A stretch of DNA of 64,000 nucleotides from Paracoccaceae bacterium. GTDB lineage: Bacteria > Pseudomonadota > Alphaproteobacteria > Rhodobacterales > Rhodobacteraceae. Below the pieces are notes generated by a model, which worked only from the letters and a program-made list of their open reading frames with translations, was not told the origin of the DNA and did no database searches. Made by a program: the position numbers and the translations under genes. The DNA lies in assembly GCA_009773055.1 (NCBI GenBank), contig WOUW01000001.1, forward strand, positions 1,810 through 65,809, in the 5' to 3' direction. How positions within the stretch are numbered: the stretch's first letter is position 1; each line of letters opens with the position of its first letter. Below, in pieces: positions 1 to 64,000 of this stretch.

Positions 1-687
1 AAGCCCGATAGCCGATTTCACCGTGCCGGAGACCAGCCCCCCGGCCTCGGTGATCCCCAGATGGATCGGCGCATCCGTCGCATCTGCCAGCTGCTGATAG
101 GCCGCTGCCGCCAGGAAGACGTCCGAGGCCTTCACCGAAATCTTGAACTCGTGGAAATCGTTGTCCTGCAGCAGCCGGATGTGATCCAGACCCGATTCCA
201 CCATCGCTTCGGGGCACGGCTCGCCGTATTTCTCCAGCAGGTGCTTTTCCAGCGATCCCGCGTTCACCCCGATCCGGATGCTGCACCCGTGGTCCTTGGC
301 TGCCCGCACCACTTCGGCCACGCGGCTGGCGTCGCCGATGTTGCCGGGGTTGATCCGCAAGCAGGCTGCCCCCGCCTCGGCCGCCTCGATCGCGCGTTTG
401 TAGTGGAAGTGGATGTCTGCAACGATCGGCACCGGGCTTTCCGCCACGATCTCCTTCAGCGCCCGGGTGGAAGCCTGATCCGGCGTCGAGATGCGCACGA
501 TGTCGGCCCCGGCGACCGCGCAGCGCTGGACCTGTTCGATGGTCGCCGCCACGTCCGAAGTGATGGTGTTGGTCATCGTCTGGACACTGATCGGCGCGTC
601 GCCTCCGACCAGAACCTTGCCAACACGGATCTGCCGCGACTTGCGCCGGTCGATGTTGCGCCAGGGGCGGACAGGGTTGTGGGTCAT
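1..687 (-). CDS. ispG: 4-hydroxy-3-methylbut-2-enyl diphosphate synthase (flavodoxin), C-terminus outside window
   Basis: IspG makes HMBPP from methylerythritol cyclodiphosphate in the MEP isoprenoid pathway, in the cytosol. The 229 codons visible are the N-terminal TIM-barrel part: the protein begins [20 protein letters not shown] and contains the family stretches [26 protein letters not shown] and LRINPGNIG. The cysteines that bind the [4Fe-4S] cluster lie in the C-terminal third and are outside the window. The start is the ATG preceding THNPVRPW. The gene lies 69 bp downstream of rodZ on the same strand, an order also found in Escherichia coli. Confidence 0.95.
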
Positions 688-756
688 CGCGCGGGCTCCG
701 GTATCTTGCCGCCGCAGCATAGGTCGGACGGCAAGCCCCGGCAATGGGTGGAGCGG

Positions 757-1986
757 TTACTCCGACGCCGCAGGCACGGGCGCAGGCACCACGTCCGAGG
801 CATCCGCCGTGGCAAACCGCGCAAGGTCCTCGTCCTGCGTCGGGTCGGCCTGAGCAAAGCTTTGCGTCAGCGCCTCGGGTGACAGCGGGATATCCTTGGC
901 CACCTGCGCGCCAGGCGCAACCGGGCCATACGTCACCCCGTCGACGACAAAGTAGATCGAGCCCGAGTTGCCGGTCCGGAACACCGCCGCCGTTTCAAGC
1001 GCAGGCACGGTATAGCGTTCACCTGCGTCCAGGATCTTCTCAAAGAGGACGGTGCCGTCCGCCGCATTCACCCGCACCCAGGACGGGCGGACCGCCAGCA
1101 CTTCGACGCCTTCCTTGGCATCCGCAATGACCTGCACATCGCTCTCGAGCGCGGCATCGACCGCCGCATCCACCACAGCGGCTTCGGCCACATTGGCCAG
1201 AACCCCGGCCTCGCGCGGGTTGATCGCTGCAATCGGACCATCACGAGAGGTCAGCACCGGCACATCGAGCGCCTGCGGGCGATACAGACGATCAAGCACG
1301 TCGTTCGACGCGGTTCCCTCGGCGATAGCCACCGTTTCGGCGGCAGGCTCTGCCGCGCGGGTTGCCACGACTTGCGGGGCGGTCGTGCCCGCATTCGACA
1401 AAGGGTCGATCTGGGCCACCACGGTCGGCGCCTCGTCGACCGGGGCAAGCTGCACGCGCTGGACTTCCTGCAGGACGGACCAGCCACCATAGCCAATCGC
1501 CCCGATCAGCGCGATCAGGACGGCAATAGACCCGACAGCACCGGGTTCGATCTGCGCAAAAAGCGCTTCGCCACGCGGGATGAAGCTGGCGTTCGGGTCA
1601 CCCAGCGGGTCCGAGAATTCTGCACGCGCCCGCGCCTTGACCATCTGCTGCGGCGAAGCGGCGGCCGACAGACCGTGCGACACCGTGTATCCCGCCTCGG
1701 CACAAAAGCGTTCAAAGGCCCATTCCGGGTCCATCGCCAGATAGCGGGCGTAGGACCGGACATAGCCTGCGACGAAACCCGGCGTCTCGAAGGCCGACAG
1801 GTCGGCGTTTTCGATGGCGGCGATGTAGGTGGCCTTGATCTTGAGCTCGCGCTGGACGTCGAGCAGCGACTTCCCAAGCGTGGCACGCTCGCCGCGCATG
1901 AGATCGCCAAGACGCAACTCGAAGTCATCAAAGCCCTTTGGCTTGTCCTCTTCGGTCGTCGAAGGTTTTGACCTCCAACCGATCAT
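757..1986 (-). CDS. rodZ: RodZ-like helix-turn-helix membrane protein
   Basis: Cytoskeleton-type protein RodZ, which links MreB to the cell-wall elongation machinery in other bacteria. An N-terminal Xre/HTH_25 domain spans about residues 24-95 (LGDLMRGERATLGKSLLDVQ, then VAGYVRSYARYLA). One membrane helix lies at about 152-170 (SIAVLIALIGAIGYGGW). A long linker follows, then a C-terminal DUF4115-like domain (WVRVNAADGTVLFEKILDAG). The length of 409 residues is normal for alphaproteobacterial members. It is followed by ispG on the same strand, a conserved pairing. The role in cell shape is inferred from the family. Confidence 0.88.
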   Translation of the reverse strand: MIGWRSKPSTTEEDKPKGFDDFELRLGDLMRGERATLGKSLLDVQRELKIKATYIAAIENADLSAFETPGFVAGYVRSYARYLAMDPEWAFERFCAEAGYTVSHGLSAAASPQQMVKARARAEFSDPLGDPNASFIPRGEALFAQIEPGAVGSIAVLIALIGAIGYGGWSVLQEVQRVQLAPVDEAPTVVAQIDPLSNAGTTAPQVVATRAAEPAAETVAIAEGTASNDVLDRLYRPQALDVPVLTSRDGPIAAINPREAGVLANVAEAAVVDAAVDAALESDVQVIADAKEGVEVLAVRPSWVRVNAADGTVLFEKILDAGERYTVPALETAAVFRTGNSGSIYFVVDGVTYGPVAPGAQVAKDIPLSPEALTQSFAQADPTQDEDLARFATADASDVVPAPVPAASE

Positions 1987-2104
1987 CTGCGCCCTGTCCC
2001 CTTAGTGCACCACTCTACGCGGCCGCCTTCCCCAGCGACTCGCTGCCTCGTTCTATTGGCGAAACCCTAGCACAGGGCAAGGGCTTTTCCACAGGGCAAA
2101 GGCC

Positions 2105-3337
2105 TTACGCGACCGCTTCGGCGCGATTCAGCGCACAATGCGCCCAAAGTGCATCCATGGCGCGCACAAGCCTGTCGATCTCTTTCGGCCCATGCACCGG
2201 CGACGGCGTAAAGCGCAGCCGCTCGGTCCCGCGCGGCACGGTGGGAAAATTGATCGGCTGGGCGTAGATTCCGTGGTCTTCCAACAGCATGTCAGACAGC
2301 ATCTTGCAGTGGACCGGATTGCCGACATGCACGGGGACGATGTGTGACCCGTGGTCGATGATCGGCAGGCCCATCGCTTTCAGCCGCGTCTTCAGGATCG
2401 TCGCCTGGGTCTGGTGCCGCGTGCGCAGCGCCTGACCTTCCACCCCCTTCAGGAACCAGACCGAGGCCGCCGCCCCCGCCGCTACAGCCGGAGGCAGCGA
2501 GGTCGTGAAGATGAATCCCGGCGCATAGGACCGCACAGCGTCCACCATCCGGGCCGAGGCCGCGATATAGCCGCCGAACACACCGTAAGCCTTGGCAAGC
2601 GTGCCGTTGATGATGTCGATGCGCCCCATCTGCCCGTCGCGTTCCGCCACGCCTGCACCGCGCGGGCCATACATGCCAACCGCGTGAACCTCGTCGATAT
2701 AGGTCAGCGCGCCGAATTCCTCGGCCAGATCGCAGAAGTCCTTGATCGGCCCAAAATCGCCATCCATCGAATAGATCGATTCAAAGGCGATCAGCTTCGG
2801 AGCCGCAGGGTCATCTTTCAACAGAAGCTCGCGCAGATGGGCCACGTCGTTGTGCCGGAAGATCCGCTTCTCGCCGCCGCCGCGCCGCACGCCTTCAATC
2901 ATCGACGCATGGTTCAAAGCGTCGGAATAGATGATCAGCCCCGGAAAGATCACCCGCAGCGTCGACAGCGTCGCGTCATTGGCGATGTAGGCCGAAGTGA
3001 AGACCAGTGCCGCCTCTTTCTGATGCAGGTCGGCCAGCTCTGCCTCCAGCCGCTTGTGCCAGACCGTAGTGCCGCTGATGTTCCGCGTCCCGCCCGAGCC
3101 CGCGCCCGTGGCGTCCAGCGCTTCGTGCATCGCGGCCAGAACCTGGGGGTGCTGGCCCATCCCGAGGTAATCGTTGCCGCACCAGACGGTGATGTCCTTC
3201 GTCGACCCATCCGGCTTGGTCCAGACCGCGTGCGGGAACTGGCCCTGCGCCCGCGCGATGTCGATGAAGGTTCGATACCGCCCCTCGTCGTGCAGGCGCT
3301 GCAGGCTGGCATCTATCGCGTCGGTGTATCTGGTCAT
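2105..3337 (-). CDS. hemA: 5-aminolevulinate synthase (C4 pathway)
   Basis: Condenses glycine and succinyl-CoA to 5-aminolevulinate, the first step of tetrapyrrole synthesis in alphaproteobacteria; PLP enzyme of the alpha-oxoamine synthase family. At 410 residues it is full length. Visible motifs are [28 protein letters not shown] and the PLP lysine at about residue 249 in [15 protein letters not shown]. The ATG giving [10 protein letters not shown] is chosen over an upstream in-frame start because AAGGAA lies just ahead of it and the N-terminus matches the family. An FNR-type palindrome lies upstream, which suggests oxygen-dependent control as known for Rhodobacter hemA. Confidence 0.96.
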
Positions 3338-3388
3338 CGCTCTCGGTTCCTTTTGCGACGGTTCTGCATGACCCGTCACAGGGGTGCC

Positions 3389-3402
3389 TTGATTTCGGTC
3401 AA
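3389..3402 (-). promoter_or_regulatory. FNR/FnrL-type box upstream of hemA
   Basis: The plus strand reads TTGAT-TTCG-GTCAA, differing by one base from the FNR consensus TTGAT-N4-ATCAA. The centre lies about 58 bases before the hemA ATG, so a transcript start some 15-20 bases ahead of the ATG would put it near -41.5. FnrL control of hemA is known in Rhodobacter; use here is inferred. Confidence 0.6.
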
Positions 3403-3533
3403 CTCGCGGGAAATGCCAACTGGGCGATTTGTCACTCCACAGCCCCGCGCGGTTCCCTTAGCGCAGCCCGCCGGCTCTGGACAGTCCCAACCCGCCTGCT
3501 AGGCTGATCCCCGATCAAATTCCGGAGAGTGCC

Positions 3534-4864
3534 ATGACCCTCGACGCCGTTCTTTCCCGCATCGACGAGACCCTGCCGCAGGCGCTCGACCGTCTCATGG
3601 ACCTTCTCCGCATCCCCTCGATCTCGACCGATCCCGCCTACAAGGCCGACTGCGCCCGCGCCGCCGATGCGCTGGTTGCTGACCTGGCCTCGCTTGGCTT
3701 CAGCGCCCGCGCGGCCCAGACCCCCGGTCACCCGATGGTGGTGGCCCATGGCGGCGAGGGTCGCCGTCACATCCTCTTCTACGGCCACTACGACGTGCAA
3801 CCCGTTGACCCGTTGGAGCTTTGGGACCGCCCACCTTTCGACCCCGAAGTGCAGGACACACCCAAGGGAAAGGTTATCCGTGCCCGCGGCTCATCCGACG
3901 ACAAGGGCCAGCTGATGACCTTCATCGAGGCCTGCCGCGCCTGGAAAGCGGTCCACGGCACGCTCCCCGGCAAGCTCACCATCTTCCTCGAAGGCGAAGA
4001 GGAATCGAGTTCCCCCTCCCTTATCCCCTTTCTGAAGGCGCACAAGGACGAGCTCTCTTGTGACCTCGCGCTCATCTGCGATACCGGCCTCTTCGAGGGC
4101 GCTGTCCCGGCCATCACCACCATGCTCCGCGGCATGGCCAAGGCCGAATTTACGATCCGCGCCGCCTCGCGCGACCTTCATTCCGGCATGTATGGCGGCC
4201 TCGCGCAAAACCCCCTGCACCTCATGTCCCGCCTTCTTGCAAATCTCCACGACGAACAGGGCCGCGTGCAGGTCCCCGGCTTCTACGACGACGTCGATGA
4301 ACTGCCCGACACCCTCCGCCAGCAGTGGCAGAACCTGTCTTTCGACCATGCGCGCTACCTCGGCGACGTTGGCCTCTCGGTCCCGGCGGGCCGACTGCCG
4401 AAGTGAACGGGATGTGGGGTGGCTACAACGGCGCCGGGTTCAAGACGGTCCTTCCGGGCGAGGCCCACGCCAAGGTCTCCTTCCGCCTTGTCTCGCGGCA
4501 GGACCCCGAAAAGATCATAGCCTCCTTCATGCAATGGGCCGAGGCGCAGATGCCCGCCGATTGCGAGATCGTCTGGCACACCTGCGAAGGCTCGCCGGCT
4601 TCGGTGATGGAGATCTCCGACCCCGCGTTCGAGGCCGCCCGCAAGGCCCTAAGCGAAGAATGGGGCCGCCCCGCCGCCTTCGTGGGGGCCGGCGGCTCGA
4701 TCCCTGTGGCGGGCTACTTCAAGTCGATCCTCGGGATGGACGCGATGCTGATCGGCTTCGGCCGTGACGATGACCAGATCCACTCGCCCAACGAGAAATA
4801 CAATCTGGAAAGCTTCCACAAGGGCATCCGCTCCTGGGCCCGCATCCTGGCCCGCCTCGCGTGA
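3534..4864 (+). pseudogene. M20-family metallopeptidase (dipeptidase/deacylase), frameshifted by an apparent internal deletion
   Basis: A zinc-dependent M20/M25/M40 peptidase read in two frames. The first part (to 4406) carries the metal-binding motifs YGHYDVQP (His85), GSSDDKGQ (Asp122/123), EGEEESSS (Glu155/156) and ICDTG (Asp183). Frame is lost at about 4385, just after GLSVPAG. The second frame resumes with PTAEVNGMWGGYNGAGFK and runs to QIHSPNEKYN, the C-terminal part of the same fold. Relatives have roughly a dozen residues between the two blocks, so about 40 bases seem to be missing. The start ATG follows GGAGAG. The GNAT gene downstream overlaps its stop by one base. A sequencing or assembly error is the main alternative to a true pseudogene. 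Confidence 0.8.
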
Positions 4865-5304
4865 TGGTCGAGATTCGCGATGCAAGGCCTTCGGATGAAA
4901 CGGATTTCCTTGTGCTTTGGGCCAGCTATCTGGCCTTTTACCGCGTTGCACTTGCACCGTCAGTCACGGCAGCAACCTGGGCGCGGCTGATGGACCCGGT
5001 CTCGGCGGTGAAGGCCCGCGTTGCTGTCTTGGACGGCCAGGTCCGGGGCTTTGCGATCCACCTGCACCACCCCTCCACCTGGGTCGCGACCGAGGACTGC
5101 TATCTCGAAGACCTCTTCATCGCCGACGCTGCCCGAGGCCGGGGACTTGGCCGCGCGCTGATCGACGATCTTGTCACACTGGCCCGCGCGAAGGGCTGGG
5201 CGCGGCTTTACTGGCACACCGACGAGACCAACGCCCGCGCCCGCGCACTTTATGACCAGTATGTCCTCGGTGATGGGCATATCCGGTATCGGATGGTGCT
5301 GTAG
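4864..5304 (+). CDS. GNAT family N-acetyltransferase
   Basis: A single-domain acetyl-CoA-dependent acetyltransferase of 146 residues; the substrate cannot be told from sequence. The acetyl-CoA binding motif A is clear at YLEDLFIADAARGRGLGRAL (the R-G-x-G-R turn), followed by the typical motif B region WHTDETNARARALYDQY. The ATG start shares its A with the TGA stop of the M20 gene upstream (TGATG), so the pair is translationally coupled. A GTG one codon earlier is possible. Co-transcription with a peptidase suggests action on small amines or peptides, but that is inference. Confidence 0.85.
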   Translation: MVEIRDARPSDETDFLVLWASYLAFYRVALAPSVTAATWARLMDPVSAVKARVAVLDGQVRGFAIHLHHPSTWVATEDCYLEDLFIADAARGRGLGRALIDDLVTLARAKGWARLYWHTDETNARARALYDQYVLGDGHIRYRMVL

Positions 5305-5395
5305 CGGACCCGTCGGATCAGACCCAAAAGACCTCGTAGACTTTTGCAAGCTCCTTCAAAGGAGTTTGTGTCAGGCTTCGGATGTCTGGAAGAGC

Positions 5396-5472
5396 TGGCG
5401 CGGTGGACGGGGCTCGAACCCGCGACCCCCGGCGTGACAGGCCGGTACTCTAACCAACTGAGCTACCACCGC
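5396..5472 (-). tRNA. tRNA-Asp (GTC), copy 1
   Basis: Read on the minus strand: acceptor stem GCGGTGG/CCACCGC, D arm AGCTCAGTTGG, anticodon loop CTGTCAC with anticodon GTC, T arm GGGTTCGAGCCCC, and an encoded 3' CCA. The 77 nucleotides are identical in the second copy about 360 bp away. Confidence 0.97.
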
Positions 5473-5484
5473 GCGCTGTGGGGC

Positions 5485-5513
5485 GAGATAGTGGGTCACG
5501 CGGGGGGCGTCAA
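5485..5513 (-). promoter_or_regulatory. Sigma-70-type promoter of tRNA-Asp copy 1
   Basis: Minus strand: -35 TTGACG, 17-bp spacer, -10 TATCTC, ending about 12 bases before the mature tRNA 5' end. The second tRNA-Asp copy has the same -35 and spacing. Confidence 0.65.
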
Positions 5514-5756
5514 GCGGGAAACGACACAGATTTTCGGGCCTCGGCGATGGACCGGAAGGAATGGTACATCACAAGCCTCCCTCCTGCGTGAAAGAGACGG
5601 ATTGGCTGGTGGGCTGAGCCCAAAGCAACTCGAGCCGCCCGTCGCAACCCGTTAACGATTGATGAATACCCGCAGCCAACCCCTTGAAATCAAACGATCC
5701 AAAAAGCGCACCACGCGTGGCGCTCTTGAAACGAGCGATCAGAAAAAGGAGGAAGC

Positions 5757-5833
5757 TGGCGCGGTGGACGGGGCTCGAACCCGCGACCCCCGGCGTGACA
5801 GGCCGGTACTCTAACCAACTGAGCTACCACCGC
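5757..5833 (-). tRNA. tRNA-Asp (GTC), copy 2
   Basis: Same 77-nucleotide sequence as copy 1: anticodon GTC in CTGTCAC, intact T arm and encoded CCA. The 284 bp between this copy's 3' end and the other copy hold only the promoter of copy 1; I see no gene there. Confidence 0.97.
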
Positions 5834-5844
5834 GCGTTGGGGGT

Positions 5845-5873
5845 CGATTAGACGGTTCCCCGGGGGGCGTCAA
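5845..5873 (-). promoter_or_regulatory. Sigma-70-type promoter of tRNA-Asp copy 2
   Basis: Minus strand: -35 TTGACG, the same CCCCCC start to a 17-bp spacer, -10 TAATCG, about 12 bases before the tRNA. Confidence 0.6.
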
Positions 5874-5889
5874 TGGGGAGGCGCGCGAT

Positions 5890-6825
5890 TTACCTCTCCG
5901 GGGCCGGGATGAACTCGCCAGCGTCGCCCGGCGGGAGGTGGAACCGACCGTGCATCCAGTCGCCCGCCCGCCAGGCCTCGCGCGCGGCGTCGATCCGTTC
6001 CCGGCTGGAGGCGACGAAGTTCCACCAGATGAAGCGCGGGCCGTCCATCGTCGCCCCCCCCAGCAGCATCACCCGCGCGCCCTGCGCCCCAGCCTTGACC
6101 GAGACCCGGTCGCCCGGCCGGAAGACCAGCATCCGGCCTGCCTCGAAGGACTCGCCAGCGCAGGTGATGTCGCCTTCCAGGATGTAGACGCCGCGGTCCT
6201 CGTGATCGTCCGGCAGCGGGATCGCGGCCCCCGGGGCGAGGCGGGCGTCGGCGTAAAAGACCTCGGAGGGCATCTCCATCCCGACTTTCGCGCCCCACGC
6301 CGACCCCAGGATGAGCCGCACCTCCTTGCCTTCGCCCTCCAGTTCGGGGAGCGCATCGCGTCCCAGGTGGACGAAGCCGGCCGGGTCGTCTTCGCGGTCC
6401 TTGGGAAGTGCTAGCCAGGTCTGCAGGCCGAACATCGACAGGGGGGCCTGCCGCGCCGCGCCGTCGGTCCGCTCGGAATGGGTAATCCCCTGCCCCGCCA
6501 GCATCCAGTTGACCGCGCCGGGTTCGATCCAGGCGTCGGTCCCGAGACTGTCACGGTGATGGAGGCGGCCCTTCAGGAGGTAGGTGACCGTCCCGAGCCC
6601 GATATGAGGGTGTGGTCGCACGTCGATCCCCTGGCCGGTCAGGAACTCGGCCGGTCCCATCTGGTCGAAGAAAATGAAAGGACCCACCATCTGCCGCTGG
6701 GCTGAGGGCAGGGCACGGCGGACCTCGAACCCGCCGAGGTCGCGGGCGCGGGGGACGATGACGGTCTCGATCGCGTCGACGGCGTCGCCGATCGGGATCT
6801 GCGGGTCGAGAAGCGGGTTCCACAT
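5890..6825 (-). CDS. Pirin family protein
   Basis: A bicupin metal-binding protein of 311 residues. Bacterial pirins have been linked to quercetinase activity or redox sensing; the function here is unknown. The N-terminal cupin shows the metal ligands His72 and His74 (RPHPHIGLGTVTYL) and His116 and Glu118 (GQGITHSERT). The C-terminal cupin follows (YILEGDITCAGESFEAGRM) and ends with the usual IWWNFV segment. It starts with MWNPLLDPQIPIG after a GGAGATCCCCC stretch. It stands alone, divergent from the CocE hydrolase gene. Confidence 0.9.
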   Translation of the reverse strand: MWNPLLDPQIPIGDAVDAIETVIVPRARDLGGFEVRRALPSAQRQMVGPFIFFDQMGPAEFLTGQGIDVRPHPHIGLGTVTYLLKGRLHHRDSLGTDAWIEPGAVNWMLAGQGITHSERTDGAARQAPLSMFGLQTWLALPKDREDDPAGFVHLGRDALPELEGEGKEVRLILGSAWGAKVGMEMPSEVFYADARLAPGAAIPLPDDHEDRGVYILEGDITCAGESFEAGRMLVFRPGDRVSVKAGAQGARVMLLGGATMDGPRFIWWNFVASSRERIDAAREAWRAGDWMHGRFHLPPGDAGEFIPAPER

Positions 6826-7125
6826 GGGGGATCTCCTTTGAACCGAAGGTAGGCCCCTGCCCGGGGAATTTCATCCCGAACTGAGCGCGCGGGGGGTGTG
6901 CGGGGGTGAACAGGCGAGGCTGCCCACGCGCGGGCAGGATTCTGCTGTAAATGGAATCAATGGGTTGGCTGTGGGCATTCAGATTGCCTTAACCTTTGAC
7001 TACACAGGGCAAGCCACGCGGCAGAAGGCTTGTCGGTGCGAAAAACCCATCCTGTCCGCGTAACGGAGTGCTTGAATTGCACGATCGAATAATATCGGAT
7101 GGGGTCAGAGAATCGGAGGGCATCC
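6826..7125. other. Divergent intergenic region between pirin and hydrolase genes
   Basis: No gene seen in these 300 bp. They must hold the promoters of both flanking genes. A perfect inverted repeat, CTGCCC-N6-GGGCAG, lies at 6920-6937 and may be an operator or a small hairpin; no T-run follows it. The SD of the hydrolase, GGAGGG, ends the region. Confidence 0.5.
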
Positions 7126-9171
7126 GTGACGATCCGCTCAAGCTTTCCCGAGGCGATTACCGAAATCGAGGATCTGGGCATTCCGATGCCCGACGGCACG
7201 CGGCTTTCCGCGCGGGCTTGGTTGCCGAAGGACGCGACCTTGCGTCCTGTCCCGGCGGTCCTCGAATACATCCCCTACCGCAAACGCGACGGCACCCTGC
7301 CGCGCGACGAGATGATGCATCCCTACTTTGCCGGGCACGGCTATGCCGCAGTTCGCGTCGACATGCGCGGGAATGGCGACAGCGGCGGTCTGATGGATGA
7401 CGAATACAGCCAGCAAGAAATGGACGACGCGCTTGCGGTGATCGACTGGCTGTCGCGCCAGCCCTGGTGCAGCGGCGCGGTGGGTATGATGGGCAAGTCC
7501 TGGGGCGGGTTCAACTGCCTGCAGGCTGCCTACAACCAACCACAAGATGGCTCGGGGGCGCTGAAGGCCGTCGTGTCAGTCTGTTCCACCACCGACCGCT
7601 TTGCCGATGACATCCACTTCAAGGGCGGCTGTCTTCTGGGCGAGAATTTCGGCTGGGGTGCGGTGATGCTGGCCTATTCATCGCGCCCTGCCGACCCGAT
7701 CCTGCGCAACGACTGGCGGGATGACTGGCTGCGGCGGCTGGAGGCAGAGCCCTGGCTTGCCCCGCGGTGGGCCGCGCATCAGGCGCGCGACGACTATTGG
7801 AAACACGGCTCGGTCGGCGAGGACTGGGGCCGCAACCAGGTGCCCGCGATGATCTGGGGCGGCTGGGCCGACAACTACATGAACACCGTCGCGGCACTGG
7901 TCGAACATGCGCCCGCGCCGGTTAAAGGGGTCGTGGGACCCTGGGTCCACCAATACCCCCACACCGCCGTGCCGGGGCCGCAGGTCGGGTTCCTGCAATG
8001 CGCCCTGCGCTGGTGGGACCGCTGGCTGAAGGGCATCCGGAACGGGGCCGAGGCGGACCCGGCCTATCGCGCCTATATCCTGCATTCCGAGCCACCGGTT
8101 GCGAGCCCGGTTCACCGGGCCGGGCATTGGGTGGAAGAGGCCGTGTGGCCTTCGCCGCGTGTGACGCCGACGGTTCTGCGACTTGCGGAAGCTGGGGAGC
8201 CTTCTGCTCCCCAGACCCCCCGAGGATATTTGGGAACAGAAGAAAGCACGGGGTTCAGGCTTGGCTGTTCGACGCCGCAGACTTTGGGGCTTGAGGCGGG
8301 GGAGTTCTTTCCCATGGGCCTGAATGCCGAAATGCCAGGGAATCAGGCGGCGGATGATGCTCTGTCACTGTGCTTTGACGGCAAGGAACTGGCGGAGGAT
8401 CTGCAGCTGCTGGGGGCGGCGGAATTGCGGTTGCGGGTCGCCTCGGACAAGCCGCTGGCCTTTGTCGTTGCGCGGCTGTGTGATGTCGCCCCGGATGGAT
8501 CTTCGGTCCGGATTGCGCACGGCATGCTGAACCTCTGCCACCGCGACAGCCGGGAGCACCCAGTGCCTATGGTTCCGGGCAAGGAGGTTGAGGTCGGCTT
8601 TGCCTTGGACCAGATGGGCTATCGGCTGGCAGCGGGGCATCGGTTGCGTCTGGCGCTGTCGACGACCTACTGGCCCTTTGTCTGGCCCTCGCCCGAGGCT
8701 GCGACCTTGACGGTGACGGGGGGCAGCCTGTCCCTGCCCGTCCAGCAGGGCGCGGACCGGCCGGAATGGGTGCCGCCCGCCGCTGAACATGCGGCGCCCT
8801 GGGCGCACCGGGTGATCCGCGAAGGCCGGGCGCGCCGAACGGTGGAACGCGATCTGCTCTCGGGCGTGCAAGCCTTGGTGGTCGAAGATGACAGCGGCGC
8901 GCGTGAGAATCTGACCCATGGCCTGATCACCGGCGAAAGCCTGACCGAGCGGTGGGAAATCCATCCCGACGATCCGTTGTCAGCCCGCGCAACCCACATC
9001 TGGGAGCAGCGCCTGTCGCGGGGAAGCTGGGCCGTGCGCACCGAAGCCCGCGCGGAGATGACCGCTTCGGCCACGCATCTGCGGATGCAGGCCAGGCTGA
9101 CCGCCTGGGAAGGCGACGCCGTCGTCTTCCAGCGCGATTGGGACGATGAGGTCGAACGCCGGTACATCTGA
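7126..9171 (+). CDS. CocE/NonD family alpha/beta hydrolase
   Basis: Serine hydrolase of the CocE/X-Pro dipeptidyl-peptidase (S15) superfamily, 681 residues, acting on acyl or peptide-like bonds. The catalytic N-terminal domain has VRVDMRGNGDSGG and the nucleophile elbow GMMGKSWGGFNC (Ser about 125); GPWVHQYPH probably holds the His loop. A C-terminal jelly-roll domain follows (ELRLRVASDKPLAFVVARLC, RLALSTTYWPFVWP). The GTG start is chosen because GGAGGG sits 5 bases ahead; an ATG nine codons earlier lacks an SD. A repeat element is embedded in the coding frame at about residues 357-374, between the two domains. It heads a same-strand run with the ABC importer, suggesting it processes the imported compound. 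Confidence 0.88.
   Translation: MTIRSSFPEAITEIEDLGIPMPDGTRLSARAWLPKDATLRPVPAVLEYIPYRKRDGTLPRDEMMHPYFAGHGYAAVRVDMRGNGDSGGLMDDEYSQQEMDDALAVIDWLSRQPWCSGAVGMMGKSWGGFNCLQAAYNQPQDGSGALKAVVSVCSTTDRFADDIHFKGGCLLGENFGWGAVMLAYSSRPADPILRNDWRDDWLRRLEAEPWLAPRWAAHQARDDYWKHGSVGEDWGRNQVPAMIWGGWADNYMNTVAALVEHAPAPVKGVVGPWVHQYPHTAVPGPQVGFLQCALRWWDRWLKGIRNGAEADPAYRAYILHSEPPVASPVHRAGHWVEEAVWPSPRVTPTVLRLAEAGEPSAPQTPRGYLGTEESTGFRLGCSTPQTLGLEAGEFFPMGLNAEMPGNQAADDALSLCFDGKELAEDLQLLGAAELRLRVASDKPLAFVVARLCDVAPDGSSVRIAHGMLNLCHRDSREHPVPMVPGKEVEVGFALDQMGYRLAAGHRLRLALSTTYWPFVWPSPEAATLTVTGGSLSLPVQQGADRPEWVPPAAEHAAPWAHRVIREGRARRTVERDLLSGVQALVVEDDSGARENLTHGLITGESLTERWEIHPDDPLSARATHIWEQRLSRGSWAVRTEARAEMTASATHLRMQARLTAWEGDAVVFQRDWDDEVERRYI
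8194..8247 (+). repeat. Rhodobacterales-type hairpin repeat embedded in the hydrolase gene
   Basis: GGGGAGC-CTTCT-GCTCCCC (perfect 7-bp stem) followed by AGACCCCCCGAGGATATTT and an A-rich tail. From memory, near-identical units are scattered between genes in many Rhodobacterales genomes. Here it is in frame and codes for about 18 residues (around GEPSAPQTPRGYLGTEES). Confidence 0.6.
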
Positions 9172-9268
9172 GCGAAATTAGTTGCCCGACGGGGCGTCAC
9201 GCGGTCTATTGATTCCACAGTCAACAAAAGAATCCCCACGATGATGGGGGACCAACAGGGAGACGACA

Positions 9269-10864
9269 ATGAACGACAAGGTGAACCAGCTGGACTGGAT
9301 GGTGGCGCAGGCGAAGGCTGGGCGGATGACCCGGCGCGAGTTTGTCGGCCGGACCACCGCGCTTGGGGTATCGGCGGGGCTTGCCTCGGCGATCTTCGGC
9401 AAGGCCGCGCAGGCTCAGGCCAAAAAGGGCGGCGTGCTGCGGGCCGGCATGCAGGGCGGCGAGTCGACCAACAGCCTTGACCCGGCATTGGCCGCATCCG
9501 AAGTGCCGTTCGCGGTCAACATGACCTGGGGCGAAATGCTGGTGGACGTGTCCCCCGACAACACCATCGACTATCGGATCGCGGAAGAGATCAGCTCGAA
9601 CGCCGATGCGACCGAGTGGAAGTTCAAGATCCGTCAGGGCGTCGAGTTCCATGACGGCAAGACAGTGACGGCGGACGATGTGGTCGCCACGCTGAAGCGT
9701 CACACCGACGAAAAATCGCAGTCGGGCGCGCTGGGGATCGTCCAGGGCATCTCGGAAATGACCGCCGAGGGCGACATGGTCACCTTGAAGATGGCAAGCG
9801 GCAACGCCGACCTGCCTTACCTCATGGCCGACTATCACCTGGTGATCCAGCCGGGCGGCGGTGTGGACAACCCGACCGCGGGCATCGGCGCCGGGGCCTA
9901 CAAGGTCAAGGTCAACGAACCCGGCGTGCGCCATGTGTTCGAGCGTCATGCAAACTACTGGGATGCAGCGAACGGTGCCCATGCCGACGAGGTCGAGATC
10001 ATCGTGATCAACGACAACACGGCGCGAACGGCGGCGCTGACCTCGGGCCAGATCCACATGATGAACCGGGTCGACCCGAAGATCGTGGAACTGCTGAAGG
10101 GCGCGGCTGGCATCACCATCGAGCATGCGCCGGGCCGGGGCCACTATGTCTTCATCATGCATGTCGACAAGGCCCCCTTCGACAACAACGACCTGCGCAT
10201 GGCTCTGAAGCTGGCGATCAACCGGCAGGAGCAAGTGGAAAAGGTGCTGGGCGGCCTTGGGGCGGTTGGCAACGACTTCCCGATCAACGCGGCCTATCCC
10301 CTGTTCGACAACACCATTCCGCAGCGCGAATACGACGCGGCGATGGCGGCCGAGCACTACAAGAAGTCGGGCCACGACGGCTCGCCCATCCTGCTGCAGG
10401 TCGCGGCCGGGGCCTTCCCGGGTGCTGTGGACGCGGCGAACCTGTTTGCGGCGTCGGCCAACGCGGCCGGCATCCCGCTGCAGATCAAGCTGGAGCCCGA
10501 TGACGGCTACTGGTCTAACGTTTGGAACGTGGCTCCGTTCTGCGCGTCCTACTGGGGCGGGCGTCCGGTGCAGGACCAGATGTATTCGACGGCCTACCTG
10601 TCGACGGCGGAATGGAACGACACCAAGTTCAAGAATGCCAAGTTCGACGAGCTGATGATCGCGGCACGGGCCGAACTGGACGAGGGCAAGCGCAAGGGCA
10701 TGTATTCGGAAATGGCGCATATCCTGCGCGACGAGGGCGGCCTGATCCTGCCGATGTTCAACGACTGGGTGGAAGCACGCAGCGAAGCCGTGGCCGGTTG
10801 GACGCCCGACCCGAATGGCGAGCTGATGAACGGCAAGGCCCTGATCAAGTGCTGGCTGGCATAA
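9269..10864 (+). CDS. ABC transporter substrate-binding protein (SBP_bac_5, DppA-like), Tat-exported
   Basis: Periplasmic binding protein of the peptide/nickel/opine cluster, 531 residues. A twin-arginine signal is visible at residues 21-50 (TRREFVGRT, hydrophobic ALGVSAGLASAIFG, then KAAQAQA), so it is probably folded before export. The SBP_bac_5 core shows WKFKIRQGVEFHDGKTVTAD and VRHVFERHANYWDAA. The SD GGGAG lies 8 bases before the ATG; a small hairpin (CCCCA/TGGGG, 9234-9249) sits in the leader. It comes 97 bp after the CocE hydrolase and is followed 4 bp later by the permease. The ligand is unknown; the neighbours suggest an ester, amide or phosphodiester compound. Confidence 0.92.
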   Translation: MNDKVNQLDWMVAQAKAGRMTRREFVGRTTALGVSAGLASAIFGKAAQAQAKKGGVLRAGMQGGESTNSLDPALAASEVPFAVNMTWGEMLVDVSPDNTIDYRIAEEISSNADATEWKFKIRQGVEFHDGKTVTADDVVATLKRHTDEKSQSGALGIVQGISEMTAEGDMVTLKMASGNADLPYLMADYHLVIQPGGGVDNPTAGIGAGAYKVKVNEPGVRHVFERHANYWDAANGAHADEVEIIVINDNTARTAALTSGQIHMMNRVDPKIVELLKGAAGITIEHAPGRGHYVFIMHVDKAPFDNNDLRMALKLAINRQEQVEKVLGGLGAVGNDFPINAAYPLFDNTIPQREYDAAMAAEHYKKSGHDGSPILLQVAAGAFPGAVDAANLFAASANAAGIPLQIKLEPDDGYWSNVWNVAPFCASYWGGRPVQDQMYSTAYLSTAEWNDTKFKNAKFDELMIAARAELDEGKRKGMYSEMAHILRDEGGLILPMFNDWVEARSEAVAGWTPDPNGELMNGKALIKCWLA

Positions 10865-10868
10865 GGCC

Positions 10869-11825
10869 GTGCATCCGATCCTGAAACTTCTGGTCCAGCG
10901 CATTGCGCTGGGCCTCCTGCTGTTGCTTGCCGTTTCGGCCGTGATCTTCCTTGGGGTGGAGGCCCTGCCGGGCGATACCGCCCAGGCGATCCTGGGCCAG
11001 TCGGCAACCCCGCAGGCGCTGGAAAACCTGCGCGAGAAACTGGGGCTGAACGACCCGCCGCTGACCCGCTATTTCCTTTGGCTGGGGGGAGTGCTGACGG
11101 GTGATCTGGGCACGGCCCTGACGAACGGTGTCGACATCGCGCAGGCCATTGGCCAGCGGCTGGGCAACACGCTGTTCCTGGCCGGATGTGCCGCCGTCAT
11201 CGCTGTGCCGCTTGCCATCCTTCTGGGACTGGTCGCCGCGCGCTACGCCGGGCGCTGGCCGGACAAGCTGATTTCGGGCATCACGCTGACCACGATCAGC
11301 CTGCCCGAATTCGTCGCGGCCTATTTCGTAATCTTCCTCTTCACGCAGGCCATCCCGATCTTCCAGCCTGTCGCCATGGTCTTTCCGGGCATGACCTTCT
11401 GGGCCAAGCTGAACGCGGTCGCCCTGCCCGTTATCGTCCTTGTCCTCGTGGTTCTCGCCCACATGATGCGGATGACCCGCGCGGCGATCCTGAACGTCAT
11501 GCAGTCCGCCTATATCGAGACCGCCGAGTTGAAGGGCCTGTCGCCCATGACGATCATCTGGCGCCACGCCTTTCCGAATGCCATTGCGCCCGTGGTCAGT
11601 GTGGTAATGCTGAACCTGGCCTATCTGGTCGTCGGCGTCGTCGTGGTCGAGGTGGTCTTCGGCTACAACGCCCTTGGCCAATACCTTGTTGACCACGTCA
11701 CCAAGCGCGATCTGCCAGTGGTGCAGGCCGTGGGCCTGATCTTCGCTGCGGTCTACATCTTCCTGAACATGCTGGCCGACATCATCGGCATCCTCGCCAA
11801 TCCACGCTTGAGGCACCCGAAATGA
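10869..11825 (+). CDS. ABC transporter permease (DppB-like)
   Basis: First inner-membrane permease of the Dpp/Opp-type importer, 318 residues. It has an N-terminal membrane helix (LLLLLAVSAVIFLGVEALPGD), the periplasmic segment ILGQSATPQALENLREKLGL typical of DppB, about five more helices, and the EAA-like loop around TAELKGLSPMTIIWRHAFPN. The GTG start lies 4 bases after the binding-protein stop. The end overlaps the next permease by 4 bases (ATGA), so the two are translationally coupled. Confidence 0.93.
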   Translation: MHPILKLLVQRIALGLLLLLAVSAVIFLGVEALPGDTAQAILGQSATPQALENLREKLGLNDPPLTRYFLWLGGVLTGDLGTALTNGVDIAQAIGQRLGNTLFLAGCAAVIAVPLAILLGLVAARYAGRWPDKLISGITLTTISLPEFVAAYFVIFLFTQAIPIFQPVAMVFPGMTFWAKLNAVALPVIVLVLVVLAHMMRMTRAAILNVMQSAYIETAELKGLSPMTIIWRHAFPNAIAPVVSVVMLNLAYLVVGVVVVEVVFGYNALGQYLVDHVTKRDLPVVQAVGLIFAAVYIFLNMLADIIGILANPRLRHPK

Positions 11826-12637
11826 GGATGCCCGTTTCCGCCCTGATCGGCCTTGTCCTGACCGGGACCTTCCTTTTCGTCGCGGTCTTTGCCCAATGGA
11901 TTGCCCCCTACGCTGTCGACGACAGCACGGGCGGCCAGTGGGAAGGCTTTTCCTCCGTGCACTGGCTTGGCACCGACACCATTGGCCGCGATATCCTGAG
12001 CCGGCTGATCTATGGCGCGCAGGTCACGATCTTCGTCGCACTCGCCTCGTCGGTCCTGGCCTTTTCCATGGGTGCCTTTCTGGGCTTCCTCGCGGCAGTC
12101 AAGGGCGGCTGGATCGACCAGCTTTTGTCCCGGATTGTCGATCTGATGATGGCTGTCCCGTCTTTGATCGTGGCGCTGGTCATGCTGTCGGTGCTGCCGC
12201 TGAACCTGACGGTCCTGATCCTGGTCATGGGCATTCTGGACAGCACCCGCGTGTTCCGGCTGTCCCGTGCGGTCGCGGTCGACATCACGGTGATGGACTA
12301 TGTCGAGGCGGCAAAGCTGCGCGGCGAAAAGGGCGGCTGGGTGATCTTCCGGGAAATCCTGCCAAATGCGCTGTCGCCACTTGTCGCGGAATTTGGCTTG
12401 CGCTTCATTTTTGCGGTCCTGTTCATTTCGACCCTGTCGTTCCTGGGGCTTGGCATCCAGCCGCCCTTGGCCGACTGGGGTGGGATGGTGAAGGAAAACA
12501 AGGATGGCCTGATCTATGGCAAATCGGCGGCCCTGCTGCCTGCCGCTGCGATCGCAGCACTGGCCATCAGCGTGAACCTTGTCGCCGACTGGATCCTGAC
12601 CCGCACCTCCAGCCTGAAAGGAGGCCGCGGTGGCTGA
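11822..12637 (+). CDS. ABC transporter permease (DppC-like)
   Basis: Second permease of the importer, 271 residues. It has an N-terminal helix, the DppC signature HWLGTDTIGRDILSRLIYGAQ, and the EAA loop AAKLRGEKGGWVIFREILPNA that contacts the ATPase. It overlaps the previous gene by 4 bases and the ATPase gene by 8, so all three should be made together. Confidence 0.93.
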   Translation: MRMPVSALIGLVLTGTFLFVAVFAQWIAPYAVDDSTGGQWEGFSSVHWLGTDTIGRDILSRLIYGAQVTIFVALASSVLAFSMGAFLGFLAAVKGGWIDQLLSRIVDLMMAVPSLIVALVMLSVLPLNLTVLILVMGILDSTRVFRLSRAVAVDITVMDYVEAAKLRGEKGGWVIFREILPNALSPLVAEFGLRFIFAVLFISTLSFLGLGIQPPLADWGGMVKENKDGLIYGKSAALLPAAAIAALAISVNLVADWILTRTSSLKGGRGG

Positions 12638-14264
12638 CCCTCTGCTTGTGATCAAGGGCCTGGTTATCGAGGCCACCTCCTATCCGCCGGGCGAGCCCCC
12701 GAAGAACGTGACTCTGGTCCATGGCGTGGATCTGACACTGCAAAGGGGTCGGGTTCTGGGCCTGATCGGAGAATCGGGTGCCGGAAAGTCCACCATCGGC
12801 CTCTCTGCCATGGCCTATGGGCGCGGTGGAGTGCGGCTGACCGGTGGCACGATCCACCTGAACGGGCGCGAGATCCGCGTTGCCGACCCTCGCGCGTTGC
12901 GCGCGCTTCGGGGGCGCGAGGTGACCTATGTTTCGCAATCTGCCGCTGCCAGTTTCAACCCGGCAAAGCAGATCATGGAGCAAGTGATCGAGACCTCGGT
13001 GTCGCATGGCTTGATGTCGAAATCCGAAGCCGAGGCCCGAGGTGTGGCCCTGTTCCGCAAGCTTGGCCTGCCGAACCCCGAAACCATCGGCAACCGCTAT
13101 CCGCATCAGGTGTCTGGCGGGCAGTTGCAGCGGTGCATGACGGCGATGGCCTTGTGCCCCAAGCCCGACCTTGTGATCTTCGACGAACCGACGACCGCGC
13201 TGGACGTGACGACGCAAATCGACGTGCTGGCCGCAATCAAGGAGGCGATACGCGATACGCAGGTCGCCGCCCTTTATATCACGCATGACCTTGCCGTCGT
13301 GGCGCAGGTCGCCGACGACATCATGGTGTTGCGGCATGGGCGGATGGTCGAACTCGGCGAGACCGGTCAGATCATTCACCGCCCGACACAGGATTATACC
13401 AAGGCGCTGGTGTCGGTTCGCAGCCTTGACCACACCGAAAAGCCCCCGGCGCAACCCGTCCTTTCGGTCCAGAACATCACCGCCCGGTATCGCGGCACCA
13501 CGTTCGACGTGTTGAAGACCGTGTCGGTCGATCTTCCCGCCGGGCAGACGCTGGCGGTCGTGGGCGAAAGCGGCTCGGGCAAATCCACGCTTGCCCGTGC
13601 GATCACCGGGCTTTTGCCGCCGACGTCGGGCCGCATCACCTTTGCCGGGCGGACGCTGTCGGCCGACCTTGCCGGGCGGACGAAGGACGATCTGCGCGAG
13701 ATCCAGATGATCTACCAGATGGCGGATACCGCGATGAACCCGCGCCAGACGGTCGGCACGATCATCGGACGACCGCTGGAGTTCTACTTCGGCCTGCGGG
13801 GCGAAGCGCGCGACAAACGGGTGCAGGAGCTGCTGGACCAGATCGAGATGGGCAAGGGCTTTGCCGACCGCTACCCGGCGGAACTGTCGGGCGGCCAGAA
13901 GCAGCGGGTCTGCATTGCGCGCGCGCTGGCGGCGAACCCCAAGCTGATCATCTGCGACGAGGTGACCTCGGCCCTGGACCCGCTGGTGGCAGACGGCATC
14001 CTGAAGCTTCTTCTGAACCTGCAGGCCGAGGCTGGAGTGGCGTATCTGTTCATCACCCATGACCTTGCGACGGTGAAGGCCATCGCCGACAAGATTGCCG
14101 TCATGTTCAAGGGTGCGGTCGTGCGCTATGGTCAGAAGTCGGATGTGCTGACCCCGCCGTTCGACGACTATACCGACCTTCTGCTGTCCTCGGTCCCCGA
14201 GATGGAGCAGGGCTGGCTGGAGCGGGTGATCGCGCATCGCAAGATGGAAAGCGCGGGGAACTAG
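12630..14264 (+). CDS. ABC transporter ATP-binding protein, DppD-DppF fusion
   Basis: Two ABC ATPase domains in one chain of 544 residues, replacing separate DppD and DppF. First domain: Walker A GESGAGKST (about 47-55), signature VSGGQLQR, Walker B LVIFDEP. Second domain: Walker A GESGSGKST (about 312-320), signature LSGGQKQR, Walker B LIICDEV. The first domain carries HVSGG-type features complete enough to be active. The GTG start overlaps the dppC-like gene by 8 bases. Fused ATPases of this kind are common in alphaproteobacterial peptide/opine importers. Confidence 0.93.
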   Translation: MADPLLVIKGLVIEATSYPPGEPPKNVTLVHGVDLTLQRGRVLGLIGESGAGKSTIGLSAMAYGRGGVRLTGGTIHLNGREIRVADPRALRALRGREVTYVSQSAAASFNPAKQIMEQVIETSVSHGLMSKSEAEARGVALFRKLGLPNPETIGNRYPHQVSGGQLQRCMTAMALCPKPDLVIFDEPTTALDVTTQIDVLAAIKEAIRDTQVAALYITHDLAVVAQVADDIMVLRHGRMVELGETGQIIHRPTQDYTKALVSVRSLDHTEKPPAQPVLSVQNITARYRGTTFDVLKTVSVDLPAGQTLAVVGESGSGKSTLARAITGLLPPTSGRITFAGRTLSADLAGRTKDDLREIQMIYQMADTAMNPRQTVGTIIGRPLEFYFGLRGEARDKRVQELLDQIEMGKGFADRYPAELSGGQKQRVCIARALAANPKLIICDEVTSALDPLVADGILKLLLNLQAEAGVAYLFITHDLATVKAIADKIAVMFKGAVVRYGQKSDVLTPPFDDYTDLLLSSVPEMEQGWLERVIAHRKMESAGN

Positions 14265-14275
14265 GCAGGTTGCGG

Positions 14276-14327
14276 GCCAGACGCCCTGCCAGACAGATGC
14301 CAGACACATGCCGGACGGTTTGCAGAC
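14276..14327 (+). repeat. Five phased GCCAGAC-like repeats before the phosphodiesterase gene
   Basis: GCCAGAC occurs at 14276, 14288 and 14299, GCCGGAC at 14310 and GCAGAC at 14322. The spacings are 12, 11, 11 and 12 bases, close to one helical turn. The last copy abuts the ATG, and no ordinary SD is visible. Confidence 0.6.
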
Positions 14328-15161
14328 ATGACGAAGCTTCTTCTCATCATCCTTGACGGCGTGCCGTACCGCAACTGGCGGCGGCTTTTTGGCAACCTTG
14401 AAGGCTGGGTGGAAAGCGGCGAGGCCCGGGTACGGCGGATGCGGGCGGTGCTGCCTTCGACCTCGGCCTCGTGCTATGCCTCGATCCACACTGGTCTGCC
14501 GCCGCAGGTGCATGGGATATGGGCCAACGCCGACATTCGCCGGCTGGAATTTCCTGATGTTTTCAGCGCATTGACCGGTGCGGGCAAGACGACCGGAGCG
14601 GTCACCCACAGCTACTGGAGCGAATTCTTCAACCGCGCGCCCTTCGATGTCGTGCGGGACATCGAATATGACGAACCCGGCGGCCCGATCACCCACGGCC
14701 GGTTTCACACGATGCATCGTGACAGCAGCTACAACCAGATGACCCCGGCCGATTATGACCTCTTCGGTACGCTCACCCGGCTTTGTGAAGTGAAATCAAT
14801 TGACTACGGCATCCTGCACAGCTGCACCCTCGACAGCCTGGGCCATCGCTTCTACCACGACTGCGAAGAAATGGATGACGCTTGCTACCGGATGGACGGC
14901 ACGCTGGCGCCCTTCATTCACCGTTGGCGGCAGAATGGGTATGAGGTCATTGTCACCGCCGACCACGGGCAGGACGCGCGCGGCCATCATGGCGGGACGG
15001 GCGAGGATCAGCGCGACTTTGCGTTTTACTACTTCGGCACCAGTGATTTGCCGCCCGAAGATCAGGTCCTGGATCAACTTGCCCTTGCGCCGTCGATGCT
15101 GACGCGGTTGGGGGTGCCGGTGCCGCCGACAATGCGGGCCGCGCCGTTTCTGAACGGCTGA
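14328..15161 (+). CDS. Type I phosphodiesterase / nucleotide pyrophosphatase family protein
   Basis: Alkaline-phosphatase-superfamily metalloenzyme of 277 residues, likely hydrolysing a phosphodiester, phosphonate or sulfate ester. Metal ligands and nucleophile fit the family: Asp10 in IILDGVPY, Ser46 (or Thr45) in LPSTSASCYASIHTG, the D-x-x-GH motif in CTLDSLGHRFYHD, DH in VTADHGQDA and His in GHHGG. There is no signal peptide, so it is cytosolic and could act on what the ABC importer brings in. It lies 63 bp after the ATPase gene on the same strand, separated by the phased repeats. The true substrate cannot be told. Confidence 0.85.
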   Translation: MTKLLLIILDGVPYRNWRRLFGNLEGWVESGEARVRRMRAVLPSTSASCYASIHTGLPPQVHGIWANADIRRLEFPDVFSALTGAGKTTGAVTHSYWSEFFNRAPFDVVRDIEYDEPGGPITHGRFHTMHRDSSYNQMTPADYDLFGTLTRLCEVKSIDYGILHSCTLDSLGHRFYHDCEEMDDACYRMDGTLAPFIHRWRQNGYEVIVTADHGQDARGHHGGTGEDQRDFAFYYFGTSDLPPEDQVLDQLALAPSMLTRLGVPVPPTMRAAPFLNG

Positions 15162-15193
15162 ACCTCGGCCGCAACCGTGAAATTCGGCAGCAC

Positions 15194-15235
15194 TTCAACA
15201 GCTTCGCCTGTTGAAAGCACTGCACTTCGTGTGCA
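15194..15235 (+). terminator. Two adjacent hairpins after the phosphodiesterase gene
   Basis: Hairpin 1: TTCAACAG-CTTCGC-CTGTTGAA (15194-15215). Hairpin 2: TGCAC-TTCGT-GTGCA (15221-15235). Both loops hold TTCG. No T-run follows, so termination or leader control of the BTAD gene are both possible. Confidence 0.4.
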
Positions 15236-15268
15236 TCGTTAACCAATACAGTCTTGGGGCCCCCTTTC

Positions 15269-17284
15269 ATGTTGCGCTTTCACGTCAACCTTCTCGGGTC
15301 CTGCCGGGTCGCGCGGGTCGCGACCGGGGAAGAGGTGACGTTCCGCACCCGCAAGACACGGCTTCTGCTGGGGCTTTTGCTGCTGAGCCCGGGCAACCGG
15401 ATGAACAGCGAACAGCTGGCCTCGCTGCTGTGGGACCCCGCACCCGAAGCCCTGGCCCGCAGCAGCCTGCGTCAGGCGCTGCGCGAACTGCGCGAGGTGC
15501 TGGGGCCGGATGGCGAGGACGTCGTCGAGGCTGATCGCTTTTCGGTCGGGCTGAAGGGCGCCGCCTTCGACGTCGATGTCCGCCGTTTTCGCGAGCTGAT
15601 CGTGACCGGCGCGCATGACCAGGCTGCGCTGATCTCGGCCGCTGCCCTGTGGCAGGGCGAGCTGTTCGGCCCGGCGCAGCCCAGCGCACCGGTCTTCGAG
15701 GCCTGGCTCCAGATCGAGCGGTCGCAGCTTCGGTCGATCCTGACTGGCGCGCTGACTGACCAGCTGCAAAAACTGATTGCGGCCAACGCGTTCACCGACA
15801 CGCGCATTGCCGAGGAACTGGTGCGGATCGAGCCAAGCCACGAGCTTGCACATCAGTTCATCATGCGGTTCCACGCCCAAAGGGGCGACCAGTCGGCAGC
15901 GCTTCGGCAGTTCGCCCTGCTGGAGACGGCGCTGGCGGAAGAACTGGACAGCGAACCGAGCGAGGCGTCGAACGAGCTTTTGGTCGCGATCAAGTCGGGC
16001 GAGGTTTCCCTTCAGCGCGTGGCAAATCTTCCAGCCATGAAGGTCGGCACCCTGTCGCGCAGCGGCCCGCCCCGGATCACCATCCGGCCACCGCTGACCC
16101 GCTACACGGACAACAGCAAGGACTACCTTGGCGAGGGCTTTGCCTTCCTGGCCAAGTCCTGCCTGTCGCGCTTTCGCTGCTGGATCGTGATCCCGTGGCC
16201 ATCGATAGGATTTGAATCGACCACTGCCGTCGATTTCACTGCCGTAGGACAGGTCATCGACGCGGACTTTGCGGTCGACTGCGTGCTGGACTGGCGCACG
16301 GGCGGGGGCAAGCTTTTCGTGACGCTGATCGACTGCCGCGATGGCAGCGAGGTCTGGTCTGACCTTTATCCAGTGGCCGAACATGACATGCAGGAGGTCA
16401 GCTCGTCCGTGGCGGGGGCAGTGGCGGCCAATCTGGCCAGCCAGGTCAACCACATCACTCTGTTGCGCCATGCCCGTTCGACACCGGGGAACCCGGTGGC
16501 CTATGACCTTTGGCTGAAGGGGCACCAGTTGTCGCGCCTCTGGTCTGCCGAGGCCGATGCCGAGGCAGAAGCGATGTTCTTGCGGGCCATCGAGCTTGAT
16601 CCGGGCCTTGCCGGAAGCCACGCGAGCCTGGCGCAGATCCTGTGCAGCCGCAGCCTGGTCCGTCCGGGCTATCCCAACCGAAAGGCCGATTGCACGGCGG
16701 CCTTCAAGCATGCCCGCGAAGCCATCGCGCTGGATCCCTATGATCCGCGCTGTCATATCAGCATGGCCTGGAACTGGCTGATCGCAAAATCGCCCGAGCG
16801 CGCGAACACGCACTTCCGGATGGCAGTTGACCTGAACCCGAATGATTCAGAGGCCCTGATCGCCGCCGCCTGCGGGCTGGCTTTCCTTGGGCACATTGAC
16901 GACGCGAAGGGTCTTGCCGGCAAGGCGGTGCAGATGAACCCGGTCTACCCCGAGTACTATACCGATTACCTGTCGGCCATCCAGTTTCTCGACGCCGACT
17001 ACCAGACAACGATCGAGACGGTCGAGAAGTGTTACGAAGGCTTTCCGGATCGCGCGGCCCTGGCCGCGGCCGCTTGGGCGCTTCTGGGGCGAGACGCCAA
17101 GGCCGGGGCAGCCTACCAATACTTCTCGACGCTGACGACCTCGAAGTGGGAAGGCACCGGGCGCGCCGAGGACAATGACCTTGAGCGATGGATCATGGAC
17201 GTATTGCCAATCCACTGGCCCAAGGGACAGCAAAGCCTTCTGGCGGGCCTGCGGCTTGCCCGTCAGATGGCCGGTCAAGCCTGA
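15269..17284 (+). CDS. BTAD-domain transcriptional activator with TPR C-terminus
   Basis: AfsR/SARP-like or CadC-like transcription factor of about 671 residues. An OmpR-type winged helix spans about residues 1-95 (FRTRKTRLLLGLLLLSPGNR, LASLLWDPAPEALARSSLRQ, LRELREVLG), followed by the bacterial transcriptional activator domain to about 240 (helical repeats, AEELVRIEPSHELAHQFIMR). The middle resembles the TolB/adenylate-cyclase-associated segment (FAVDCVLDWRTGGGKLFVTL, CRDGSEVWSD). The rest is TPR repeats (AIELDPGLAGSHASLAQILC, AIALDPYDPRCHISMAWNWL). No membrane helix was seen. The ATG giving MLRFHVNLLG is chosen; a TTG five codons earlier is the alternative. It precedes the YcaO and peroxidase genes and could control them. 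Confidence 0.8.
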   Translation: MLRFHVNLLGSCRVARVATGEEVTFRTRKTRLLLGLLLLSPGNRMNSEQLASLLWDPAPEALARSSLRQALRELREVLGPDGEDVVEADRFSVGLKGAAFDVDVRRFRELIVTGAHDQAALISAAALWQGELFGPAQPSAPVFEAWLQIERSQLRSILTGALTDQLQKLIAANAFTDTRIAEELVRIEPSHELAHQFIMRFHAQRGDQSAALRQFALLETALAEELDSEPSEASNELLVAIKSGEVSLQRVANLPAMKVGTLSRSGPPRITIRPPLTRYTDNSKDYLGEGFAFLAKSCLSRFRCWIVIPWPSIGFESTTAVDFTAVGQVIDADFAVDCVLDWRTGGGKLFVTLIDCRDGSEVWSDLYPVAEHDMQEVSSSVAGAVAANLASQVNHITLLRHARSTPGNPVAYDLWLKGHQLSRLWSAEADAEAEAMFLRAIELDPGLAGSHASLAQILCSRSLVRPGYPNRKADCTAAFKHAREAIALDPYDPRCHISMAWNWLIAKSPERANTHFRMAVDLNPNDSEALIAAACGLAFLGHIDDAKGLAGKAVQMNPVYPEYYTDYLSAIQFLDADYQTTIETVEKCYEGFPDRAALAAAAWALLGRDAKAGAAYQYFSTLTTSKWEGTGRAEDNDLERWIMDVLPIHWPKGQQSLLAGLRLARQMAGQA

Positions 17285-17296
17285 TGCGAAGGTTGT

Positions 17297-17677
17297 CTAC
17301 CTGCACTTGCGCATGAAGTAGCGCGCCAGCAGCACCTTGAAACGAACTTCTGGTTCACTGCCATAGCTGGGCTCGTTCACGATGACGGGCGTCGTTTCCA
17401 GATCACCCGCCCACGGGACCTTCACGTGCATCCGGTTCGGGGTGTCGTAGACGGGCACGATCTCGACACTGACGGGGATCTCGCCGTTCGGGCCTGCGCC
17501 CGGACCTTCGTAGCGATAGCCATTGCGGTGTAGCCAGCCCCGCGTGTCGTCATTGAACTGCCGCCACTCGGAGGTCGGCGAGCTGTCGAAGGCGCTCTTG
17601 CTCACCTCGATGATTGCCGAGCCGGTCTTCGCCTGGTCGGCGAGAGAATTGTTCTTCAGTTTAATGAATCCGGCCAT
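17297..17677 (-). CDS. Hypothetical protein between the BTAD and YcaO genes
   Basis: 126 residues, not recognised. It begins MAGFIKLKNNSLADQAKTGS, is rich in beta-type segments (IPVSVEIVPVY, RMHVKVPWAG) and ends in the basic tail ARYFMRKCR with a single cysteine. No signal peptide or membrane helix is seen. It is convergent with the BTAD gene (12 bp between stops) and divergent from the YcaO gene, whose promoter region it shares. The codon choice and GC look like the neighbours. A RiPP precursor role is not supported: there is no Cys/Ser/Thr-rich core. Confidence 0.65.
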   Translation of the reverse strand: MAGFIKLKNNSLADQAKTGSAIIEVSKSAFDSSPTSEWRQFNDDTRGWLHRNGYRYEGPGAGPNGEIPVSVEIVPVYDTPNRMHVKVPWAGDLETTPVIVNEPSYGSEPEVRFKVLLARYFMRKCR

Positions 17678-17773
17678 TCCTGTGTCACTCCCCTGCTAGT
17701 TGGTTCGCTTATACGTCCGGTCTTCGCCCCACTATTCCGCCGGTTCGTGATGCCAGCGTGAAATGGAGACTGG

Positions 17774-18883
17774 GTGTCCGATTCTGACCTTGATCCCTGC
17801 GGCCATCCTGCCTTGAATGGCCGAATGAAGCAAAACCCGGCTGAGATGATCGAACGGCTGTCGCGGGCGCTGGCGAATGATTTCCGGATCATGCCGCTGG
17901 ACCTGCCCGACGCGCCGCTGTTCCTCGCGATTGCCCTGCCGACGGACGAGGGCGTGACGGGGTTGAAGCCAAGACTTCCGGCCGGGCGTGGCATGACCTT
18001 GCAGCAGGCGATGCTGGCCGCCGGGGCCGAGGCACTGGAGTTGCGCGCCAGTCTGGCGCAGCATCATCTGGCGGAACTGCAGCGCCTGCCCAGAAAGGAA
18101 GGTCTGGCCGTGGTGACCGCGACCGATCTGGTGACGGGTGAGGCCGCCCAGATCCTGGCGCAAAGCGTGTTTCTGGACAGCGCCACGGCCCTTTCCGAAC
18201 CGCTCCGGGATGACGCGAATTCCACCGGATGTGCGGTCGGCCGGAACAGGGAAAGTGCCGTGGCGAACGCCCTTTGGGAATGCGTGGAGCGTGACGCTAT
18301 GGCCTTGTGGTGGCATGGCAACCGGCAAGGCACCGCCGTGGCGCTGGAAGTGATCGACGCGCAGCAGCCCCGGCTGTTCTGGTGGCTGCACCAGCGCCCT
18401 CGGGAGACGCGGCTTCTGGACATCACGACAGACATTGGCCTGCCGGTCGTGGTCGCGGTTGCGGCCGAAGAGGATGGCCGGGTCGTGGCTTTGGGATCGG
18501 CGGCGCGACCGGTTCTGAAGGATGCAGCACTGGCCGCAGTGACCGAGATGGTGCAGACCGAGGTCAGCCTCGACCTGGCGCGCGAAGTTGGCCAGACCGA
18601 GGCGCTCGACTGGATCGCCTCGGCCTCGATGACCATGGACCGGCCGTTTCAGCCCGGGCCCGCGCGGGGTTCGGAGCCGCTGGCGATGCCGGATCTGCTG
18701 GCACGCCTGGCCGACCTTGGCCACCAGGCGCTTGCGGTCGAGATGACGCTTCCCGGCGATCCGATGCCTGCCATGCGGGTGGTCGTGCCAGGCCTTTGCG
18801 CGATGCAAGGTCGGACCGACACCCCCCGCTTTGCCCGGCTTTGCCCCGGACAGCCCAGACTGAATATGCCCGAACCTTTCTGA
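17774..18883 (+). CDS. Stand-alone YcaO-domain protein
   Basis: YcaO enzymes use ATP to activate peptide amide oxygens, making azolines, thioamides or amidines in RiPP natural products and modified proteins. The family hallmark is clear: NSTGCAVGRNRESAVANALW then ECVERDAMALWW, with Glu169, Glu172 and Arg173 in the expected ATP/Mg places and an earlier glutamate pair in AGAEALELR (Glu86, Glu89). At 369 residues it is a complete single domain. No E1-like or TfuA partner is fused or adjacent. The C-terminus, LNMPEPF, is only weakly reminiscent of the Pro-rich tail of azoline-forming members. A GTG start follows TGGAGAC; an ATG at 17825 is possible. It is followed 39 bp later by a haem peroxidase. 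The substrate is unknown. Confidence 0.85.
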   Translation: MSDSDLDPCGHPALNGRMKQNPAEMIERLSRALANDFRIMPLDLPDAPLFLAIALPTDEGVTGLKPRLPAGRGMTLQQAMLAAGAEALELRASLAQHHLAELQRLPRKEGLAVVTATDLVTGEAAQILAQSVFLDSATALSEPLRDDANSTGCAVGRNRESAVANALWECVERDAMALWWHGNRQGTAVALEVIDAQQPRLFWWLHQRPRETRLLDITTDIGLPVVVAVAAEEDGRVVALGSAARPVLKDAALAAVTEMVQTEVSLDLAREVGQTEALDWIASASMTMDRPFQPGPARGSEPLAMPDLLARLADLGHQALAVEMTLPGDPMPAMRVVVPGLCAMQGRTDTPRFARLCPGQPRLNMPEPF

Positions 18884-18922
18884 CGGTAGCCCTACTTTTT
18901 CCCAGACTGAACGAGGCACCCC

Positions 18923-20596
18923 ATGCCGCCGATCACCCGCCCGCATATCCTGTTCGGCCCCGACACCCCGGACCCGATGCAACTGGAGACCGCTGTCAGC
19001 GCGCGCTCGCAATCACGATACTGCTACCGCTTTCCCGATCTGGCGATGAACGACCGGGTAGGCTGCTTTGCCGGAACCACTCCGGCGGAAACTTTCGCCC
19101 GGCTGAAGGCTTTCGAGGAGGATAGCCGCACGCCGCTTGGCGTTTTGCCGGCCATGCCGATGCGGCTGCCACCTGTCTATACCTATTTCGGTCAGTTCGT
19201 GAACCACGACATTTCCGCCCCCGTGGGGGATGTGATCACCCGTCCGGACAAGCCGAAGGCCGTGGAGGTCATCGTCTCGACCGAACCGCCGGGGCTGGAT
19301 CGCGCGCGGCGGGCGACTGCCGAGACCATCCTGAAACACTTCGTCAACGAGCAGGCCGATCCCCTGTCGCTGGACAGCCTTTACGGCGAAGGTCCGGACA
19401 GTGCCGACCCCAAGACCCGGAAGCTGTATGAGGCGGATGGCAAGCGCTTTCGCCTGGGCGTCACCCGGCGCGAAGACGATCAGGTCTTCCTCGATATCCA
19501 GAAGGACCCGGGGCTTGTCTACCGCGAGACTGGTGCGCGCGACATTGTGCGCGCAGATGGCACGCCGCTGATCGCCGACCACCGAAACGACGAGAACCTG
19601 GTGGTCAGCCAGCTGCATCTTGCTCTGGTTCTGTTCCACAACAAGGCCATTGGGCGTCTGGAAGGCAAGTTCGCCACAGCAAAGGAGTGCTTTGCGGCGG
19701 CGCGGCAGTTGGTGACGCTGCATTATCACTGGCTGATCCTGCATGACTTTCTGCGCAACCTGCTGTCGCGATCGGCACTGGCGACGCCCTGGGGAGAGAG
19801 ACCGCCAACAAAGCTTGCGCCGCGGGCCGTGCCGCTGGAGTTCACCACGGCGGCCTTCCGGTTCGGGCATTCGATGGTCGGGGCGTTCTACGATTTCAAC
19901 GCGAACTTCAGTCGCGGGGCGTATCTTGGGCCCGAAGGTGCATCGCTACAGCAGCTTTTCGACTTCACCACGCACAAGAACATGGGCCAGGGCGGTGCCA
20001 AAACGCTGCAGCTTCCGGATCACTGGGTGATCGACTGGGATCGAATGACGCGGGCAACTGGCGCGGGCACAATTGGCGGGGCCGAAAAGATCGACCTGAC
20101 GTTCGCCCCAGACATGCTGAACGCGATGGGAATGAAACATGCCGTCGAGCATGGGTCGATCCTGTTTCGCAACCTGATGCGCGGGTTCCACCGCCGGATT
20201 CCGTTTGGCCAGGTTCTGGCAGCAGAATACGGGCTGGACCCGTTGGAAGCGGACGACATTCGGGCGGCTTTGCCGGATGGGCATATCGACGGCCCCCAGT
20301 CCAAGACCCTGCGCGAAGTGGCCGCGGACCTTGGAATGCTGCGCGAAACGCCGGCGTGGCTGTATTTCCTGTGCGAAGCACGCCAGCTGGAGGGTGGCGA
20401 ACGCGTCGGGCCTGCAGCAAGCCAGATCATCGCCGACACGATCGTCGGCCTGATGCAGCACATGCCGACCTCGATCCTGAACTTCTGTGGCGGAACCTGG
20501 CATCCGCGCCACAGCCCGCTGAAGGACGGCGATGACGACGGGCTGACCTCGATCCGCAAGCTGCTGATGTTTGCCGTCAAAGACACACACATCTAG
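18923..20596 (+). CDS. Animal-type haem peroxidase
   Basis: Member of the peroxidase-cyclooxygenase (animal haem peroxidase) superfamily, 557 residues. The distal histidine is His95 in YFGQFVNHDIS; the haem-linking acid/arginine motif is D219-H-R221-N-D-E224-N225; the proximal histidine is His316 in FRFGHSMVG. The end (ILNFCGGTWHPRHSPLKDGD) is also typical. No signal peptide is evident, so the protein is cytosolic or leaves by another route. The SD is weak (GAGG). It is placed 39 bp behind YcaO on the same strand, so co-expression is likely. Bacterial members make hypohalous acids or oxidise small molecules; here the partner may be the YcaO product, which is inference. Confidence 0.88.
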   Translation: MPPITRPHILFGPDTPDPMQLETAVSARSQSRYCYRFPDLAMNDRVGCFAGTTPAETFARLKAFEEDSRTPLGVLPAMPMRLPPVYTYFGQFVNHDISAPVGDVITRPDKPKAVEVIVSTEPPGLDRARRATAETILKHFVNEQADPLSLDSLYGEGPDSADPKTRKLYEADGKRFRLGVTRREDDQVFLDIQKDPGLVYRETGARDIVRADGTPLIADHRNDENLVVSQLHLALVLFHNKAIGRLEGKFATAKECFAAARQLVTLHYHWLILHDFLRNLLSRSALATPWGERPPTKLAPRAVPLEFTTAAFRFGHSMVGAFYDFNANFSRGAYLGPEGASLQQLFDFTTHKNMGQGGAKTLQLPDHWVIDWDRMTRATGAGTIGGAEKIDLTFAPDMLNAMGMKHAVEHGSILFRNLMRGFHRRIPFGQVLAAEYGLDPLEADDIRAALPDGHIDGPQSKTLREVAADLGMLRETPAWLYFLCEARQLEGGERVGPAASQIIADTIVGLMQHMPTSILNFCGGTWHPRHSPLKDGDDDGLTSIRKLLMFAVKDTHI

Positions 20597-20738
20597 CTTA
20601 TCTCGCTGGCTTCCAACGGTGATGGGCTGGACATTTCGCCGATTTCCCCGCAAAGACGCGGCGATGCGCAGGGCGCGCGCGAACTGTCATTGACGGTCGC
20701 TGGCCGCCTTGCGTCTATCTTGCGGAGACGCCCAACCG

Positions 20739-21218
20739 ATGACCGCCGAATACCGCCACTTGCAGTCGCCCCTGCTCCGGCAACTCGCCCTGACCCTGGC
20801 GCTGCCGATTGCGGCCTGCGCGCCCTCGACGAGCACGATGCAACTTTACCCGCTGCAGGGAGAGATTGCCGACTCCGATCCGACACTCGTCATTCGCGCG
20901 ACGGCGAAGAACACCACCGGCACGTCCGGCGCGCTGACCTTCCGCCTGCCCGAGCGTGGCAAGTGCAGCGGCACCTGGAGCTCGCTGACCCCGCGCAAGG
21001 TATCGAACTCGAAGGGTCTGGCGCTGACCTGGAAGAAAACTGGCGGTGAGGTCGGCACGGCACGGGAAACCGTCGCCGGGGTGAACAACGGCGAGATCTA
21101 CGCCGTCTGCGACGATGGCACCCGGGTGCAGGGCACCTTCGTCATCGGTTCGGGCACGGCCAGCGGCACCGGACAGGCGTCCGACACCAATGGCAACGTC
21201 TACAAGCTTCTGTTCTGA
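20739..21218 (+). CDS. Small secreted lipoprotein of unknown function
   Basis: 159 residues from the ATG at MTAEYRHLQS. A lipoprotein signal is visible: LLRQLALTLALPIAAC, with the lipobox IAAC and Cys27 as the acylated residue. The mature part is a beta-rich domain with one Cys pair (GKCSGTW, YAVCDDGTR) and ends in TNGNVYKLLF, a tail I associate with a conserved proteobacterial secreted family without a known function. GGAGA lies 10 bases before the ATG; a TTG ten codons earlier is less likely. It is convergent with aroB: the stops abut. Confidence 0.75.
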   Translation: MTAEYRHLQSPLLRQLALTLALPIAACAPSTSTMQLYPLQGEIADSDPTLVIRATAKNTTGTSGALTFRLPERGKCSGTWSSLTPRKVSNSKGLALTWKKTGGEVGTARETVAGVNNGEIYAVCDDGTRVQGTFVIGSGTASGTGQASDTNGNVYKLLF

Positions 21219-22328
21219 TCAGCGGTTGCGGAAGGCGTCCGTCAGCACCGCGCGCACTGCGTCGCCGGGCACGTCATCGGCCACGAAGGCCTGACCGATC
21301 CCGCGCGCAAGGATGAAGCGCAGGCGTCCGTCGACCACCTTCTTGTCCTGCCCCATCAGCGCAATCAGCGCGTCGGGCCCGGGCAGATCGCCCGCGATAT
21401 CGGCGATGTCGACCTTCATCCCCATCGCCTTCAAATGCGCCCGGACGCGGCTGGGCTCTTCCTGACTGCACAGACCCAGACGCGACGACAGCTCGAAGGC
21501 CAGCGCGCATCCGATGGCCACGCCTTCGCCGTGCAGAAGGCGGTCGGAGTATCCTGTCGCCTTTTCAAGCGCATGGCAGAAAGTGTGCCCCAGATTGAGC
21601 AGCGCACGCTCACCTTCTTCGGTCTCGTCGCGGCTGACGATCCCGGCCTTCATCTCGACCGACCGCGTCACTGCTTTCAGCCGGGCCGCCGCGTCCCCGG
21701 CCCGGATCGCGGGGCCGTCGCGTTCCAGCCAGTCAAAGAAGACCGCGTCGCCCAGAAGCCCGTATTTCACCACCTCGCCATAGCCCGACAGGAAGTCGCG
21801 GTCGGGAAGCGTGGTCAGCACGTCAATGTCGGCAAGGACAAGGCTTGGCTGGTGAAACGCGCCGACCAGGTTCTTGCCTTGCGCAGTGTTGATGCCGGTC
21901 TTGCCACCAACCGAGCTGTCGACCTGCGCAAGCAGTGTGGTTGGCAGCTGCACGAACCTGACGCCGCGCCGCAGGATGGCAGCCGAGAAGCCGACAAGGT
22001 CGCCGATCACCCCGCCACCAAGGGCGACGACGACATCCCTCCGCTCGACCTTCTGATCGAGCAGCCATTCGGTGCATTGTGCCAGGTTAGCCCAGTTCTT
22101 CGTCGCCTCGCCCGGGGGCAAGGCCAGCGACGAAACGGCGATCCCTTCGGCCTCAAGCGCGGCAGTCAGAGCGGAAAGGTGCAGGGCGGCAACGGTGGCA
22201 TCCGTCACGATCGCGACGCGCTTTCGGCGCAGAAGGGGCGCGATCTCGACCCCTGCGCGGGCGAACAGGCCCGGGCCGATCCGCACCTCGTAGGACCGGT
22301 CCCCCAGATCAACGGCTACCCTGTTCAC
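21219..22328 (-). CDS. aroB: 3-dehydroquinate synthase
   Basis: Second step of the shikimate pathway: DAHP to 3-dehydroquinate, needing NAD and a divalent metal. It is full length at 369 residues with VVALGGGVIGDLVGF, QLPTTLLAQVDSSVGGKTGIN, and the metal ligand regions GYGEVVKYG and LNLGHTFCHALE. The start overlaps the aroK stop by 4 bases, so aroK-aroB form one coupled operon. Confidence 0.97.
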   Translation of the reverse strand: MNRVAVDLGDRSYEVRIGPGLFARAGVEIAPLLRRKRVAIVTDATVAALHLSALTAALEAEGIAVSSLALPPGEATKNWANLAQCTEWLLDQKVERRDVVVALGGGVIGDLVGFSAAILRRGVRFVQLPTTLLAQVDSSVGGKTGINTAQGKNLVGAFHQPSLVLADIDVLTTLPDRDFLSGYGEVVKYGLLGDAVFFDWLERDGPAIRAGDAAARLKAVTRSVEMKAGIVSRDETEEGERALLNLGHTFCHALEKATGYSDRLLHGEGVAIGCALAFELSSRLGLCSQEEPSRVRAHLKAMGMKVDIADIAGDLPGPDALIALMGQDKKVVDGRLRFILARGIGQAFVADDVPGDAVRAVLTDAFRNR

Positions 22329-22870
22329 GTCGAACCCTCCAGCACATCCGGCCGCGCCTTCAACGCCTCGCGAACCCGCGCGGCCATGTCTTCAACCGAC
22401 CGTTCGGCGGCACTTTCGACCACGATGTCGGCCTGCGCATAGAACGGCTGCCGACGTTCGTATAGCTCGCGCAGCGTTTCGCGCGGATTTGCCGTACGCA
22501 ACAGCGGCCTTGTCGTCTTGTGACGGACGCGCTGCCACAACAGTTCGAGATCCGCGCAAAGCCAAACGGAAACCCCGACATCATGGATCAGTCTGCGGTT
22601 CGCCTCGGACAGGAACGCCCCGCCGCCGGTGGACAGGACACACGGCGTGCTGCGCAACAGACGGGCGATCACCTCGGTCTCGCGGGCGCGAAAGAACGCC
22701 TCGCCGTCGCGTTCAAAAATCTCGGCGATGCTGCGATTGGCGGCGCGGACGATTTCCTCGTCGGAATCGCGAAACTCGACCCCAAGCTGGCGGGCAAGCG
22801 CGGTGCCGACTGCCGTCTTGCCAGCACCCATCATTCCAACCAGCACAACCGTTTTCGTCAGCCTTGCCAT
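22325..22870 (-). CDS. aroK: Shikimate kinase
   Basis: Phosphorylates shikimate at O3 with ATP. Of about 181 residues: P-loop GMMGAGKTAVG, shikimate-binding FRDSDEEI and FFRARETEVI, LSTGGGAFL, and the lid arginines in RPLLRTANPRETL. The ATG giving MARLTKTVVLVG is chosen from family likeness; a GTG five codons upstream has a better purine run and is the alternative. Coupled to aroB. Confidence 0.95.
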   Translation of the reverse strand: MARLTKTVVLVGMMGAGKTAVGTALARQLGVEFRDSDEEIVRAANRSIAEIFERDGEAFFRARETEVIARLLRSTPCVLSTGGGAFLSEANRRLIHDVGVSVWLCADLELLWQRVRHKTTRPLLRTANPRETLRELYERRQPFYAQADIVVESAAERSVEDMAARVREALKARPDVLEGST

Positions 22871-22953
22871 GGCCACCCGTTCCACAACCCCCCTGCCCCG
22901 GGCAAGGACTTGCCGACGGGAAATCTTCCTCCCTCAATGGCGTGAACTCTTGC

Positions 22954-22972
22954 CGAATGCTATATACATTCG
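22954..22972. promoter_or_regulatory. Inverted repeat CGAATG-N7-CATTCG between aroK and the small membrane gene
   Basis: A perfect 6-bp inverted repeat around CTATATA, about 84 bp from the aroK start and about 100 bp before the small membrane gene. The TATA-rich centre could be a -10 element, so this may be an operator. The regulator is unknown. Confidence 0.4.
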
Positions 22973-23069
22973 CAACGGATTCCGCCGTGGCCGCCGTTCA
23001 GGCGGCTCGGGGCGGCAAGAAACACCGGCGGATGAAGCCGACCGGACGAAGACGAGGAAGGGCGATCAC

Positions 23070-23207
23070 ATGGGGCGAATCATCAAGGCCTTGCTATTGC
23101 TGGTGATTCTGGGCTTCCTTGGACTGGTCGCCTATGCCTATCTGGGCGATCTGACCCCGGTCCAGGGTGAGGTCAAGAAGTCAGTGGTGTTGAATGCGGG
23201 TGAGTAG
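23070..23207 (+). CDS. Small single-span membrane protein (45 residues)
   Basis: MGRIIKALLLLVILGFLGLV begins the protein; one hydrophobic helix spans residues 5-24 with YAYLGDLTP and an acidic/basic tail after it, suggesting an inner-membrane protein with a short periplasmic end. I recall similar small proteins at this place in Rhodobacterales. GGAAGGGC lies ahead of the ATG. Its end overlaps the next gene by 14 bases, so the two are probably co-expressed. Function unknown. Confidence 0.7.
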   Translation: MGRIIKALLLLVILGFLGLVAYAYLGDLTPVQGEVKKSVVLNAGE

Positions 23208-24762
23208 CGCCGGTCTTCTGTCGCTGGCTCTGATCGCTCAGCCCGTCGCAGGCCAGGAGGCCAGCACCACCGGAGGGCCGCTGTCGGCGATTGACTGGCT
23301 GTCGAAATCGGTGGCCACGCCAGCGACAGCGATCACCGGGCCCGGGTCGACTGCGGTCGACGAGCCACCCGTCGCTGAAGCCGGAAGTGCGCTGCCTGCC
23401 ACGGTGACGACGTCGTCGCTGGATGGTCCCTCGCCGGATTCGGTGGGCCTGATCACGACTTCTGTGTCGGGTCTGCCGCGTGATCTTTGGGGCGCGGGGC
23501 GAACGCGCGAGATCGCCGAGCGGCTGGTAGCCCATCCAGACGAGGATTTGCCTGCACTGCGCCAGCTGTTCCTGACCCTCCTGCTGGCCGAGGTTGCCGC
23601 CCCGGTCGATGCCGGTAACCGGGGAGAGTTGCTGCAGGTGCGGATCGACAAGCTGCTGGCGCTTGGCGCGCTGGAACAGGCGGCGGCGCTGATCGACGCG
23701 GCGGGGGCGACGACGCCCGAACTGTTCCGGCGGGCTTTCGATGTGGCACTTCTGACGGGGGCCGAAGATCAGGCCTGTCGGGGAATGGCGAACGAGCCGC
23801 ATCTGGCGCCGACGGTGCCGGCGCGGATCTTCTGTCTTGCGAGGTCGGGCGACTGGAACACTGCCGCGCTGACGATCCGGACCTCGAAGGCGCTTGGCCA
23901 GATCACCGCAGATCAGGAGGCTTTGCTGTCGCGCTTTCTTGACCCCGACCTTTACGAGGGCGACCCGGTGCCGCCTGCGCCCGACCCGGTCACACCGCTG
24001 GACTGGATGATCTATGCCGCGATTGGCGAGCCGCTGCCGACCGAGGGTCTGCCGATCGCCTTTTCCTACGCCGAAATCAGCCCACGGTCAGGCTGGAAGG
24101 CCCGGATCGAGGCGGCGGAACGGCTGACCCGTGCAGGCACGATCCCGCCGAACGTGATCCTTGGCCTCTACACCGAGCACGACCCTGCCGCTTCGGGCGG
24201 CGTCTGGGACCGGGTGGCCGCGTTCCAGGCCTTCGAGGCGGCGATTTCGGCGGGCGATACGGCCCGGGTGGCGGCCACTCTGCCCGAGGTCTGGGCCCGG
24301 ATGCAGGAAGCCGAGCTTGAGGTGCCCTTTGCCACGCTCTTTGGCAAGAACCTGATCGAGCTGCCCCTGGACGGTGAAGCGGCGGCGATTGCTTTCCATG
24401 TCGGGCTTTTGTCGCCCTCGGCCGAAAGCGTGGCCCGGCGGGCCAGCCCTGCCTCTGCCGAGGATGCTTTCCTGACGGCCATCGCATTGGGCACCGCAGC
24501 CGACGCCTTGCCGCCGGACAGTCTGGCCCGCGCCATTGCCGCTGCCTTTCGTGCGCCTGCCACATCCGTTGAAGGTCAGGCCCTGCTGGACGGCAACCGC
24601 AAGGGCGAGGCGATCATCGCCGCCATAGATAGCATTGGCCGGGGCGTGGAAGGTGACCTGCGCGGCGTGACCGAGGGGTTGTCGCTGTTGCGGCTGGCGG
24701 GGCTGGAAAGCGTCGCCCGGCGCACCGCGCTGGAGCTGATGATCCTCGAACGGCGGGGCTAG
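23194..24762 (+). CDS. Secreted alpha-helical conserved hypothetical protein
   Basis: 522 residues. It has an N-terminal signal peptide (MRVSSAGLLSLALIAQPVAG, likely cut after VAG) and a Pro/Ser/Thr-rich linker to about residue 90. A long alpha-helical, alanine-rich region follows that resembles TPR-like solenoids (TREIAERLVAHPDED, LRQLFLTLLLAEVAAPVD). Two Cys (AEDQACRG, RIFCLAR) could form a periplasmic disulfide. It lies between the small membrane gene and xerD, a setting I associate with Rhodobacterales. No function is known to me. Confidence 0.75.
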   Translation: MRVSSAGLLSLALIAQPVAGQEASTTGGPLSAIDWLSKSVATPATAITGPGSTAVDEPPVAEAGSALPATVTTSSLDGPSPDSVGLITTSVSGLPRDLWGAGRTREIAERLVAHPDEDLPALRQLFLTLLLAEVAAPVDAGNRGELLQVRIDKLLALGALEQAAALIDAAGATTPELFRRAFDVALLTGAEDQACRGMANEPHLAPTVPARIFCLARSGDWNTAALTIRTSKALGQITADQEALLSRFLDPDLYEGDPVPPAPDPVTPLDWMIYAAIGEPLPTEGLPIAFSYAEISPRSGWKARIEAAERLTRAGTIPPNVILGLYTEHDPAASGGVWDRVAAFQAFEAAISAGDTARVAATLPEVWARMQEAELEVPFATLFGKNLIELPLDGEAAAIAFHVGLLSPSAESVARRASPASAEDAFLTAIALGTAADALPPDSLARAIAAAFRAPATSVEGQALLDGNRKGEAIIAAIDSIGRGVEGDLRGVTEGLSLLRLAGLESVARRTALELMILERRG

Positions 24763-25704
24763 GTGATGCCCGACGCGGAAGCAAGCCGCTGGATCTCGAC
24801 CTTTCTTGACGCGCGGGTGGCCGACCTTGGGGCAGCGCGGAACACCCAGCTGGCCTATGGCCGCGATCTGGTCGACTTCGCCGACTGGCTGGGCCGGCGG
24901 GGGCTGGGCTTTGCCGCAGCCGGTCGCGAGGCGGTGGAGGACTATCTTGTCCACTGCGATGCGCAGGGCCTGTCCAAGGCGACCCGCGCGCGGCGGCTAT
25001 CCTCGATCCGGCAGCTGTTCCGCTTTGCCTTTGACGAAGGCTGGCGCGCGGACAATCCGGCTTTGCGGCTGACCGGGCCGGGCCGGGCGCAAAGCCTGCC
25101 AAAGACCCTTTCCGAGGCCGAGGTGACCCGGTTGATGGACGCCGCCCGCAGCCGTGGTCGCAACCTCGGCGACCGATTGCGGGATACCGCCCTCTTCGAG
25201 CTTCTTTACGCGACGGGCCTGCGGGTCAGCGAACTCGTCGGACTGCCGGTTTCCGCCGTGCGCGGCGATCCCCGGATGATCCTTGTCCGAGGCAAGGGCG
25301 ACAAGGAGCGGATGGTGCCCCTGTCCTCGCCCGCCCGCAGGGCGCTGGCGGACTGGCTGGCCCACCGCGACGCGACCGAGGACGAGGCCCGCCGTGCCGG
25401 TCACCCGCCATCGCGGTTCCTGTTCCCCGGCGACGGGCGCGAGGGGCACCTGACGCGGCAATATTTCCACAGCCTTGTGAAGGACGTGGCCGTCCTTGCG
25501 GGCCTCTCCCCGGCGCGCGTTACGCCGCATGTCCTGCGTCATGCCTTTGCCACGCATCTTCTGGCGCATGGGGCCGACTTGCGGGTGATCCAGACGCTGC
25601 TAGGCCATGCCGATCTGGCGACGACCGAGATTTACACGCACGTTCTGGACGATCACTTGACCGAGCTTGTCCTGACCAAGCACCCCCTGGCGCGGAAAGG
25701 GTGA
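24763..25704 (+). CDS. xerD: Tyrosine recombinase XerD
   Basis: Chromosome-dimer resolution recombinase acting with XerC and FtsK at dif. 313 residues. The N-terminal SAM-like domain spans about 8-98. The catalytic domain holds Arg154 (TGLRVSELVGL), Lys178 (RGKGDKER), His256 and Arg259 (HVLRHAFATHLL), His282 (GHADL) and nucleophile Tyr291 (IYTHV). All six catalytic positions are present. A GTG or the next-codon ATG can start it, directly after the stop of the upstream gene. It is a housekeeping copy and not a mobile integrase, judging by length and context. Confidence 0.93.
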   Translation: MMPDAEASRWISTFLDARVADLGAARNTQLAYGRDLVDFADWLGRRGLGFAAAGREAVEDYLVHCDAQGLSKATRARRLSSIRQLFRFAFDEGWRADNPALRLTGPGRAQSLPKTLSEAEVTRLMDAARSRGRNLGDRLRDTALFELLYATGLRVSELVGLPVSAVRGDPRMILVRGKGDKERMVPLSSPARRALADWLAHRDATEDEARRAGHPPSRFLFPGDGREGHLTRQYFHSLVKDVAVLAGLSPARVTPHVLRHAFATHLLAHGADLRVIQTLLGHADLATTEIYTHVLDDHLTELVLTKHPLARKG

Positions 25705-25713
25705 TTGGGTCCC

Positions 25714-26601
25714 ATGTCCAGCGATCCTGCCCTTTCGTCCTCTTCCAGCCTTCTGCGCCGCTTTCTGCACTGGCTGGTCGGGCTTTTTCGCCGAGCCGAC
25801 CATGAAAGCGCGATGGAGGCCCTGCGCGACGATATCGCCGGAGCCATTGCCATCGGTCATTCCGGCGGCGCGATGGAGAAGGATGCCCGCGACCGGCTGC
25901 TTGGGGCATTGGACCTAAGCAGCCGCACCGTCGACGAAATCATGCGCCACCGCCGTCAGGTCGAGATGATCGACGCCGACCTGCCCCCGGGCGAGATCAT
26001 CACCCGTGTCCTCGCGTCGCCCCATACCCGGCTGCCGATCTACCGCGAAAGCGACGACAACATCCTGGGCGTGGTCCACGCCAAGGACCTGCTGCGTGAA
26101 GTGGATCGGCTGGTCCGGGGTGAAGGCGCGCAGGGGATCGAGGCGCTGGACATCGTGAAAGTCGCGATGAAGCCCTACTTCATCCCCGACACGACGACTC
26201 TGGATGAACAGATGCGCGCGTTTCTGGCCCGGCGCACCCACTTCGCGCTGGTTGTCGATGAATATGGCGCATTGCAGGGCCTGATCACGCTGGAAGATAT
26301 CCTTGAGGAGATCGTCGGCGAGATCACCGACGAATTCGATGTGGTCGGCAAGGAGTCGGGCCTGATCCAGACTGGCGACGGCGCCTATCTTGTCGACGGT
26401 GCCATGACGATCCGCGATTTGAACCGTGCGACTTACTGGCGGTTGCCGGACGACGAGGCCAATACGATTGCAGGCCTTGTCATCCACGAGGCGCAGATGA
26501 TCCCGAACGAGGGCCAGGTCTTCAGCTTTCACGGCTTCCGTTTTACCGTGATCGCCCGGCGCGAAAACCGGATCACAAGGCTGAAGCTGAGGCCGCTTTG
26601 A
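25714..26601 (+). CDS. CorC/HlyC-type CBS-domain protein
   Basis: Cytosolic protein of the hemolysin/CorC family, 295 residues. A tandem CBS pair spans about residues 75-200 (PHTRLPIYRESDDNILGVVH and FALVVDEYGALQGLITLEDI, then LEEIVGEITDEFD), and a C-terminal CorC_HlyC domain follows (GMTI-like AMTIRDLN, TIAGLVIHEA, FHGFRFTVIARRENRI). It has no membrane helices, so this is the soluble class linked to Mg/Co efflux or to Lnt-type envelope functions. The ATG after a GGGTGATT stretch is chosen. Its end overlaps the convergent flavodoxin gene by 29 bp. Confidence 0.9.
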   Translation: MSSDPALSSSSSLLRRFLHWLVGLFRRADHESAMEALRDDIAGAIAIGHSGGAMEKDARDRLLGALDLSSRTVDEIMRHRRQVEMIDADLPPGEIITRVLASPHTRLPIYRESDDNILGVVHAKDLLREVDRLVRGEGAQGIEALDIVKVAMKPYFIPDTTTLDEQMRAFLARRTHFALVVDEYGALQGLITLEDILEEIVGEITDEFDVVGKESGLIQTGDGAYLVDGAMTIRDLNRATYWRLPDDEANTIAGLVIHEAQMIPNEGQVFSFHGFRFTVIARRENRITRLKLRPL

Positions 26602-27139
26602 CGCGCGGCGGCAGTCCTGCAGCCCAATCGTCAAGCGCACGGCCAAGGGCAGCCCAGTCGGTGTATTCCTTGTCCTTGCCGGGTTCGACCGCCTCGCCCT
26701 TCATGTCGGCGATCCGCCGCATCGCCCAGGCGCGGAAGAAATCGTATTCCGAGAACTTGAACGCCCCCGCAACGTGCTCGACGCGGCCTGGTGTCCAGCC
26801 AGTATCGGACTCGAATTCGGCGAGGCAGCGGCGCAGGCCGGCCCAGTCGTCCGGATCGGTCCCAGCAGCCGAAAGCGAGACGGCGAGGAAAAGCGTCGGC
26901 ATCAGGGCCAGCTTATCCGCCGCGCCCTTCGCAAACTGGGCCAGCGATTTCTGATAGCCGCCCGCGTGCAGAGAGCCCGCAAGGATCGCGCCGTCAAAGC
27001 GCGGAAGGTCGAGATCGTCGGTGTCCGACGCCTCCAGAAGTTCGACCGAATGTCCGGTCGCAACCAGCCGGTCAGCGGCGAAGCGGGCAATCTTGCGGGT
27101 CTGACCGTCGGTGGTGGCATAGGCGATGAGCAGATACAT
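26573..27139 (-). CDS. Flavodoxin-fold protein (HemG-like protoporphyrinogen oxidase family)
   Basis: 188 residues with an N-terminal FMN-binding loop (LIAYATTDGQTRKIARF) and an ILAGSLHAGGYQKSLAQF segment, matching flavodoxin_5 domains of menaquinone-dependent protoporphyrinogen IX dehydrogenase (HemG). The C-terminal KFSEYDFFRAWAMRRIAD also resembles HemG. Whether it oxidises protoporphyrinogen here is uncertain, as Rhodobacterales often use HemJ. The start is chosen by a perfect AAAGGAGG before MYLLIAY. Confidence 0.75.
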   Translation of the reverse strand: MYLLIAYATTDGQTRKIARFAADRLVATGHSVELLEASDTDDLDLPRFDGAILAGSLHAGGYQKSLAQFAKGAADKLALMPTLFLAVSLSAAGTDPDDWAGLRRCLAEFESDTGWTPGRVEHVAGAFKFSEYDFFRAWAMRRIADMKGEAVEPGKDKEYTDWAALGRALDDWAAGLPPRVKAASASAL

Positions 27140-27207
27140 GTGCGCCTCCTTTCGGGATGGCGCCTTCATATCGCAACGGGCGGAGCGCTGCCCTGATCCG
27201 GATCAAG

Positions 27208-28017
27208 TCACGCCGATCGTGCCATCGCGGCGGGACGCGCGCCTTCGGCCCAGGCTGCCGCGGCCTGCCCGAAGGCCTGAAACAGCGGGCGCGACACGGG
27301 ATCGTTCCCTGCGTTCCATTCGGGGTGCCATTGCACCGAAAGGGTGAAGCCCGGCGCGTCCTTGACGAAGATCGCCTCGGGTGTGCCGTCAGGCGCATGG
27401 CCGTCGACGACGATCCGACAGCCCGGGCGTGCGATGCCCTGCCCGTGCAGCGTGTTCGTCATCACTTCGCGGGCCCCCATCAGCCTGTGGAAGACACCGC
27501 CCTCGCTGAAGGTGACGGTGTGGCGCAGGGCAAAGCATTCCTCCAGCGAGCCATCTGGCGGCATCCGGTGGTTCATCCGGCCCGGAAGGTCGCGGATTTC
27601 GGGATAAAGCGTGCCACCGAGGGCCACGTTTACTTCCTGGAACCCGCGGCAGATGCCAAGGAAGGGCTGGCCGCGGTCCACACAAGCCCGGATCAGCGGC
27701 AGGGTGATCGCATCACGACCCCGGTCGAAGGCTCCGTGGGCCGGGGTTTCCTCTTCGCCGTATTCGCTGGGATGCACGTTCGGCCGCCCGCCCGTCAGAA
27801 GGAAGGCGTCGCAAAGCTCCAGCAGTTCGTCCACGCCGACATAGCGCGGATCCGAGGGGATGATCAGCGGGATGCAATCGGCAACCTCGGCCACGGCGGC
27901 TGTGTTCATCGTCCCACTGGAATGGGCCGGATAACTGTTGTTGATCATGTAGCTATTGCCGATGATCCCGACGACAGGCCGTTGCCCCTTGCGCTTCACC
28001 CTTGGCATCGCTTCCAT
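27208..28017 (-). CDS. Class I glutamine amidotransferase, PuuD-like gamma-glutamyl-GABA hydrolase
   Basis: Peptidase C26 family, 269 residues. The nucleophile is Cys123 in FLGICRGFQEVN, and the His/Glu pair lies in SVQWHPEWN. The approach segment LLTGGRPNVHPSEYG is typical of PuuD, which hydrolyses gamma-glutamyl-GABA in putrescine breakdown. No other puu gene is nearby, so the substrate is a family guess. It lies 68 bp upstream of the flavodoxin gene on the same strand. Confidence 0.85.
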   Translation of the reverse strand: MEAMPRVKRKGQRPVVGIIGNSYMINNSYPAHSSGTMNTAAVAEVADCIPLIIPSDPRYVGVDELLELCDAFLLTGGRPNVHPSEYGEEETPAHGAFDRGRDAITLPLIRACVDRGQPFLGICRGFQEVNVALGGTLYPEIRDLPGRMNHRMPPDGSLEECFALRHTVTFSEGGVFHRLMGAREVMTNTLHGQGIARPGCRIVVDGHAPDGTPEAIFVKDAPGFTLSVQWHPEWNAGNDPVSRPLFQAFGQAAAAWAEGARPAAMARSA

Positions 28018-28148
28018 GGTTTCACCCCAAGGCCAGGATACGCCTTACCCTTCCGCACGAAAAGGGGCACCGTGCAGCCCGGATCGCACAGATCGGCTTC
28101 GGTCGTGCACAGGGCGCGAACAATCACGCTTCACGCTGAAATGAGTTT

Positions 28149-28166
28149 CCTTCCCATGCAGGAAGG
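28149..28166 (+). promoter_or_regulatory. MerR/CueR-like inverted repeat before the DUF305 gene
   Basis: CCTTCC-CATGCA-GGAAGG, a perfect 6-bp inverted repeat 40 bases before the DUF305 ATG. CueR sites have the same half-sites with a 7-base centre; this one has 6. DUF305 proteins are often in copper loci, which fits. Confidence 0.5.
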
Positions 28167-28206
28167 TTGGAATAGAGGCAGCGTGCAAACTTACGGGAGC
28201 CCTGCC

Positions 28207-28575
28207 ATGCTGAAGACGATGACCCTTGCGATTGCCCTGACTGCCGCGACCGCAGCCGCAGTCGCAGTCGCGCAAGAGGCAAAGACCGGCCACGAAGGCC
28301 ACACGATGATGGGCGACATGGGTCCGGCCTCCACGGCTTTCATGGAGGCCAACGACCGCATGCACAAAGGCATGGCGATCGAGTACACCGGCAACACCGA
28401 CCTCGATTTCATCCGCGGGATGGTTCCGCATCACCAGGGCGCGGTCGAAATGGCGAAGATCGTGCTGGAACACGGGAAAGACCCCGAGGTTCGCAAGCTT
28501 GCCGAAGGCATCATCGCGGCGCAGGAAGCCGAGATCAAATGGATGCAGGACTGGCTGGACAAGAACGGCGGCTGA
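28207..28575 (+). CDS. DUF305 (CopM-like) exported protein
   Basis: 122 residues with a cleavable signal peptide (MLKTMTLAIALTAATAAAVA, then VAQEA). The mature part is a small helical bundle rich in Met and His: HEGHTMMGDMG, NDRMHKGM, and the DUF305 core FIRGMVPHHQGAVEMAKIVL. Such proteins bind copper or silver in the periplasm. GGGAG precedes the ATG. The upstream CueR-like repeat suggests copper induction, which is inference. It is convergent with the following aminotransferase with no gap between stops. Confidence 0.85.
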   Translation: MLKTMTLAIALTAATAAAVAVAQEAKTGHEGHTMMGDMGPASTAFMEANDRMHKGMAIEYTGNTDLDFIRGMVPHHQGAVEMAKIVLEHGKDPEVRKLAEGIIAAQEAEIKWMQDWLDKNGG

Positions 28576-29778
28576 TCAGGCCTCGGCTGCCACGAACCTT
28601 GCGGCCGCCTCGATCGCACCTTGCCCGTGCGGGATGTCCAGCGCGGTCAGCCCGGCCTCCATTACTGCCAGCGCGCCCAGCGTCATGTGCGCGTTGACAT
28701 GACCCATGTGCCCGACCCGCAGGAAGCCGTGATAGGCCGGGTCGGTCGAGGGTGCCATGCCTAGGCCGATGCCCAGCGTGACCCCGGCCTTGGTCTCGCA
28801 CCAGTCGCGCAAGCGTGTGGCGTGCGGTGCGCCAAGCCGTGCCGCCGTGACCGAGCAGCCGCGATGGACCGGGTCGGCCACGTTCAGCGCGATGGAGGGG
28901 TTACCTGCACCCCAGGCATCGAAGGCGGCCCAGACCGCGCCCGCAAGCACCCGGTGGCGCTGCCACACGTTCGGCAGGCCTTCTTCGCGGATCATGTCCA
29001 GTGCGGCGCGCAGGCCGAAGAGGTGGCTCGTGGGGGCAGTGCCGTCCCAGATCTGCCAGAACTCCTCGGGTTCTGCGCGTGGTCCCCAGGCCCAATACGG
29101 CGTAGCAAGGTCTGACCGGCCGCAGCGCAGTCGTGCGGCTTCCGAGAACCAGACAAAGGCCACTCCCGGGGGCGTCATCAACCCCTTCTGGCAGGCCGCG
29201 ACCATCACGTCGACGCCCCAGTCGTCCATCCGGAACTCGTCGCAGCCAAGGCTTGCGATGCAGTCCACCGCCAGAAGCGCGGGATGGCCCGCTGCGTCCA
29301 TCACCGCCCGCAGCGCCGGAATGTCGGTCTTGATCGAGCTTGCCGTGTCGACGTGCGTCGTCAGCACGGCCTTGATCGTGTGGCCCGCGTCGGCCCGCAG
29401 CGCCGCCTCGATGCGGCCAAGGTCCACGGGCGAGGATTTGCCGAAATCCAGCACCTCGACATTGATGCCCATCGCGCGGGCGCTGTTTGCCCAGGACAGG
29501 CCAAACTGCCCCACGGCCAGCACCAGCGCCTTGTCGCCGCGAGAGAAGATGTTGGCGTTTGCCGCCTCCCATGCCGCATGACCGTTGCCGATATACATGG
29601 CGACATGGCCCACGGTTCCGGCAACCTGACGCAGATCGGGCCACAGTCCGGCGACGAGGTCGATCAGCGGACCCTCGTAGATGTTGGGCGAGCCTTGGTG
29701 CATGGCGCGCAGCACGCGATCGGGGATCACCGAAGGTCCGGGAATGGCCAGATAGGGGCGTCCTGCAGCAAGGCTCAT
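28576..29778 (-). CDS. Class V aminotransferase (serine-glyoxylate aminotransferase-like)
   Basis: PLP-dependent alanine/serine-glyoxylate aminotransferase family, 400 residues. The PLP lysine is Lys198 in AACQKGLMTPPGVAF, with the aspartate in LLAVDCIASLGCDEF. N-terminal IPGPSVIPDRVLRAM and C-terminal FLRVGHMGHVN are typical. The ATG at MSLAAG is chosen because GGAG lies 6 bases ahead of it. It may serve glyoxylate/serine interconversion; other family members use different amino donors. No pathway partner is adjacent. Confidence 0.88.
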   Translation of the reverse strand: MSLAAGRPYLAIPGPSVIPDRVLRAMHQGSPNIYEGPLIDLVAGLWPDLRQVAGTVGHVAMYIGNGHAAWEAANANIFSRGDKALVLAVGQFGLSWANSARAMGINVEVLDFGKSSPVDLGRIEAALRADAGHTIKAVLTTHVDTASSIKTDIPALRAVMDAAGHPALLAVDCIASLGCDEFRMDDWGVDVMVAACQKGLMTPPGVAFVWFSEAARLRCGRSDLATPYWAWGPRAEPEEFWQIWDGTAPTSHLFGLRAALDMIREEGLPNVWQRHRVLAGAVWAAFDAWGAGNPSIALNVADPVHRGCSVTAARLGAPHATRLRDWCETKAGVTLGIGLGMAPSTDPAYHGFLRVGHMGHVNAHMTLGALAVMEAGLTALDIPHGQGAIEAAARFVAAEA

Positions 29779-29905
29779 GTATGTCTCCAAGATGTTCCCT
29801 GCGATGGCTAGGCCGGGGCGTCGCCCGCGTCAACCGGCCCGGCTTGAGGCGCGCAGGCTTTCCCGCTAAACCCCAGTTCTGATCCGGCAGAAAGCAGACC
29901 GCCCC

Positions 29906-31657
29906 TTGGAAACCACCCGCGCCTATACTTCCCGCGAGCTGCTGGGCAGATTCTGGCGTGGCTACCTTCGCCAGCACTGGCTGCTGTTGGCCCTTTCTTT
30001 CATGGTGATGGTGATCGAAGGCTCGACGCTGGGCCTCTTGTCCTACATGCTCGAGCCGTTGTTCGATCAGGTGTTCCAGCCTGGCGGTTCGGGCGGGCTG
30101 ATTTGGGTGGGCGGGGCCATCTTTGCGCTGTTCGTGGTCCGCGCCACGACGTCGATCATCGGGCGCAGGATCACGGCGCAAGTCAACCTTCAGTCTGCCG
30201 GACGCATGCAGACAGATCTGGTGCGGCATTTGCTTACGCTTGACGCCAGCTTTTTTCAGGCAAATCCACCGGGAAGCTTGATCGAGCGCGTGCAGGGCGA
30301 CACAGTTGCCTCGACCAGCGCGACGATCACGGTCTTTACCGGCTTTGCGCGCGATATGGTTGCCTTGGTCGGACTTTTTGCGGTCGCGTTGATGATCGAC
30401 CCGCTTTGGACCGTTGCGGCCCTTGTCGGCGCACCGCTGCTTTTGCTTCCGACATATTTCCTGCGGCGCTATCTTTATCGCAAGGTCATTCTCACCCGCG
30501 AGCAAGCCGGACTTCGCGCCACGCGGCTGGACGAAATCTTCCACGGCATTCAAGCAGTCAAGCTGAACCGGATGGAGACCTACCAGACCGACCGCTTCAA
30601 GCGCATCATCGACACTATCGTCCGGGCCGAGGTGAAGGCGACAACGGCGCGCGCAGCCATGCCAGCCCTTGTCGATGTGATCACCGGAATCGGCTTCTTT
30701 GCCGTTCTGATGCTGGGCGGTGCCGAAGTGGCCAATGGCGAACGCACGATCGGTGAATTCATGTCGTTCTTCACCGCGATGACCTTGACTTTCCAGCCGA
30801 TCCGACGGCTGAGCGACCTTGCCGGAATGTGGCAGGTCGGGCGGGGCAGCCTTGTCCGCATCTTCGGCATTTTCGACCTGGAAAGCCGAAACACCCGTCC
30901 GGCCCAAAGCCGCGCCCATCCTGCGCCGGGTGCCCCGGAGGTCCGCTTCGAGAACGTCACTTTCGACTATCCCGACCGTCCCGTGCTGAAAGGGCTGACC
31001 TTTACCGCCGAGGCAGGAAAGGTCACCGCTCTGGTCGGCAGTTCGGGTGCGGGCAAATCCACCGTCTTCCAGTTGATCGCCGCGCTGATCGAGCCGCAGG
31101 CGGGGCGCATCCTGATCGGCGGTGTCGATGTGCAGGACCTCAGCCTCTCCGACCAGCGCGCGCTTCTTGCGTCGGTCACGCAGGATTCAGCACTTTTCGA
31201 CGAGACACTGCACGAGAACCTGACCCTGGGGCGGACGGGTCTGGATTACGCCCGGATCGAAAGGGCGATTGCCGATGCCGAGGTGTCGAGTTTCATTGCG
31301 GCACTTCCGCTTGGTCTCGATACGCCAGCGGGAACCCGGGGTTCAGCCCTTTCCGGGGGTCAGCGGCAGCGGGTCGCGATTGCCCGGGCGCTTCTGGCGG
31401 ATGCACCGGTCCTGTTGCTGGATGAGGCGACTTCGGCGCTTGATACACGGACCGAAGCTGCCGTGACCGAAGCGCTGGCACGGGCACAGTCCGGGCGCAC
31501 GACGCTGGTGATCGCGCACCGGCTGTCCACCGTGAAGGGCGCGGACAAGATCATCGTTCTCGATCAGGGTCACCTTGTCGAGGAAGGCACCCATGACAGC
31601 CTGATGGCGCGGAAGGGCCTTTATGCCCAGCTGCATCAGGCACAACTGCGTGACTGA
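29906..31657 (+). CDS. ABC transporter, fused membrane and ATPase domains (MsbA-like exporter)
   Basis: Type IV half-transporter of 583 residues. Six membrane helices lie in residues 1-320 (WLLLALSFMVMVIEGSTLGL, IWVGGAIFALFVV, and others), with the coupling segment FFQANPPGSLIERVQGD. The ATPase domain has Walker A GSSGAGKST, signature LSGGQRQRVAIARALLADAP, Walker B VLLLDEATSALD and the H-loop VIAHRLST. The TTG start lacks a strong SD. The family exports lipids, lipopolysaccharide precursors or drugs; the cargo is not readable from sequence. Confidence 0.9.
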   Translation: METTRAYTSRELLGRFWRGYLRQHWLLLALSFMVMVIEGSTLGLLSYMLEPLFDQVFQPGGSGGLIWVGGAIFALFVVRATTSIIGRRITAQVNLQSAGRMQTDLVRHLLTLDASFFQANPPGSLIERVQGDTVASTSATITVFTGFARDMVALVGLFAVALMIDPLWTVAALVGAPLLLLPTYFLRRYLYRKVILTREQAGLRATRLDEIFHGIQAVKLNRMETYQTDRFKRIIDTIVRAEVKATTARAAMPALVDVITGIGFFAVLMLGGAEVANGERTIGEFMSFFTAMTLTFQPIRRLSDLAGMWQVGRGSLVRIFGIFDLESRNTRPAQSRAHPAPGAPEVRFENVTFDYPDRPVLKGLTFTAEAGKVTALVGSSGAGKSTVFQLIAALIEPQAGRILIGGVDVQDLSLSDQRALLASVTQDSALFDETLHENLTLGRTGLDYARIERAIADAEVSSFIAALPLGLDTPAGTRGSALSGGQRQRVAIARALLADAPVLLLDEATSALDTRTEAAVTEALARAQSGRTTLVIAHRLSTVKGADKIIVLDQGHLVEEGTHDSLMARKGLYAQLHQAQLRD

Positions 31658-31706
31658 CCCTTTCGCGCGAACCTCTGCCAGCTTACCCTGAGCCGCATCA
31701 TGCACG

Positions 31707-32402
31707 GTGAAACCGCCCCCGAACGACATCCGCCCGCTGGAGCAACGTCCGGGCATTGTCTGGGCCGCCCTTCTGACCCCGCAAGGCAAGTATCTGGCTG
31801 ATTTCTTTGTCGTAAGGACAGTGGACGGCCGATTGCTTCTCGACATCTCGACCCCCCTTGCCGCCGACACCCTGCGGCGGCTGACGCTTTACCGATTGCG
31901 TGCCGATGTGCAGATCACTCCGGTCGCCTTGCATGTGCTGCGCGGTCTTGGTGCGCCTTCGGCTGGCGCGCTGGCTGACCCACGCCATCCGGCCCTTGGC
32001 TGGCGGGCCTGGTCCGAAACCCCGGGACGCGACCCGACTATCGACTGGGACCGGATCCGGGTCGAGAACCTGATCCCGGACAGCGGCGTCGAGCTGATCC
32101 CTGACGACAGTTTTATCCTGGAACACGGTTTCGAGCGGCTTCACGGCGTCGACTTCCGCAAGGGTTGCTATGTCGGCCAGGAAGTCACCGCGCGGATGAA
32201 ACACAAGACGGACCTGCGCAAGGGTCTGATCGGCGTCGCGGTGGACGGTGTCGCCCCGGTCGGGACCGAGATCACCAGCGAAGACGACAAGCCCGCGGGC
32301 ACCCTTTTTACCCAGAGCGGCGGATTCGGGATCGCCTACCTGCGGCACGACCGGGCCAATGGCATTTTGAAGGCAGGCCCGGCACGAGTGCGCATCGTTT
32401 GA
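31707..32402 (+). CDS. ygfZ: YgfZ/GcvT-type folate-binding protein, apparently lacking its N-terminal segment
   Basis: Tetrahydrofolate-dependent Fe-S cluster repair protein. The signature KGCYVGQEVTARMKHK is intact, with the catalytic-type Cys, and the C-terminal beta barrel is present. Full-length members begin with a segment containing G-x5-FLQ-x-LVTND; here the reading frame opens at a GTG right before PPPNDIRPLEQRPGIVW, so about 20-25 residues are absent and the frame upstream is closed by a TGA at 31689. No clear SD precedes the GTG. Either the gene is 5'-truncated by a small deletion or the assembly is faulty. The length is 231 residues. Confidence 0.8.
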   Translation: MKPPPNDIRPLEQRPGIVWAALLTPQGKYLADFFVVRTVDGRLLLDISTPLAADTLRRLTLYRLRADVQITPVALHVLRGLGAPSAGALADPRHPALGWRAWSETPGRDPTIDWDRIRVENLIPDSGVELIPDDSFILEHGFERLHGVDFRKGCYVGQEVTARMKHKTDLRKGLIGVAVDGVAPVGTEITSEDDKPAGTLFTQSGGFGIAYLRHDRANGILKAGPARVRIV

Positions 32403-32523
32403 CAGACTCTGCGCGCGCTTTGGCAAGAAATTCCTTACCAAAGGTTGAAATACTGCCACCTGCCTCTAAATATCGTTATTGTTACGGGGTGCGACCGACT
32501 AGATGCTGATGCACATCGCACAA

Positions 32524-32544
32524 GCTATGCGTTTCGTGCATAGC
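32524..32544. promoter_or_regulatory. Inverted repeat GCTATGC-N7-GCATAGC upstream of the DUF6280 gene
   Basis: A perfect 7-bp inverted repeat in the 235-bp gap before the DUF6280-type gene, about 95 bp from its ATG. It is a possible operator or leader hairpin. The gap holds no gene. Confidence 0.4.
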
Positions 32545-32637
32545 AGTCATTCCAAACCGGTAACCCCCGAATCGTGACCAAACCGTTACAACCCACGGAC
32601 GCCGCGAAAGACAAGAGCAAGAATAAAGGAAACAACG

Positions 32638-32964
32638 ATGCGTGACACCATCGACAGCACCGCCTTCAACTTCGAGCAGGGCCAACGTGCACGCAAACTT
32701 TTCGCCGCCGTTGTTCTGGCGGCGCTGGACGACGCCATTGCCGACGACAAGAAGTATGGCAACGGCCCCGATCAGATTGCCCGCTGGGCGCGGTCGCGCG
32801 ACGGCCGTGAAGTGCTGTCCTGCGCCGGGATTGACCCGAACGAGCGGGTTGTCAAGGGGCTGATGGAATTTGTCGGCAAGGGCGTTCGCACCTCGGTCGC
32901 ACTGTCGCGCGAAGAATCGGAGCGCCGCCACGCGCTTGAGATCGAACAGGCCGAAGCCGCCTGA
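32638..32964 (+). CDS. DUF6280-type conserved hypothetical protein
   Basis: 108 residues, all-helical and charged, without signal or membrane segments. It begins MRDTIDSTAFNFEQGQRARK and contains DDAIADDKKYGNGPDQIARW and SCAGIDPNERVVKGLMEF. I recognise it as a highly conserved small Rhodobacterales protein (DUF6280) of unknown function. AAAGGA lies 7 bases before the ATG. A clear intrinsic terminator follows. The long 235-bp leader region suggests its own regulated promoter. Confidence 0.75.
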   Translation: MRDTIDSTAFNFEQGQRARKLFAAVVLAALDDAIADDKKYGNGPDQIARWARSRDGREVLSCAGIDPNERVVKGLMEFVGKGVRTSVALSREESERRHALEIEQAEAA

Positions 32965-32989
32965 TCAGACGGTCCTGACCGACGAAATG

Positions 32990-33011
32990 CGCGCGCCTCG
33001 GCGCGCGTTTT
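32990..33011 (+). terminator. Intrinsic terminator after the DUF6280 gene
   Basis: CGCGCGC-CTCG-GCGCGCG stem-loop followed by TTTTC, 25 bases after the stop. It lies between convergent genes and may serve both. Confidence 0.75.
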
Positions 33012-33025
33012 CATTTCCGAGGCTG

Positions 33026-33970
33026 TCAGTCCAGATCGCGGGCCATCAGAGCGCGGTTGATCTCGGCCCGCACTAGCTTGCGCACGTTGCGGGTGATCCG
33101 CTCACCCAGTTCGCCCTGCAATTCCTGGCGAAGCGTCTGCCGGACGATGTCCTGCAAGGCGGCTTCGTCCAGCACGGCAAGCGGGATGCCGTCTTCGTCC
33201 AGAAGTTCCGATGCCAGAGGCGTGGCAGCGGCTACTGTCGCGTCGGCCTGCGGTGCATCGTGACCAGGCAGCGGGCTGGCTTCGACACGCTTCTCCGCAG
33301 CCGCGTCTTCGGTCGCAGCCTTGGGCACATCGCCAACTTCGCCAGCCGCAAGCTGCGCGGCTAGGTGTTCTGCCCGGCGTCGCAGCGGAATGAAGGGGAT
33401 CGGCTCGTCCTGGTCCCAGGATCCGACCTCTGCGTCAGATTCTGCTTCGTCCGGTTCCGGCCCGTTGAGAACCTCGGCCTCTTCGGCGGCAAGAGCAGCC
33501 TCACCCAGGGAAACCACTTCGGGCTCGACCCAGATTTCGTCTTCCCACTCTGCCTCGGTGGCATCGGCGATGACATCCAAAGTCTCAGGCTCGGCGACGC
33601 TGGAAACGACGCTTTCGCCAACCACCGGTTCAGGGTCGATCTCCGTAGGCCGGCCCGTGGCCAGGGACGTTTCTTCGACTGCGACAAGTCCCGCCGGACT
33701 GTCCACCTGCTGAGGAAGGTCGAGTCCCCCAACAGCTTCATCCCCACCCAGGAGTTCGGGGATGGCTTCCACAACGGGGGCGTCAAGCACCAGTGTCGCC
33801 AGTGGACTGGTTTCGGGGACCACGCGCAAGGCGGGGGTCAGCAGTAACCGGTCAGCGTTCAGGTCACGGCTTAGGGTCCGGGGTCGCTGTTCGTTGGACA
33901 CAAGCCTGCGCACCGAGGAAACAACATCCTCGATCTCTTCCGAGCTTAGGGGTCCAGCCATCGGGAACAT
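33026..33970 (-). CDS. Acidic protein with PopZ-like ends (DUF2497-like)
   Basis: 314 residues with a tripartite plan. A short N-terminal helix (LSSEEIEDVVSSVRRLVSNE) resembles the start of DUF2497/PopZ proteins. A long Glu/Asp/Ala/Pro-rich disordered middle runs through about residues 35-250. A C-terminal amphipathic helix region (LQDIVRQTLRQELQGELGER then ITRNVRKLVRAEINRALMA) resembles the PopZ oligomerisation helices. PopZ organises the cell pole in alphaproteobacteria. The likeness is of architecture and helix pattern, so the call is tentative. An ATG three codons later is an alternative start. Convergent with the DUF6280 gene. Confidence 0.55.
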   Translation of the reverse strand: MFPMAGPLSSEEIEDVVSSVRRLVSNEQRPRTLSRDLNADRLLLTPALRVVPETSPLATLVLDAPVVEAIPELLGGDEAVGGLDLPQQVDSPAGLVAVEETSLATGRPTEIDPEPVVGESVVSSVAEPETLDVIADATEAEWEDEIWVEPEVVSLGEAALAAEEAEVLNGPEPDEAESDAEVGSWDQDEPIPFIPLRRRAEHLAAQLAAGEVGDVPKAATEDAAAEKRVEASPLPGHDAPQADATVAAATPLASELLDEDGIPLAVLDEAALQDIVRQTLRQELQGELGERITRNVRKLVRAEINRALMARDLD

Positions 33971-34059
33971 CCGGTCGCGTGCGCGCAGTGTGACGTCAAC
34001 TTAGCGCCACAAGCCCCAGAATAGCAACAGTAATCGGGGATTGTCGCTTTGGTGAGAGT

Positions 34060-35436
34060 TCAGTTGCCGATCTTTTCCAAAATCCGGTCCAGCTTCTTGC
34101 CCTGCGCGCTGTGCGATGGTGCTTTTTCCACCGCACCGTAATAGGCCTCGGGGTCATAGGTCGGGATGCCAAGCTTCAGATGGTCCACCGTCAGAAGGCC
34201 CATCGTCGCCAGAACCTGATAGACTGCGACATAGCGTTGCGCCTCTGCGTCAAGCCTGGCGTTGCGGGCGTCCAGCAGTTCCTGTTCCGCGTTCAGCACG
34301 TCCAGCGTGGTGCGAGTTCCGGCGGCCGCCTCTTCCCGCACGCCATCGAAAGCTGCCTGGGACGCGCGTGTCTGCAAATCGGACGCCTCGATCGAGGCTG
34401 CAGCAACCGCGAGGTTGGCCCAGGCGACGCCTACATTCTGCACCACCCCGACGGCCACCTGCTGCAACCCGGCCCTTGCCGAGTCTTTTCCTGCCAGCGC
34501 GCGGCGTTGCAGCGACGAGAGCCGTCCCCCGGCATAGATGGTCTGGTTCATCGTCAGCCCCAGTGACTGCGACTGCAGGTCTTGGTCATCGGTGCGCAGA
34601 GTTGCGCCCAGGCCAATGGTCGGCGCGCGGCCCGCCTCGGCAAGATCGACCTGCAGGTCCGCCACGGTCACCTGATGTTGCGCCTGCCGGATCGAGGGAT
34701 GGGTAGCGCGTGCAACGGCTTGCGCCTCTTCCAACGTGCGTGGCAGGGCCGGAGCTTTCGGCAAGGCCGCCAGGTTTTGAGGGTAAGCGCCGGTCGCGGC
34801 CTTGTAGGCCTCGCGGGCGATCATCAGCTGACCTTCAGCCGAGGCGAGCGCCGCGCGGGACGCCGCAAGCCGGGCTTCGGCAATCGAGACGTCCGTGCGG
34901 GTAATTTCACCCACATCGAAGCGGTCCTGCGCTGCGCGCAGTTCCTGGGTGATCAGCCGCAGATTGCTTTGCCGCAAGGCCACGACTTCCTGCGCGAGCC
35001 GGACATCGACATAGGCGCGGACCGCCGACAAAAGCACGTTCTGTTCGACGTCGATAAGCGCTTGCCGGGTCGCCAGAACGCTTTCCTTGGCGATCGCGAT
35101 GCCGATCTGGCGACGTCCCGCATCCCAAATCGTCAGCTCGGCGCTGAGGGTCAGGGACGCGGATAGCCCTTCGCTGACTGTAAGCCCGCCCAAGCCCATC
35201 ACATCGGCCCGTTGCCAGGCCCCTTGCAAGGTGTAGGCCACCACCGGGCGCAGGGCCGAGACCGCTTCAGCCACGCCTTCATCTGCAGCGCGCAGGACGG
35301 CGCGGTTCTGGTCCAAGAGGTTGGAGTTCTTGTAGGCCGCAATCAGCGCATCTGCCAGCGTTTCTGCCCGGGATGCCGGCGCAGCCACCAGCCCCGCAAG
35401 AACCACAACCGCCGACAAAAGCCATCCACGCATCAT
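34060..35436 (-). CDS. tolC: TolC family outer membrane channel
   Basis: Outer-membrane exit duct for type I secretion and RND/ABC efflux, 458 residues. The signal peptide is MMRGWLLSAVVVLAGLVAAP ending in ASRAET. Two repeats of the TolC alpha-barrel pattern follow (ALIAAYKNSNLLDQNRAVLR; ALPRTLEEAQAVARATHPSI), with YTLQGAWQRAD and IGLGATLRTD strands and a heptad-rich helix near LDVLNAEQELLDARNARLDA. It is preceded about 100 bp upstream by pcm on the same strand, an arrangement I recall in Rhodobacterales. Confidence 0.93.
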   Translation of the reverse strand: MMRGWLLSAVVVLAGLVAAPASRAETLADALIAAYKNSNLLDQNRAVLRAADEGVAEAVSALRPVVAYTLQGAWQRADVMGLGGLTVSEGLSASLTLSAELTIWDAGRRQIGIAIAKESVLATRQALIDVEQNVLLSAVRAYVDVRLAQEVVALRQSNLRLITQELRAAQDRFDVGEITRTDVSIAEARLAASRAALASAEGQLMIAREAYKAATGAYPQNLAALPKAPALPRTLEEAQAVARATHPSIRQAQHQVTVADLQVDLAEAGRAPTIGLGATLRTDDQDLQSQSLGLTMNQTIYAGGRLSSLQRRALAGKDSARAGLQQVAVGVVQNVGVAWANLAVAAASIEASDLQTRASQAAFDGVREEAAAGTRTTLDVLNAEQELLDARNARLDAEAQRYVAVYQVLATMGLLTVDHLKLGIPTYDPEAYYGAVEKAPSHSAQGKKLDRILEKIGN

Positions 35437-35535
35437 TTTCGCCTCAATAAGGCCCGCAGCTTTGCCACAGGCGTGTTCCAGGGTCCGGATGGGACACAGG
35501 CCAGACGGCCCGGGCCGGACAAGGGCCAGCGGGCC

Positions 35536-36189
35536 CTAAAGCGTGAAGCCGCGCACGGTGCGGAACCCGGAAAGCACCGGGGCCGACGCGTTGAACATCG
35601 ACCGCCAGGTGATCCTGCCGCCGGCCTTGTATCCCACGCGGGCGGTCCCGACCGCGCCGTCCATGAAGATCGCGCCGATCCGACCGCCATCTTTCAACTG
35701 CGCCAGGATCGTCTCTGGCACCTGTTCCACCCCGCCTTCGATGGTGATCACGTCATAAGGCGCACATTTGACCGACCCCTCGGACAGCGGTCCGGTCACG
35801 ACGACGGCATTGTCCACGCCCGCGTCCGACAAAAGCCGCTGCGCCTCGGCGGCGAGCGCTTCGTCCTCTTCGACTGCCACCACCGTCTCGGCTAGCCGCG
35901 CGATCACGGCGGCGGAGTAGCCAAGACCGCAGCCGACATCCAGCACCAGCTCTTTTGGCTGAATATCCAGCGCATCCAGAAGCTTGGCCATGGTCCGCGC
36001 CTCAAGCACCACGCGACCGGGGACCAGTTGCAGGTTTTCGCCCACATAGGCCGCCTCGCGCTTGTCGTCAGGCACGAACGTTTCGCGCGGGACGGTCAGC
36101 ATGGCGTCGATGATCGGGAACTTCGTCACGTCCGACGGACGGACCTGCGTATCCACCATCATGACGCGTCGGGTGGCGAATTCGCTCAT
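35536..36189 (-). CDS. pcm: Protein-L-isoaspartate O-methyltransferase
   Basis: SAM-dependent methyltransferase that repairs isoaspartyl residues, 217 residues. Motif I LVLDVGCGLGYSAAVIARLA, motif FVPDDKREAAYVGENLQL and post-I VVAVEEDEALAAEAQ fit the PIMT family. The ATG giving MSEFATRRVMMVDTQVRPSD is chosen by likeness to alphaproteobacterial members, about 25 codons inside the longest open frame. It lies just upstream of tolC on the same strand. Confidence 0.9.
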   Translation of the reverse strand: MSEFATRRVMMVDTQVRPSDVTKFPIIDAMLTVPRETFVPDDKREAAYVGENLQLVPGRVVLEARTMAKLLDALDIQPKELVLDVGCGLGYSAAVIARLAETVVAVEEDEALAAEAQRLLSDAGVDNAVVVTGPLSEGSVKCAPYDVITIEGGVEQVPETILAQLKDGGRIGAIFMDGAVGTARVGYKAGGRITWRSMFNASAPVLSGFRTVRGFTL

Positions 36190-36313
36190 TCTGAACTCAT
36201 CGGTCTGATTGGCGTTACCGTCCAGTCTTGCCACAACTGCCAGGATGCCGCAACAGGGCTTCAAAGCATTTTCATGCGTTTGGCTGTGGCAAGTTGGTTG
36301 CGTCGAAGCCGGG

Positions 36314-36745
36314 CTATGCCTCGGCCCCCGAGGCGGGCTCCCAGGTCACCGCCCTTTCGCCCAATTGGCGGAACCGGTCGCAAAGCTGGGTCAGCCGCCC
36401 CCGCCATTCCGGCAAGGGGTCCTGCCCGGCAGTGATCTGCAGGAAGGCCTGCATCAGGCAGGCAAAGGCGAAGGGTTCGATCAGCGCGGCGCGGATTGCC
36501 CAGGCGGCAAGACCGGCAATGAGGTAAGTGCCCACTTGCCCTGCCACTGGCCAAAGGGTGGCGAAGCTGGACAGCGGACCAAGAAGACTGAGGTAAAGCC
36601 CCCCGGTCACCAGCCAGCCGACCAATGTGATCCAGCCCGCCGCGGTCAGAACAGGCCGCGCGTTTTGCGTGTAAAGGACCAGCGCATCATGCGCGGCCTC
36701 CCAGGCGTTCTCGGGCCGGGCGCGGTAGGCCTGCGCGAGGATCAC
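36314..36745 (-). CDS. C-terminal half of a split EI24/DUF-type membrane protein
   Basis: 143 residues beginning (GTG) VILAQAYRARPENAWEAAHD, with about two membrane helices (AGWITLVGWLVTGGLYLSLL; YLIAGLAAWAIRAALIEPFA) and a C-terminal cytosolic part (ITAGQDPLPEWRGRLTQLCD). It reads as the direct continuation of the upstream 149-residue gene: Rhodobacterales relatives, as I remember them, carry both parts in one chain of about 290-330 residues. The frames differ and the start overlaps the upstream stop by 4 bases. It may still be translated by coupling. Function unknown. Confidence 0.6.
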   Translation of the reverse strand: MILAQAYRARPENAWEAAHDALVLYTQNARPVLTAAGWITLVGWLVTGGLYLSLLGPLSSFATLWPVAGQVGTYLIAGLAAWAIRAALIEPFAFACLMQAFLQITAGQDPLPEWRGRLTQLCDRFRQLGERAVTWEPASGAEA

Positions 36746-37191
36746 TCTCTGACGGACGTGATCAGACCCGACACACTGCGGATCAGCCGGTCAAGGGCGT
36801 AGAGCTCGACCCGAGTGCCGAAGCGCGATGCAACGGACAGGCGGGCAAAAAGGATCTGCTCGGGGCCAAAGGGCACCATCTTGCCGTCCAGGCTGTCAAC
36901 CATCAGCGCGATGCTGCGGGCCTGAACCGCATGCAACAGCCGCCCGCGCGCGACGGCGACGAGGCCGATACCCAGCGCAAGGGCGGCAGTTCCCGCAAAG
37001 AGAGCATATGTCGCAGGATCGGCAGCACCATTGGCAAGGCTAACCCGATAGCCGATCCATGCCCCGGCAGAGCAGGTCAAGGCCAATCCGGCGGCGATGC
37101 CGGCAAAGACCAGCGTTCTGACTGCAAGCTGCGGCAGGGTTCGCAGCATCAGGACCAGCGCTTTGAAAACAGTGACCGTCCACATAGTCAT
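36742..37191 (-). CDS. N-terminal half of a split membrane protein
   Basis: 149 residues with two hydrophobic helices (LVFAGIAAGLALTCSAGAWI; YALFAGTAALALGIGLVAVA) and a soluble stretch (HAVQARSIALMVDSLDGK, FGPEQILFARLSVASRFGTR). It stops at SGLITSVRE. Relatives continue through about 40 more residues into the DEVILA-type segment that opens the downstream gene, so an internal deletion with frameshift is suspected. Function unknown. Confidence 0.6.
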   Translation of the reverse strand: MTMWTVTVFKALVLMLRTLPQLAVRTLVFAGIAAGLALTCSAGAWIGYRVSLANGAADPATYALFAGTAALALGIGLVAVARGRLLHAVQARSIALMVDSLDGKMVPFGPEQILFARLSVASRFGTRVELYALDRLIRSVSGLITSVRE

Positions 37192-37337
37192 TCAATCCGA
37201 AATACTCGGATAAAAATGCCCCCGGAGCTGCGATGAGACAAGCCGCCGGTCTGGAAACAGTCGGCTTCCGTTCTGGCACTTAGCAAAGTCTTCAGATTTC
37301 GAGTCGATGCTGACCTGGTAGAACAAAGGAGGACCAA

Positions 37338-37517
37338 ATGGCCGCATCCCGCCTAACCCTCGCCGAAGACCTTGAAGAAATCCGCGCGGAAATCGACCGA
37401 CTGAAACGGCGCGAAGCCTCGCTGCAGCGACTTGCCGACGACCTGCCGCCGATCCCGGTGTTTCGCCGTGGCTGGCCGATTCTTCGCAAGCCTGCAGCGA
37501 CTTCTGTCACTGCCTGA
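37338..37517 (+). CDS. Small coiled-coil protein (59 residues)
   Basis: An ideal SD (AAAGGAGG, 6 bases ahead) precedes an ATG starting MAASRLTLAEDLEEIRAEID. Heptad-like charged helix to about residue 37 (RLKRREASLQRLADD), then PPIPVFRRGW, and a basic tail. I recall short proteins of this form in Rhodobacterales but know no function. It is convergent with the phosphohexomutase gene, 15 bp from its stop. Confidence 0.7.
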   Translation: MAASRLTLAEDLEEIRAEIDRLKRREASLQRLADDLPPIPVFRRGWPILRKPAATSVTA

Positions 37518-37532
37518 CCCTGGGCGGGCGCA

Positions 37533-38888
37533 TCACCCTTCGATCAGCGCCCGCACCCGCGCCACGCCCTCGGCGACAAGGCCGGCGTCACCCCGCGCCT
37601 CGACATTCAGCCGCAACAGCGGCTCGGTGTTGGAAGCCCGCAGGTTCAGCCGCCAGGCCGCAAAATCGAGGCTGAGGCCATCGGTGCGATCCGTCGAATG
37701 GGCCAGTGGCGCAAGTTCCGCCGCCACCCGCTGCATGATGGCAGGAAGGTCGGTCACGCGGAAGTTGATCTCGCCGGAAGACGGGAAGTCCCGGCGCATC
37801 GCGCCAACAAGATCGGTCAAGCTGCGCCCTGACTGCGACACCAGCCGCGCTACCAGCAGCCAGGGGATCATCCCCGAATCGCAGGCCATGAAGCCGCGGA
37901 AGTAGTGGTGTGCGCTCATTTCGCCGCCATAGACTGCACCTTCGCGCCGCATCGCAGCCTTCAGGAAGATGTGTCCGGTGGGCGCAAGAACCGGCCGCCC
38001 CCCACCTTTGCGCACCGCGTCCTCGACAGCCCAGATCACGCGGGGATCGTGGATGATCGTCGCGCCGGGCTCGCTGGCCAGATGGGCTGCGGCCAACAGC
38101 GCCACGACATGCTCGCCATCGACGAAGGTGCCCTCGCCATCAAATAGAAAGCAGCGGTCGAAATCACCGTCGAAGGCGACACCAATGTCAGCCCGTGCGT
38201 TGCGCACCGCCTCGGCGGTGACGGGCCGGTTTTCCGGCACAAGCGGGTTCGGAATGCCGTTCGGAAAGGTGCCGTCCGGCGCATGAAGCATCCGCACAAG
38301 GTCCAGTTGTGCGCCACGCGCCGCCAGCCCTTCGGCCAGGGCGTCGAGTGTCGGCCCCGCAGCGCCGTTTCCGGCGTTCATGACCAGCCGCAAGGGGCCG
38401 ATCCCGGCAGCGCCGACCAGCCCGGCCACATGCGACACATAATCCGCCCGCACGGCCGAACGATCCTCGCGCCCGCCGCCCGGCACTGTGTCAGGGTCAG
38501 TCCCAGCCTCGGTCAGCGCCCTGATTCGGGCGAAATCCGCATCCGGCAGCGGAACAGCCCCGCGCCCGACAAGTTTCATCCCGTTGTATTCGCGCGGATT
38601 GTGCGAGGCCGTCACGCAAATCCCGCCCCCTGCCCCAAGATGGGCGGTCGCGAAATACATCTCCTCGGTCCCGGCAAGTCCAAGGTCCAGCACCCGCACG
38701 CCCTGCGCCTTCAACCCGGCAGCCACGGCATCGGCCAGCGCAGGCGAACTTTCGCGGCAGTCGCGCGCCAGCACGACCGCCTCGGCCCCCGTCACGGTGG
38801 CAAAGGCCCGCGCGATCCGAAGGGCGATGGTTTCGGTCAGGTCCGTCCCGAGACGGCCGCGAATGTCATAGGTCTTGAACGCGCTCAT
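37533..38888 (-). CDS. Phosphomannomutase/phosphoglucomutase (CpsG/ManB-like)
   Basis: Alpha-D-phosphohexomutase of 451 residues interconverting hexose 1- and 6-phosphates for surface polysaccharide synthesis. The phosphoserine loop is VTASHNPREYNGMK, the Mg loop VAFDGDFDRC, the sugar-binding loop YGGEMSAHHYF, and the phosphate-binding loop RASNTEPLLR. All four loops are intact. The metal loop GDFDRC is of the CpsG type, favouring mannose. It lies 13 bp upstream (in its own direction) of nothing related; the soe genes follow on the same strand ahead of it. Confidence 0.92.
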   Translation of the reverse strand: MSAFKTYDIRGRLGTDLTETIALRIARAFATVTGAEAVVLARDCRESSPALADAVAAGLKAQGVRVLDLGLAGTEEMYFATAHLGAGGGICVTASHNPREYNGMKLVGRGAVPLPDADFARIRALTEAGTDPDTVPGGGREDRSAVRADYVSHVAGLVGAAGIGPLRLVMNAGNGAAGPTLDALAEGLAARGAQLDLVRMLHAPDGTFPNGIPNPLVPENRPVTAEAVRNARADIGVAFDGDFDRCFLFDGEGTFVDGEHVVALLAAAHLASEPGATIIHDPRVIWAVEDAVRKGGGRPVLAPTGHIFLKAAMRREGAVYGGEMSAHHYFRGFMACDSGMIPWLLVARLVSQSGRSLTDLVGAMRRDFPSSGEINFRVTDLPAIMQRVAAELAPLAHSTDRTDGLSLDFAAWRLNLRASNTEPLLRLNVEARGDAGLVAEGVARVRALIEG

Positions 38889-38901
38889 GGGCGTGAAAGG
38901 A

Positions 38902-39774
38902 TCATCCCCGCGCGCCGTAGTAAAGCCCTACGACATGCTCGGCTTCCGCGAAGAACAGCCAGCGGGCGGCCAGGGCACCGGCCAGATGCAGACCGGCGGC
39001 CAGCACGATCCCCCAGACGCCGAGCGGCACAAGAAGGACGATCGCCGGCACAATCGATGCCAGCGCCAGTGCGATCATGCGCAGCTTCGCCGCGTGCTTG
39101 CGCCCCACGACGAAGATCATTTCACGCTTGAGGTAGCTCCCCGCCGTATGCGCCGGGTCGAGAACCGAGGGCACGCCCAGCTGATCGAGGCCTGTCGCTG
39201 TGCCCATCGTCTGCCCGGCCCGCGCGAAGGCTCCGTCGCCCGTTCGCCAGAGTGCGAGCAGGACAGCGCCCACGGCCAGAAGGAGGACCGGCGCCCAGAC
39301 CAGACCGGACAGCGTCGCCCCCCCGGCGAGGGCGAAGCTGAGAAACATCACGGGCGTAAGCCAGTGGTGCCAGCGCGGGACGGCCTTGATCTGGGTGTAG
39401 ATCATCGCAGTGGTGAAGACGGTAACCAGCGCCAGAAGTCCCCCCAGCTGCCCCAATACTGGCGGCAGCCCCAGGCCGAAGATGCTTGACAGTGCAACCG
39501 GTGCCAAAAGAGCCAGCGTCGCGACCGAGGCCCATGCCTCACGCGACAGCCAGCTGGTCCGCCACTGGGTAAAGGCCTTCAGTGCGTTCTTCGGATTGCC
39601 GAGGTGGAAGGTGGAGGCCATGAGCCCCCCTACCGCCAGCCCGTAGCCAAGGCCCCAAAGAAAGAACGCGGCCCAGCCCGAGGGGTGCAGCGCGCCCCAC
39701 CCAAGGAAAGCGAGGAAGCCGAAGCCCAGCCCGGAGAGGGTGGAAAACAGGATGACCGACGGTGCCGGATGCAT
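38902..39774 (-). CDS. soeC: Sulfite dehydrogenase membrane anchor SoeC (DmsC family)
   Basis: DmsC/NrfD-type quinone-reactive membrane subunit, 290 residues with about eight hydrophobic helices (VILFSTLSGLGFGFLAFLGW at the start; LVWAPVLLLAVGAVLLALWR in the middle). Conserved HLGNPKNALKAFTQWRTSWL and SREAW are typical of the family. It hands electrons from sulfite to the quinone pool. The ATG giving MHPAPSVILF shares one base with the soeB stop (TGATG). It is the last gene of the xsc-tauE-ackA-soeABC run. Confidence 0.88.
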   Translation of the reverse strand: MHPAPSVILFSTLSGLGFGFLAFLGWGALHPSGWAAFFLWGLGYGLAVGGLMASTFHLGNPKNALKAFTQWRTSWLSREAWASVATLALLAPVALSSIFGLGLPPVLGQLGGLLALVTVFTTAMIYTQIKAVPRWHHWLTPVMFLSFALAGGATLSGLVWAPVLLLAVGAVLLALWRTGDGAFARAGQTMGTATGLDQLGVPSVLDPAHTAGSYLKREMIFVVGRKHAAKLRMIALALASIVPAIVLLVPLGVWGIVLAAGLHLAGALAARWLFFAEAEHVVGLYYGARG

Positions 39775-40502
39775 CAGATCTTCCCCAGCATCCGGTCCAG
39801 CCAACCGGCGATCCCGGTGGCCTTGATGTCAAGCAAGGGCGCGAGAGGGCTGGCCGTCCCCGGCCCCTTCTTGCGCGGCGGCAGGTATTTGTTGGTGGGG
39901 TTCGTCCCCATATCCGGCATCAGGTCATACCCGCCACGCTGGGCGACCAGTTGCGAAACCGTGCTTTCGGGGTCCGCGAAGTCGCCGAAATGTCGGGCGT
40001 TCGTCGGGCAGGTGCGCACACAGGCGGGCTCGCGGTCCTCCTCGGCCAAGGTCTCATTGTAGATCCGGTCGACGCAAAGCGTGCATTTCTTCATCACACC
40101 CTGCGCCGCATCCATCTCGCGCGCGCCGTACGGGCAGGCCCAGGCGCAAAGCCCGCAGCCGATGCAGGCGTCCTCGTTCACCAGTACGATCCCGTCCTCG
40201 GCCCGCTTGTAGCTGGCCCCGGTCGGGCAGACGGTGACGCACGGCGCGTTGTCGCAATGGAGGCACGAGCGTGGGAAGGTCACGACCTGCGCCGGGGCAT
40301 CGGGGACCGCCACCTGGTAGGAATGGACCCGGTTCAGGAAGGTGCCCGAGGGGTCAGCGCCGTAAGGGTCCTGGTCGGACAGCCCGATCCCTGCGTCGTT
40401 CCAGCCCTTGCAGGCAGTCACGCAGGCCTGACAGCCGACGCAGGTGTCCAGGTCGATCACCAGGCCCAGTTTCTTTTCTGTCGCTTGCGGCAGGGCGGTC
40501 AT
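39774..40502 (-). CDS. soeB: Sulfite dehydrogenase iron-sulfur subunit SoeB
   Basis: DmsB-like electron-transfer subunit of 242 residues with four ferredoxin-type cysteine clusters: CVGCQACVTAC, CLHCDNAPCVTVCPTG, CIGCGLCAWACPYG and CTLCVD/CVRTCPT. It passes electrons from the molybdenum subunit to SoeC, probably on the cytoplasmic side because SoeA has no Tat signal. It overlaps soeA by 4 bases and soeC by 1. Confidence 0.9.
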   Translation of the reverse strand: MTALPQATEKKLGLVIDLDTCVGCQACVTACKGWNDAGIGLSDQDPYGADPSGTFLNRVHSYQVAVPDAPAQVVTFPRSCLHCDNAPCVTVCPTGASYKRAEDGIVLVNEDACIGCGLCAWACPYGAREMDAAQGVMKKCTLCVDRIYNETLAEEDREPACVRTCPTNARHFGDFADPESTVSQLVAQRGGYDLMPDMGTNPTNKYLPPRKKGPGTASPLAPLLDIKATGIAGWLDRMLGKI

Positions 40503-43351
40503 CGCCTCACCTCTGCCAGGCCCAAAAGTTTTCGAAAATTTTTGGCAAAGTTGTTCGAAGAATTTTGGCCCCGGCCGCCACCGGTGCGCGGTGGGTCGGA
40601 CAGTTTTTCGAACATCGGCTCTACGGTCCCGCGCGGATGGTCGGACGCCGCCACTCGCTCTACCCGGACCCGTTGGTCGAACCAGGCAGCCTGGCCGGTC
40701 ACCGGGTCGGAATTAGACAGCCGCACCCCGTCCTTGTCCGGCAACAGCTCTGAAATCAGGTGGTTCAACAGGAAACCTGTCGTCGCTTCCGGGGCCTCGG
40801 GCGACAAGGCCCAGGCCCCCTTCCGCTTGCCGATCGCGTTCCAGGTCCAAACCGTGTTCTCGTTCAGCGCTGCCATGTGGGCAACCGGCACCACGATGGT
40901 CCCCACCCGGCTGGAAACCCTTGCCCAGTCGCCCTCGGCAAAGCCCTGTGTCTTCCAGATTTTCGTCGGCAGATACAGGTAGTTGTGCCCCTTGATCTGC
41001 CGCAGCCAGGCGTTCTGGCTGCCCCAGCTATGATACATGTCCATCGGCCGCTGTGTCAGGGCATGGACCGGATAGCCGAAGGCCGCGTCCTCGTCACCAA
41101 AGGGGGCGTACCAGATCGGCAGCGGGTGCATGGACTGTTTCAGGCGGCCGCGCAGATGGTCGGGCGGCTGGCGCGGCCCGAATCCCTCGGCAGCCAGCTG
41201 GAAGCGGCGCATGGGTTCGGACCAGATGTTGAAAAGGTAGGGCTGCGGTGTCTCATACAGCCCAAGTTTCACCGCCCAGTCCTGATAGGCCGCATTCCAG
41301 GGCTTCATGAAAGCCGCCTCGGCCGGCACATGTGCCTGACAGAAGGCCCCGTTGTCGATATAGCGCTGCATCTGGTCGGGGTTCGGCGCCCCACGGCCCG
41401 TTGCCGTCCCATCCCCCCGGAAGCCCATCAGCGGCCCCACGCCGGGCCTGCGCTGGTGGTTGACGATGTAGTCGGCATAGTCCTTGAACTTCGCCGATCC
41501 GTCCTCGTTCACCATCCCCGGCAGGCCAAGCCGCGCGCCCAGTTCCAGCAGAACCGACTGGAAACAGCGCACATCGCGGTCGGGCTCTATGACCGGCCAG
41601 CGGATCGCGTCGCCCGCCGCATCGGGTTCGCTGATCGGGCGGTCGAGAAGGCTGATGCAGTCGTGGCGTTCGAGGTAGGTCGTGTCGGGCAGGATCAGGT
41701 CAGCGTAGGCCACCATCTCACTGGCGTAGGCGTCGGAGTAGATGATCCGGGGGATCACGTAGTCCTCGCCGTCCTTTTCGGTCAGCATCTCCATCACGCG
41801 GGCGGAGTTCATCGAGGAGTTCCACGACATGTTCGCCATGTACAGGAACAGCGTGTCGATCTTGTAGGGGTCGCCAGCATGGGCATTCGGGATGACCATG
41901 TGCATCATCCCGTGAGCCGAGAACGGGTTCTCCCAGGAAAAGCCCTTGTCGATGCGCGCGGGGCTTCCGTCTGACAGCAAGCACAGGTCATCGGGCGAGC
42001 GGACATAGCCCAGATGCGGGCCGGTCAGCGGCTTGCCGGGAGTGGTGACGAAATGTGGCGTCGGATGCGCCTCGATCGGCTTGGGATACGGCGGTTTCAG
42101 CCGGTAACCGCCGGGGGTTTCCAGCGACCCCAGCAGAATCTGCAGCAAATGCAGCGCGCGGGCCGTCTGGAACCCGTTGGAATGCGCCGATATCCCGCGC
42201 ATCGCGTGAAAGCTGACCGGACGGCCGGGCATGTCCGGGTGTTCATTCCCTCGGAAATCGGTCCATGGCTGGTCCAACACGATGGGTTCGTTGAACGCGA
42301 CCTGAGCCAGTTCCGCTGCCAGCGCCCGGATGCGGTCCGCCGTCACGCCACAGCGTGCGGCCACCGCTTCGGGCGCGTAGTCAGGCTTCAGGTATTCCTC
42401 GACCATATGGCGGAAGACCGTCCGGTGCCCCTGCCATTCGGCCCCAAGGTCCGGCTCGACCCCCTTGCCGTCCCAGGGCGCGGGGTGGCCACTGCGTCGG
42501 TCGATGACAAAGGGCTGGCTTTCGGCGTTGCGGACGAAAAGGCCTTTCTCCGCCCCATCAGCCTCGTTCAGAAGCAGCGGCGCATTGGTCCACTGCGCGA
42601 GGTAGTCGAGGTCGATTTTCCCTGCTTCCAGCAGGCAATGGATCAGCGACAGGATCAAAAGGCCATCGGTCCCGGGCGTGATCACGATCCAATCATCCGC
42701 CACCGCCGAATAGCCGGTCCTGACCGGGTTGACGCTGATCACCCGCGCGCCCCGGGCCTTCAGTTTGCCAAGGCCGATCTTGATCGGGTTCGAGTCATGA
42801 TCCTCGGCCACCCCGAACATCACGAACAGCTTCGTGCGGTCCCAATCCGGCTGGCCGAATTCCCAGAAGGCACCACCGATGGTGTAGATGCCGCCCGCCG
42901 CCATGTTGACCGAGCAGAACCCTCCGTGCGCGGCATAGTTCGGCGTACCGAAGTTCTGCGCCCACCAGCCGGTCAGGGACTGCGACTGATCGCGGCCTGT
43001 GAAGAAGGCAAGCTTCTCAGGTGCGGTCTCGCGCAGCGGCTTCATCCAGGCGACCGCCGTCGACAGCGCCTCTTCCCAGGAAATTTCCTCGAACGCGCCC
43101 GAGCCTCTTGGCCCCACCCGCCGCAACGGTGCTTTCAGGCGGCTGGGCGCGGTGACCTGCATGATCCCGCTCGCACCCTTGGCGCAAAGAACGCCCTTGT
43201 TGATCGGATGGTCCCGGTTGCCCTCGATATAGGCGACCTTGCCGGACTGCAGGTGCACGTTGATCCCGCAGCGGCAGGCGCACATGTAGCAGGTGGTCTG
43301 GCGGACCTCGTCCCCGACTTCGCGCTGCGTCTCGACCCTTGGCTGGTTCAC
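40499..43351 (-). CDS. soeA: Sulfite dehydrogenase molybdopterin subunit SoeA
   Basis: 950-residue molybdopterin oxidoreductase of the DMSO-reductase family. The N-terminal [4Fe-4S] site is formed by Cys21, Cys24, Cys28 and Cys56 (CYMCACRCG and GVLCAKG). Mo-bis-MGD regions follow (FFTGRDQSQSLTGWWAQNFG; VMFGVAEDHDSNPIKIGLGK), with the MGD-binding C-terminal domain (HSWGSQNAWLRQIKGHNYLY). No twin-arginine signal is seen, which matches cytoplasmic SoeABC rather than periplasmic SorAB. The position next to tauE, ackA and xsc, and the size, support sulfite as the substrate; other DMSO-reductase family substrates are the alternative. It overlaps ackA by 4 bases. Confidence 0.88.
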   Translation of the reverse strand: MNQPRVETQREVGDEVRQTTCYMCACRCGINVHLQSGKVAYIEGNRDHPINKGVLCAKGASGIMQVTAPSRLKAPLRRVGPRGSGAFEEISWEEALSTAVAWMKPLRETAPEKLAFFTGRDQSQSLTGWWAQNFGTPNYAAHGGFCSVNMAAGGIYTIGGAFWEFGQPDWDRTKLFVMFGVAEDHDSNPIKIGLGKLKARGARVISVNPVRTGYSAVADDWIVITPGTDGLLILSLIHCLLEAGKIDLDYLAQWTNAPLLLNEADGAEKGLFVRNAESQPFVIDRRSGHPAPWDGKGVEPDLGAEWQGHRTVFRHMVEEYLKPDYAPEAVAARCGVTADRIRALAAELAQVAFNEPIVLDQPWTDFRGNEHPDMPGRPVSFHAMRGISAHSNGFQTARALHLLQILLGSLETPGGYRLKPPYPKPIEAHPTPHFVTTPGKPLTGPHLGYVRSPDDLCLLSDGSPARIDKGFSWENPFSAHGMMHMVIPNAHAGDPYKIDTLFLYMANMSWNSSMNSARVMEMLTEKDGEDYVIPRIIYSDAYASEMVAYADLILPDTTYLERHDCISLLDRPISEPDAAGDAIRWPVIEPDRDVRCFQSVLLELGARLGLPGMVNEDGSAKFKDYADYIVNHQRRPGVGPLMGFRGDGTATGRGAPNPDQMQRYIDNGAFCQAHVPAEAAFMKPWNAAYQDWAVKLGLYETPQPYLFNIWSEPMRRFQLAAEGFGPRQPPDHLRGRLKQSMHPLPIWYAPFGDEDAAFGYPVHALTQRPMDMYHSWGSQNAWLRQIKGHNYLYLPTKIWKTQGFAEGDWARVSSRVGTIVVPVAHMAALNENTVWTWNAIGKRKGAWALSPEAPEATTGFLLNHLISELLPDKDGVRLSNSDPVTGQAAWFDQRVRVERVAASDHPRGTVEPMFEKLSDPPRTGGGRGQNSSNNFAKNFRKLLGLAEVRR

Positions 43352-44424
43352 GCGCCCTCCCCGGCCATGACGGCCTGCGCTTCAAGGGCAATCTGACGCT
43401 CCTCGTCGGCTGGCACAACAAGGATAACGACACGGCTTGTCGCATCATGCAGCACGGTTTCGTTCCGCGCATTGGCAGCGGGGTCGGAAGATACTCCCAG
43501 ATAGTTTAGGCCAGACAGGATTTCCTTCCGCATCCACGGGTCGTTCTCGCCGATGCCGCCGGTGAAGACCACCGCGTCCAGGCCACCCATCGCGGCCACC
43601 ATCGACCCTGCGTGCCGGACGGCCCAATAGGCGAAATGGTGTAGCGCAAACTGCGCCTCGGGTGTCCCCGCCGCATGCAGCGCCCTCAGGTCGCTGAAGC
43701 CGCCCAGCCCCAGAAGTCCGCTTTCCCGGTTCAGGATGCGCGCGGCACCGTCGATCCCGTGCAGTTCTGCCAGCCGCAGGACCGCATTGCCGTCGATGCT
43801 GCCCGTCCGCGTGCCCATCGTCAGCCCATCCAGCGGCGAATAGCCCATTGTGGTCGCCACCGAACGCCCGTTCACAATCGCCACCAGCGAACAGCCATTC
43901 CCCAGATGGCAGGCCAGAAGTCGCCCAGGCAGGTCGCCGCGTTCTCGCAAGATCCGCACAAGGGCGGCATAGCTGATCCCGTGAAACCCGTAGCGCCTTA
44001 TGCCACGGTGCCTTTCCAACTTTGGCAAGGCATAGGTCGTCGCGACCTCGGCGTTCGTCGCGTGGAAGGCCGTGTCGAAGGCAGCATACTGCGGCAGACC
44101 GGGGGCCACCGTCGCAACCGACTGAATACCCACCAGATTTGCCGGATTGTGCAAGGGCGCAAGCGGCACGCAAGCCTCGATCTGGCGCAACACCTCTGGC
44201 GTCACCCGCACTGTCGCAGTCAGGCTTGCCCCGCCGTGCACCACGCGATGCGCGGCCCCGGTCAACTTCTCCAACGGTACGCCAGCTTCGGCCAAACCGC
44301 GCACCATCGCCGGGCCATGCCCATCCGGGCCGATCTCCGATACCTGGGACTTGGCGACCTCTTGCGCGCCGTCAAACACCTTCAGCTTCAGAGATGATGA
44401 ACCAGCGTTCACAATCAAAAGCAT
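43348..44424 (-). CDS. ackA: Acetate kinase in the taurine operon
   Basis: Converts acetyl phosphate and ADP to acetate and ATP; ASKHA fold. 358 residues starting MLLIVNAGSSSLKL, with AHRVVHGG, FDTAFHATNAEVATTYALP, RRYGFHGISY, HLGNGCSLVAI and VFTGGIGENDPWMRKEI. The ATG shares one base with the tauE stop; a long in-frame extension upstream is only open sequence across tauE. Xsc, two genes upstream, makes acetyl phosphate, so AckA would conserve it as ATP. Most characterised taurine clusters carry pta here. The N-terminal region around VSEIGPDGHG is about 20 residues shorter than I expect, possibly an in-frame loss. Confidence 0.92.
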   Translation of the reverse strand: MLLIVNAGSSSLKLKVFDGAQEVAKSQVSEIGPDGHGPAMVRGLAEAGVPLEKLTGAAHRVVHGGASLTATVRVTPEVLRQIEACVPLAPLHNPANLVGIQSVATVAPGLPQYAAFDTAFHATNAEVATTYALPKLERHRGIRRYGFHGISYAALVRILRERGDLPGRLLACHLGNGCSLVAIVNGRSVATTMGYSPLDGLTMGTRTGSIDGNAVLRLAELHGIDGAARILNRESGLLGLGGFSDLRALHAAGTPEAQFALHHFAYWAVRHAGSMVAAMGGLDAVVFTGGIGENDPWMRKEILSGLNYLGVSSDPAANARNETVLHDATSRVVILVVPADEERQIALEAQAVMAGEGA

Positions 44425-45167
44425 CAGATGAGCGCCTTTCCCAGCCCAAGCGCCGCAAGACCTGCGAGGAGAAAGATTGCGAAACGGCGGAACTCTTGCG
44501 GGTCGGTGCCGAAGAAGTGCCGCCCACCCAGCCAGTTGCCAAATAGCGTGATCGGCAACGCGATCAGCGCTGCCCAAAGCGTATCCCAGCTGACCAGACC
44601 GGCCAGCCAGTAAAGCGGGGCGGAATAGAGGTCGAGCAGGGGGAAGTACGCAATCAGCGTGGCCCGGAACACGGCGGCAGGCATTGGCTGGGCGGCAAAG
44701 AACGCAGCGACCGGCAGACCGCCCATGCCGGGCGCGTTCGCAAGGCCCGAGATGACGCCGGCAATCCCGTTGGCAGCACCGCTGCGGGCCTCGGAGGCCA
44801 TGCGCCACCCTGCAAGAAGGACCACGCACATCAGAAGGACATAGCCCGAGACGACCGCCCGCGCCGTGTCCTCACTGACCCCGGTCAGGATCCACAAGCC
44901 CAAGGGCAGGCCAATCGCTGCCCCGCCCAGAAGCCAGCCGACCCGCTTCCAGTCCACATCCGGCCCGGCCCCCTTGGCGTGCTGCAAGGACATTACCGTT
45001 TCCAGAATGACCACAACCGCGACAAAGTTCAGGGGATTGGTCACAAGACTGGAGGCTGCGATCAGCAAGGCCGAGAAACCGAAGCCGGAATAGCCGCGCA
45101 CGAAGCCTGCGACCAGGCAGGCCACGGCGAGCCAGGCCAGCGCCAGCGGGCCAAGTTCAAACGGCAC
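44424..45167 (-). CDS. tauE: TauE/SafE family sulfite exporter
   Basis: Membrane protein of 247 residues with about eight helices (WLAVACLVAGFVRGYSGFGF; FVAVVVILETVMSL; GYVLLMCVVLLAGWRM). The family is linked to sulfite or organosulfur anion export, and in taurine degraders it sits beside xsc, as here. The GTG start lies 36 bp after the xsc stop. It overlaps ackA by one base. Confidence 0.88.
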   Translation of the reverse strand: MPFELGPLALAWLAVACLVAGFVRGYSGFGFSALLIAASSLVTNPLNFVAVVVILETVMSLQHAKGAGPDVDWKRVGWLLGGAAIGLPLGLWILTGVSEDTARAVVSGYVLLMCVVLLAGWRMASEARSGAANGIAGVISGLANAPGMGGLPVAAFFAAQPMPAAVFRATLIAYFPLLDLYSAPLYWLAGLVSWDTLWAALIALPITLFGNWLGGRHFFGTDPQEFRRFAIFLLAGLAALGLGKALI

Positions 45168-45203
45168 GTCCGGCCCCCCGAACTCTCGCAGAAAATTCGT
45201 GCG

Positions 45204-46979
45204 TCACCCGACCACCTGTGGCCGCATGTCGGCCTTCGAGATCCCCGCAACCTCGACCGGCTTTTTCATCGCGTCGCGGCGGAAGGGCTCACCCAGTTCC
45301 TGGTTGATCAGCGCCTCGATCAGCGTGGTCTTGCCCGCCATCTGGTCTTCGATGGCCTTGCGCAGCGCCGCCGTCAGGTCGTCCATCGTGCGCGCCTGCA
45401 CACCCTGCAGCCCGCAGGCCTTGGCGATCCCGGCATAGCTGACCCCGTCATCCAGTTCCGTCCCGACGAAGTTGTCGTCATACCACAACGTGGAGTTCCG
45501 CTTTTCCGCCCCCCACTGGTAGTTGCGGAAAACGACCATGGTGATCGCAGGCCATTCCGGCCGACCGATAGCGGTCAGTTCCGTCACCGCGATGCCGAAA
45601 GCGCCGTCGCCAGCAAAGCCGACCACCGGCGTATCCGTGCAGGCGATCTTGGCCCCGATGATGCTGGGAAGCCCATAGCCGCACGGCCCAAAGAGACCCG
45701 GCGCCAGATACTTCCGCCCCGCCTCGAACGAGGGGTACGCATTGCCGATGGCGCAGTTGTTGCCGATGTCCGACGAGATGATCGCCTCTTTCGGGAGCGC
45801 GGACTGGATCGCGCGCCAGGCCATCCGGGGGCTCATCCACTCGGGCTTGGCGTCCCGGGCGCGCTGGTTCCAGGTGGTGCCGGGGTCGTCCTGCTCGTGG
45901 TCCATGGACGACAGTTCCTGCGCCCAGGCCGATTTCTTCTGCGCGATCAGGGCCTTGCGCTCCGCCCGTCCGGCGTCGCCTGCGGTCTTCGACAGGCGGG
46001 CCAGAATCCCTTCAGCCACCTTTTTGGCATCACCGACGATCCCCACCGCTACTGGTTTCGTCAGCCCGATCCGGTTCGGGTTGATGTCGACCTGGATCAC
46101 CTTGGCCCCCTTCGGCCAGTAGTCGATCCCATAGCCCGGCAGGGTCGAGAACGGGTTGAGCCGCGTCCCCAGCGCCAGCACGACGTCGGCCTCGGCGATC
46201 AGCTCCATCCCCGCCTTGGACCCGTTATATCCCAGCGGTCCCGCGAAGAGCGGGTGCGAGCCGGGGAAGGCGTCGTTGTGCTGGTAGCCGACGCAGACCG
46301 GCGCGGTCAGCCGTTCGGCCAAGGCCATCGAGGCCGGGATCGCCCCGCCGATCACCACGCCCGCGCCGTTCAGGATCACCGGGAACTTGGCCGTCGACAA
46401 AAGCTGCGCTGCTTGGGCCATCGCCTCCTCACCACCCGAGGGACGCTCGAACTCCACCACCGCTGGCAGCGGCACGTCGATCACTTGGGTAAAGTAATCC
46501 CGCGGCATGTTGATCTGCGCCGGGGCCGACTGGCGCTTGGCCTGCAGGATGACACGGTTCAGGACCTCGGCCACGCGCGAGGGGTCGCGGACCTCCTCCT
46601 GATAACAGACCATGTCCTTGAACAGCGCCATCTGCTCGACTTCCTGGAAGCCGCCCATCCCGATGGTCTTGTTCGCGGCTTGCGGGGTGACCAGCAGCAA
46701 AGGCGTGTGATTCCAATAGGCTGTCTTGACGGCGGTGACAAAGTTGGTGATGCCCGGCCCGTTCTGGGCGATCATCATGCACATCTTGCCGCTGGCCCGG
46801 GTGAACCCGTCGGCCATCATCCCGCCGGACCCTTCATGCGCGCAATCCCAAAAATGGATTCCGGCCTTCGGGAAGATGTCGGAAATCGGCATGAAGGCCG
46901 ATCCGATGATCCCGAATGCATGCTCGATCCCGTGCATCTGCAGGACCTTCACGAAAGCTTCCTCGGTCGTCATCTTCAT
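45204..46979 (-). CDS. xsc: Sulfoacetaldehyde acetyltransferase
   Basis: TPP enzyme that converts sulfoacetaldehyde and phosphate to acetyl phosphate and sulfite. 591 residues, normal length. It has the activating glutamate region CAHEGSGGMMADGF and MIAQNGPGITNFVTAV, a central DHS-like domain, and the TPP motif GDGAFGIAVTELTA ending in FRNYQWGAEKRN. The stretch NINMPRDY-type QINMPRDYFTQVID is typical of Xsc rather than acetolactate synthase. It is the first gene of the xsc-tauE-ackA-soeABC unit and has a TauR-type repeat pair 73-105 bases before the ATG. Confidence 0.95.
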   Translation of the reverse strand: MKMTTEEAFVKVLQMHGIEHAFGIIGSAFMPISDIFPKAGIHFWDCAHEGSGGMMADGFTRASGKMCMMIAQNGPGITNFVTAVKTAYWNHTPLLLVTPQAANKTIGMGGFQEVEQMALFKDMVCYQEEVRDPSRVAEVLNRVILQAKRQSAPAQINMPRDYFTQVIDVPLPAVVEFERPSGGEEAMAQAAQLLSTAKFPVILNGAGVVIGGAIPASMALAERLTAPVCVGYQHNDAFPGSHPLFAGPLGYNGSKAGMELIAEADVVLALGTRLNPFSTLPGYGIDYWPKGAKVIQVDINPNRIGLTKPVAVGIVGDAKKVAEGILARLSKTAGDAGRAERKALIAQKKSAWAQELSSMDHEQDDPGTTWNQRARDAKPEWMSPRMAWRAIQSALPKEAIISSDIGNNCAIGNAYPSFEAGRKYLAPGLFGPCGYGLPSIIGAKIACTDTPVVGFAGDGAFGIAVTELTAIGRPEWPAITMVVFRNYQWGAEKRNSTLWYDDNFVGTELDDGVSYAGIAKACGLQGVQARTMDDLTAALRKAIEDQMAGKTTLIEALINQELGEPFRRDAMKKPVEVAGISKADMRPQVVG

Positions 46980-47051
46980 CGCGTGTCTCCATATCCCAAG
47001 GGGCCGCTACGGGCCTTTGTGCAGCACCCTAGCGCCCGCACGCAACCCGCC

Positions 47052-47084
47052 TTAGGGCCAGATGCTTCGGCCCGGTATGGCCAG
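47052..47084 (-). promoter_or_regulatory. Putative TauR operator upstream of xsc
   Basis: Plus-strand direct repeats TTAGGGCCAG (47052-47061) and GTATGGCCAG (47075-47084), start to start 23 bp. Read toward xsc they are CTGGCCATAC and CTGGCCCTAA, close to the CTGGAC(C/T)TAA repeats described for Rhodobacter capsulatus TauR. The pair upstream of tpa has the same spacing. Confidence 0.65.
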
Positions 47085-47085
47085 C

Positions 47086-48537
47086 TTAGCGCAAGGCCCG
47101 CGCAATCCGGGAAACACCTTCGGCGATCCGGGGCAACTGGATCGAGGAATAGGCCAACCGGTAGTAATTCCGCGGCGCATCCGCGCCCGCAAAGAAGGCG
47201 TGGCCGGGTTCGATCAGCACGCCATCAGCGCGCAGCCGCAAGGCCAAATTCTCGGTGTCCAGCCCGTCCGGCGCGCGCATCCAGAAGCTGGACCCGCCAA
47301 AGCCGCCCTGCCCAGCGACCGTAAGCGCCTCGGCCGCAATCGCCTCGGCCATGACCTGACGGCGGCGGCGGTAGGCGTTCTTCATCCGGTTGACCAGCGC
47401 GTCGTAGTGCCCAAGGCCAAGGAAGTAGGCCATCGTCCGCTGGATATGGCCGGGCGGATGCTTCAGCATCAGGCCGCGAAGTGCCTGCGCTTCTGCGATG
47501 AAACCGGGAGGGCCAACGAGATAGCCAAGGCGGAGGCCGGGGAACACCGATTTCGAGAAGGACCCGGCATAGATCACGCGACCACCTCGGTCGAGCGACT
47601 TCAGAGCCGGGGCGACGGGCTTCAGGAAGGACATCTCGAACTCGTAATCGTCCTCGATGATGACAAAGCCGCGCGCCTCGGCAGCCTCCAGAAGTGCCAC
47701 CCGGCGGTCGACGGGCATGGTGGCATTGGTCGGGCACTGGTGCGAAGGCGTGGTGAAGACCACATCCGCATCCAGTCCCTGCACCGGAAGGCCCTGCGCG
47801 TCGACGTCCATCGGCACGGCCTCTGCCCCCGTTGCGGCCACAATGGCGCGCCATGCGGGATAGCCGGGATTTTCCACCCCCGCCCGTCGCCCCGGCCCCA
47901 GAAGCGCAGTTGCCGCGATCCAGAGCGCGTTCTGCGCACCGAGGGTCAGAAGGACCTCGTCTTCCCGCGCGGCGATGCCCCGGCGCGGCAGGATGGTGCG
48001 CAGAAGCTCTTGGATCAAAAGGGGATCGTCGCGGTCGTAATAGTCGGTGGTCAGCGCCGCGAAGTCGCGCTTTCCCAGCGCCCGCAAGGCGCATTGCCGC
48101 CAATTCTGGTGGTCGAAAAGCGTCGGGTCCGCCTGTCCGTAGATGAAGGGATAGGGATAGCGGTCCCAATCCTCGGGCCGTGCGACCTTGGGGACCAGAG
48201 TGAATCGGCCACCGGTCAAGCCTTTGAAATCTATGGCTTCCGCGCGAGGTTCGGCCTGGGGGAACTCCGGCGCCAAGGGCGCTGTTTTGGATACGAAATA
48301 GCCCGACCGGCCAGCCGAGGTCAGGTAGTCCGACGACACCAGATCGGCATAGGCCAGTGTTACGGTGATCCGGCTGACGCCCAGATGCTCGGCCAGCCCC
48401 CGGGACGAGGGCATCCGGCTTCCCGGACGGAAGCGGCCCGCAAGGATGCCATGCGTCACCATCGCCCGGATCTGCTGCTGCAGCGACGCGGTCGCGCCGG
48501 GGGTGAGGTAGAAGGCTTCGACGGGGATGGCGGCCAT
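47086..48537 (-). CDS. tauR: MocR/GntR-family regulator of taurine catabolism
   Basis: 483 residues. A GntR winged helix spans about 15-85 (LQQQIRAMVTHGILAGRFRP; SRGLAEHLGVSRITVTLAYA), followed by a full class I aminotransferase-like domain with the PLP lysine in AGSFSKSVFPGLRLGYLVGP and VIIEDDYEFEM. MocR regulators sense through PLP; TauR activates taurine genes in Rhodobacter capsulatus. Its gene lies between xsc and the desaturase in a block containing tpa, and candidate operators with equal spacing lie before xsc and tpa. PdxR would be the other reading, but the context favours TauR. Confidence 0.85.
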   Translation of the reverse strand: MAAIPVEAFYLTPGATASLQQQIRAMVTHGILAGRFRPGSRMPSSRGLAEHLGVSRITVTLAYADLVSSDYLTSAGRSGYFVSKTAPLAPEFPQAEPRAEAIDFKGLTGGRFTLVPKVARPEDWDRYPYPFIYGQADPTLFDHQNWRQCALRALGKRDFAALTTDYYDRDDPLLIQELLRTILPRRGIAAREDEVLLTLGAQNALWIAATALLGPGRRAGVENPGYPAWRAIVAATGAEAVPMDVDAQGLPVQGLDADVVFTTPSHQCPTNATMPVDRRVALLEAAEARGFVIIEDDYEFEMSFLKPVAPALKSLDRGGRVIYAGSFSKSVFPGLRLGYLVGPPGFIAEAQALRGLMLKHPPGHIQRTMAYFLGLGHYDALVNRMKNAYRRRRQVMAEAIAAEALTVAGQGGFGGSSFWMRAPDGLDTENLALRLRADGVLIEPGHAFFAGADAPRNYYRLAYSSIQLPRIAEGVSRIARALR

Positions 48538-48770
48538 GGCTTCACTGGCTTGGAACAGCGTGGATCAAGCGGCATCGGCCCGGCCAAAGTCAAGCGGTGC
48601 AAGGCAAGGGGATCGCCGGGACGTGACCGCCTCTCGCATCAATTCGATTGATATTCGCCCCGGGGTCGCCTAACCCAAAGGCGCCTGATGTATCCGCGCG
48701 CGTGCGCTTCCCTGCCGAAGGCCAAGCCGACCCCGCCGCGGCACAGCCGGAGGGAAAGCGACAGGCCAAG

Positions 48771-49793
48771 ATGCCCGATACGACCCCTGCCCGCCCCGCC
48801 CGCGAGTGGCTGACCATCCTCGCCCGCTACCGCGAACCTGCGACCACCCGCAGCCTGTGGGAACTTGCCGCCACCGTCGTGCCTTTCGTCGTGCTTTGGG
48901 TCCTGGCCTGGATGGCGCTGTCGGTCAGTGCGTGGCTGGCTTTGGCTCTGGCGGTGCTGAACGGCGGGTTCTTGGTCCGCATCTTCATCATCCAGCACGA
49001 TTGCGGCCACGGGGCGTTCCTGAAGAACCGCACCGCGCAGGACTGGCTGGGCCGGGTGCTGGGCGTGCTGACCCTGACACCCTACGACGTCTGGCGGCGG
49101 ACGCATTCGATCCACCACGCGACCCATGGTGACCTTGACCAGCGCGGGATCGGCGATGTGCTGACCCTGACGATCGAGGAATACCGGTCGCGTGGGTGGT
49201 GGGGACGACTGATGTACCGGCTTTACCGCAACCCGGTCGTGCTGTTCGTCCTTGGCCCAAGCTATCTGTTTTTGCTGCAGAATCGGCTGCCACTAGGGTT
49301 GATGAACTCTGGCTGGCGCTACTGGACCTCGGCGATGGGCACCAATGCGATGATCGGGATCACGGTGGGCCTGATCCTGTGGTTTGGCGGGTTCTGGCCC
49401 GTCCTCTTGATCTACCTCCCCACCTCCTTGATCGCCGCAACGCTGGGGGTCTGGCTCTTCTACGTCCAGCACCAGTTCGAAGAGACGCACTGGTCGCAGG
49501 GCGACGACTGGCAGCTGCACGACGCCGCGTTGGAGGGCTCGTCCCACTACATCCTGCCGCAGCCCCTGCGCTGGTTTTCCGGCAACATCGGCATCCACCA
49601 CGTCCACCACCTTTACTCCCGCATCCCGTTCTACCGCCTGCCCGAGGTCATCCGCGACCACCGCGCGCTGGCCGAGGCACAGCGCCTGACCGTGCGAGAG
49701 AGCCTGCGGTCGGTGAACATGCACCTGTGGGACGCAGCCCAAGGCAAGCTGATGAGCTTCAAGGAAGCCCGTGCGCGGTATGGGGTGGCATAG
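48771..49793 (+). CDS. Fatty acid desaturase (membrane di-iron type)
   Basis: 340 residues with four or more membrane helices (VVPFVVLWVLAWMALSVSAW; LVRIFII) and three histidine boxes: HDCGHGAF (residues 76-80), HSIHHATH (112-116) and HHVHHLYSRIP near the end. It introduces double bonds into acyl chains at the cytoplasmic membrane. The ATG giving MPDTTPARPAREW is chosen because the open sequence before it has no family likeness; GGAGGGAAAG lies 16 bases ahead, which is far. Not evidently part of taurine metabolism although it lies between tauR and tpa. The 233 bp before it hold no other gene. Confidence 0.88.
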   Translation: MPDTTPARPAREWLTILARYREPATTRSLWELAATVVPFVVLWVLAWMALSVSAWLALALAVLNGGFLVRIFIIQHDCGHGAFLKNRTAQDWLGRVLGVLTLTPYDVWRRTHSIHHATHGDLDQRGIGDVLTLTIEEYRSRGWWGRLMYRLYRNPVVLFVLGPSYLFLLQNRLPLGLMNSGWRYWTSAMGTNAMIGITVGLILWFGGFWPVLLIYLPTSLIAATLGVWLFYVQHQFEETHWSQGDDWQLHDAALEGSSHYILPQPLRWFSGNIGIHHVHHLYSRIPFYRLPEVIRDHRALAEAQRLTVRESLRSVNMHLWDAAQGKLMSFKEARARYGVA

Positions 49794-49809
49794 GTCGGCG
49801 CCGTCGTAG

Positions 49810-49827
49810 GGTGCGCTACAGCGCACC
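49810..49827. repeat. REP-like palindrome after the desaturase gene
   Basis: GGTGCGCT-AC-AGCGCACC, a perfect 8-bp inverted repeat preceded by CGTAG and followed by GG. This GTAGG-stem form resembles scattered REP-like elements in proteobacteria. The rest of the 261-bp gap to tpa holds only the terminator. Confidence 0.45.
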
Positions 49828-50006
49828 GGAACGACGCAACACAAGGCAGCGCCTGACCGCCGGGCGGGCGAGCACCATCCGTTCTAGGCGCTTTATGGTG
49901 CAACCCCTCCGACGCCGGTTCTACAGGCTGACGTTGCAAGCGCCCGCCCGAGGGGGCGGTCGGGCGCTGCCCGGCGGGCTTCTCCCTTGATTCCGGGCAA
50001 GACAGA

Positions 50007-50030
50007 AGGGTGTCCGTCCCCGGACACCCT
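50007..50030 (-). terminator. Stem-loop terminator of tpa
   Basis: AGGGTGTCCG and CGGACACCCT form a perfect 10-bp stem with a 4-base loop, 25 bases past the tpa stop. The minus-strand tail TCTGTCTTG is only moderately T-rich. Confidence 0.6.
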
Positions 50031-50054
50031 CCCCGACCGCAAAGGCAACATTCC

Positions 50055-51437
50055 CTACCCGAACACCCGCGTCAGCGCGCCGTCGATCGCGCCGGTGATC
50101 TGGTCGATGTCATCCTTCGTCGCGATCAGCGCGGGGCTTAGGCACAGCGTGTTGTTCAGCCCCGGCAAGGAGCGGTTGGTGGCGCCGATGATCACGCCCT
50201 GCGCCATGCAGTCGGCGACGACAGCCTGGACCTTCTTTTCGTCCGCAGGCTCTTTGGTGGAACGGTCCGCCACCAGCTCAGCCCCAAGGAACAACCCCTT
50301 GCCACGGACGTCGCCGATGACCTTGTGCTTGTCCATCAGTGCGGCGAGGTTCCCAAGGCAGTAGTCGCCCATCGCGAGCGTGTTGGCCAGAAGCCCCTCA
50401 TCCTCGATGATCCGCATGTTCTCCAGCGCCGCCGCCGGGCCGGAGGTGCAGCCGCCGAAGGTCGAGATATCGCGGAAGTAGCTCATCGGATCGGACGGGT
50501 CGTCCTTGAACATCTCGAAGACGGCTTCCGTCGTCACCGTGCAGCTGATCGCGGCGTAGCCCGAAGCAACGCCTTTGGCCATCGTCACGAAGTCGGGCTT
50601 GATCCCGTAATGCTGGTAGCCGAACCAGGTGCCAGTGCGCCCGACGCCGCAGACGACCTCGTCGATGGCGAGCAGAATGTCGTATTTCTTGCAGATCTCC
50701 TGCACCCGCTCCCAATAGCCCTGGGGCGGCACGATCACGCCGCCGCCGGCCGTCACCGGCTCCAGAATCAGGCAGCCGACCGAATCCGGGCCTTCGCGCA
50801 GGATGACTTCCTCGATGGCGTCAGCAGCGCGCTGGCCGTAATTCTCCACGTCCCACTGTGCCCGGTATTCAAGGCAATGCGGCACGCGGACGAAGCCGTC
50901 GGGGAACGGCCCGTACTGCATGGCGCGCTGGTCCTGACCTGCCGAGGCAAGGGCTGCGATTGTGGTGCCGTGGTAGTCGCGATCCCGATAGAGGATCTTC
51001 CACTTCTTGCCGCCGTGGTGCCGGTGCGCGATCTGGCGCACCATCTTGTAGACTTTCTCGTTCGCCTCGGACCCCGAGTTGGAATAGTAGACGCGGGTCA
51101 TCCCCGGCATTTTCTCGATCAGGCGCTTGGAGAACACCGCACCGGGGATCGAACCCGCCGATCCGGCGAAATAGTTCAGTTTGATCAGTTGGTCGCGCAC
51201 GGCGTTGGCGATGGATTCGCGGCCATAGCCCACGTTGACGGTCCAGACCCCGCCGGACACGGCGTCGATGTGCTCCTTGCCCTTGGCGTCCCAGACCCGC
51301 ATCCCCTTGCCTTCGACGATCACCCGGGGGTCGACGCCAGTGTCATACTGCTTGTGCTGCGAGAGGTGGTGCCAGACATGGGCGCGGTCGGCCTCGACCA
51401 CCTGCGCGATGTCGTTCATGCCTGCAAAGCCTTCCAT
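50055..51437 (-). CDS. tpa: Taurine--pyruvate aminotransferase
   Basis: Class III PLP aminotransferase of 460 residues that moves the amino group of taurine to pyruvate, giving sulfoacetaldehyde and alanine. It shows AVSGGVWTVNVGYGR, YYSNSGSEANEKVYKMVRQI, YRDRDYHGTTIAALASAGQ, the PLP aspartate in LLAIDEVVCGVGRTG, and the PLP lysine in FVTMAKGVASGYAAI. The ATG giving MEGFAGMNDIAQVVE is chosen by family likeness and GGACAGG ahead. A TauR-type repeat pair lies 59-91 bases before the ATG. Its product feeds Xsc, encoded about 5 kb away. Beta-alanine aminotransferase is the closest alternative. Confidence 0.93.
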   Translation of the reverse strand: MEGFAGMNDIAQVVEADRAHVWHHLSQHKQYDTGVDPRVIVEGKGMRVWDAKGKEHIDAVSGGVWTVNVGYGRESIANAVRDQLIKLNYFAGSAGSIPGAVFSKRLIEKMPGMTRVYYSNSGSEANEKVYKMVRQIAHRHHGGKKWKILYRDRDYHGTTIAALASAGQDQRAMQYGPFPDGFVRVPHCLEYRAQWDVENYGQRAADAIEEVILREGPDSVGCLILEPVTAGGGVIVPPQGYWERVQEICKKYDILLAIDEVVCGVGRTGTWFGYQHYGIKPDFVTMAKGVASGYAAISCTVTTEAVFEMFKDDPSDPMSYFRDISTFGGCTSGPAAALENMRIIEDEGLLANTLAMGDYCLGNLAALMDKHKVIGDVRGKGLFLGAELVADRSTKEPADEKKVQAVVADCMAQGVIIGATNRSLPGLNNTLCLSPALIATKDDIDQITGAIDGALTRVFG

Positions 51438-51495
51438 GGCCTGTCCTTTCGAATGCAATGTTGCGCGCAAGTATCGTGGATATGGGGCAGCGGGC

Positions 51496-51528
51496 TTAGG
51501 ACCAGTCAAGGCCCGCCGATAGGACCAG
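51496..51528 (-). promoter_or_regulatory. Putative TauR operator upstream of tpa
   Basis: Plus-strand direct repeats TTAGGACCAG (51496-51505) and ATAGGACCAG (51519-51528), start to start 23 bp; both are followed by TC. Toward tpa they read CTGGTCCTAT and CTGGTCCTAA. They match the pair before xsc in sequence type and spacing. Confidence 0.75.
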
Positions 51529-52542
51529 TCAGCTGCGGTAATAGTCCCGATACCAGTCGACAAAGGGTTTCAGCCCGCTGGCAAGGTCGGTTCCGGGGCG
51601 GAACCCCGTCAGCCGCTGCAGAAGCGCGCAATCGGCCCAGGTTGCGGGCACGTCGCCGGGCTGCATCGGCAGGAAATTGCAGATCGCCTTGCGGCCAAGC
51701 AGGCCTTCGAGGGTGCGGATGAAGTCCATCAGATGCACCTTGTCGGAATTGCCGATGTTCACGATCCGCCAAGGCGCGACGGGGCTGAGGCTGTCGCCCT
51801 CGACCTGGGTGCCGCGGTCAGCGGGCAACGGCGGGGCCAAGGGCAGGAGGCGCGAGACGCCCTCGACCAGATCCTCGACCGCAGTGAAGTCGCGCCACAG
51901 CTCGCCGTGGTTGTAGACGTCGATCGGCTGCCCCCGCAGGATCGCCTCGGTGAACTTGAAGTAGGCGAGGTCGGGCCGACCCCAGGCCCCGTAGACGGTG
52001 AAGAAGCGGAAGAGCGTGACCGGCAGGCCCCAGAGGTGGGCGTAGGAATGCGCCAGCGCCTCGACCGCCTTCTTCGTTGCGGCATAGACGGTCAGCGGAT
52101 GGTCGGCCCGGTCGGTCTCAACGAACGGCATCTCGGGGTTGGCCCCGTAGACCGACGAGGTCGAGGCCATCATCAGATGCTTGACCCTTGCCTGCCGGGC
52201 GACCTCCAGCACGTTGAAACTGCCGGTAAAATTGGTCTCGACGTAGGACCGGGGGTGCGAAAGGCTATAGCGGACACCGGCTTGCGCGGCGAGGTGAATG
52301 ATCGCGTCCGGCGCGAAGTCCCGGGTGATCTTCTCCAGCGTCGCCATGTCTTCCAGCACGGCTTCCGTCGCAGTGAACCCGGGCATCGCGCGCAACAGGG
52401 CGTGGCGCTTTTCCTTGAGCCGCACGTCGTAGTAGGGCGTCATCCCGTCGAAGCCATGCACCCTGTGGCCCGCCGCCAGCAAGTGCCGGGCCAGGTGAAA
52501 GCCGATGAACCCGGCGCTTCCGGTGATAAGGATCTTCTGCAA
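51529..52542 (-). CDS. NAD-dependent epimerase (UDP-glucuronate 4-epimerase-like)
   Basis: Extended short-chain dehydrogenase of about 337 residues acting on a UDP-sugar for surface polysaccharide. It has the NAD loop ILITGSAGFIGFHLARHLL, HLAAQAGVRYSLSHPRSYVE, the catalytic STSSVYG and YAATKKA (Tyr/Lys), and FRFFTVYGAWGRPDLAYFKF; these last residues fit UDP-glucuronate epimerases (LspL/Cap1J type). The TTG giving LQKILITG is preferred; another TTG nine codons earlier is possible. It ends just where the tpa operator begins. Confidence 0.88.
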   Translation of the reverse strand: MQKILITGSAGFIGFHLARHLLAAGHRVHGFDGMTPYYDVRLKEKRHALLRAMPGFTATEAVLEDMATLEKITRDFAPDAIIHLAAQAGVRYSLSHPRSYVETNFTGSFNVLEVARQARVKHLMMASTSSVYGANPEMPFVETDRADHPLTVYAATKKAVEALAHSYAHLWGLPVTLFRFFTVYGAWGRPDLAYFKFTEAILRGQPIDVYNHGELWRDFTAVEDLVEGVSRLLPLAPPLPADRGTQVEGDSLSPVAPWRIVNIGNSDKVHLMDFIRTLEGLLGRKAICNFLPMQPGDVPATWADCALLQRLTGFRPGTDLASGLKPFVDWYRDYYRS

Positions 52543-52634
52543 TTTCGACTTGCGCCCCCGGCGCGACAATCCCCGCGCGGCCCCCCCAAGTCAACCCTGA
52601 GCCACGCGGCAAAATGCGCGCAATGGCATGGCCC

Positions 52635-52663
52635 TTGCAGCCGTCCGGCGCATGGGCTATTCC
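52635..52663 (+). promoter_or_regulatory. Promoter of tRNA-Cys
   Basis: -35 TTGCAG, 17-bp spacer, -10 TATTCC, 16 bases before the tRNA 5' end. Confidence 0.55.
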
Positions 52664-52679
52664 CCAATCCACTCCTCGC

Positions 52680-52753
52680 GGCGGGTTGGCGGAGAGGTTA
52701 CGCAGCGGATTGCAAATCCGTGAAGACCGGTTCGATTCCGGTACCCGCCTCCA
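52680..52753 (+). tRNA. tRNA-Cys (GCA)
   Basis: Acceptor stem GGCGGGT/ACCCGCC, D arm GGCGGAGAGG, anticodon loop TTGCAAA with anticodon GCA, T arm CCGGTTCGATTCCGG, and an encoded TCCA end. 74 nucleotides. Confidence 0.97.
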
Positions 52754-52971
52754 CCCTCTCCCCCGAGCAAACGCCTCCCAGCCGTGCTGCAAAAGCGCAG
52801 CGACGGCCCAGGCTGTTGACGCTGGTGCAAAAACGGGTGAAGGCTTTGACGCCACAGGTTATACTGCGGTGGACAGAAGCAGGACGCCGGGGCAAACCGG
52901 CGGGCAGGATCGGACAGGCCGCGCAAGACAGACCGGCCCCGACCAAAGCGGCGCGAGAGCAGGAGGCACAG

Positions 52972-54657
52972 GTGGTCGGCAAATTCCTACTCGGCATGGT
53001 TTCGGGCGGCCTGGTGGTCGCGGGCGGGCTGATCATCGGTACCGCGGTGGCCCCGCTGCGGCCCGCGAACAACAACGCTCCAGTGGCCGAGACTGCGACA
53101 GAGACGCCGATCAAGGCTCCTGAAGCGACGGTGGCCGATGCCGGAGCCGCGGTCGAGACCGAGGCCGAGGCTGACACCACGCCCGCCGAGGAGACCGTCG
53201 AGGCCGCCCCCGAACCCGAGGCAGAGCTTGCTCTGGAAGCCCCCGCCGAAGCTGCGGCGGAAGACCTGCCCGACAATCCGCCCGTCGTCGCCGGAGCCGA
53301 AGTTGGCCCGACTGCACCCGAGCCGGCAGCAGCAGCACTGGCCGAACCGGCAGCCCCCGCGCCGACCGAAGTTGCAGCGCCCGAGACGGCGTCCGCCCCT
53401 GCCAAACCCGCCGAGGCGGTTGCGGATGCTGCGGCAACGGCGCCGGAACCTGCGGCACCTGCGCCCAAGGAAGACACCCTGCTGGCCGACGCCGGACCGG
53501 CGGCCGCGACACCCGAAGCGGCCCCCGAACCTGTTGCCCCGGCAGAAGAACCTGCGCCGGTAGAAGTCGACCCGGCGACACAGGCCGAAGCCCCTTTGCC
53601 ACAGACCGCAGCACCCGAGGTCGCCGAGACGACACCGGATGAGCCTGCAGCACCCGCACCAGAGCCAGTGCCTGACGTCGCCCCTGCCGAACCGGTCCCG
53701 GCCGAGGTGACGTTGCCCGAGCCCGAGCCCGAGGTTGCCCCGCCAGTCACGGAGGCCCTGCCGCTACCCGCCGCACCGGAGAGTGGCGCGGACACGATGC
53801 CCGGCACGCAGCCTGATACGATGCCCGGCACGCGCGAGGCTGCGACACCCGGAAAAACCTTCACGCCCGCTCCCGGTCTTGTGGGCGAAGGCGAAGGCCT
53901 TATCATCGGGCGCGGGGCCGAACCGGCCCCAACGGACCCCGCAACGGACCCTGCCGCTGATCCGAATGCCGCCCCCGCGGACGCGCGCCCGATTGCGCTT
54001 TACGCTGCCGCGTTCGAGAACCCTGCCGCAAAGCCGCCGCTGGCGGTCGTGCTGATCGACCGTGGCCAGCCCGATCTTGACCGCGCAGGCCTGGCCGCCC
54101 TGCCCTTCCCTGTGTCCTTCGCGCTGGACCCGCTGGACCCCGCGACACCGGAACGGGCCGCGGTCTACCGCGCAGCGGGCCGCGAAGTGGTGATGCTGGC
54201 CACCGGCATTGCGACCGGCGCGCAGGCTTCGGATGTCGAGGTCGCGTTCCAGTCGATGGAACAGGGCCTGCCCGAAGCAGTTGCCGTGATGGACCTTGCC
54301 GAACCCGCCTTCCAGAACAACCGGGGGCTTGCCAGTGCCGTCGTCCCGATCCTGAAGGCGCAGGGTCGCGGCCTTCTGACCTGGGACGCGGGGCTGAATG
54401 CCGCCGATCAGGTTGCGCGGCGCGAAGACCTTGAGGCGGCGGTGGTGTTCCGCGACCTTGGTGCGGCCGGGGCAGACCGCGTGGCGCTGCGCAGGCTTCT
54501 GGACCGGGCCGTGTTCAAGGCCGGTCAGGATGGCCGGGTCGTCGTCGTGGGCGAGGCTGATCCCGACACCGTGGCAACCTTGCTGGAATGGTCGGTCGAG
54601 GGCAAGGCAGCGACCGTGGCGCTGGCACCTTTGACGGCGGTCCTGAAGATCGACTGA
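52972..54657 (+). CDS. Divergent polysaccharide deacetylase (YibQ-like) with long Ala/Pro/Glu linker
   Basis: 561 residues from a GTG preceded by a perfect AGGAGG. A membrane anchor or uncleaved signal comes first (FLLGMVSGGLVVAGGLIIGT). About 280 residues of low-complexity Ala/Pro/Glu/Thr sequence follow (residues 30-310), with a short duplicated DTMPGT motif. The C-terminal 230 residues are the DUF610 divergent polysaccharide deacetylase domain (PLAVVLIDRGQPDLDRAGLA; LPFPVSFALDPLDP; REVVMLATGI; GRGLLTWDAG). Usual metal ligands of carbohydrate esterase family 4 are not obvious, so enzymatic activity is open. Probably a periplasmic cell-envelope protein. Confidence 0.82.
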   Translation: MVGKFLLGMVSGGLVVAGGLIIGTAVAPLRPANNNAPVAETATETPIKAPEATVADAGAAVETEAEADTTPAEETVEAAPEPEAELALEAPAEAAAEDLPDNPPVVAGAEVGPTAPEPAAAALAEPAAPAPTEVAAPETASAPAKPAEAVADAAATAPEPAAPAPKEDTLLADAGPAAATPEAAPEPVAPAEEPAPVEVDPATQAEAPLPQTAAPEVAETTPDEPAAPAPEPVPDVAPAEPVPAEVTLPEPEPEVAPPVTEALPLPAAPESGADTMPGTQPDTMPGTREAATPGKTFTPAPGLVGEGEGLIIGRGAEPAPTDPATDPAADPNAAPADARPIALYAAAFENPAAKPPLAVVLIDRGQPDLDRAGLAALPFPVSFALDPLDPATPERAAVYRAAGREVVMLATGIATGAQASDVEVAFQSMEQGLPEAVAVMDLAEPAFQNNRGLASAVVPILKAQGRGLLTWDAGLNAADQVARREDLEAAVVFRDLGAAGADRVALRRLLDRAVFKAGQDGRVVVVGEADPDTVATLLEWSVEGKAATVALAPLTAVLKID

Positions 54658-54704
54658 GCCCGATACCGGTCCAGGATTCTTCCAGAAGGATCCTCAGCTC
54701 TGTT

Positions 54705-56213
54705 TCAGCCGTTGCCGCGACCGGCGAAGCGGCCGGCATCCTCGGCCGCGCGGCGAAGCGCGTTCGATTTGTTGACGGTTTCCTGATACTCGGCTTCGGG
54801 GTCACTGTCGTAGACCACGCCTCCGCCCGCCTGGATGTAAAGCTGGTCATCCTTGAGGACAGCCGTCCGCAGCGCAATGCAGAAGTCCATCTCGCCATTG
54901 GCGGCAAAATAGCCGACGCCCCCGCCGTAGACGCCACGCTTTTCGGGCTCCAGCTCGTCGATGATCTCCATCGCGCGGACTTTGGGCGCACCTGACACCG
55001 TGCCCGCGGGCAGGCCGGCCAGCAGGGCCGACAGCGCATCCTCGCCGTCCGCGATCTCGCCCACCACGTTCGAGACGATATGCATGACGTGGCTGTAGCG
55101 TTCGATGATGAAGGTTTCCGTCGGGCGCACGGTGCCGATCTTGGCCACCCGGCCCACGTCGTTGCGCCCAAGGTCGAGAAGCATCAGATGCTCGGCCCGT
55201 TCCTTGGGATCGGCCAAGAGGTCCGCCTCCAAAGCGCGGTCTTCCTCGGGCGTGGCCCCGCGTTTTCGGGTCCCGGCGATGGGGCGCACGGTCACTTCGC
55301 CGTCGCGCAGGCGGACCAGGATTTCGGGGCTGGCCCCGATCACCTGAAACCCGCCGAAGTTGAAGAAGAACATGAAGGGCGAGGGGTTGGTGCGCCGCAA
55401 GCTGCGATAAAGCGCAAAGGGCGGCAGTTCGAACCGCTGCGACCAGCGTTGCGAGGGCACCACCTGAAAGATGTCGCCCGCACGGATGTAGTCCTTGGCC
55501 TTCTCGACTGCCGCCTTGTATCCCGCATGGGTGAAGTTCGACGTGGCCGGCCCGACAGGCGCGACCTCGCCGAAATCTCGCGCGGCCGAGGGAGCCCGGT
55601 CGAGATCGCGCAGGCTGTCCATCACCCGCTCGGCCGCCTGGGCATAGGCCGCACGCGCCGACAGTCCCCCGGCGACCCAGGCCGGTGCCACCACCGTCAC
55701 CTCGCCCTTGACCCCGTCCAGAACCGCCACGACCGACGGTCGGATCAGTTCGGCATCGGGCAGGCCAAGGGGATCGGGGTTCACGTCCGGCAGGTGTTCG
55801 ACCAGCCGGATCATGTCATAGCCGAGATAGCCAAAGAGGCCCGCCGACACGGCAGGCAAGCCTTCCGGCATGTCGATCCGGCATTCTGCCAGAAGGTCGC
55901 GCAGGGTCTGCAAGGGATGGCCGGGCAGGTCGGTAAAGGACTGCCGGTCAAACCGCGCCTCGCGGTTGATCCGGCTTTGGACGCCATGACACTGCCAGAC
56001 GAGGTCGGGCTTCATGCCGACGATGGAGTAGCGCCCGCGGACCTCGCCACCGGTCACCGATTCCAGCATGAACGTGTCGGCGCGCGCGTCGCCCAGTTTC
56101 AGCATCAAGCTGACCGGCGTGTCCAGATCCGCCGCCAGCCGTGCCCAGACGATCTGGTTTTTCCCGGCGTTCCAGCCCGCTTCGAACTCGGCAAAACTCG
56201 GGGACAGCTGCAT
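54705..56213 (-). CDS. trpE: Anthranilate synthase component I
   Basis: Makes anthranilate from chorismate with the TrpG subunit. 502 residues. The N-terminal feedback domain has the LLES-type MLESVTGGEVRGRYSIVGM. The chorismate-binding domain has FQVVPSQRW, SPFMFFFNFG, IGASPEILVRL, IAGTRKRGATPEEDRALEAD, HLMLLDLGRNDVGRVA and GAPKVRAMEIIDELEP. trpG is not fused and not in the window. The start shares one base with the stop of the ppiD-like gene, so the two are coupled. Confidence 0.96.
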   Translation of the reverse strand: MQLSPSFAEFEAGWNAGKNQIVWARLAADLDTPVSLMLKLGDARADTFMLESVTGGEVRGRYSIVGMKPDLVWQCHGVQSRINREARFDRQSFTDLPGHPLQTLRDLLAECRIDMPEGLPAVSAGLFGYLGYDMIRLVEHLPDVNPDPLGLPDAELIRPSVVAVLDGVKGEVTVVAPAWVAGGLSARAAYAQAAERVMDSLRDLDRAPSAARDFGEVAPVGPATSNFTHAGYKAAVEKAKDYIRAGDIFQVVPSQRWSQRFELPPFALYRSLRRTNPSPFMFFFNFGGFQVIGASPEILVRLRDGEVTVRPIAGTRKRGATPEEDRALEADLLADPKERAEHLMLLDLGRNDVGRVAKIGTVRPTETFIIERYSHVMHIVSNVVGEIADGEDALSALLAGLPAGTVSGAPKVRAMEIIDELEPEKRGVYGGGVGYFAANGEMDFCIALRTAVLKDDQLYIQAGGGVVYDSDPEAEYQETVNKSNALRRAAEDAGRFAGRGNG

Positions 56214-58084
56214 CAGGGCAGGCTCGTGTGGACGGCGTTGATCGCGGCCTGATCCAGCGTGATCCCGGCGTTGGCGGTCAGTGCGGCGGTGAAAGCCGCA
56301 AAGGCGTCGCTGGCAATCGCCTGGCCGGCCTGGGCGGTCAGCGCCTCCTGCATTGCAAGCGCATCCTCGCCGGTCGTCGCGGCGGGCAGGATGTTGTCAA
56401 GCCGGACCACGGCGACAAAACCCTCGGCCTCGATCACCTGCACAGCCCCTTCGGCCAGCTTGAACACCTCGGGCAGCAGGGTCTCGGGGGCATCGGCGAC
56501 AAAGCCGTTGCGAGCGGTTTCCGGCGTCACATCGACGATGCCGAAGCTGCCGATCGCCGCCCCGCCCTCGATTTCGGTCTTGATCTGGGCGGCACGCGCG
56601 GTCAGGGCCGCCGCAACCGCGTCCTTGCGCCAGTCCTCGGCAATCTTTTCCTTGGCCTCGTCAAACGGGATCGGCGCGGCGGGCACGATCTCGTCCAGGC
56701 GCAGGGCCACGACGCCGCCATCTTCCAGCACGATGGCCTGCGGAAAGTCACCCGTCTGCACGGCCTCGGCTGCCGTGCGGAAGGCCGGATAGCCTTCAAT
56801 CACGGCGTCGCTTTGCTGGCCCGGCACGAAATCCAGCGTCGCAAGTGCCAGTCCCGCGTCCTTGGACAGATCCTCCAGCGTCGCACCACCAGCCAGAAGA
56901 TCGTCGATCTCTTCCACACGGCCAGCGATCAGCCGGCGTGCGGCATCGGTCTGGAACTCGATGGCCAGCGTCTCGCGCGCGGCCTCGAACGCGGTTTCCT
57001 CGGCGGCCAAGAGCGCGACCACACGGATCAGCGCCGGGCCAAGGTCGGTCTGAACCGGCCCGACGACGTCGCCTTCGGCGGCGGCAAAGACTGCCTCGCC
57101 TGCTGCGCCAAGGTCATCCTTTGCGACATCACCCAGGGCGATGGCATCCAGCGTCAGGCCGCGCTCGGTCACCAGGGTCTCGAACGGGGTTCCGCCGTCA
57201 AGCGCCGCTTTCGCTGCATCCGCCGCCGCCTGATCGGGATAGACCAGCCGTTCCAGGATGCGGCGCTCGGGCACGACGAACTCGTCTATCCGCTGCTGAT
57301 AAAGCTCTTTCAACAGCGCCTCGTCGACCGGCTGGTCCTTGGCAATCGTCTCGGGCAGAAGCGAGGCATAGGTGATCCGCTTGGCTTCGGGTCTGGTGAA
57401 GCGGTCGAGATGGGCGTCGTAATGCGCTTTCAGGTCGGCCTCTGCCGGTTCGGCGACAGGCGCTGGCAGATCTGCCTCGGTCAGCCGCAGCATGGAAAAG
57501 CCCCGCCGCTCGCCCGTCCAGGCAAAAAGCGTGTCGGTCATCGCCTTCGGGGCCGTAAATCCGCCGCCGATCGCGCCCTGCAACAGCTCGCGGCTGATGT
57601 CCCGGCGCAGATTGGTTTCGAACTGGGTTTCGGTCAGGTTGTTGCGGTCCAGGGAAAAACGGTAGGCCTCGCGGTCGAAGGCCCCAGAGGTGCCCTTGAA
57701 ACTGTCCATCCCGGTGATCTCGCTGACGACCACGGCGTCGCCGACCGAAAGGCCGATGCGGGCCGCTTCGTTATCCAGGGCGGCCCGGGTGATCACGGAC
57801 TGAATCACCTGCTTGTCAATCCCGAAGGCCAGGGCTTCCTGTGTCGAGATCTGCTGGCCGAACTGTTGCGACATGGCATTGATCTGGGTCTGCAAGGCGC
57901 GGGCATAGTCGTCGGTGCTGATGTCGATATCGCCGACACTGGCGACCTTGGTCACGCCACCAGAAAAGCTGGTGACGCCAAAGCCGCCCAGTCCCAGGAT
58001 CAGCATGGCCATCAGGCCCCAGACAGCAATCTCTTGCGCCTTGCCGCGCGGGCGCTTGCCTTCTTCGGTCGGGGTCTTGGCCAT
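56213..58084 (-). CDS. ppiD: PpiD/SurA-type peptidyl-prolyl isomerase
   Basis: Membrane-anchored periplasmic folding factor of 623 residues. One N-terminal membrane helix (VWGLMAMLILGLGGFGVTSF) after a positively charged start, a SurA_N-like domain (VGDIDISTDDYARALQTQIN; FGQQISTQEALAFGIDKQVI), and a parvulin-like region in the second half that is degenerate (weak core, DLGPALIRVVALL). The ATG giving MAKTPTEEGKRPRG is chosen; the longer frame has no family likeness. The ppiD-trpE order is one I recall from Rhodobacterales. Confidence 0.88.
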   Translation of the reverse strand: MAKTPTEEGKRPRGKAQEIAVWGLMAMLILGLGGFGVTSFSGGVTKVASVGDIDISTDDYARALQTQINAMSQQFGQQISTQEALAFGIDKQVIQSVITRAALDNEAARIGLSVGDAVVVSEITGMDSFKGTSGAFDREAYRFSLDRNNLTETQFETNLRRDISRELLQGAIGGGFTAPKAMTDTLFAWTGERRGFSMLRLTEADLPAPVAEPAEADLKAHYDAHLDRFTRPEAKRITYASLLPETIAKDQPVDEALLKELYQQRIDEFVVPERRILERLVYPDQAAADAAKAALDGGTPFETLVTERGLTLDAIALGDVAKDDLGAAGEAVFAAAEGDVVGPVQTDLGPALIRVVALLAAEETAFEAARETLAIEFQTDAARRLIAGRVEEIDDLLAGGATLEDLSKDAGLALATLDFVPGQQSDAVIEGYPAFRTAAEAVQTGDFPQAIVLEDGGVVALRLDEIVPAAPIPFDEAKEKIAEDWRKDAVAAALTARAAQIKTEIEGGAAIGSFGIVDVTPETARNGFVADAPETLLPEVFKLAEGAVQVIEAEGFVAVVRLDNILPAATTGEDALAMQEALTAQAGQAIASDAFAAFTAALTANAGITLDQAAINAVHTSLP

Positions 58085-58174
58085 GGTTCTGCCTTCGGGT
58101 TGGTTCTGGCACTGGTGAATAGTGGGAAGGCCACGGGGGGGCAAGGTCAAGATGGCCCGCCGCCTTGTCGTGGG

Positions 58175-59356
58175 TCAGGGCCTGAACGCCGCCAGCCGCC
58201 GGATCACCTCGGCAATGCCGGTCGCATCGACATTGGCAAAGGCGATGCGGATCTGCCGCTTTCCCGCTGCCGAGCCTTCGGGCTGGAACATGGTCCCCGG
58301 CAGCATCAGGAGCGAGGCCTCGGTCACCAGCCGCTTGCACAAGGCATCGGAGGGAATGGCGTCGAAAGGGTGCTCGACATAGGCGAAATAGGCCCCGCAG
58401 CCCAGAAGCCGCCAGCCCGGCAGGGTCTTGAAACCCTCGACCATGGCGCGGCGGCGGGCGAGGATTTCGTCCCGTTCCCCGGCCAGCCACTGCGCAAGGT
58501 TGCGCATCCCCCAAAGCGCGCCGATCTGGCCCAACTGGCTGGGACAGATCGCGACCGTATCAAGGAACTTTTCCACCTCGGCCAGCCGCGTGGCACTGGC
58601 GACCATCGCGCCCACCCGATGCCCGGTCAGCCGGTAGGCCTTGGAGAAGCTGTAAAGCTGAATCAGCGTATCGGCCCAGTCGGGATCGGCAAAAAGGTCA
58701 TGTGGCGCGCCAGTCCGGCTGTCGAAGTCGCGGTAGGTCTCGTCCACGATCAGCGCGAGGCCATGTTCGCGGCAGAGGTCGCGGAATGCGGTCAACGTTT
58801 CCGCCGGGTATTCCACGCCGCCCGGGTTGTTCGGGCTGACCAGCACGATGGCGCGGGTGCGCTCGGTGATCAGCGCAGCCGCCGCATTGGCCGAGGGGAT
58901 CAGCGTTGTGTCGGTCTCCAGCGGCACGGTCTTCACCGACGCCATGTCGAGCCACATCTTGTGATTGAAATACCAGGGTGTCGTGAGGATCACCTCGTCC
59001 CCCGGGCCAGCCAGCGTCGCCATGACCGTGCAGAAGGCCTGGTTGCAGCCCTGGGTGATCGCCACTTGCGACGGCAGAACCGTGCCGCCATAGGTCGCCG
59101 ACCACTGCATCGCGATCTCTTCCCGCAGGGCTGGCAGGCCAAGAACCGGCCCGTAGAGATGGGCTTGCGGGTCATTCAGCGCGGCCTCGGCCAGGGCTTG
59201 CCGCAGGCCAAGCGGCGGGCTGTCCACCGGTGCTGCCTGGCTGACGTTGATCAGCGGGCGGTCGGCGGGAAAGATGACCCCGTCGATCCAGCGTCGCGCC
59301 TCCATCACGGGCGGTGGTTCGGTCGCGGCGAAAGCAGGGTTCAGCGGCAGGGTCAT
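58175..59356 (-). CDS. Class I/II aminotransferase
   Basis: PLP-dependent fold-type I aminotransferase of 393 residues. Motifs: YGPVLGLPALREEIA, ITQGCNQAFCTVMATLAGPG, LVSPNNPGGVEYPAE, ALIVDETYRDF (PLP aspartate) and LYSFSKAYRLTGHRVG (PLP lysine), with RIAFANVD near the end in the place of the substrate-binding arginine. The substrate is not clear (aspartate, aromatic or other). It stands alone between gpt and the ppiD-like gene. Confidence 0.88.
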   Translation of the reverse strand: MTLPLNPAFAATEPPPVMEARRWIDGVIFPADRPLINVSQAAPVDSPPLGLRQALAEAALNDPQAHLYGPVLGLPALREEIAMQWSATYGGTVLPSQVAITQGCNQAFCTVMATLAGPGDEVILTTPWYFNHKMWLDMASVKTVPLETDTTLIPSANAAAALITERTRAIVLVSPNNPGGVEYPAETLTAFRDLCREHGLALIVDETYRDFDSRTGAPHDLFADPDWADTLIQLYSFSKAYRLTGHRVGAMVASATRLAEVEKFLDTVAICPSQLGQIGALWGMRNLAQWLAGERDEILARRRAMVEGFKTLPGWRLLGCGAYFAYVEHPFDAIPSDALCKRLVTEASLLMLPGTMFQPEGSAAGKRQIRIAFANVDATGIAEVIRRLAAFRP

Positions 59357-59439
59357 CGGCAGGTTCCCGGGTCAAAGGACAGGCGCGGAGGTTTCACACC
59401 CCCGCACCCTTGTGAGATATCAGGGCCAGAGCGAAAGGC

Positions 59440-59964
59440 TTAGTCCGCCCCGCGCATCGGCTGGACGTATTGCAGCGCCATGTCCCAGGGGAAGAAGATC
59501 CAGGTGTCCTGGCTGACGGCGGTGATGTAGGTGTCGGCCTGCTTTTCGCCTTCCGGCTTGGCGTAGACGCAGGCAAAATGCGCCTTGGGGTAAAGGCCGC
59601 GGATCAGTTCCAGGGTCTTGCCGCTGTCCACCAGGTCATCGACGATCAGGATGCCCGACCCGTCGCCCATGATATCGGCCTGCGGGGCCTTGATGACCTG
59701 CGCCTCGCGCCGCTTGTCCGCCTTGCCCCCGCCCGAGTGGTAGGACTTGACGGAGATCGAGTCGACGACCCGGATGTCCAGCTCGCGGCTGACGATCATC
59801 GCCGGGACAAGGCCGCCGCGCGTGATCCCGACCACTGCCTTCCAGGTGCCGCCCTCGCCCGGTCCCTTGCCATCCAGCCGCCAGGCCAATGCGCGGGAGT
59901 CGCGGTGAATCTGGTCCCAGCTGACGTGAAATCCCTTTTCATGCGGCAGGCGGTCGGCGGACAT
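59440..59964 (-). CDS. gpt: Xanthine(-guanine) phosphoribosyltransferase
   Basis: Purine salvage enzyme of 174 residues that makes XMP or GMP from xanthine or guanine and PRPP. The PRPP loop is [39 protein letters not shown] is the other phosphate loop; [10 protein letters not shown] is typical of Gpt. The ATG giving [19 protein letters not shown] is chosen over one five codons earlier. Its ATG lies 11 bp past the lysE-family stop. Confidence 0.94.
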
Positions 59965-59975
59965 GGCGGTCTCCC

Positions 59976-60587
59976 TCAAGTGGCGGCGATCTTGATCCCG
60001 AGCAGGGCAAGAAGTCCCCCGAAGCTGCGGTCGATCACGGTTTTCAGGCTGATGTAGCCAGCGCGGGTCCGGTCAAGCGAGAAGATGCGGGCGACGATGG
60101 TGTTCCAGCCAGTCTCGACCATGAAGAGATAGGCCAGCAAGGCGACCAGCACCCACAGCTCTGTGCCCGGGGGCACGGTGCCAACGAAGATCGCGCTCAA
60201 AAGCACGGCCGGCTTAGGGTTCGCAAGCTGGGTGAACAGGCCAAGCCGGAACGCCGACAGCGCCGACCGGGGCGGAACATCGGTCACCACAGGCAAGGGA
60301 TCGGCGGCGTGACGCCACATGCCGATTGCCATCCACACCAGATAGAGCCCGCCCGCGATCTTGAAAGCCCAAAGCAGGGTCGGAGCAATCTGGAAGACCA
60401 GCGCCAGCCCGCTCAGCGCCAGCGTCGCCCAGAAGACCGCGCCTGCGCCGATTCCAAGCGACAGGAAGAACCCGGTGCGCAACCCTTCCGTCACGCCGGT
60501 CCGCGCCGACATCAGCACAGCAGGGCCGGGGCTCACCGCCCCCATCGTCAAAAGGCCCGCGACGGCCAGGAAGGCCGCAAGCGTCAC
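59976..60587 (-). CDS. LysE/RhtB family amino-acid exporter
   Basis: 203 residues with about six membrane helices ([58 protein letters not shown]). The family motif SPGPAVLM followed by G-x-R-x-G ([13 protein letters not shown]) is intact, as is [21 protein letters not shown] start gives MTLAAF; it overlaps the fabI stop by 4 bases, so the long open frame running across fabI is not the gene. The exported compound is unknown. Confidence 0.9.
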
Positions 60588-61414
60588 TGTCCGCCCTCTT
60601 TCCGGCCTTGCAGAAGGTCGATGTCGGGGGCCTCGATCGCCTTCATCCCGACGACATGATAGCCCGCATCGACATGCAGGTTTTCGCCCGTGGTCCCCGA
60701 CCCAAGGTCCGACAACAGGTAAAGCGCCGCCTTGCCCACCTCTTCCTGCGTCACGTTGCGCCGCAGGGGTGAGTTCAGCTCGTTCCACTTCATGATATAG
60801 CGGAAATCGCCGATGCCACTGGCCGCAAGCGTCTTGATCGGCCCGGCCGAAATCGCGTTCACCCGGATGCCTTCCTTGCCCAGATCCTCGGCCAGATACT
60901 TGACCGAAGCTTCCAGCCCGGCCTTGGCCACGCCCATCACGTTGTAATGCGGCATGACCTTCTCGGCGCCGTAATAGGTCAGGGTCAGCAGGCTGCCCCC
61001 CGGCCCCATCATCGCCGCTGCCCGCTGGCAGACCGCCGTGAAGGAATAGACCGAGATGTCCATCGCCAGCGCGAACCCGGCCCGCGAGGTATCGACGTAG
61101 CGCCCGCGCAATTCGTTCTTGTCGGCGAACCCGATGGCATGGACCAGAAAGTCCAGTTGCCCCCATTCGGCCTGCAACGCGGAAAAGAGCGCGTCGATGC
61201 TGTCGTCGCTGGCCACGTCGCATTCGAAGAGCTTCGGACTGCCCAGCGTTTCCGCCAGGGGCTCGACGCGTTTCTTCAGCTGTTCGCCCTGATACGAAAA
61301 CGCCAGCTCTGCCCCTTGCGCGGCCACCGCCTGCGCGATGCCCCAGGCGATCGACTTGTCGTTGGCAAGCCCCATGATCAGCCCGCGCTTGCCTTGCATC
61401 AGTCCGGTTGACAT
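60584..61414 (-). CDS. fabI: Enoyl-[acyl-carrier-protein] reductase (NADH)
   Basis: Last reduction in the fatty-acid elongation cycle. 276 residues. FabI-type features: GLANDKSIAWGIAQ, LVHAIGFADKNELRGRYVDT, the catalytic Tyr-x6-Lys in YNVMGVAKAGLEASVKYLA, and SAGPIKTLAASGIGDF. The ATG at MSTGLMQGKRGLIMG is chosen with GGGTCGGGA ahead. Coupled to the LysE-type gene. Confidence 0.96.
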   Translation of the reverse strand: MSTGLMQGKRGLIMGLANDKSIAWGIAQAVAAQGAELAFSYQGEQLKKRVEPLAETLGSPKLFECDVASDDSIDALFSALQAEWGQLDFLVHAIGFADKNELRGRYVDTSRAGFALAMDISVYSFTAVCQRAAAMMGPGGSLLTLTYYGAEKVMPHYNVMGVAKAGLEASVKYLAEDLGKEGIRVNAISAGPIKTLAASGIGDFRYIMKWNELNSPLRRNVTQEEVGKAALYLLSDLGSGTTGENLHVDAGYHVVGMKAIEAPDIDLLQGRKEGGQ

Positions 61415-61508
61415 TCCCGACCCCTCGCCCACTTTTCATTGACACAGACGTGTAGGCGAAGCGGGGCCGCCCTTCAAGGCAGTCCGCGCTCAGCGGCAAG
61501 GAGCATCC

Positions 61509-62126
61509 ATGGACCGGTCAGGTATCTTCGCGGGCGACGACCCTTTTGCAATCGCGCGCGCCTGGCTGGTCGAGGCCGAGGCGCAGGAGCCGAACGATCC
61601 CAACGCCATCGCCCTGGCCACGGTCGATCCTGACGGGTTGCCCAATGTCCGCATGGTTCTTCTGAAAGACATCGAGGTTGGCGGCAAAGGCGGGGGGGCC
61701 TTCGTCTTTTACACCAACTACGACTCGCAGAAGGGGCAAGAGATCGCGGCCTCGGGCAAGGCGGCTTTCGTGCTGCACTGGAAATCCCTGCGCCGTCAGA
61801 TCCGGGTGCGCGGCACAGTCACGCGCGAAGACGGGCCGCAGGCCGACGCCTATTTCGCCAGCCGCAGCCTGAAATCCCGCCTGGGGGCCTGGGCCAGCCA
61901 ACAGTCACAGCCGCTCTCGTCGCGTGAGGCACTGATGGCAGAAGCCGCCCGCGTTGCCATCGCCAAGGGGCCGAATCCGCCCCGTCCGCCAAACTGGGGC
62001 GGGTTTCGGCTGCATCCGGTCGAGATAGAGTTCTGGGCCGACGGCGCATTCCGGTTGCACGACCGTTTCCGATGGAGCAAAACTGACGCTACGGAAGGCT
62101 GGAAGATCGCCCGACTAAATCCGTAA
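61509..62126 (+). CDS. pdxH: Pyridoxamine 5'-phosphate oxidase
   Basis: FMN enzyme making pyridoxal phosphate, 205 residues. FMN/PLP-binding parts: MALATVD-type [80 protein letters not shown], and the C-terminal RLHDRFRW and WKIARLNP. Full length. The SD AAGGAG lies 5 bases before the ATG. Divergent from fabI, with a short shared promoter region. Confidence 0.96.
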
Positions 62127-62242
62127 GTTGGCCAGACCGCAGACAGTTTTTGTTACTCGATTGTTGAATTGCCCTTGATCCCGGAGGGCTATTTCCGCCA
62201 TCAGTGCGGTCTAGGGCTCATTCTGGGGAGAAGGCTCTGCAA

Positions 62243-62776
62243 ATGACGGACGAAGAAGAGGTCATGCAGCTCGTGCATGGTCGCGTTAAGTGGTTTGATC
62301 CAGCCAAGGGTTTCGGTTTCATCGTTTCTGACCAGACGGATGCCGACATTTTGTTGCACGCCAATGTTCTGCGGAACTTTGGCCAGGGATCTGTCGCCGA
62401 TGGCGCCGGGATCGAAGTGCGCATCCAACGGACGCAGCGCGGGGTCCAGGCGGTCGAAGTGACGCGGATCGACCCGCCGGAAGGTATCGTGCTGCCGTTC
62501 GGCGAGGACGCGGCCCAGATGGTCAGCGCCGATATTCTTGCACTGGAAATGGAACCTGCGCGGGTCAAATGGTTCGACAAAGGCAAGGGCTTCGGCTTTG
62601 CCAACGTCTTCGGACGGTCCGAGGATGTGTTCATACATGCCGAGGTGCTGCGCGTGTCGGGCTTTGCCGATCTGACAGCGGGCGAGGCCGTGGCCCTGCG
62701 CATCATCGACGGCAAGCGCGGTCGCATGGCCGTGCAGGTTGTTTCCTGGGAATCGGCCAGCCGGGACAAACCGTGA
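62243..62776 (+). CDS. Cold-shock protein with two CSD domains
   Basis: 177 residues carrying two cold-shock domains. Domain 1 (about 8-73) has GRVKWFDPAKGFGFIV and ILLHANVL; domain 2 (about 106-170) has ARVKWFDKGKGFGFANV and VFIHAEVL. Both keep the RNP-like aromatic residues, so it should bind single-stranded nucleic acid. The linker is acidic. Two-domain CSPs are typical of alphaproteobacteria (CspC/CspD-like of Caulobacter). SD GGGGAGAAGG. Its stop overlaps the DUF192 start by 4 bases. Confidence 0.92.
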   Translation: MTDEEEVMQLVHGRVKWFDPAKGFGFIVSDQTDADILLHANVLRNFGQGSVADGAGIEVRIQRTQRGVQAVEVTRIDPPEGIVLPFGEDAAQMVSADILALEMEPARVKWFDKGKGFGFANVFGRSEDVFIHAEVLRVSGFADLTAGEAVALRIIDGKRGRMAVQVVSWESASRDKP

Positions 62777-63249
62777 AGCGCTGCGTGACCACTCTTGCAG
62801 TCCTGATGGCCGTTCCCGGCACCGCCTGGGCCGAGGCGGCGTGTGCGCCCGACCGACTGGATGTTCGCTGGGCGGACGGCCAGGAAAGTTTTGCGGTCGA
62901 AGTGGCCGATGACGCGGCCGAACGCGCCAAGGGACTGATGTTCCGACAGGACATGCCACTGTCCGAAGGCATGCTTTTTGTCTATGACGCGCCGCGCCGC
63001 CCGAGCTTCTGGATGAAGAACACGCTGATCCCGCTGGATATGGTCTTTGCCGATGCAACCGGAACCGTGACCCGGGTCCATGCCAATGCCGTGCCGGGGG
63101 ACCTGAGCCCGGTCGACGGCGGCGAAGGCGTCATGTTCGTCCTGGAACTGAACGGCGGGCTTGCCGCCCGGCTGGGGATCGCGCCCGGAGCCACTTTGCG
63201 TCATCCCGCCATCCCGTCCTCCAGCGCCGCATGGCCCTGCGAAGGCTAA
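62773..63249 (+). CDS. DUF192 exported protein
   Basis: 158 residues with a signal peptide (VKRCVTTLAVLMAVPGTAWA, cut before EAAC) and the DUF192 core (FAVEVADDAAERAKGLMFRQ; MLFVYDAPRRPSFWMKNTLI; PLDMVFAD; VLELNGGLAARLGI). The family is periplasmic and has no settled function. The GTG start overlaps the cold-shock stop (GTGA), a pairing I recall from other Rhodobacterales. Confidence 0.88.
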   Translation: MKRCVTTLAVLMAVPGTAWAEAACAPDRLDVRWADGQESFAVEVADDAAERAKGLMFRQDMPLSEGMLFVYDAPRRPSFWMKNTLIPLDMVFADATGTVTRVHANAVPGDLSPVDGGEGVMFVLELNGGLAARLGIAPGATLRHPAIPSSSAAWPCEG

Positions 63250-63290
63250 GGCTTTTCATTCCGGTCCGATCCCGCTAAAGGGACGGCAGT

Positions 63291-63367
63291 CGGGGCGTAG
63301 CGCAGCCTGGTAGCGCGACGGTTTTGGGTACCGTAGGTCGAGAGTTCGAATCCCTCCGCCCCGACCA
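63291..63367 (+). tRNA. tRNA-Pro (TGG)
   Basis: Acceptor CGGGGCG/CGCCCCG, D arm AGCGCAGCCTGGTAGCGC, anticodon loop TTTGGGT with anticodon TGG, T arm GAGTTCGAATCCCTC, encoded ACCA end. 77 nucleotides. Confidence 0.97.
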
Positions 63368-63517
63368 TTCTTCTTCCTCTTCTTAGGCAGGCAACGAAGC
63401 CCAGATTTCCTAAGGAAGAAATTTGCCGGAATCCTTGGTCAGGGCTTACGTCCCCTGCGTCGTCGTCTTGCGACAGGACCAAAGCAGGCGCATATCCTTG
63501 GGCAAAGGGGCAGACAC

Positions 63518-64000
63518 ATGACCATCGCCTTCGACCACTCCTATGCCCGTGATCTTCCCGGCACCTTCCTGCGCGTCGCCCCGGACCCGGCCCCTGCCCC
63601 AAAACTTTTGTTCCTGAACGGCCCGCTTGCGGCGGATCTCGGGCTGACCCTGACCGAGGCCGAGGCGGAAAGCTGGTTTTCCGGCGCGACCCTTCCCGCC
63701 GGGGCCGACCCCATCGCGCAGGCCTATGCCGGCCACCAGTTCGGCGGTTTCTCCCCGCAACTGGGCGACGGGCGCGCGCATCTGCTGGGCGAAGTTGTTG
63801 CACCCGATGGCCGCCGTGTCGACATCCAGCTGAAAGGCTCTGGCAAGACCCCGTTTTCGCGCGGGGGCGACGGCAAGGCTGCGGTCGGCCCCATGCTGCG
63901 CGAAGTCCTGATCTCGGAATTCATGGCTGCTGCGGGCGTGCCCACGACCCGGGCGCTGGCCGTCGTGGCAACGGGTGAACAGGTCTGGCGCGAGACGAAA
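63518..64000 (+). CDS. selO: SelO/YdiU protein adenylyltransferase, 3' end outside window
   Basis: Pseudokinase-fold AMP transferase that modifies proteins of redox homeostasis. The 161 codons visible begin [20 protein letters not shown] and contain the family hallmark [20 protein letters not shown] and the nucleotide-binding [20 protein letters not shown]. The conserved C-terminal selenocysteine/cysteine region lies outside. AAGGGG precedes the ATG by 7 bases. The 150 bp before it hold no gene. Confidence 0.94.

Follow-up and report, generated by a model that had tools for sequence, protein, structure and literature searches.

Gene content of the locus

The window, i.e., the whole stretch of 64,000 nucleotides that was analysed, contains a regulator, a small open reading frame (ORF), two enzymes and a lipoprotein-like ORF, arranged as follows.

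15254 to 17284, plus strand: BTAD/TPR transcriptional regulator, with a TTG at 15254 and its likely start at the ATG at 15269, the start adopted in the original prediction (PF03704, 5.7e-14)
17297 to 17677, minus strand: candidate substrate protein of 126 aa, ending in VLLARYFMRKCR, with a middle similar to nitrile-hydratase-like leaders (NHLP)
17746 to 17763, plus strand: conserved box CGTGATGCCAGCGTGAAA, in the gap that separates the small ORF from ycaO
17774 to 18883, plus strand: stand-alone YcaO of 369 aa, GTG start (PF02624, 1.3e-33)
18923 to 20596, plus strand: animal-type haem peroxidase of 557 aa (PF03098, 1.1e-10)
20709 to 21218, plus strand: small lipoprotein-like ORF, lipobox recognized by eye; part of the aroB flank, not of the cassette

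The Pfam scores of the BTAD (53.1 bits), YcaO (117.1 bits) and An_peroxidase (41.2 bits) domains each exceed the respective cut-off. The regulator is intact and lies ahead of the YcaO-peroxidase pair, and the two enzyme genes are 39 bp apart on the same strand, as had been predicted. In the regulator, a DNA-binding domain, matching PF00486 with 22.2 bits (under the cut-off of 26.2), precedes the BTAD domain, which is the arrangement of BTAD/SARP-type regulators. The GC content of the cassette (0.62 to 0.67) resembles that of its flanks, so that composition does not point to recent foreign DNA, and a PADLOC search with five window proteins returned no match, which speaks against a role in anti-phage defence.

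An alignment of 26 sequences, 3 of them from the genus of the window, confirmed that the catalytic residues of both enzymes are intact. In the YcaO, E86, E89, E169 and E258 are present in all sequences and E172 and R173 are kept in 96%; we take these six positions to be the ATP/Mg residues, which are thus intact as in TOMM/LAP systems. In the peroxidase, Q91, H95, R313 and H316 are present in all sequences and R221 is kept in 96%; Q91, H95 and R221 are presumably the distal Gln, His and Arg and H316 the proximal His, a set characteristic of PF03098. The YcaO scored 106.4 bits against the NCBIfam SagD-family domain, under the cut-off of 219.25. The best solved relative of the peroxidase is peroxinectin A, a weak match (E 0.0027); no signal peptide was apparent by eye in this enzyme, and its AlphaFold model, made from four sequences, is poor (pLDDT 35).

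Of the 32 genomes of the genus, 13 have orthologues of the YcaO, the small ORF and the peroxidase, each of the three being confined to these same genomes, and the regulator was found in all 13 copies of the cassette, although it is cut by a contig end in L031 and split over two frames in L034. At the empty sites of four genomes (L091, L093, L095, and L096) the lipoprotein-like ORF is retained beside aroB; in L034 and L035, where the cassette is located elsewhere, no such ORF was found next to it. Because it is present at empty sites, the lipoprotein lies outside the cassette, and its originally proposed membership in the unit was rejected. The exact CGTGATGCCAGCGTGAAA pattern occurs in 11 of the 13 genus copies (it is absent from L034 and L035), a count made in the very alignment from which the pattern was derived; with two mismatches allowed, the window has one match versus 0.04 expected. 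The box is a possible site for the regulator.

Recurrence of the YcaO-peroxidase-regulator module

The YcaO and the peroxidase, enzymes that are seldom paired in bacteria, occur together in 29 diverged loci (24 plus 5 later ones found without use of the small gene), all of them alphaproteobacterial and five from plasmid records. Among 63 genomes with both families, the two genes lie within about 5 kb of each other in at least 22, in several gene orders and in several families of the class; the neighbourhood comparison, set beforehand as a check, did not refute the pairing. Out of 36 regions fetched, 17 contain both genes together, and the remaining 19 have YcaO and regulator, only one of the two enzymes (YcaO or peroxidase), or neither enzyme. 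Outside the Alphaproteobacteria, 15 peroxidase-bearing genomes from the other classes of the phylum were considered: a YcaO is present in 10, in none of them near a listed peroxidase, so that an extension of the module beyond the class was discarded.

The divergence of the YcaO is correlated with that of the peroxidase (r = 0.81 over 25 loci), with none of 9,999 permutations reaching so high a value. The only families common to all 25 compared loci are YcaO, regulator and peroxidase; one protein cluster, present in 8 of the 25, is an oligopeptide-type ABC ATPase, judged by its L048 member. The loci used for the regulator comparison were selected by YcaO and peroxidase, and the regulator was noted afterwards: a same-family protein is present in most of them, being weak in L040 and L041. 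With the Pfam BTAD model, matches were obtained for the window, L036 and L053 regulators and none for those of L041, L060 and L119. The regulators of L036 and L041 carry an additional N-terminal cyclase domain. A joint YcaO-peroxidase-regulator system is thus strongly supported, as recurrence adds to the adjacency first noticed.

The YcaO family tree that had been suggested was obtained, but the YcaOs of the module do not form one clade in it. The tree requires 3 label changes, a single change is seen in none of the 200 bootstrap trees, and the L040 and L041 enzymes group with SagB-type YcaOs. A single origin of the module YcaOs is therefore unsupported, in a tree with long branches whose starred branches alone would still allow one origin.

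The small Cys-tailed protein

Within the 489 bp that separate the regulator from the YcaO lies a conserved minus-strand ORF of 126 aa, overlooked in the original prediction, which had seen no obvious precursor: a precursor-like gene lies on the strand opposite to ycaO, and counterparts of it are present at all module loci. Its dN/dS averages 0.23 over 66 pairs (maximum, 0.48) and is 0.12 to 0.26 for the window copy versus 11 orthologues. The sole Cys of the protein is residue 125 (codon 17303 to 17305, minus strand), within a C terminus, YFMR[KHQR]CR, found in 13 of 13 genus copies. Searches of Pfam and NCBIfam with the window protein gave no family match, and neither did a comparison of its L041 and L042 homologues with PDB sequences; the AlphaFold model, made from four sequences, is poor (pLDDT 49).

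Inspection of small frames near homologous loci for a conserved peptide, which had been recommended, identified a small protein with the tail [AGS]-x6-C-x(1-3) in all 29 diverged loci, including 5 of the 5 later ones. Its gene mostly lies directly downstream of the peroxidase gene, adjoins ycaO in the window lineage and in L040 and L041, and is fused to the peroxidase in L050. When ORFs downstream of the peroxidase were chosen by a rule blind to Cys, 20 of 21 had a Cys within the last three residues, versus 12 of 142 controls. Among 32 tails, including five from loci without a detected peroxidase, A, G or S occupies Cys-7 in all and Tyr occupies Cys-5 in 20. Those five (L100, L102, L103, L105, and L107) belong to eight loci with YcaO and regulator and no detected peroxidase; no clear Cys-tailed ORF was found in L059, L101, and L111, which have YcaO and regulator. 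In L125, a second peroxidase has no tail protein behind it. A peptide-pattern scan of the genome collection returned only 3 loci. In the three annotated records (L060, L119, and L121), the candidate substrates are annotated as hypothetical proteins.

Profile-profile comparison with NHLP gave scores of 36.2, 35.6 and 25.7 for three precursor clades, versus at most 16.2 for 60 control windows. No NHLP similarity was observed for the cyclase-type Rhodobacterales clade (A4), TIGR03793 (NHLP) did not match any of the 10 proteins compared with it, even at E 10, and the clades, compared over their bodies, showed no convincing match to each other. The NHLP leader ends at a Gly-Gly cleavage site (PMC2887384). 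Among the tails, Gly-Gly at Cys-7/-6 occurs only in L102 and L103, the others having A-R, G-D, G-I, A-S, etc., so that a small residue is conserved at one position only. The hypervariable Cys/Ser/Thr-rich core of NHLP precursors is absent; the tails are short, patterned and usually with one Cys.

A putative protein-tail modification

A close parallel comes from NHLP precursors with a YcaO cyclodehydratase (MprE/MprC/MprD; NHLP-TOMM), which share the short Cys-bearing tail and the nearby YcaO and have a structured NHLP-type body that the small protein may also possess. Different from those systems, the YcaO stands alone, no further domain (a leader-binding domain included) having been found in it; a haem peroxidase is present instead of the MprD flavin oxidase; Gly-Gly site and hypervariable core are missing; a BTAD-type regulator is part of the cassette; and no peptidase or exporter, in particular no clustered peptidase-bearing ABC transporter, is among the families recurring in all 25 loci. 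Linear azol(in)e peptide/TOMM loci with YcaO and SagB (L115 and L117) resemble the cassette in the enzyme and in a plausible azoline product, but there a YcaO annotated as "TOMM precursor leader peptide-binding protein" adjoins a SagB dehydrogenase, and the peroxidase and regulator profiles did not match the fetched stretches. As predicted, neither an E1-like protein (the C partner or fusion of TOMM/LAP systems) nor a TfuA, which adjoins ycaO in YcaO-TfuA thioamide loci, was found among the window proteins scanned (7099 to 22885), and no fourth family recurs in all other loci. The stand-alone YcaO RiPPs (streptamidine and bottromycin) likewise have no E1-like partner, but streptamidine-family precursors are described as 31 to 89 residues long, versus about 126 to 250 aa in the cassette loci, and "peroxid" is absent from the main text of PMC8442711, in contrast to the peroxidase of the cassette. 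Three regulators, from the window, L036 and L041, are weakly similar to the "putative peptide modification system cyclase" family of NCBIfam, TIGR04510 (19 to 38 bits, far under the cut-off of 400). Literature searches for this YcaO-peroxidase-regulator-small protein gene set retrieved no report.

On balance, we favour a four-gene post-translational modification cassette acting on the tail of the small protein. The small protein is quite probably the YcaO substrate; azoline chemistry is plausible but somewhat less likely than not to be its outcome, and the chances that the peroxidase acts on the same tail appear even. The BTAD/TPR protein would control the cassette, and the small ORF would encode a folded substrate whose NHLP-like body serves as docking leader, with the last ~7 residues as core. 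Using ATP, the YcaO would activate the amide of the backbone that directly precedes the conserved near-terminal Cys, and ring closure onto it by the Cys side chain would yield a thiazoline; the tail would then be oxidised by the haem peroxidase, either from thiazoline to thiazole or at the Tyr that is often present five residues upstream. Since the Gly-Gly site is lacking and the families shared by all loci include neither a peptidase nor an exporter, the modified tail may be retained on the protein. It is possible to hypothesize, tentatively, a new class of protein-tail modification, in which the C-terminal Cys of a folded protein derived from NHLP is converted by YcaO and peroxidase into a heterocyclic or cross-linked group. 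Instead of being released as a natural product, this group would remain bound to the protein and serve as a redox group together with the peroxidase, a use suggested by the L050 fusion.

The same fusion would fit a stable partnership in which the YcaO does act on the small protein but turns its tail into a thioamide or an amidine, the peroxidase acts elsewhere and the modified protein is its partner subunit. YcaO enzymes also produce thioamides and amidines (PMC8120280, PMC8442711), and the Cys-tailed ORFs of five loci without a detected peroxidase agree with this; however, the simplest reading of the one conserved Cys is a cyclising nucleophile and no TfuA accompanies the window YcaO, and we regard this explanation as rather doubtful. 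That the usual neighbour of the small gene is the peroxidase gene and not ycaO, with a fusion of the two in one locus, would also suit an unmodified peroxidase adaptor or inhibitor, using its C-terminal Cys for haem, a metal or a disulfide, with the YcaO acting on some other substrate. This appears unlikely, given the tailed ORFs beside YcaO and regulator in those same five loci, the position next to ycaO that the small gene has in L040, L041 and the window lineage, and the experimentally known recognition of folded NHLP leaders by YcaO enzymes (PMC12455567).

Although enzymes and regulator are as originally described, the action of a precursor-less YcaO-peroxidase pair with the lipoprotein on an unlinked peptide or metabolite is very improbable and largely refuted, as the empty sites remove the lipoprotein and the co-inherited small ORF provides a candidate substrate. 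Within the window lineage alone, synteny could be inherited without shared function; chance adjacency of unrelated genes is nevertheless hardly credible, being refuted by the recurrence in several orders and families.

With the modification cassette that we favour, the stand-alone YcaO enzymes that recur in the Alphaproteobacteria as an orphan group obtain a defined candidate substrate, carrying a single Cys in the window lineage. Because these substrates are about 126 to 250 aa long and, in the three annotated records, named hypothetical, tools designed for short precursors would probably overlook them. If the proposal is true, haem peroxidases join the known partners of YcaO enzymes.

Genes and extent of the cassette in the genus

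G000, the source of the window, is an alphaproteobacterial genome that is 59% complete. The cassette found in it consists of the following genes.

Genes of the cassette in the window
15254-17284, + strand: BTAD/TPR regulator (gene calls and Pfam)
17297-17677, - strand: small ORF of 126 aa, inside the gap between regulator and YcaO
17774-18883, + strand: stand-alone YcaO (gene calls and Pfam)
18923-20596, + strand: animal-type haem peroxidase, starting 39 bp past the YcaO gene

We confirmed the 39-bp adjacency of YcaO and peroxidase, the BTAD/TPR regulator ahead of them and the intact catalytic residues of both enzymes, all claimed in the original prediction, the gene list of which was incomplete in that it omitted the 126-aa minus-strand ORF. 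Twelve orthologues of this ORF share 44 to 81% identity with the window protein, and the dN/dS ratio has a mean of 0.23 and a maximum of 0.48 (66 pairs among 12 sequences); this conservation and the purifying selection indicate that the ORF is a real gene. All 13 genus copies of the small protein end in YFMR[KHQR]CR, the Cys of this tail being the only cysteine of the window protein. Just 5' of ycaO (17746-17763) we could also observe a partly palindromic 18-bp box, CGTGATnnCArCGTGAAA, which is exact in 11 of the 13 cassettes of the genus, with no match in the loci L034 and L035 or in the diverged loci scanned.

The YcaO orthologues, the small ORF and the orthologous peroxidases occur in the same 13 of the 32 genus genomes (the peroxidase of G017 is cut by a contig end), and the regulator is present in all 13 fetched copies, a count that covers these 13 genomes. 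The genus peroxidase search also returned diverged peroxidases (30 to 36% identity) in G007, G030 and G031; in G009 and G010, such a peroxidase is a second copy. The phosphodiesterase gene upstream of the cassette was found in 8 of 21 genus genomes searched, all 8 without the orthologous cassette. In four of the stretches fetched around it (L091, L093, L095 and L096), this gene is directly followed by a block comprising the small lipoprotein, aroB and aroK, the last two with identities confirmed by Pfam, while the block is absent from the stretches L092, L094, L097 and L098. Furthermore, G027 (L034) and G025 (L035) carry the cassette at another genomic place and without the lipoprotein. Since the lipoprotein is kept at cassette-free sites and is missing from these two copies, the lipoprotein, originally listed as a member of the locus, belongs to the site and not to the cassette of four genes. 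The regulator of L034 and the YcaO of L035 are each split over two frames, so that these copies may be decaying or may contain sequencing errors.

Spread and composition of the module in Alphaproteobacteria

An_peroxidase was searched for in overlapping sets at three ranks: 131 of 390 genomes had a match in the order set, 31 of 385 in the class set and 47 of 398 in the phylum set. YcaO was searched for in 189 peroxidase-bearing genomes, in three sets of 80, 75 and 34, and was present in 63 of them (22, 22 and 19). The neighbourhood search proposed with the original prediction thereby shows the two genes near each other in other genomes: at least 22 of the 63 (17 in the first two sets and 5 in the third) have them within about 5 kb, a lower bound because peroxidase places were partly listed and YcaO regions partly fetched. 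The pair was found in 17 of 36 regions fetched; two further loci are those of G007 and G036. Overall, 29 diverged module loci were collected (24 first and 5 later), including two with partial YcaO copies (L043, cut by a contig end, and L127, in pieces). Five modules are on plasmid records, namely, those of Rhodobacteraceae bacterium QY30, Mesorhizobium huakuii NZP2235, Paroceanicella profunda D4M1, Paracoccus denitrificans HAMBI_2443 and Phaeobacter inhibens P78. The module is widespread in Alphaproteobacteria. A second, diverged YcaO adjoins the module on the P. denitrificans plasmid (L120, 12877-14187, minus strand), and very long open frames of about 1800 to 3500 aa with repeated An_peroxidase matches occur in several Alphaproteobacteria (e.g., G223, G270 and G420).

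Among 25 loci compared by BLAST (the 24 first diverged loci and L034, all chosen for YcaO and peroxidase), exactly three protein clusters are common to all, i.e., YcaO, regulator and peroxidase. Among the remaining clusters, which span 3 to 14 loci, the largest resembles antisense frames of the regulator, an 8-locus cluster is an ABC ATPase and a 3-locus cluster a response regulator (one member identified in each), and one of 7 is the L053 type of the small protein. L040 (1.7e-18) and L041 (3.4e-17) match the regulator weakly, and TPR repeats may account for this match. Pairwise divergences of YcaO and peroxidase are correlated over the 25 loci (r=0.81; 0 of 9999 permutations as high). In the YcaO tree (46 rows, long branches), the module YcaOs do not form one clade (3 label changes, with one in 0 of 200 bootstrap trees) and those of L040 and L041 group with SagB-type YcaOs; for this reason, YcaO and peroxidase may have become paired on more than one occasion.

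At the N-terminus, the regulators of L036, L039 and L041 have an adenylate/guanylate cyclase domain, suggestive of a nucleotide signal as their input; the longer regulators of L046 to L049 and L051 may also contain it. An uncharacterised protein family with no Pfam match lies near three modules (L038, 11579-12940; L099, 9783-10976; L121, 2769-3866).

The Cys-tailed small protein and its relation to NHLP

A Cys-tailed small protein is present in every module locus; the search of small frames near homologous loci, proposed with the original prediction, gave one in all 29 diverged loci. Its gene, of about 130 to 250 aa, has the strand of the peroxidase gene and a start close to or at the stop of the latter in 21 of the 24 first loci; the genes of L040 and L041 are divergent from ycaO, and in L050 the small domain is fused to the peroxidase. 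We aligned 32 tails on the Cys, 27 from loci with peroxidase (3 of the window's genus) and 5 from loci where YcaO and regulator but no peroxidase were detected. Position -7 is G, A or S in all 32 (17, 14 and 1); for tails with several Cys among their four final residues, the one giving A/G/S at this position was taken as anchor; position -8 is L, V, M, F, I or A, and position -5 is Tyr in 20.

Since many small ORFs were first found by their Cys, we also applied a Cys-blind rule, taking, among the ORFs whose start lies between -40 and +110 bp relative to the peroxidase stop, the longest one. It returned an ORF of at least 100 aa in 21 of 24 loci, and 20 of the 21 have Cys within the last three residues; in L055 a longer, overlapping, out-of-frame ORF was picked, in L040 and L041 the gene is elsewhere, and in L050 it is fused. 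The same holds for 12 of 142 control ORFs of 100 to 260 aa from these loci, each following another open frame (250 codons or longer, whether a genuine gene or not); for arbitrary ORFs of 120 to 260 aa, the Cys-end comparison gave 103 of 930. All five later loci, found by YcaO-peroxidase proximity alone, show the tail form (LLGTILLRRCR, RIGDYTISFCA, RIADYTIRGCR, RVADYTISVCS and RIGDYTISICA), four by the Cys-blind rule and the fifth by Cys scan; no Cys-tailed ORF lies behind the second peroxidase of L125.

The small proteins tested have no meaningful match to any Pfam or NCBIfam model. In profile-profile comparison with NHLP sequences from six loci, the window clade (13 sequences) scored 36.2, L040/L041 (2) 35.6 and the L042-type clade (6) 25.7, while 60 control windows from neighbouring genes reached no more than 16.2 and reversed alignments no more than 13.8; the cyclase-type Rhodobacterales clade showed no NHLP similarity. 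The matching stretch of the window protein is EIPVSVEIVPVYDTPNRMHVKVPWAGDL. NHLP leaders are known to be folded and recognised by a YcaO (PMC12455567), and Gly-Gly sites and hypervariable cores, together with an ABC exporter, are described for the family (PMC2887384). Because these last three features were not found in this module, we term the small protein NHLP-like and do not count it as an NHLP member.

Among the matches listed (titles and abstract starts, with most subscription journals and bioRxiv preprints outside the scope), there is no published account of this gene set; the peroxidases in the consulted part of PMC8776678 are unrelated, and "peroxid" is absent from the main text of PMC4603692, PMC2887384 and PMC8442711.

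Proposed reaction

The enzymes have intact residues and are co-inherited with a protein having a conserved near-terminal Cys. On this basis, YcaO would heterocyclise this Cys and the peroxidase would oxidise the tail, and the modified product may remain attached to the small protein. Neither a transporter nor a peptidase was found to recur throughout the compared loci, and the predicted structures of small protein and peroxidase had confidence below a useful level. In L050 (11922-13949, minus strand), peroxidase and small Cys-tailed domain are fused in frame, ending in RVGDYTIAQCK; this fusion, seen in one genome, speaks for a stable partnership between peroxidase and tail protein.

Eight loci have YcaO and regulator with no detected peroxidase. 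A Cys-tailed ORF was not found in three of them (L059, L101 and L111) and is present in five (L100, L102, L103, L105 and L107), L102 being near a Rieske oxygenase. This distribution suggests a system with the YcaO reaction as its core and the peroxidase as an elaboration.
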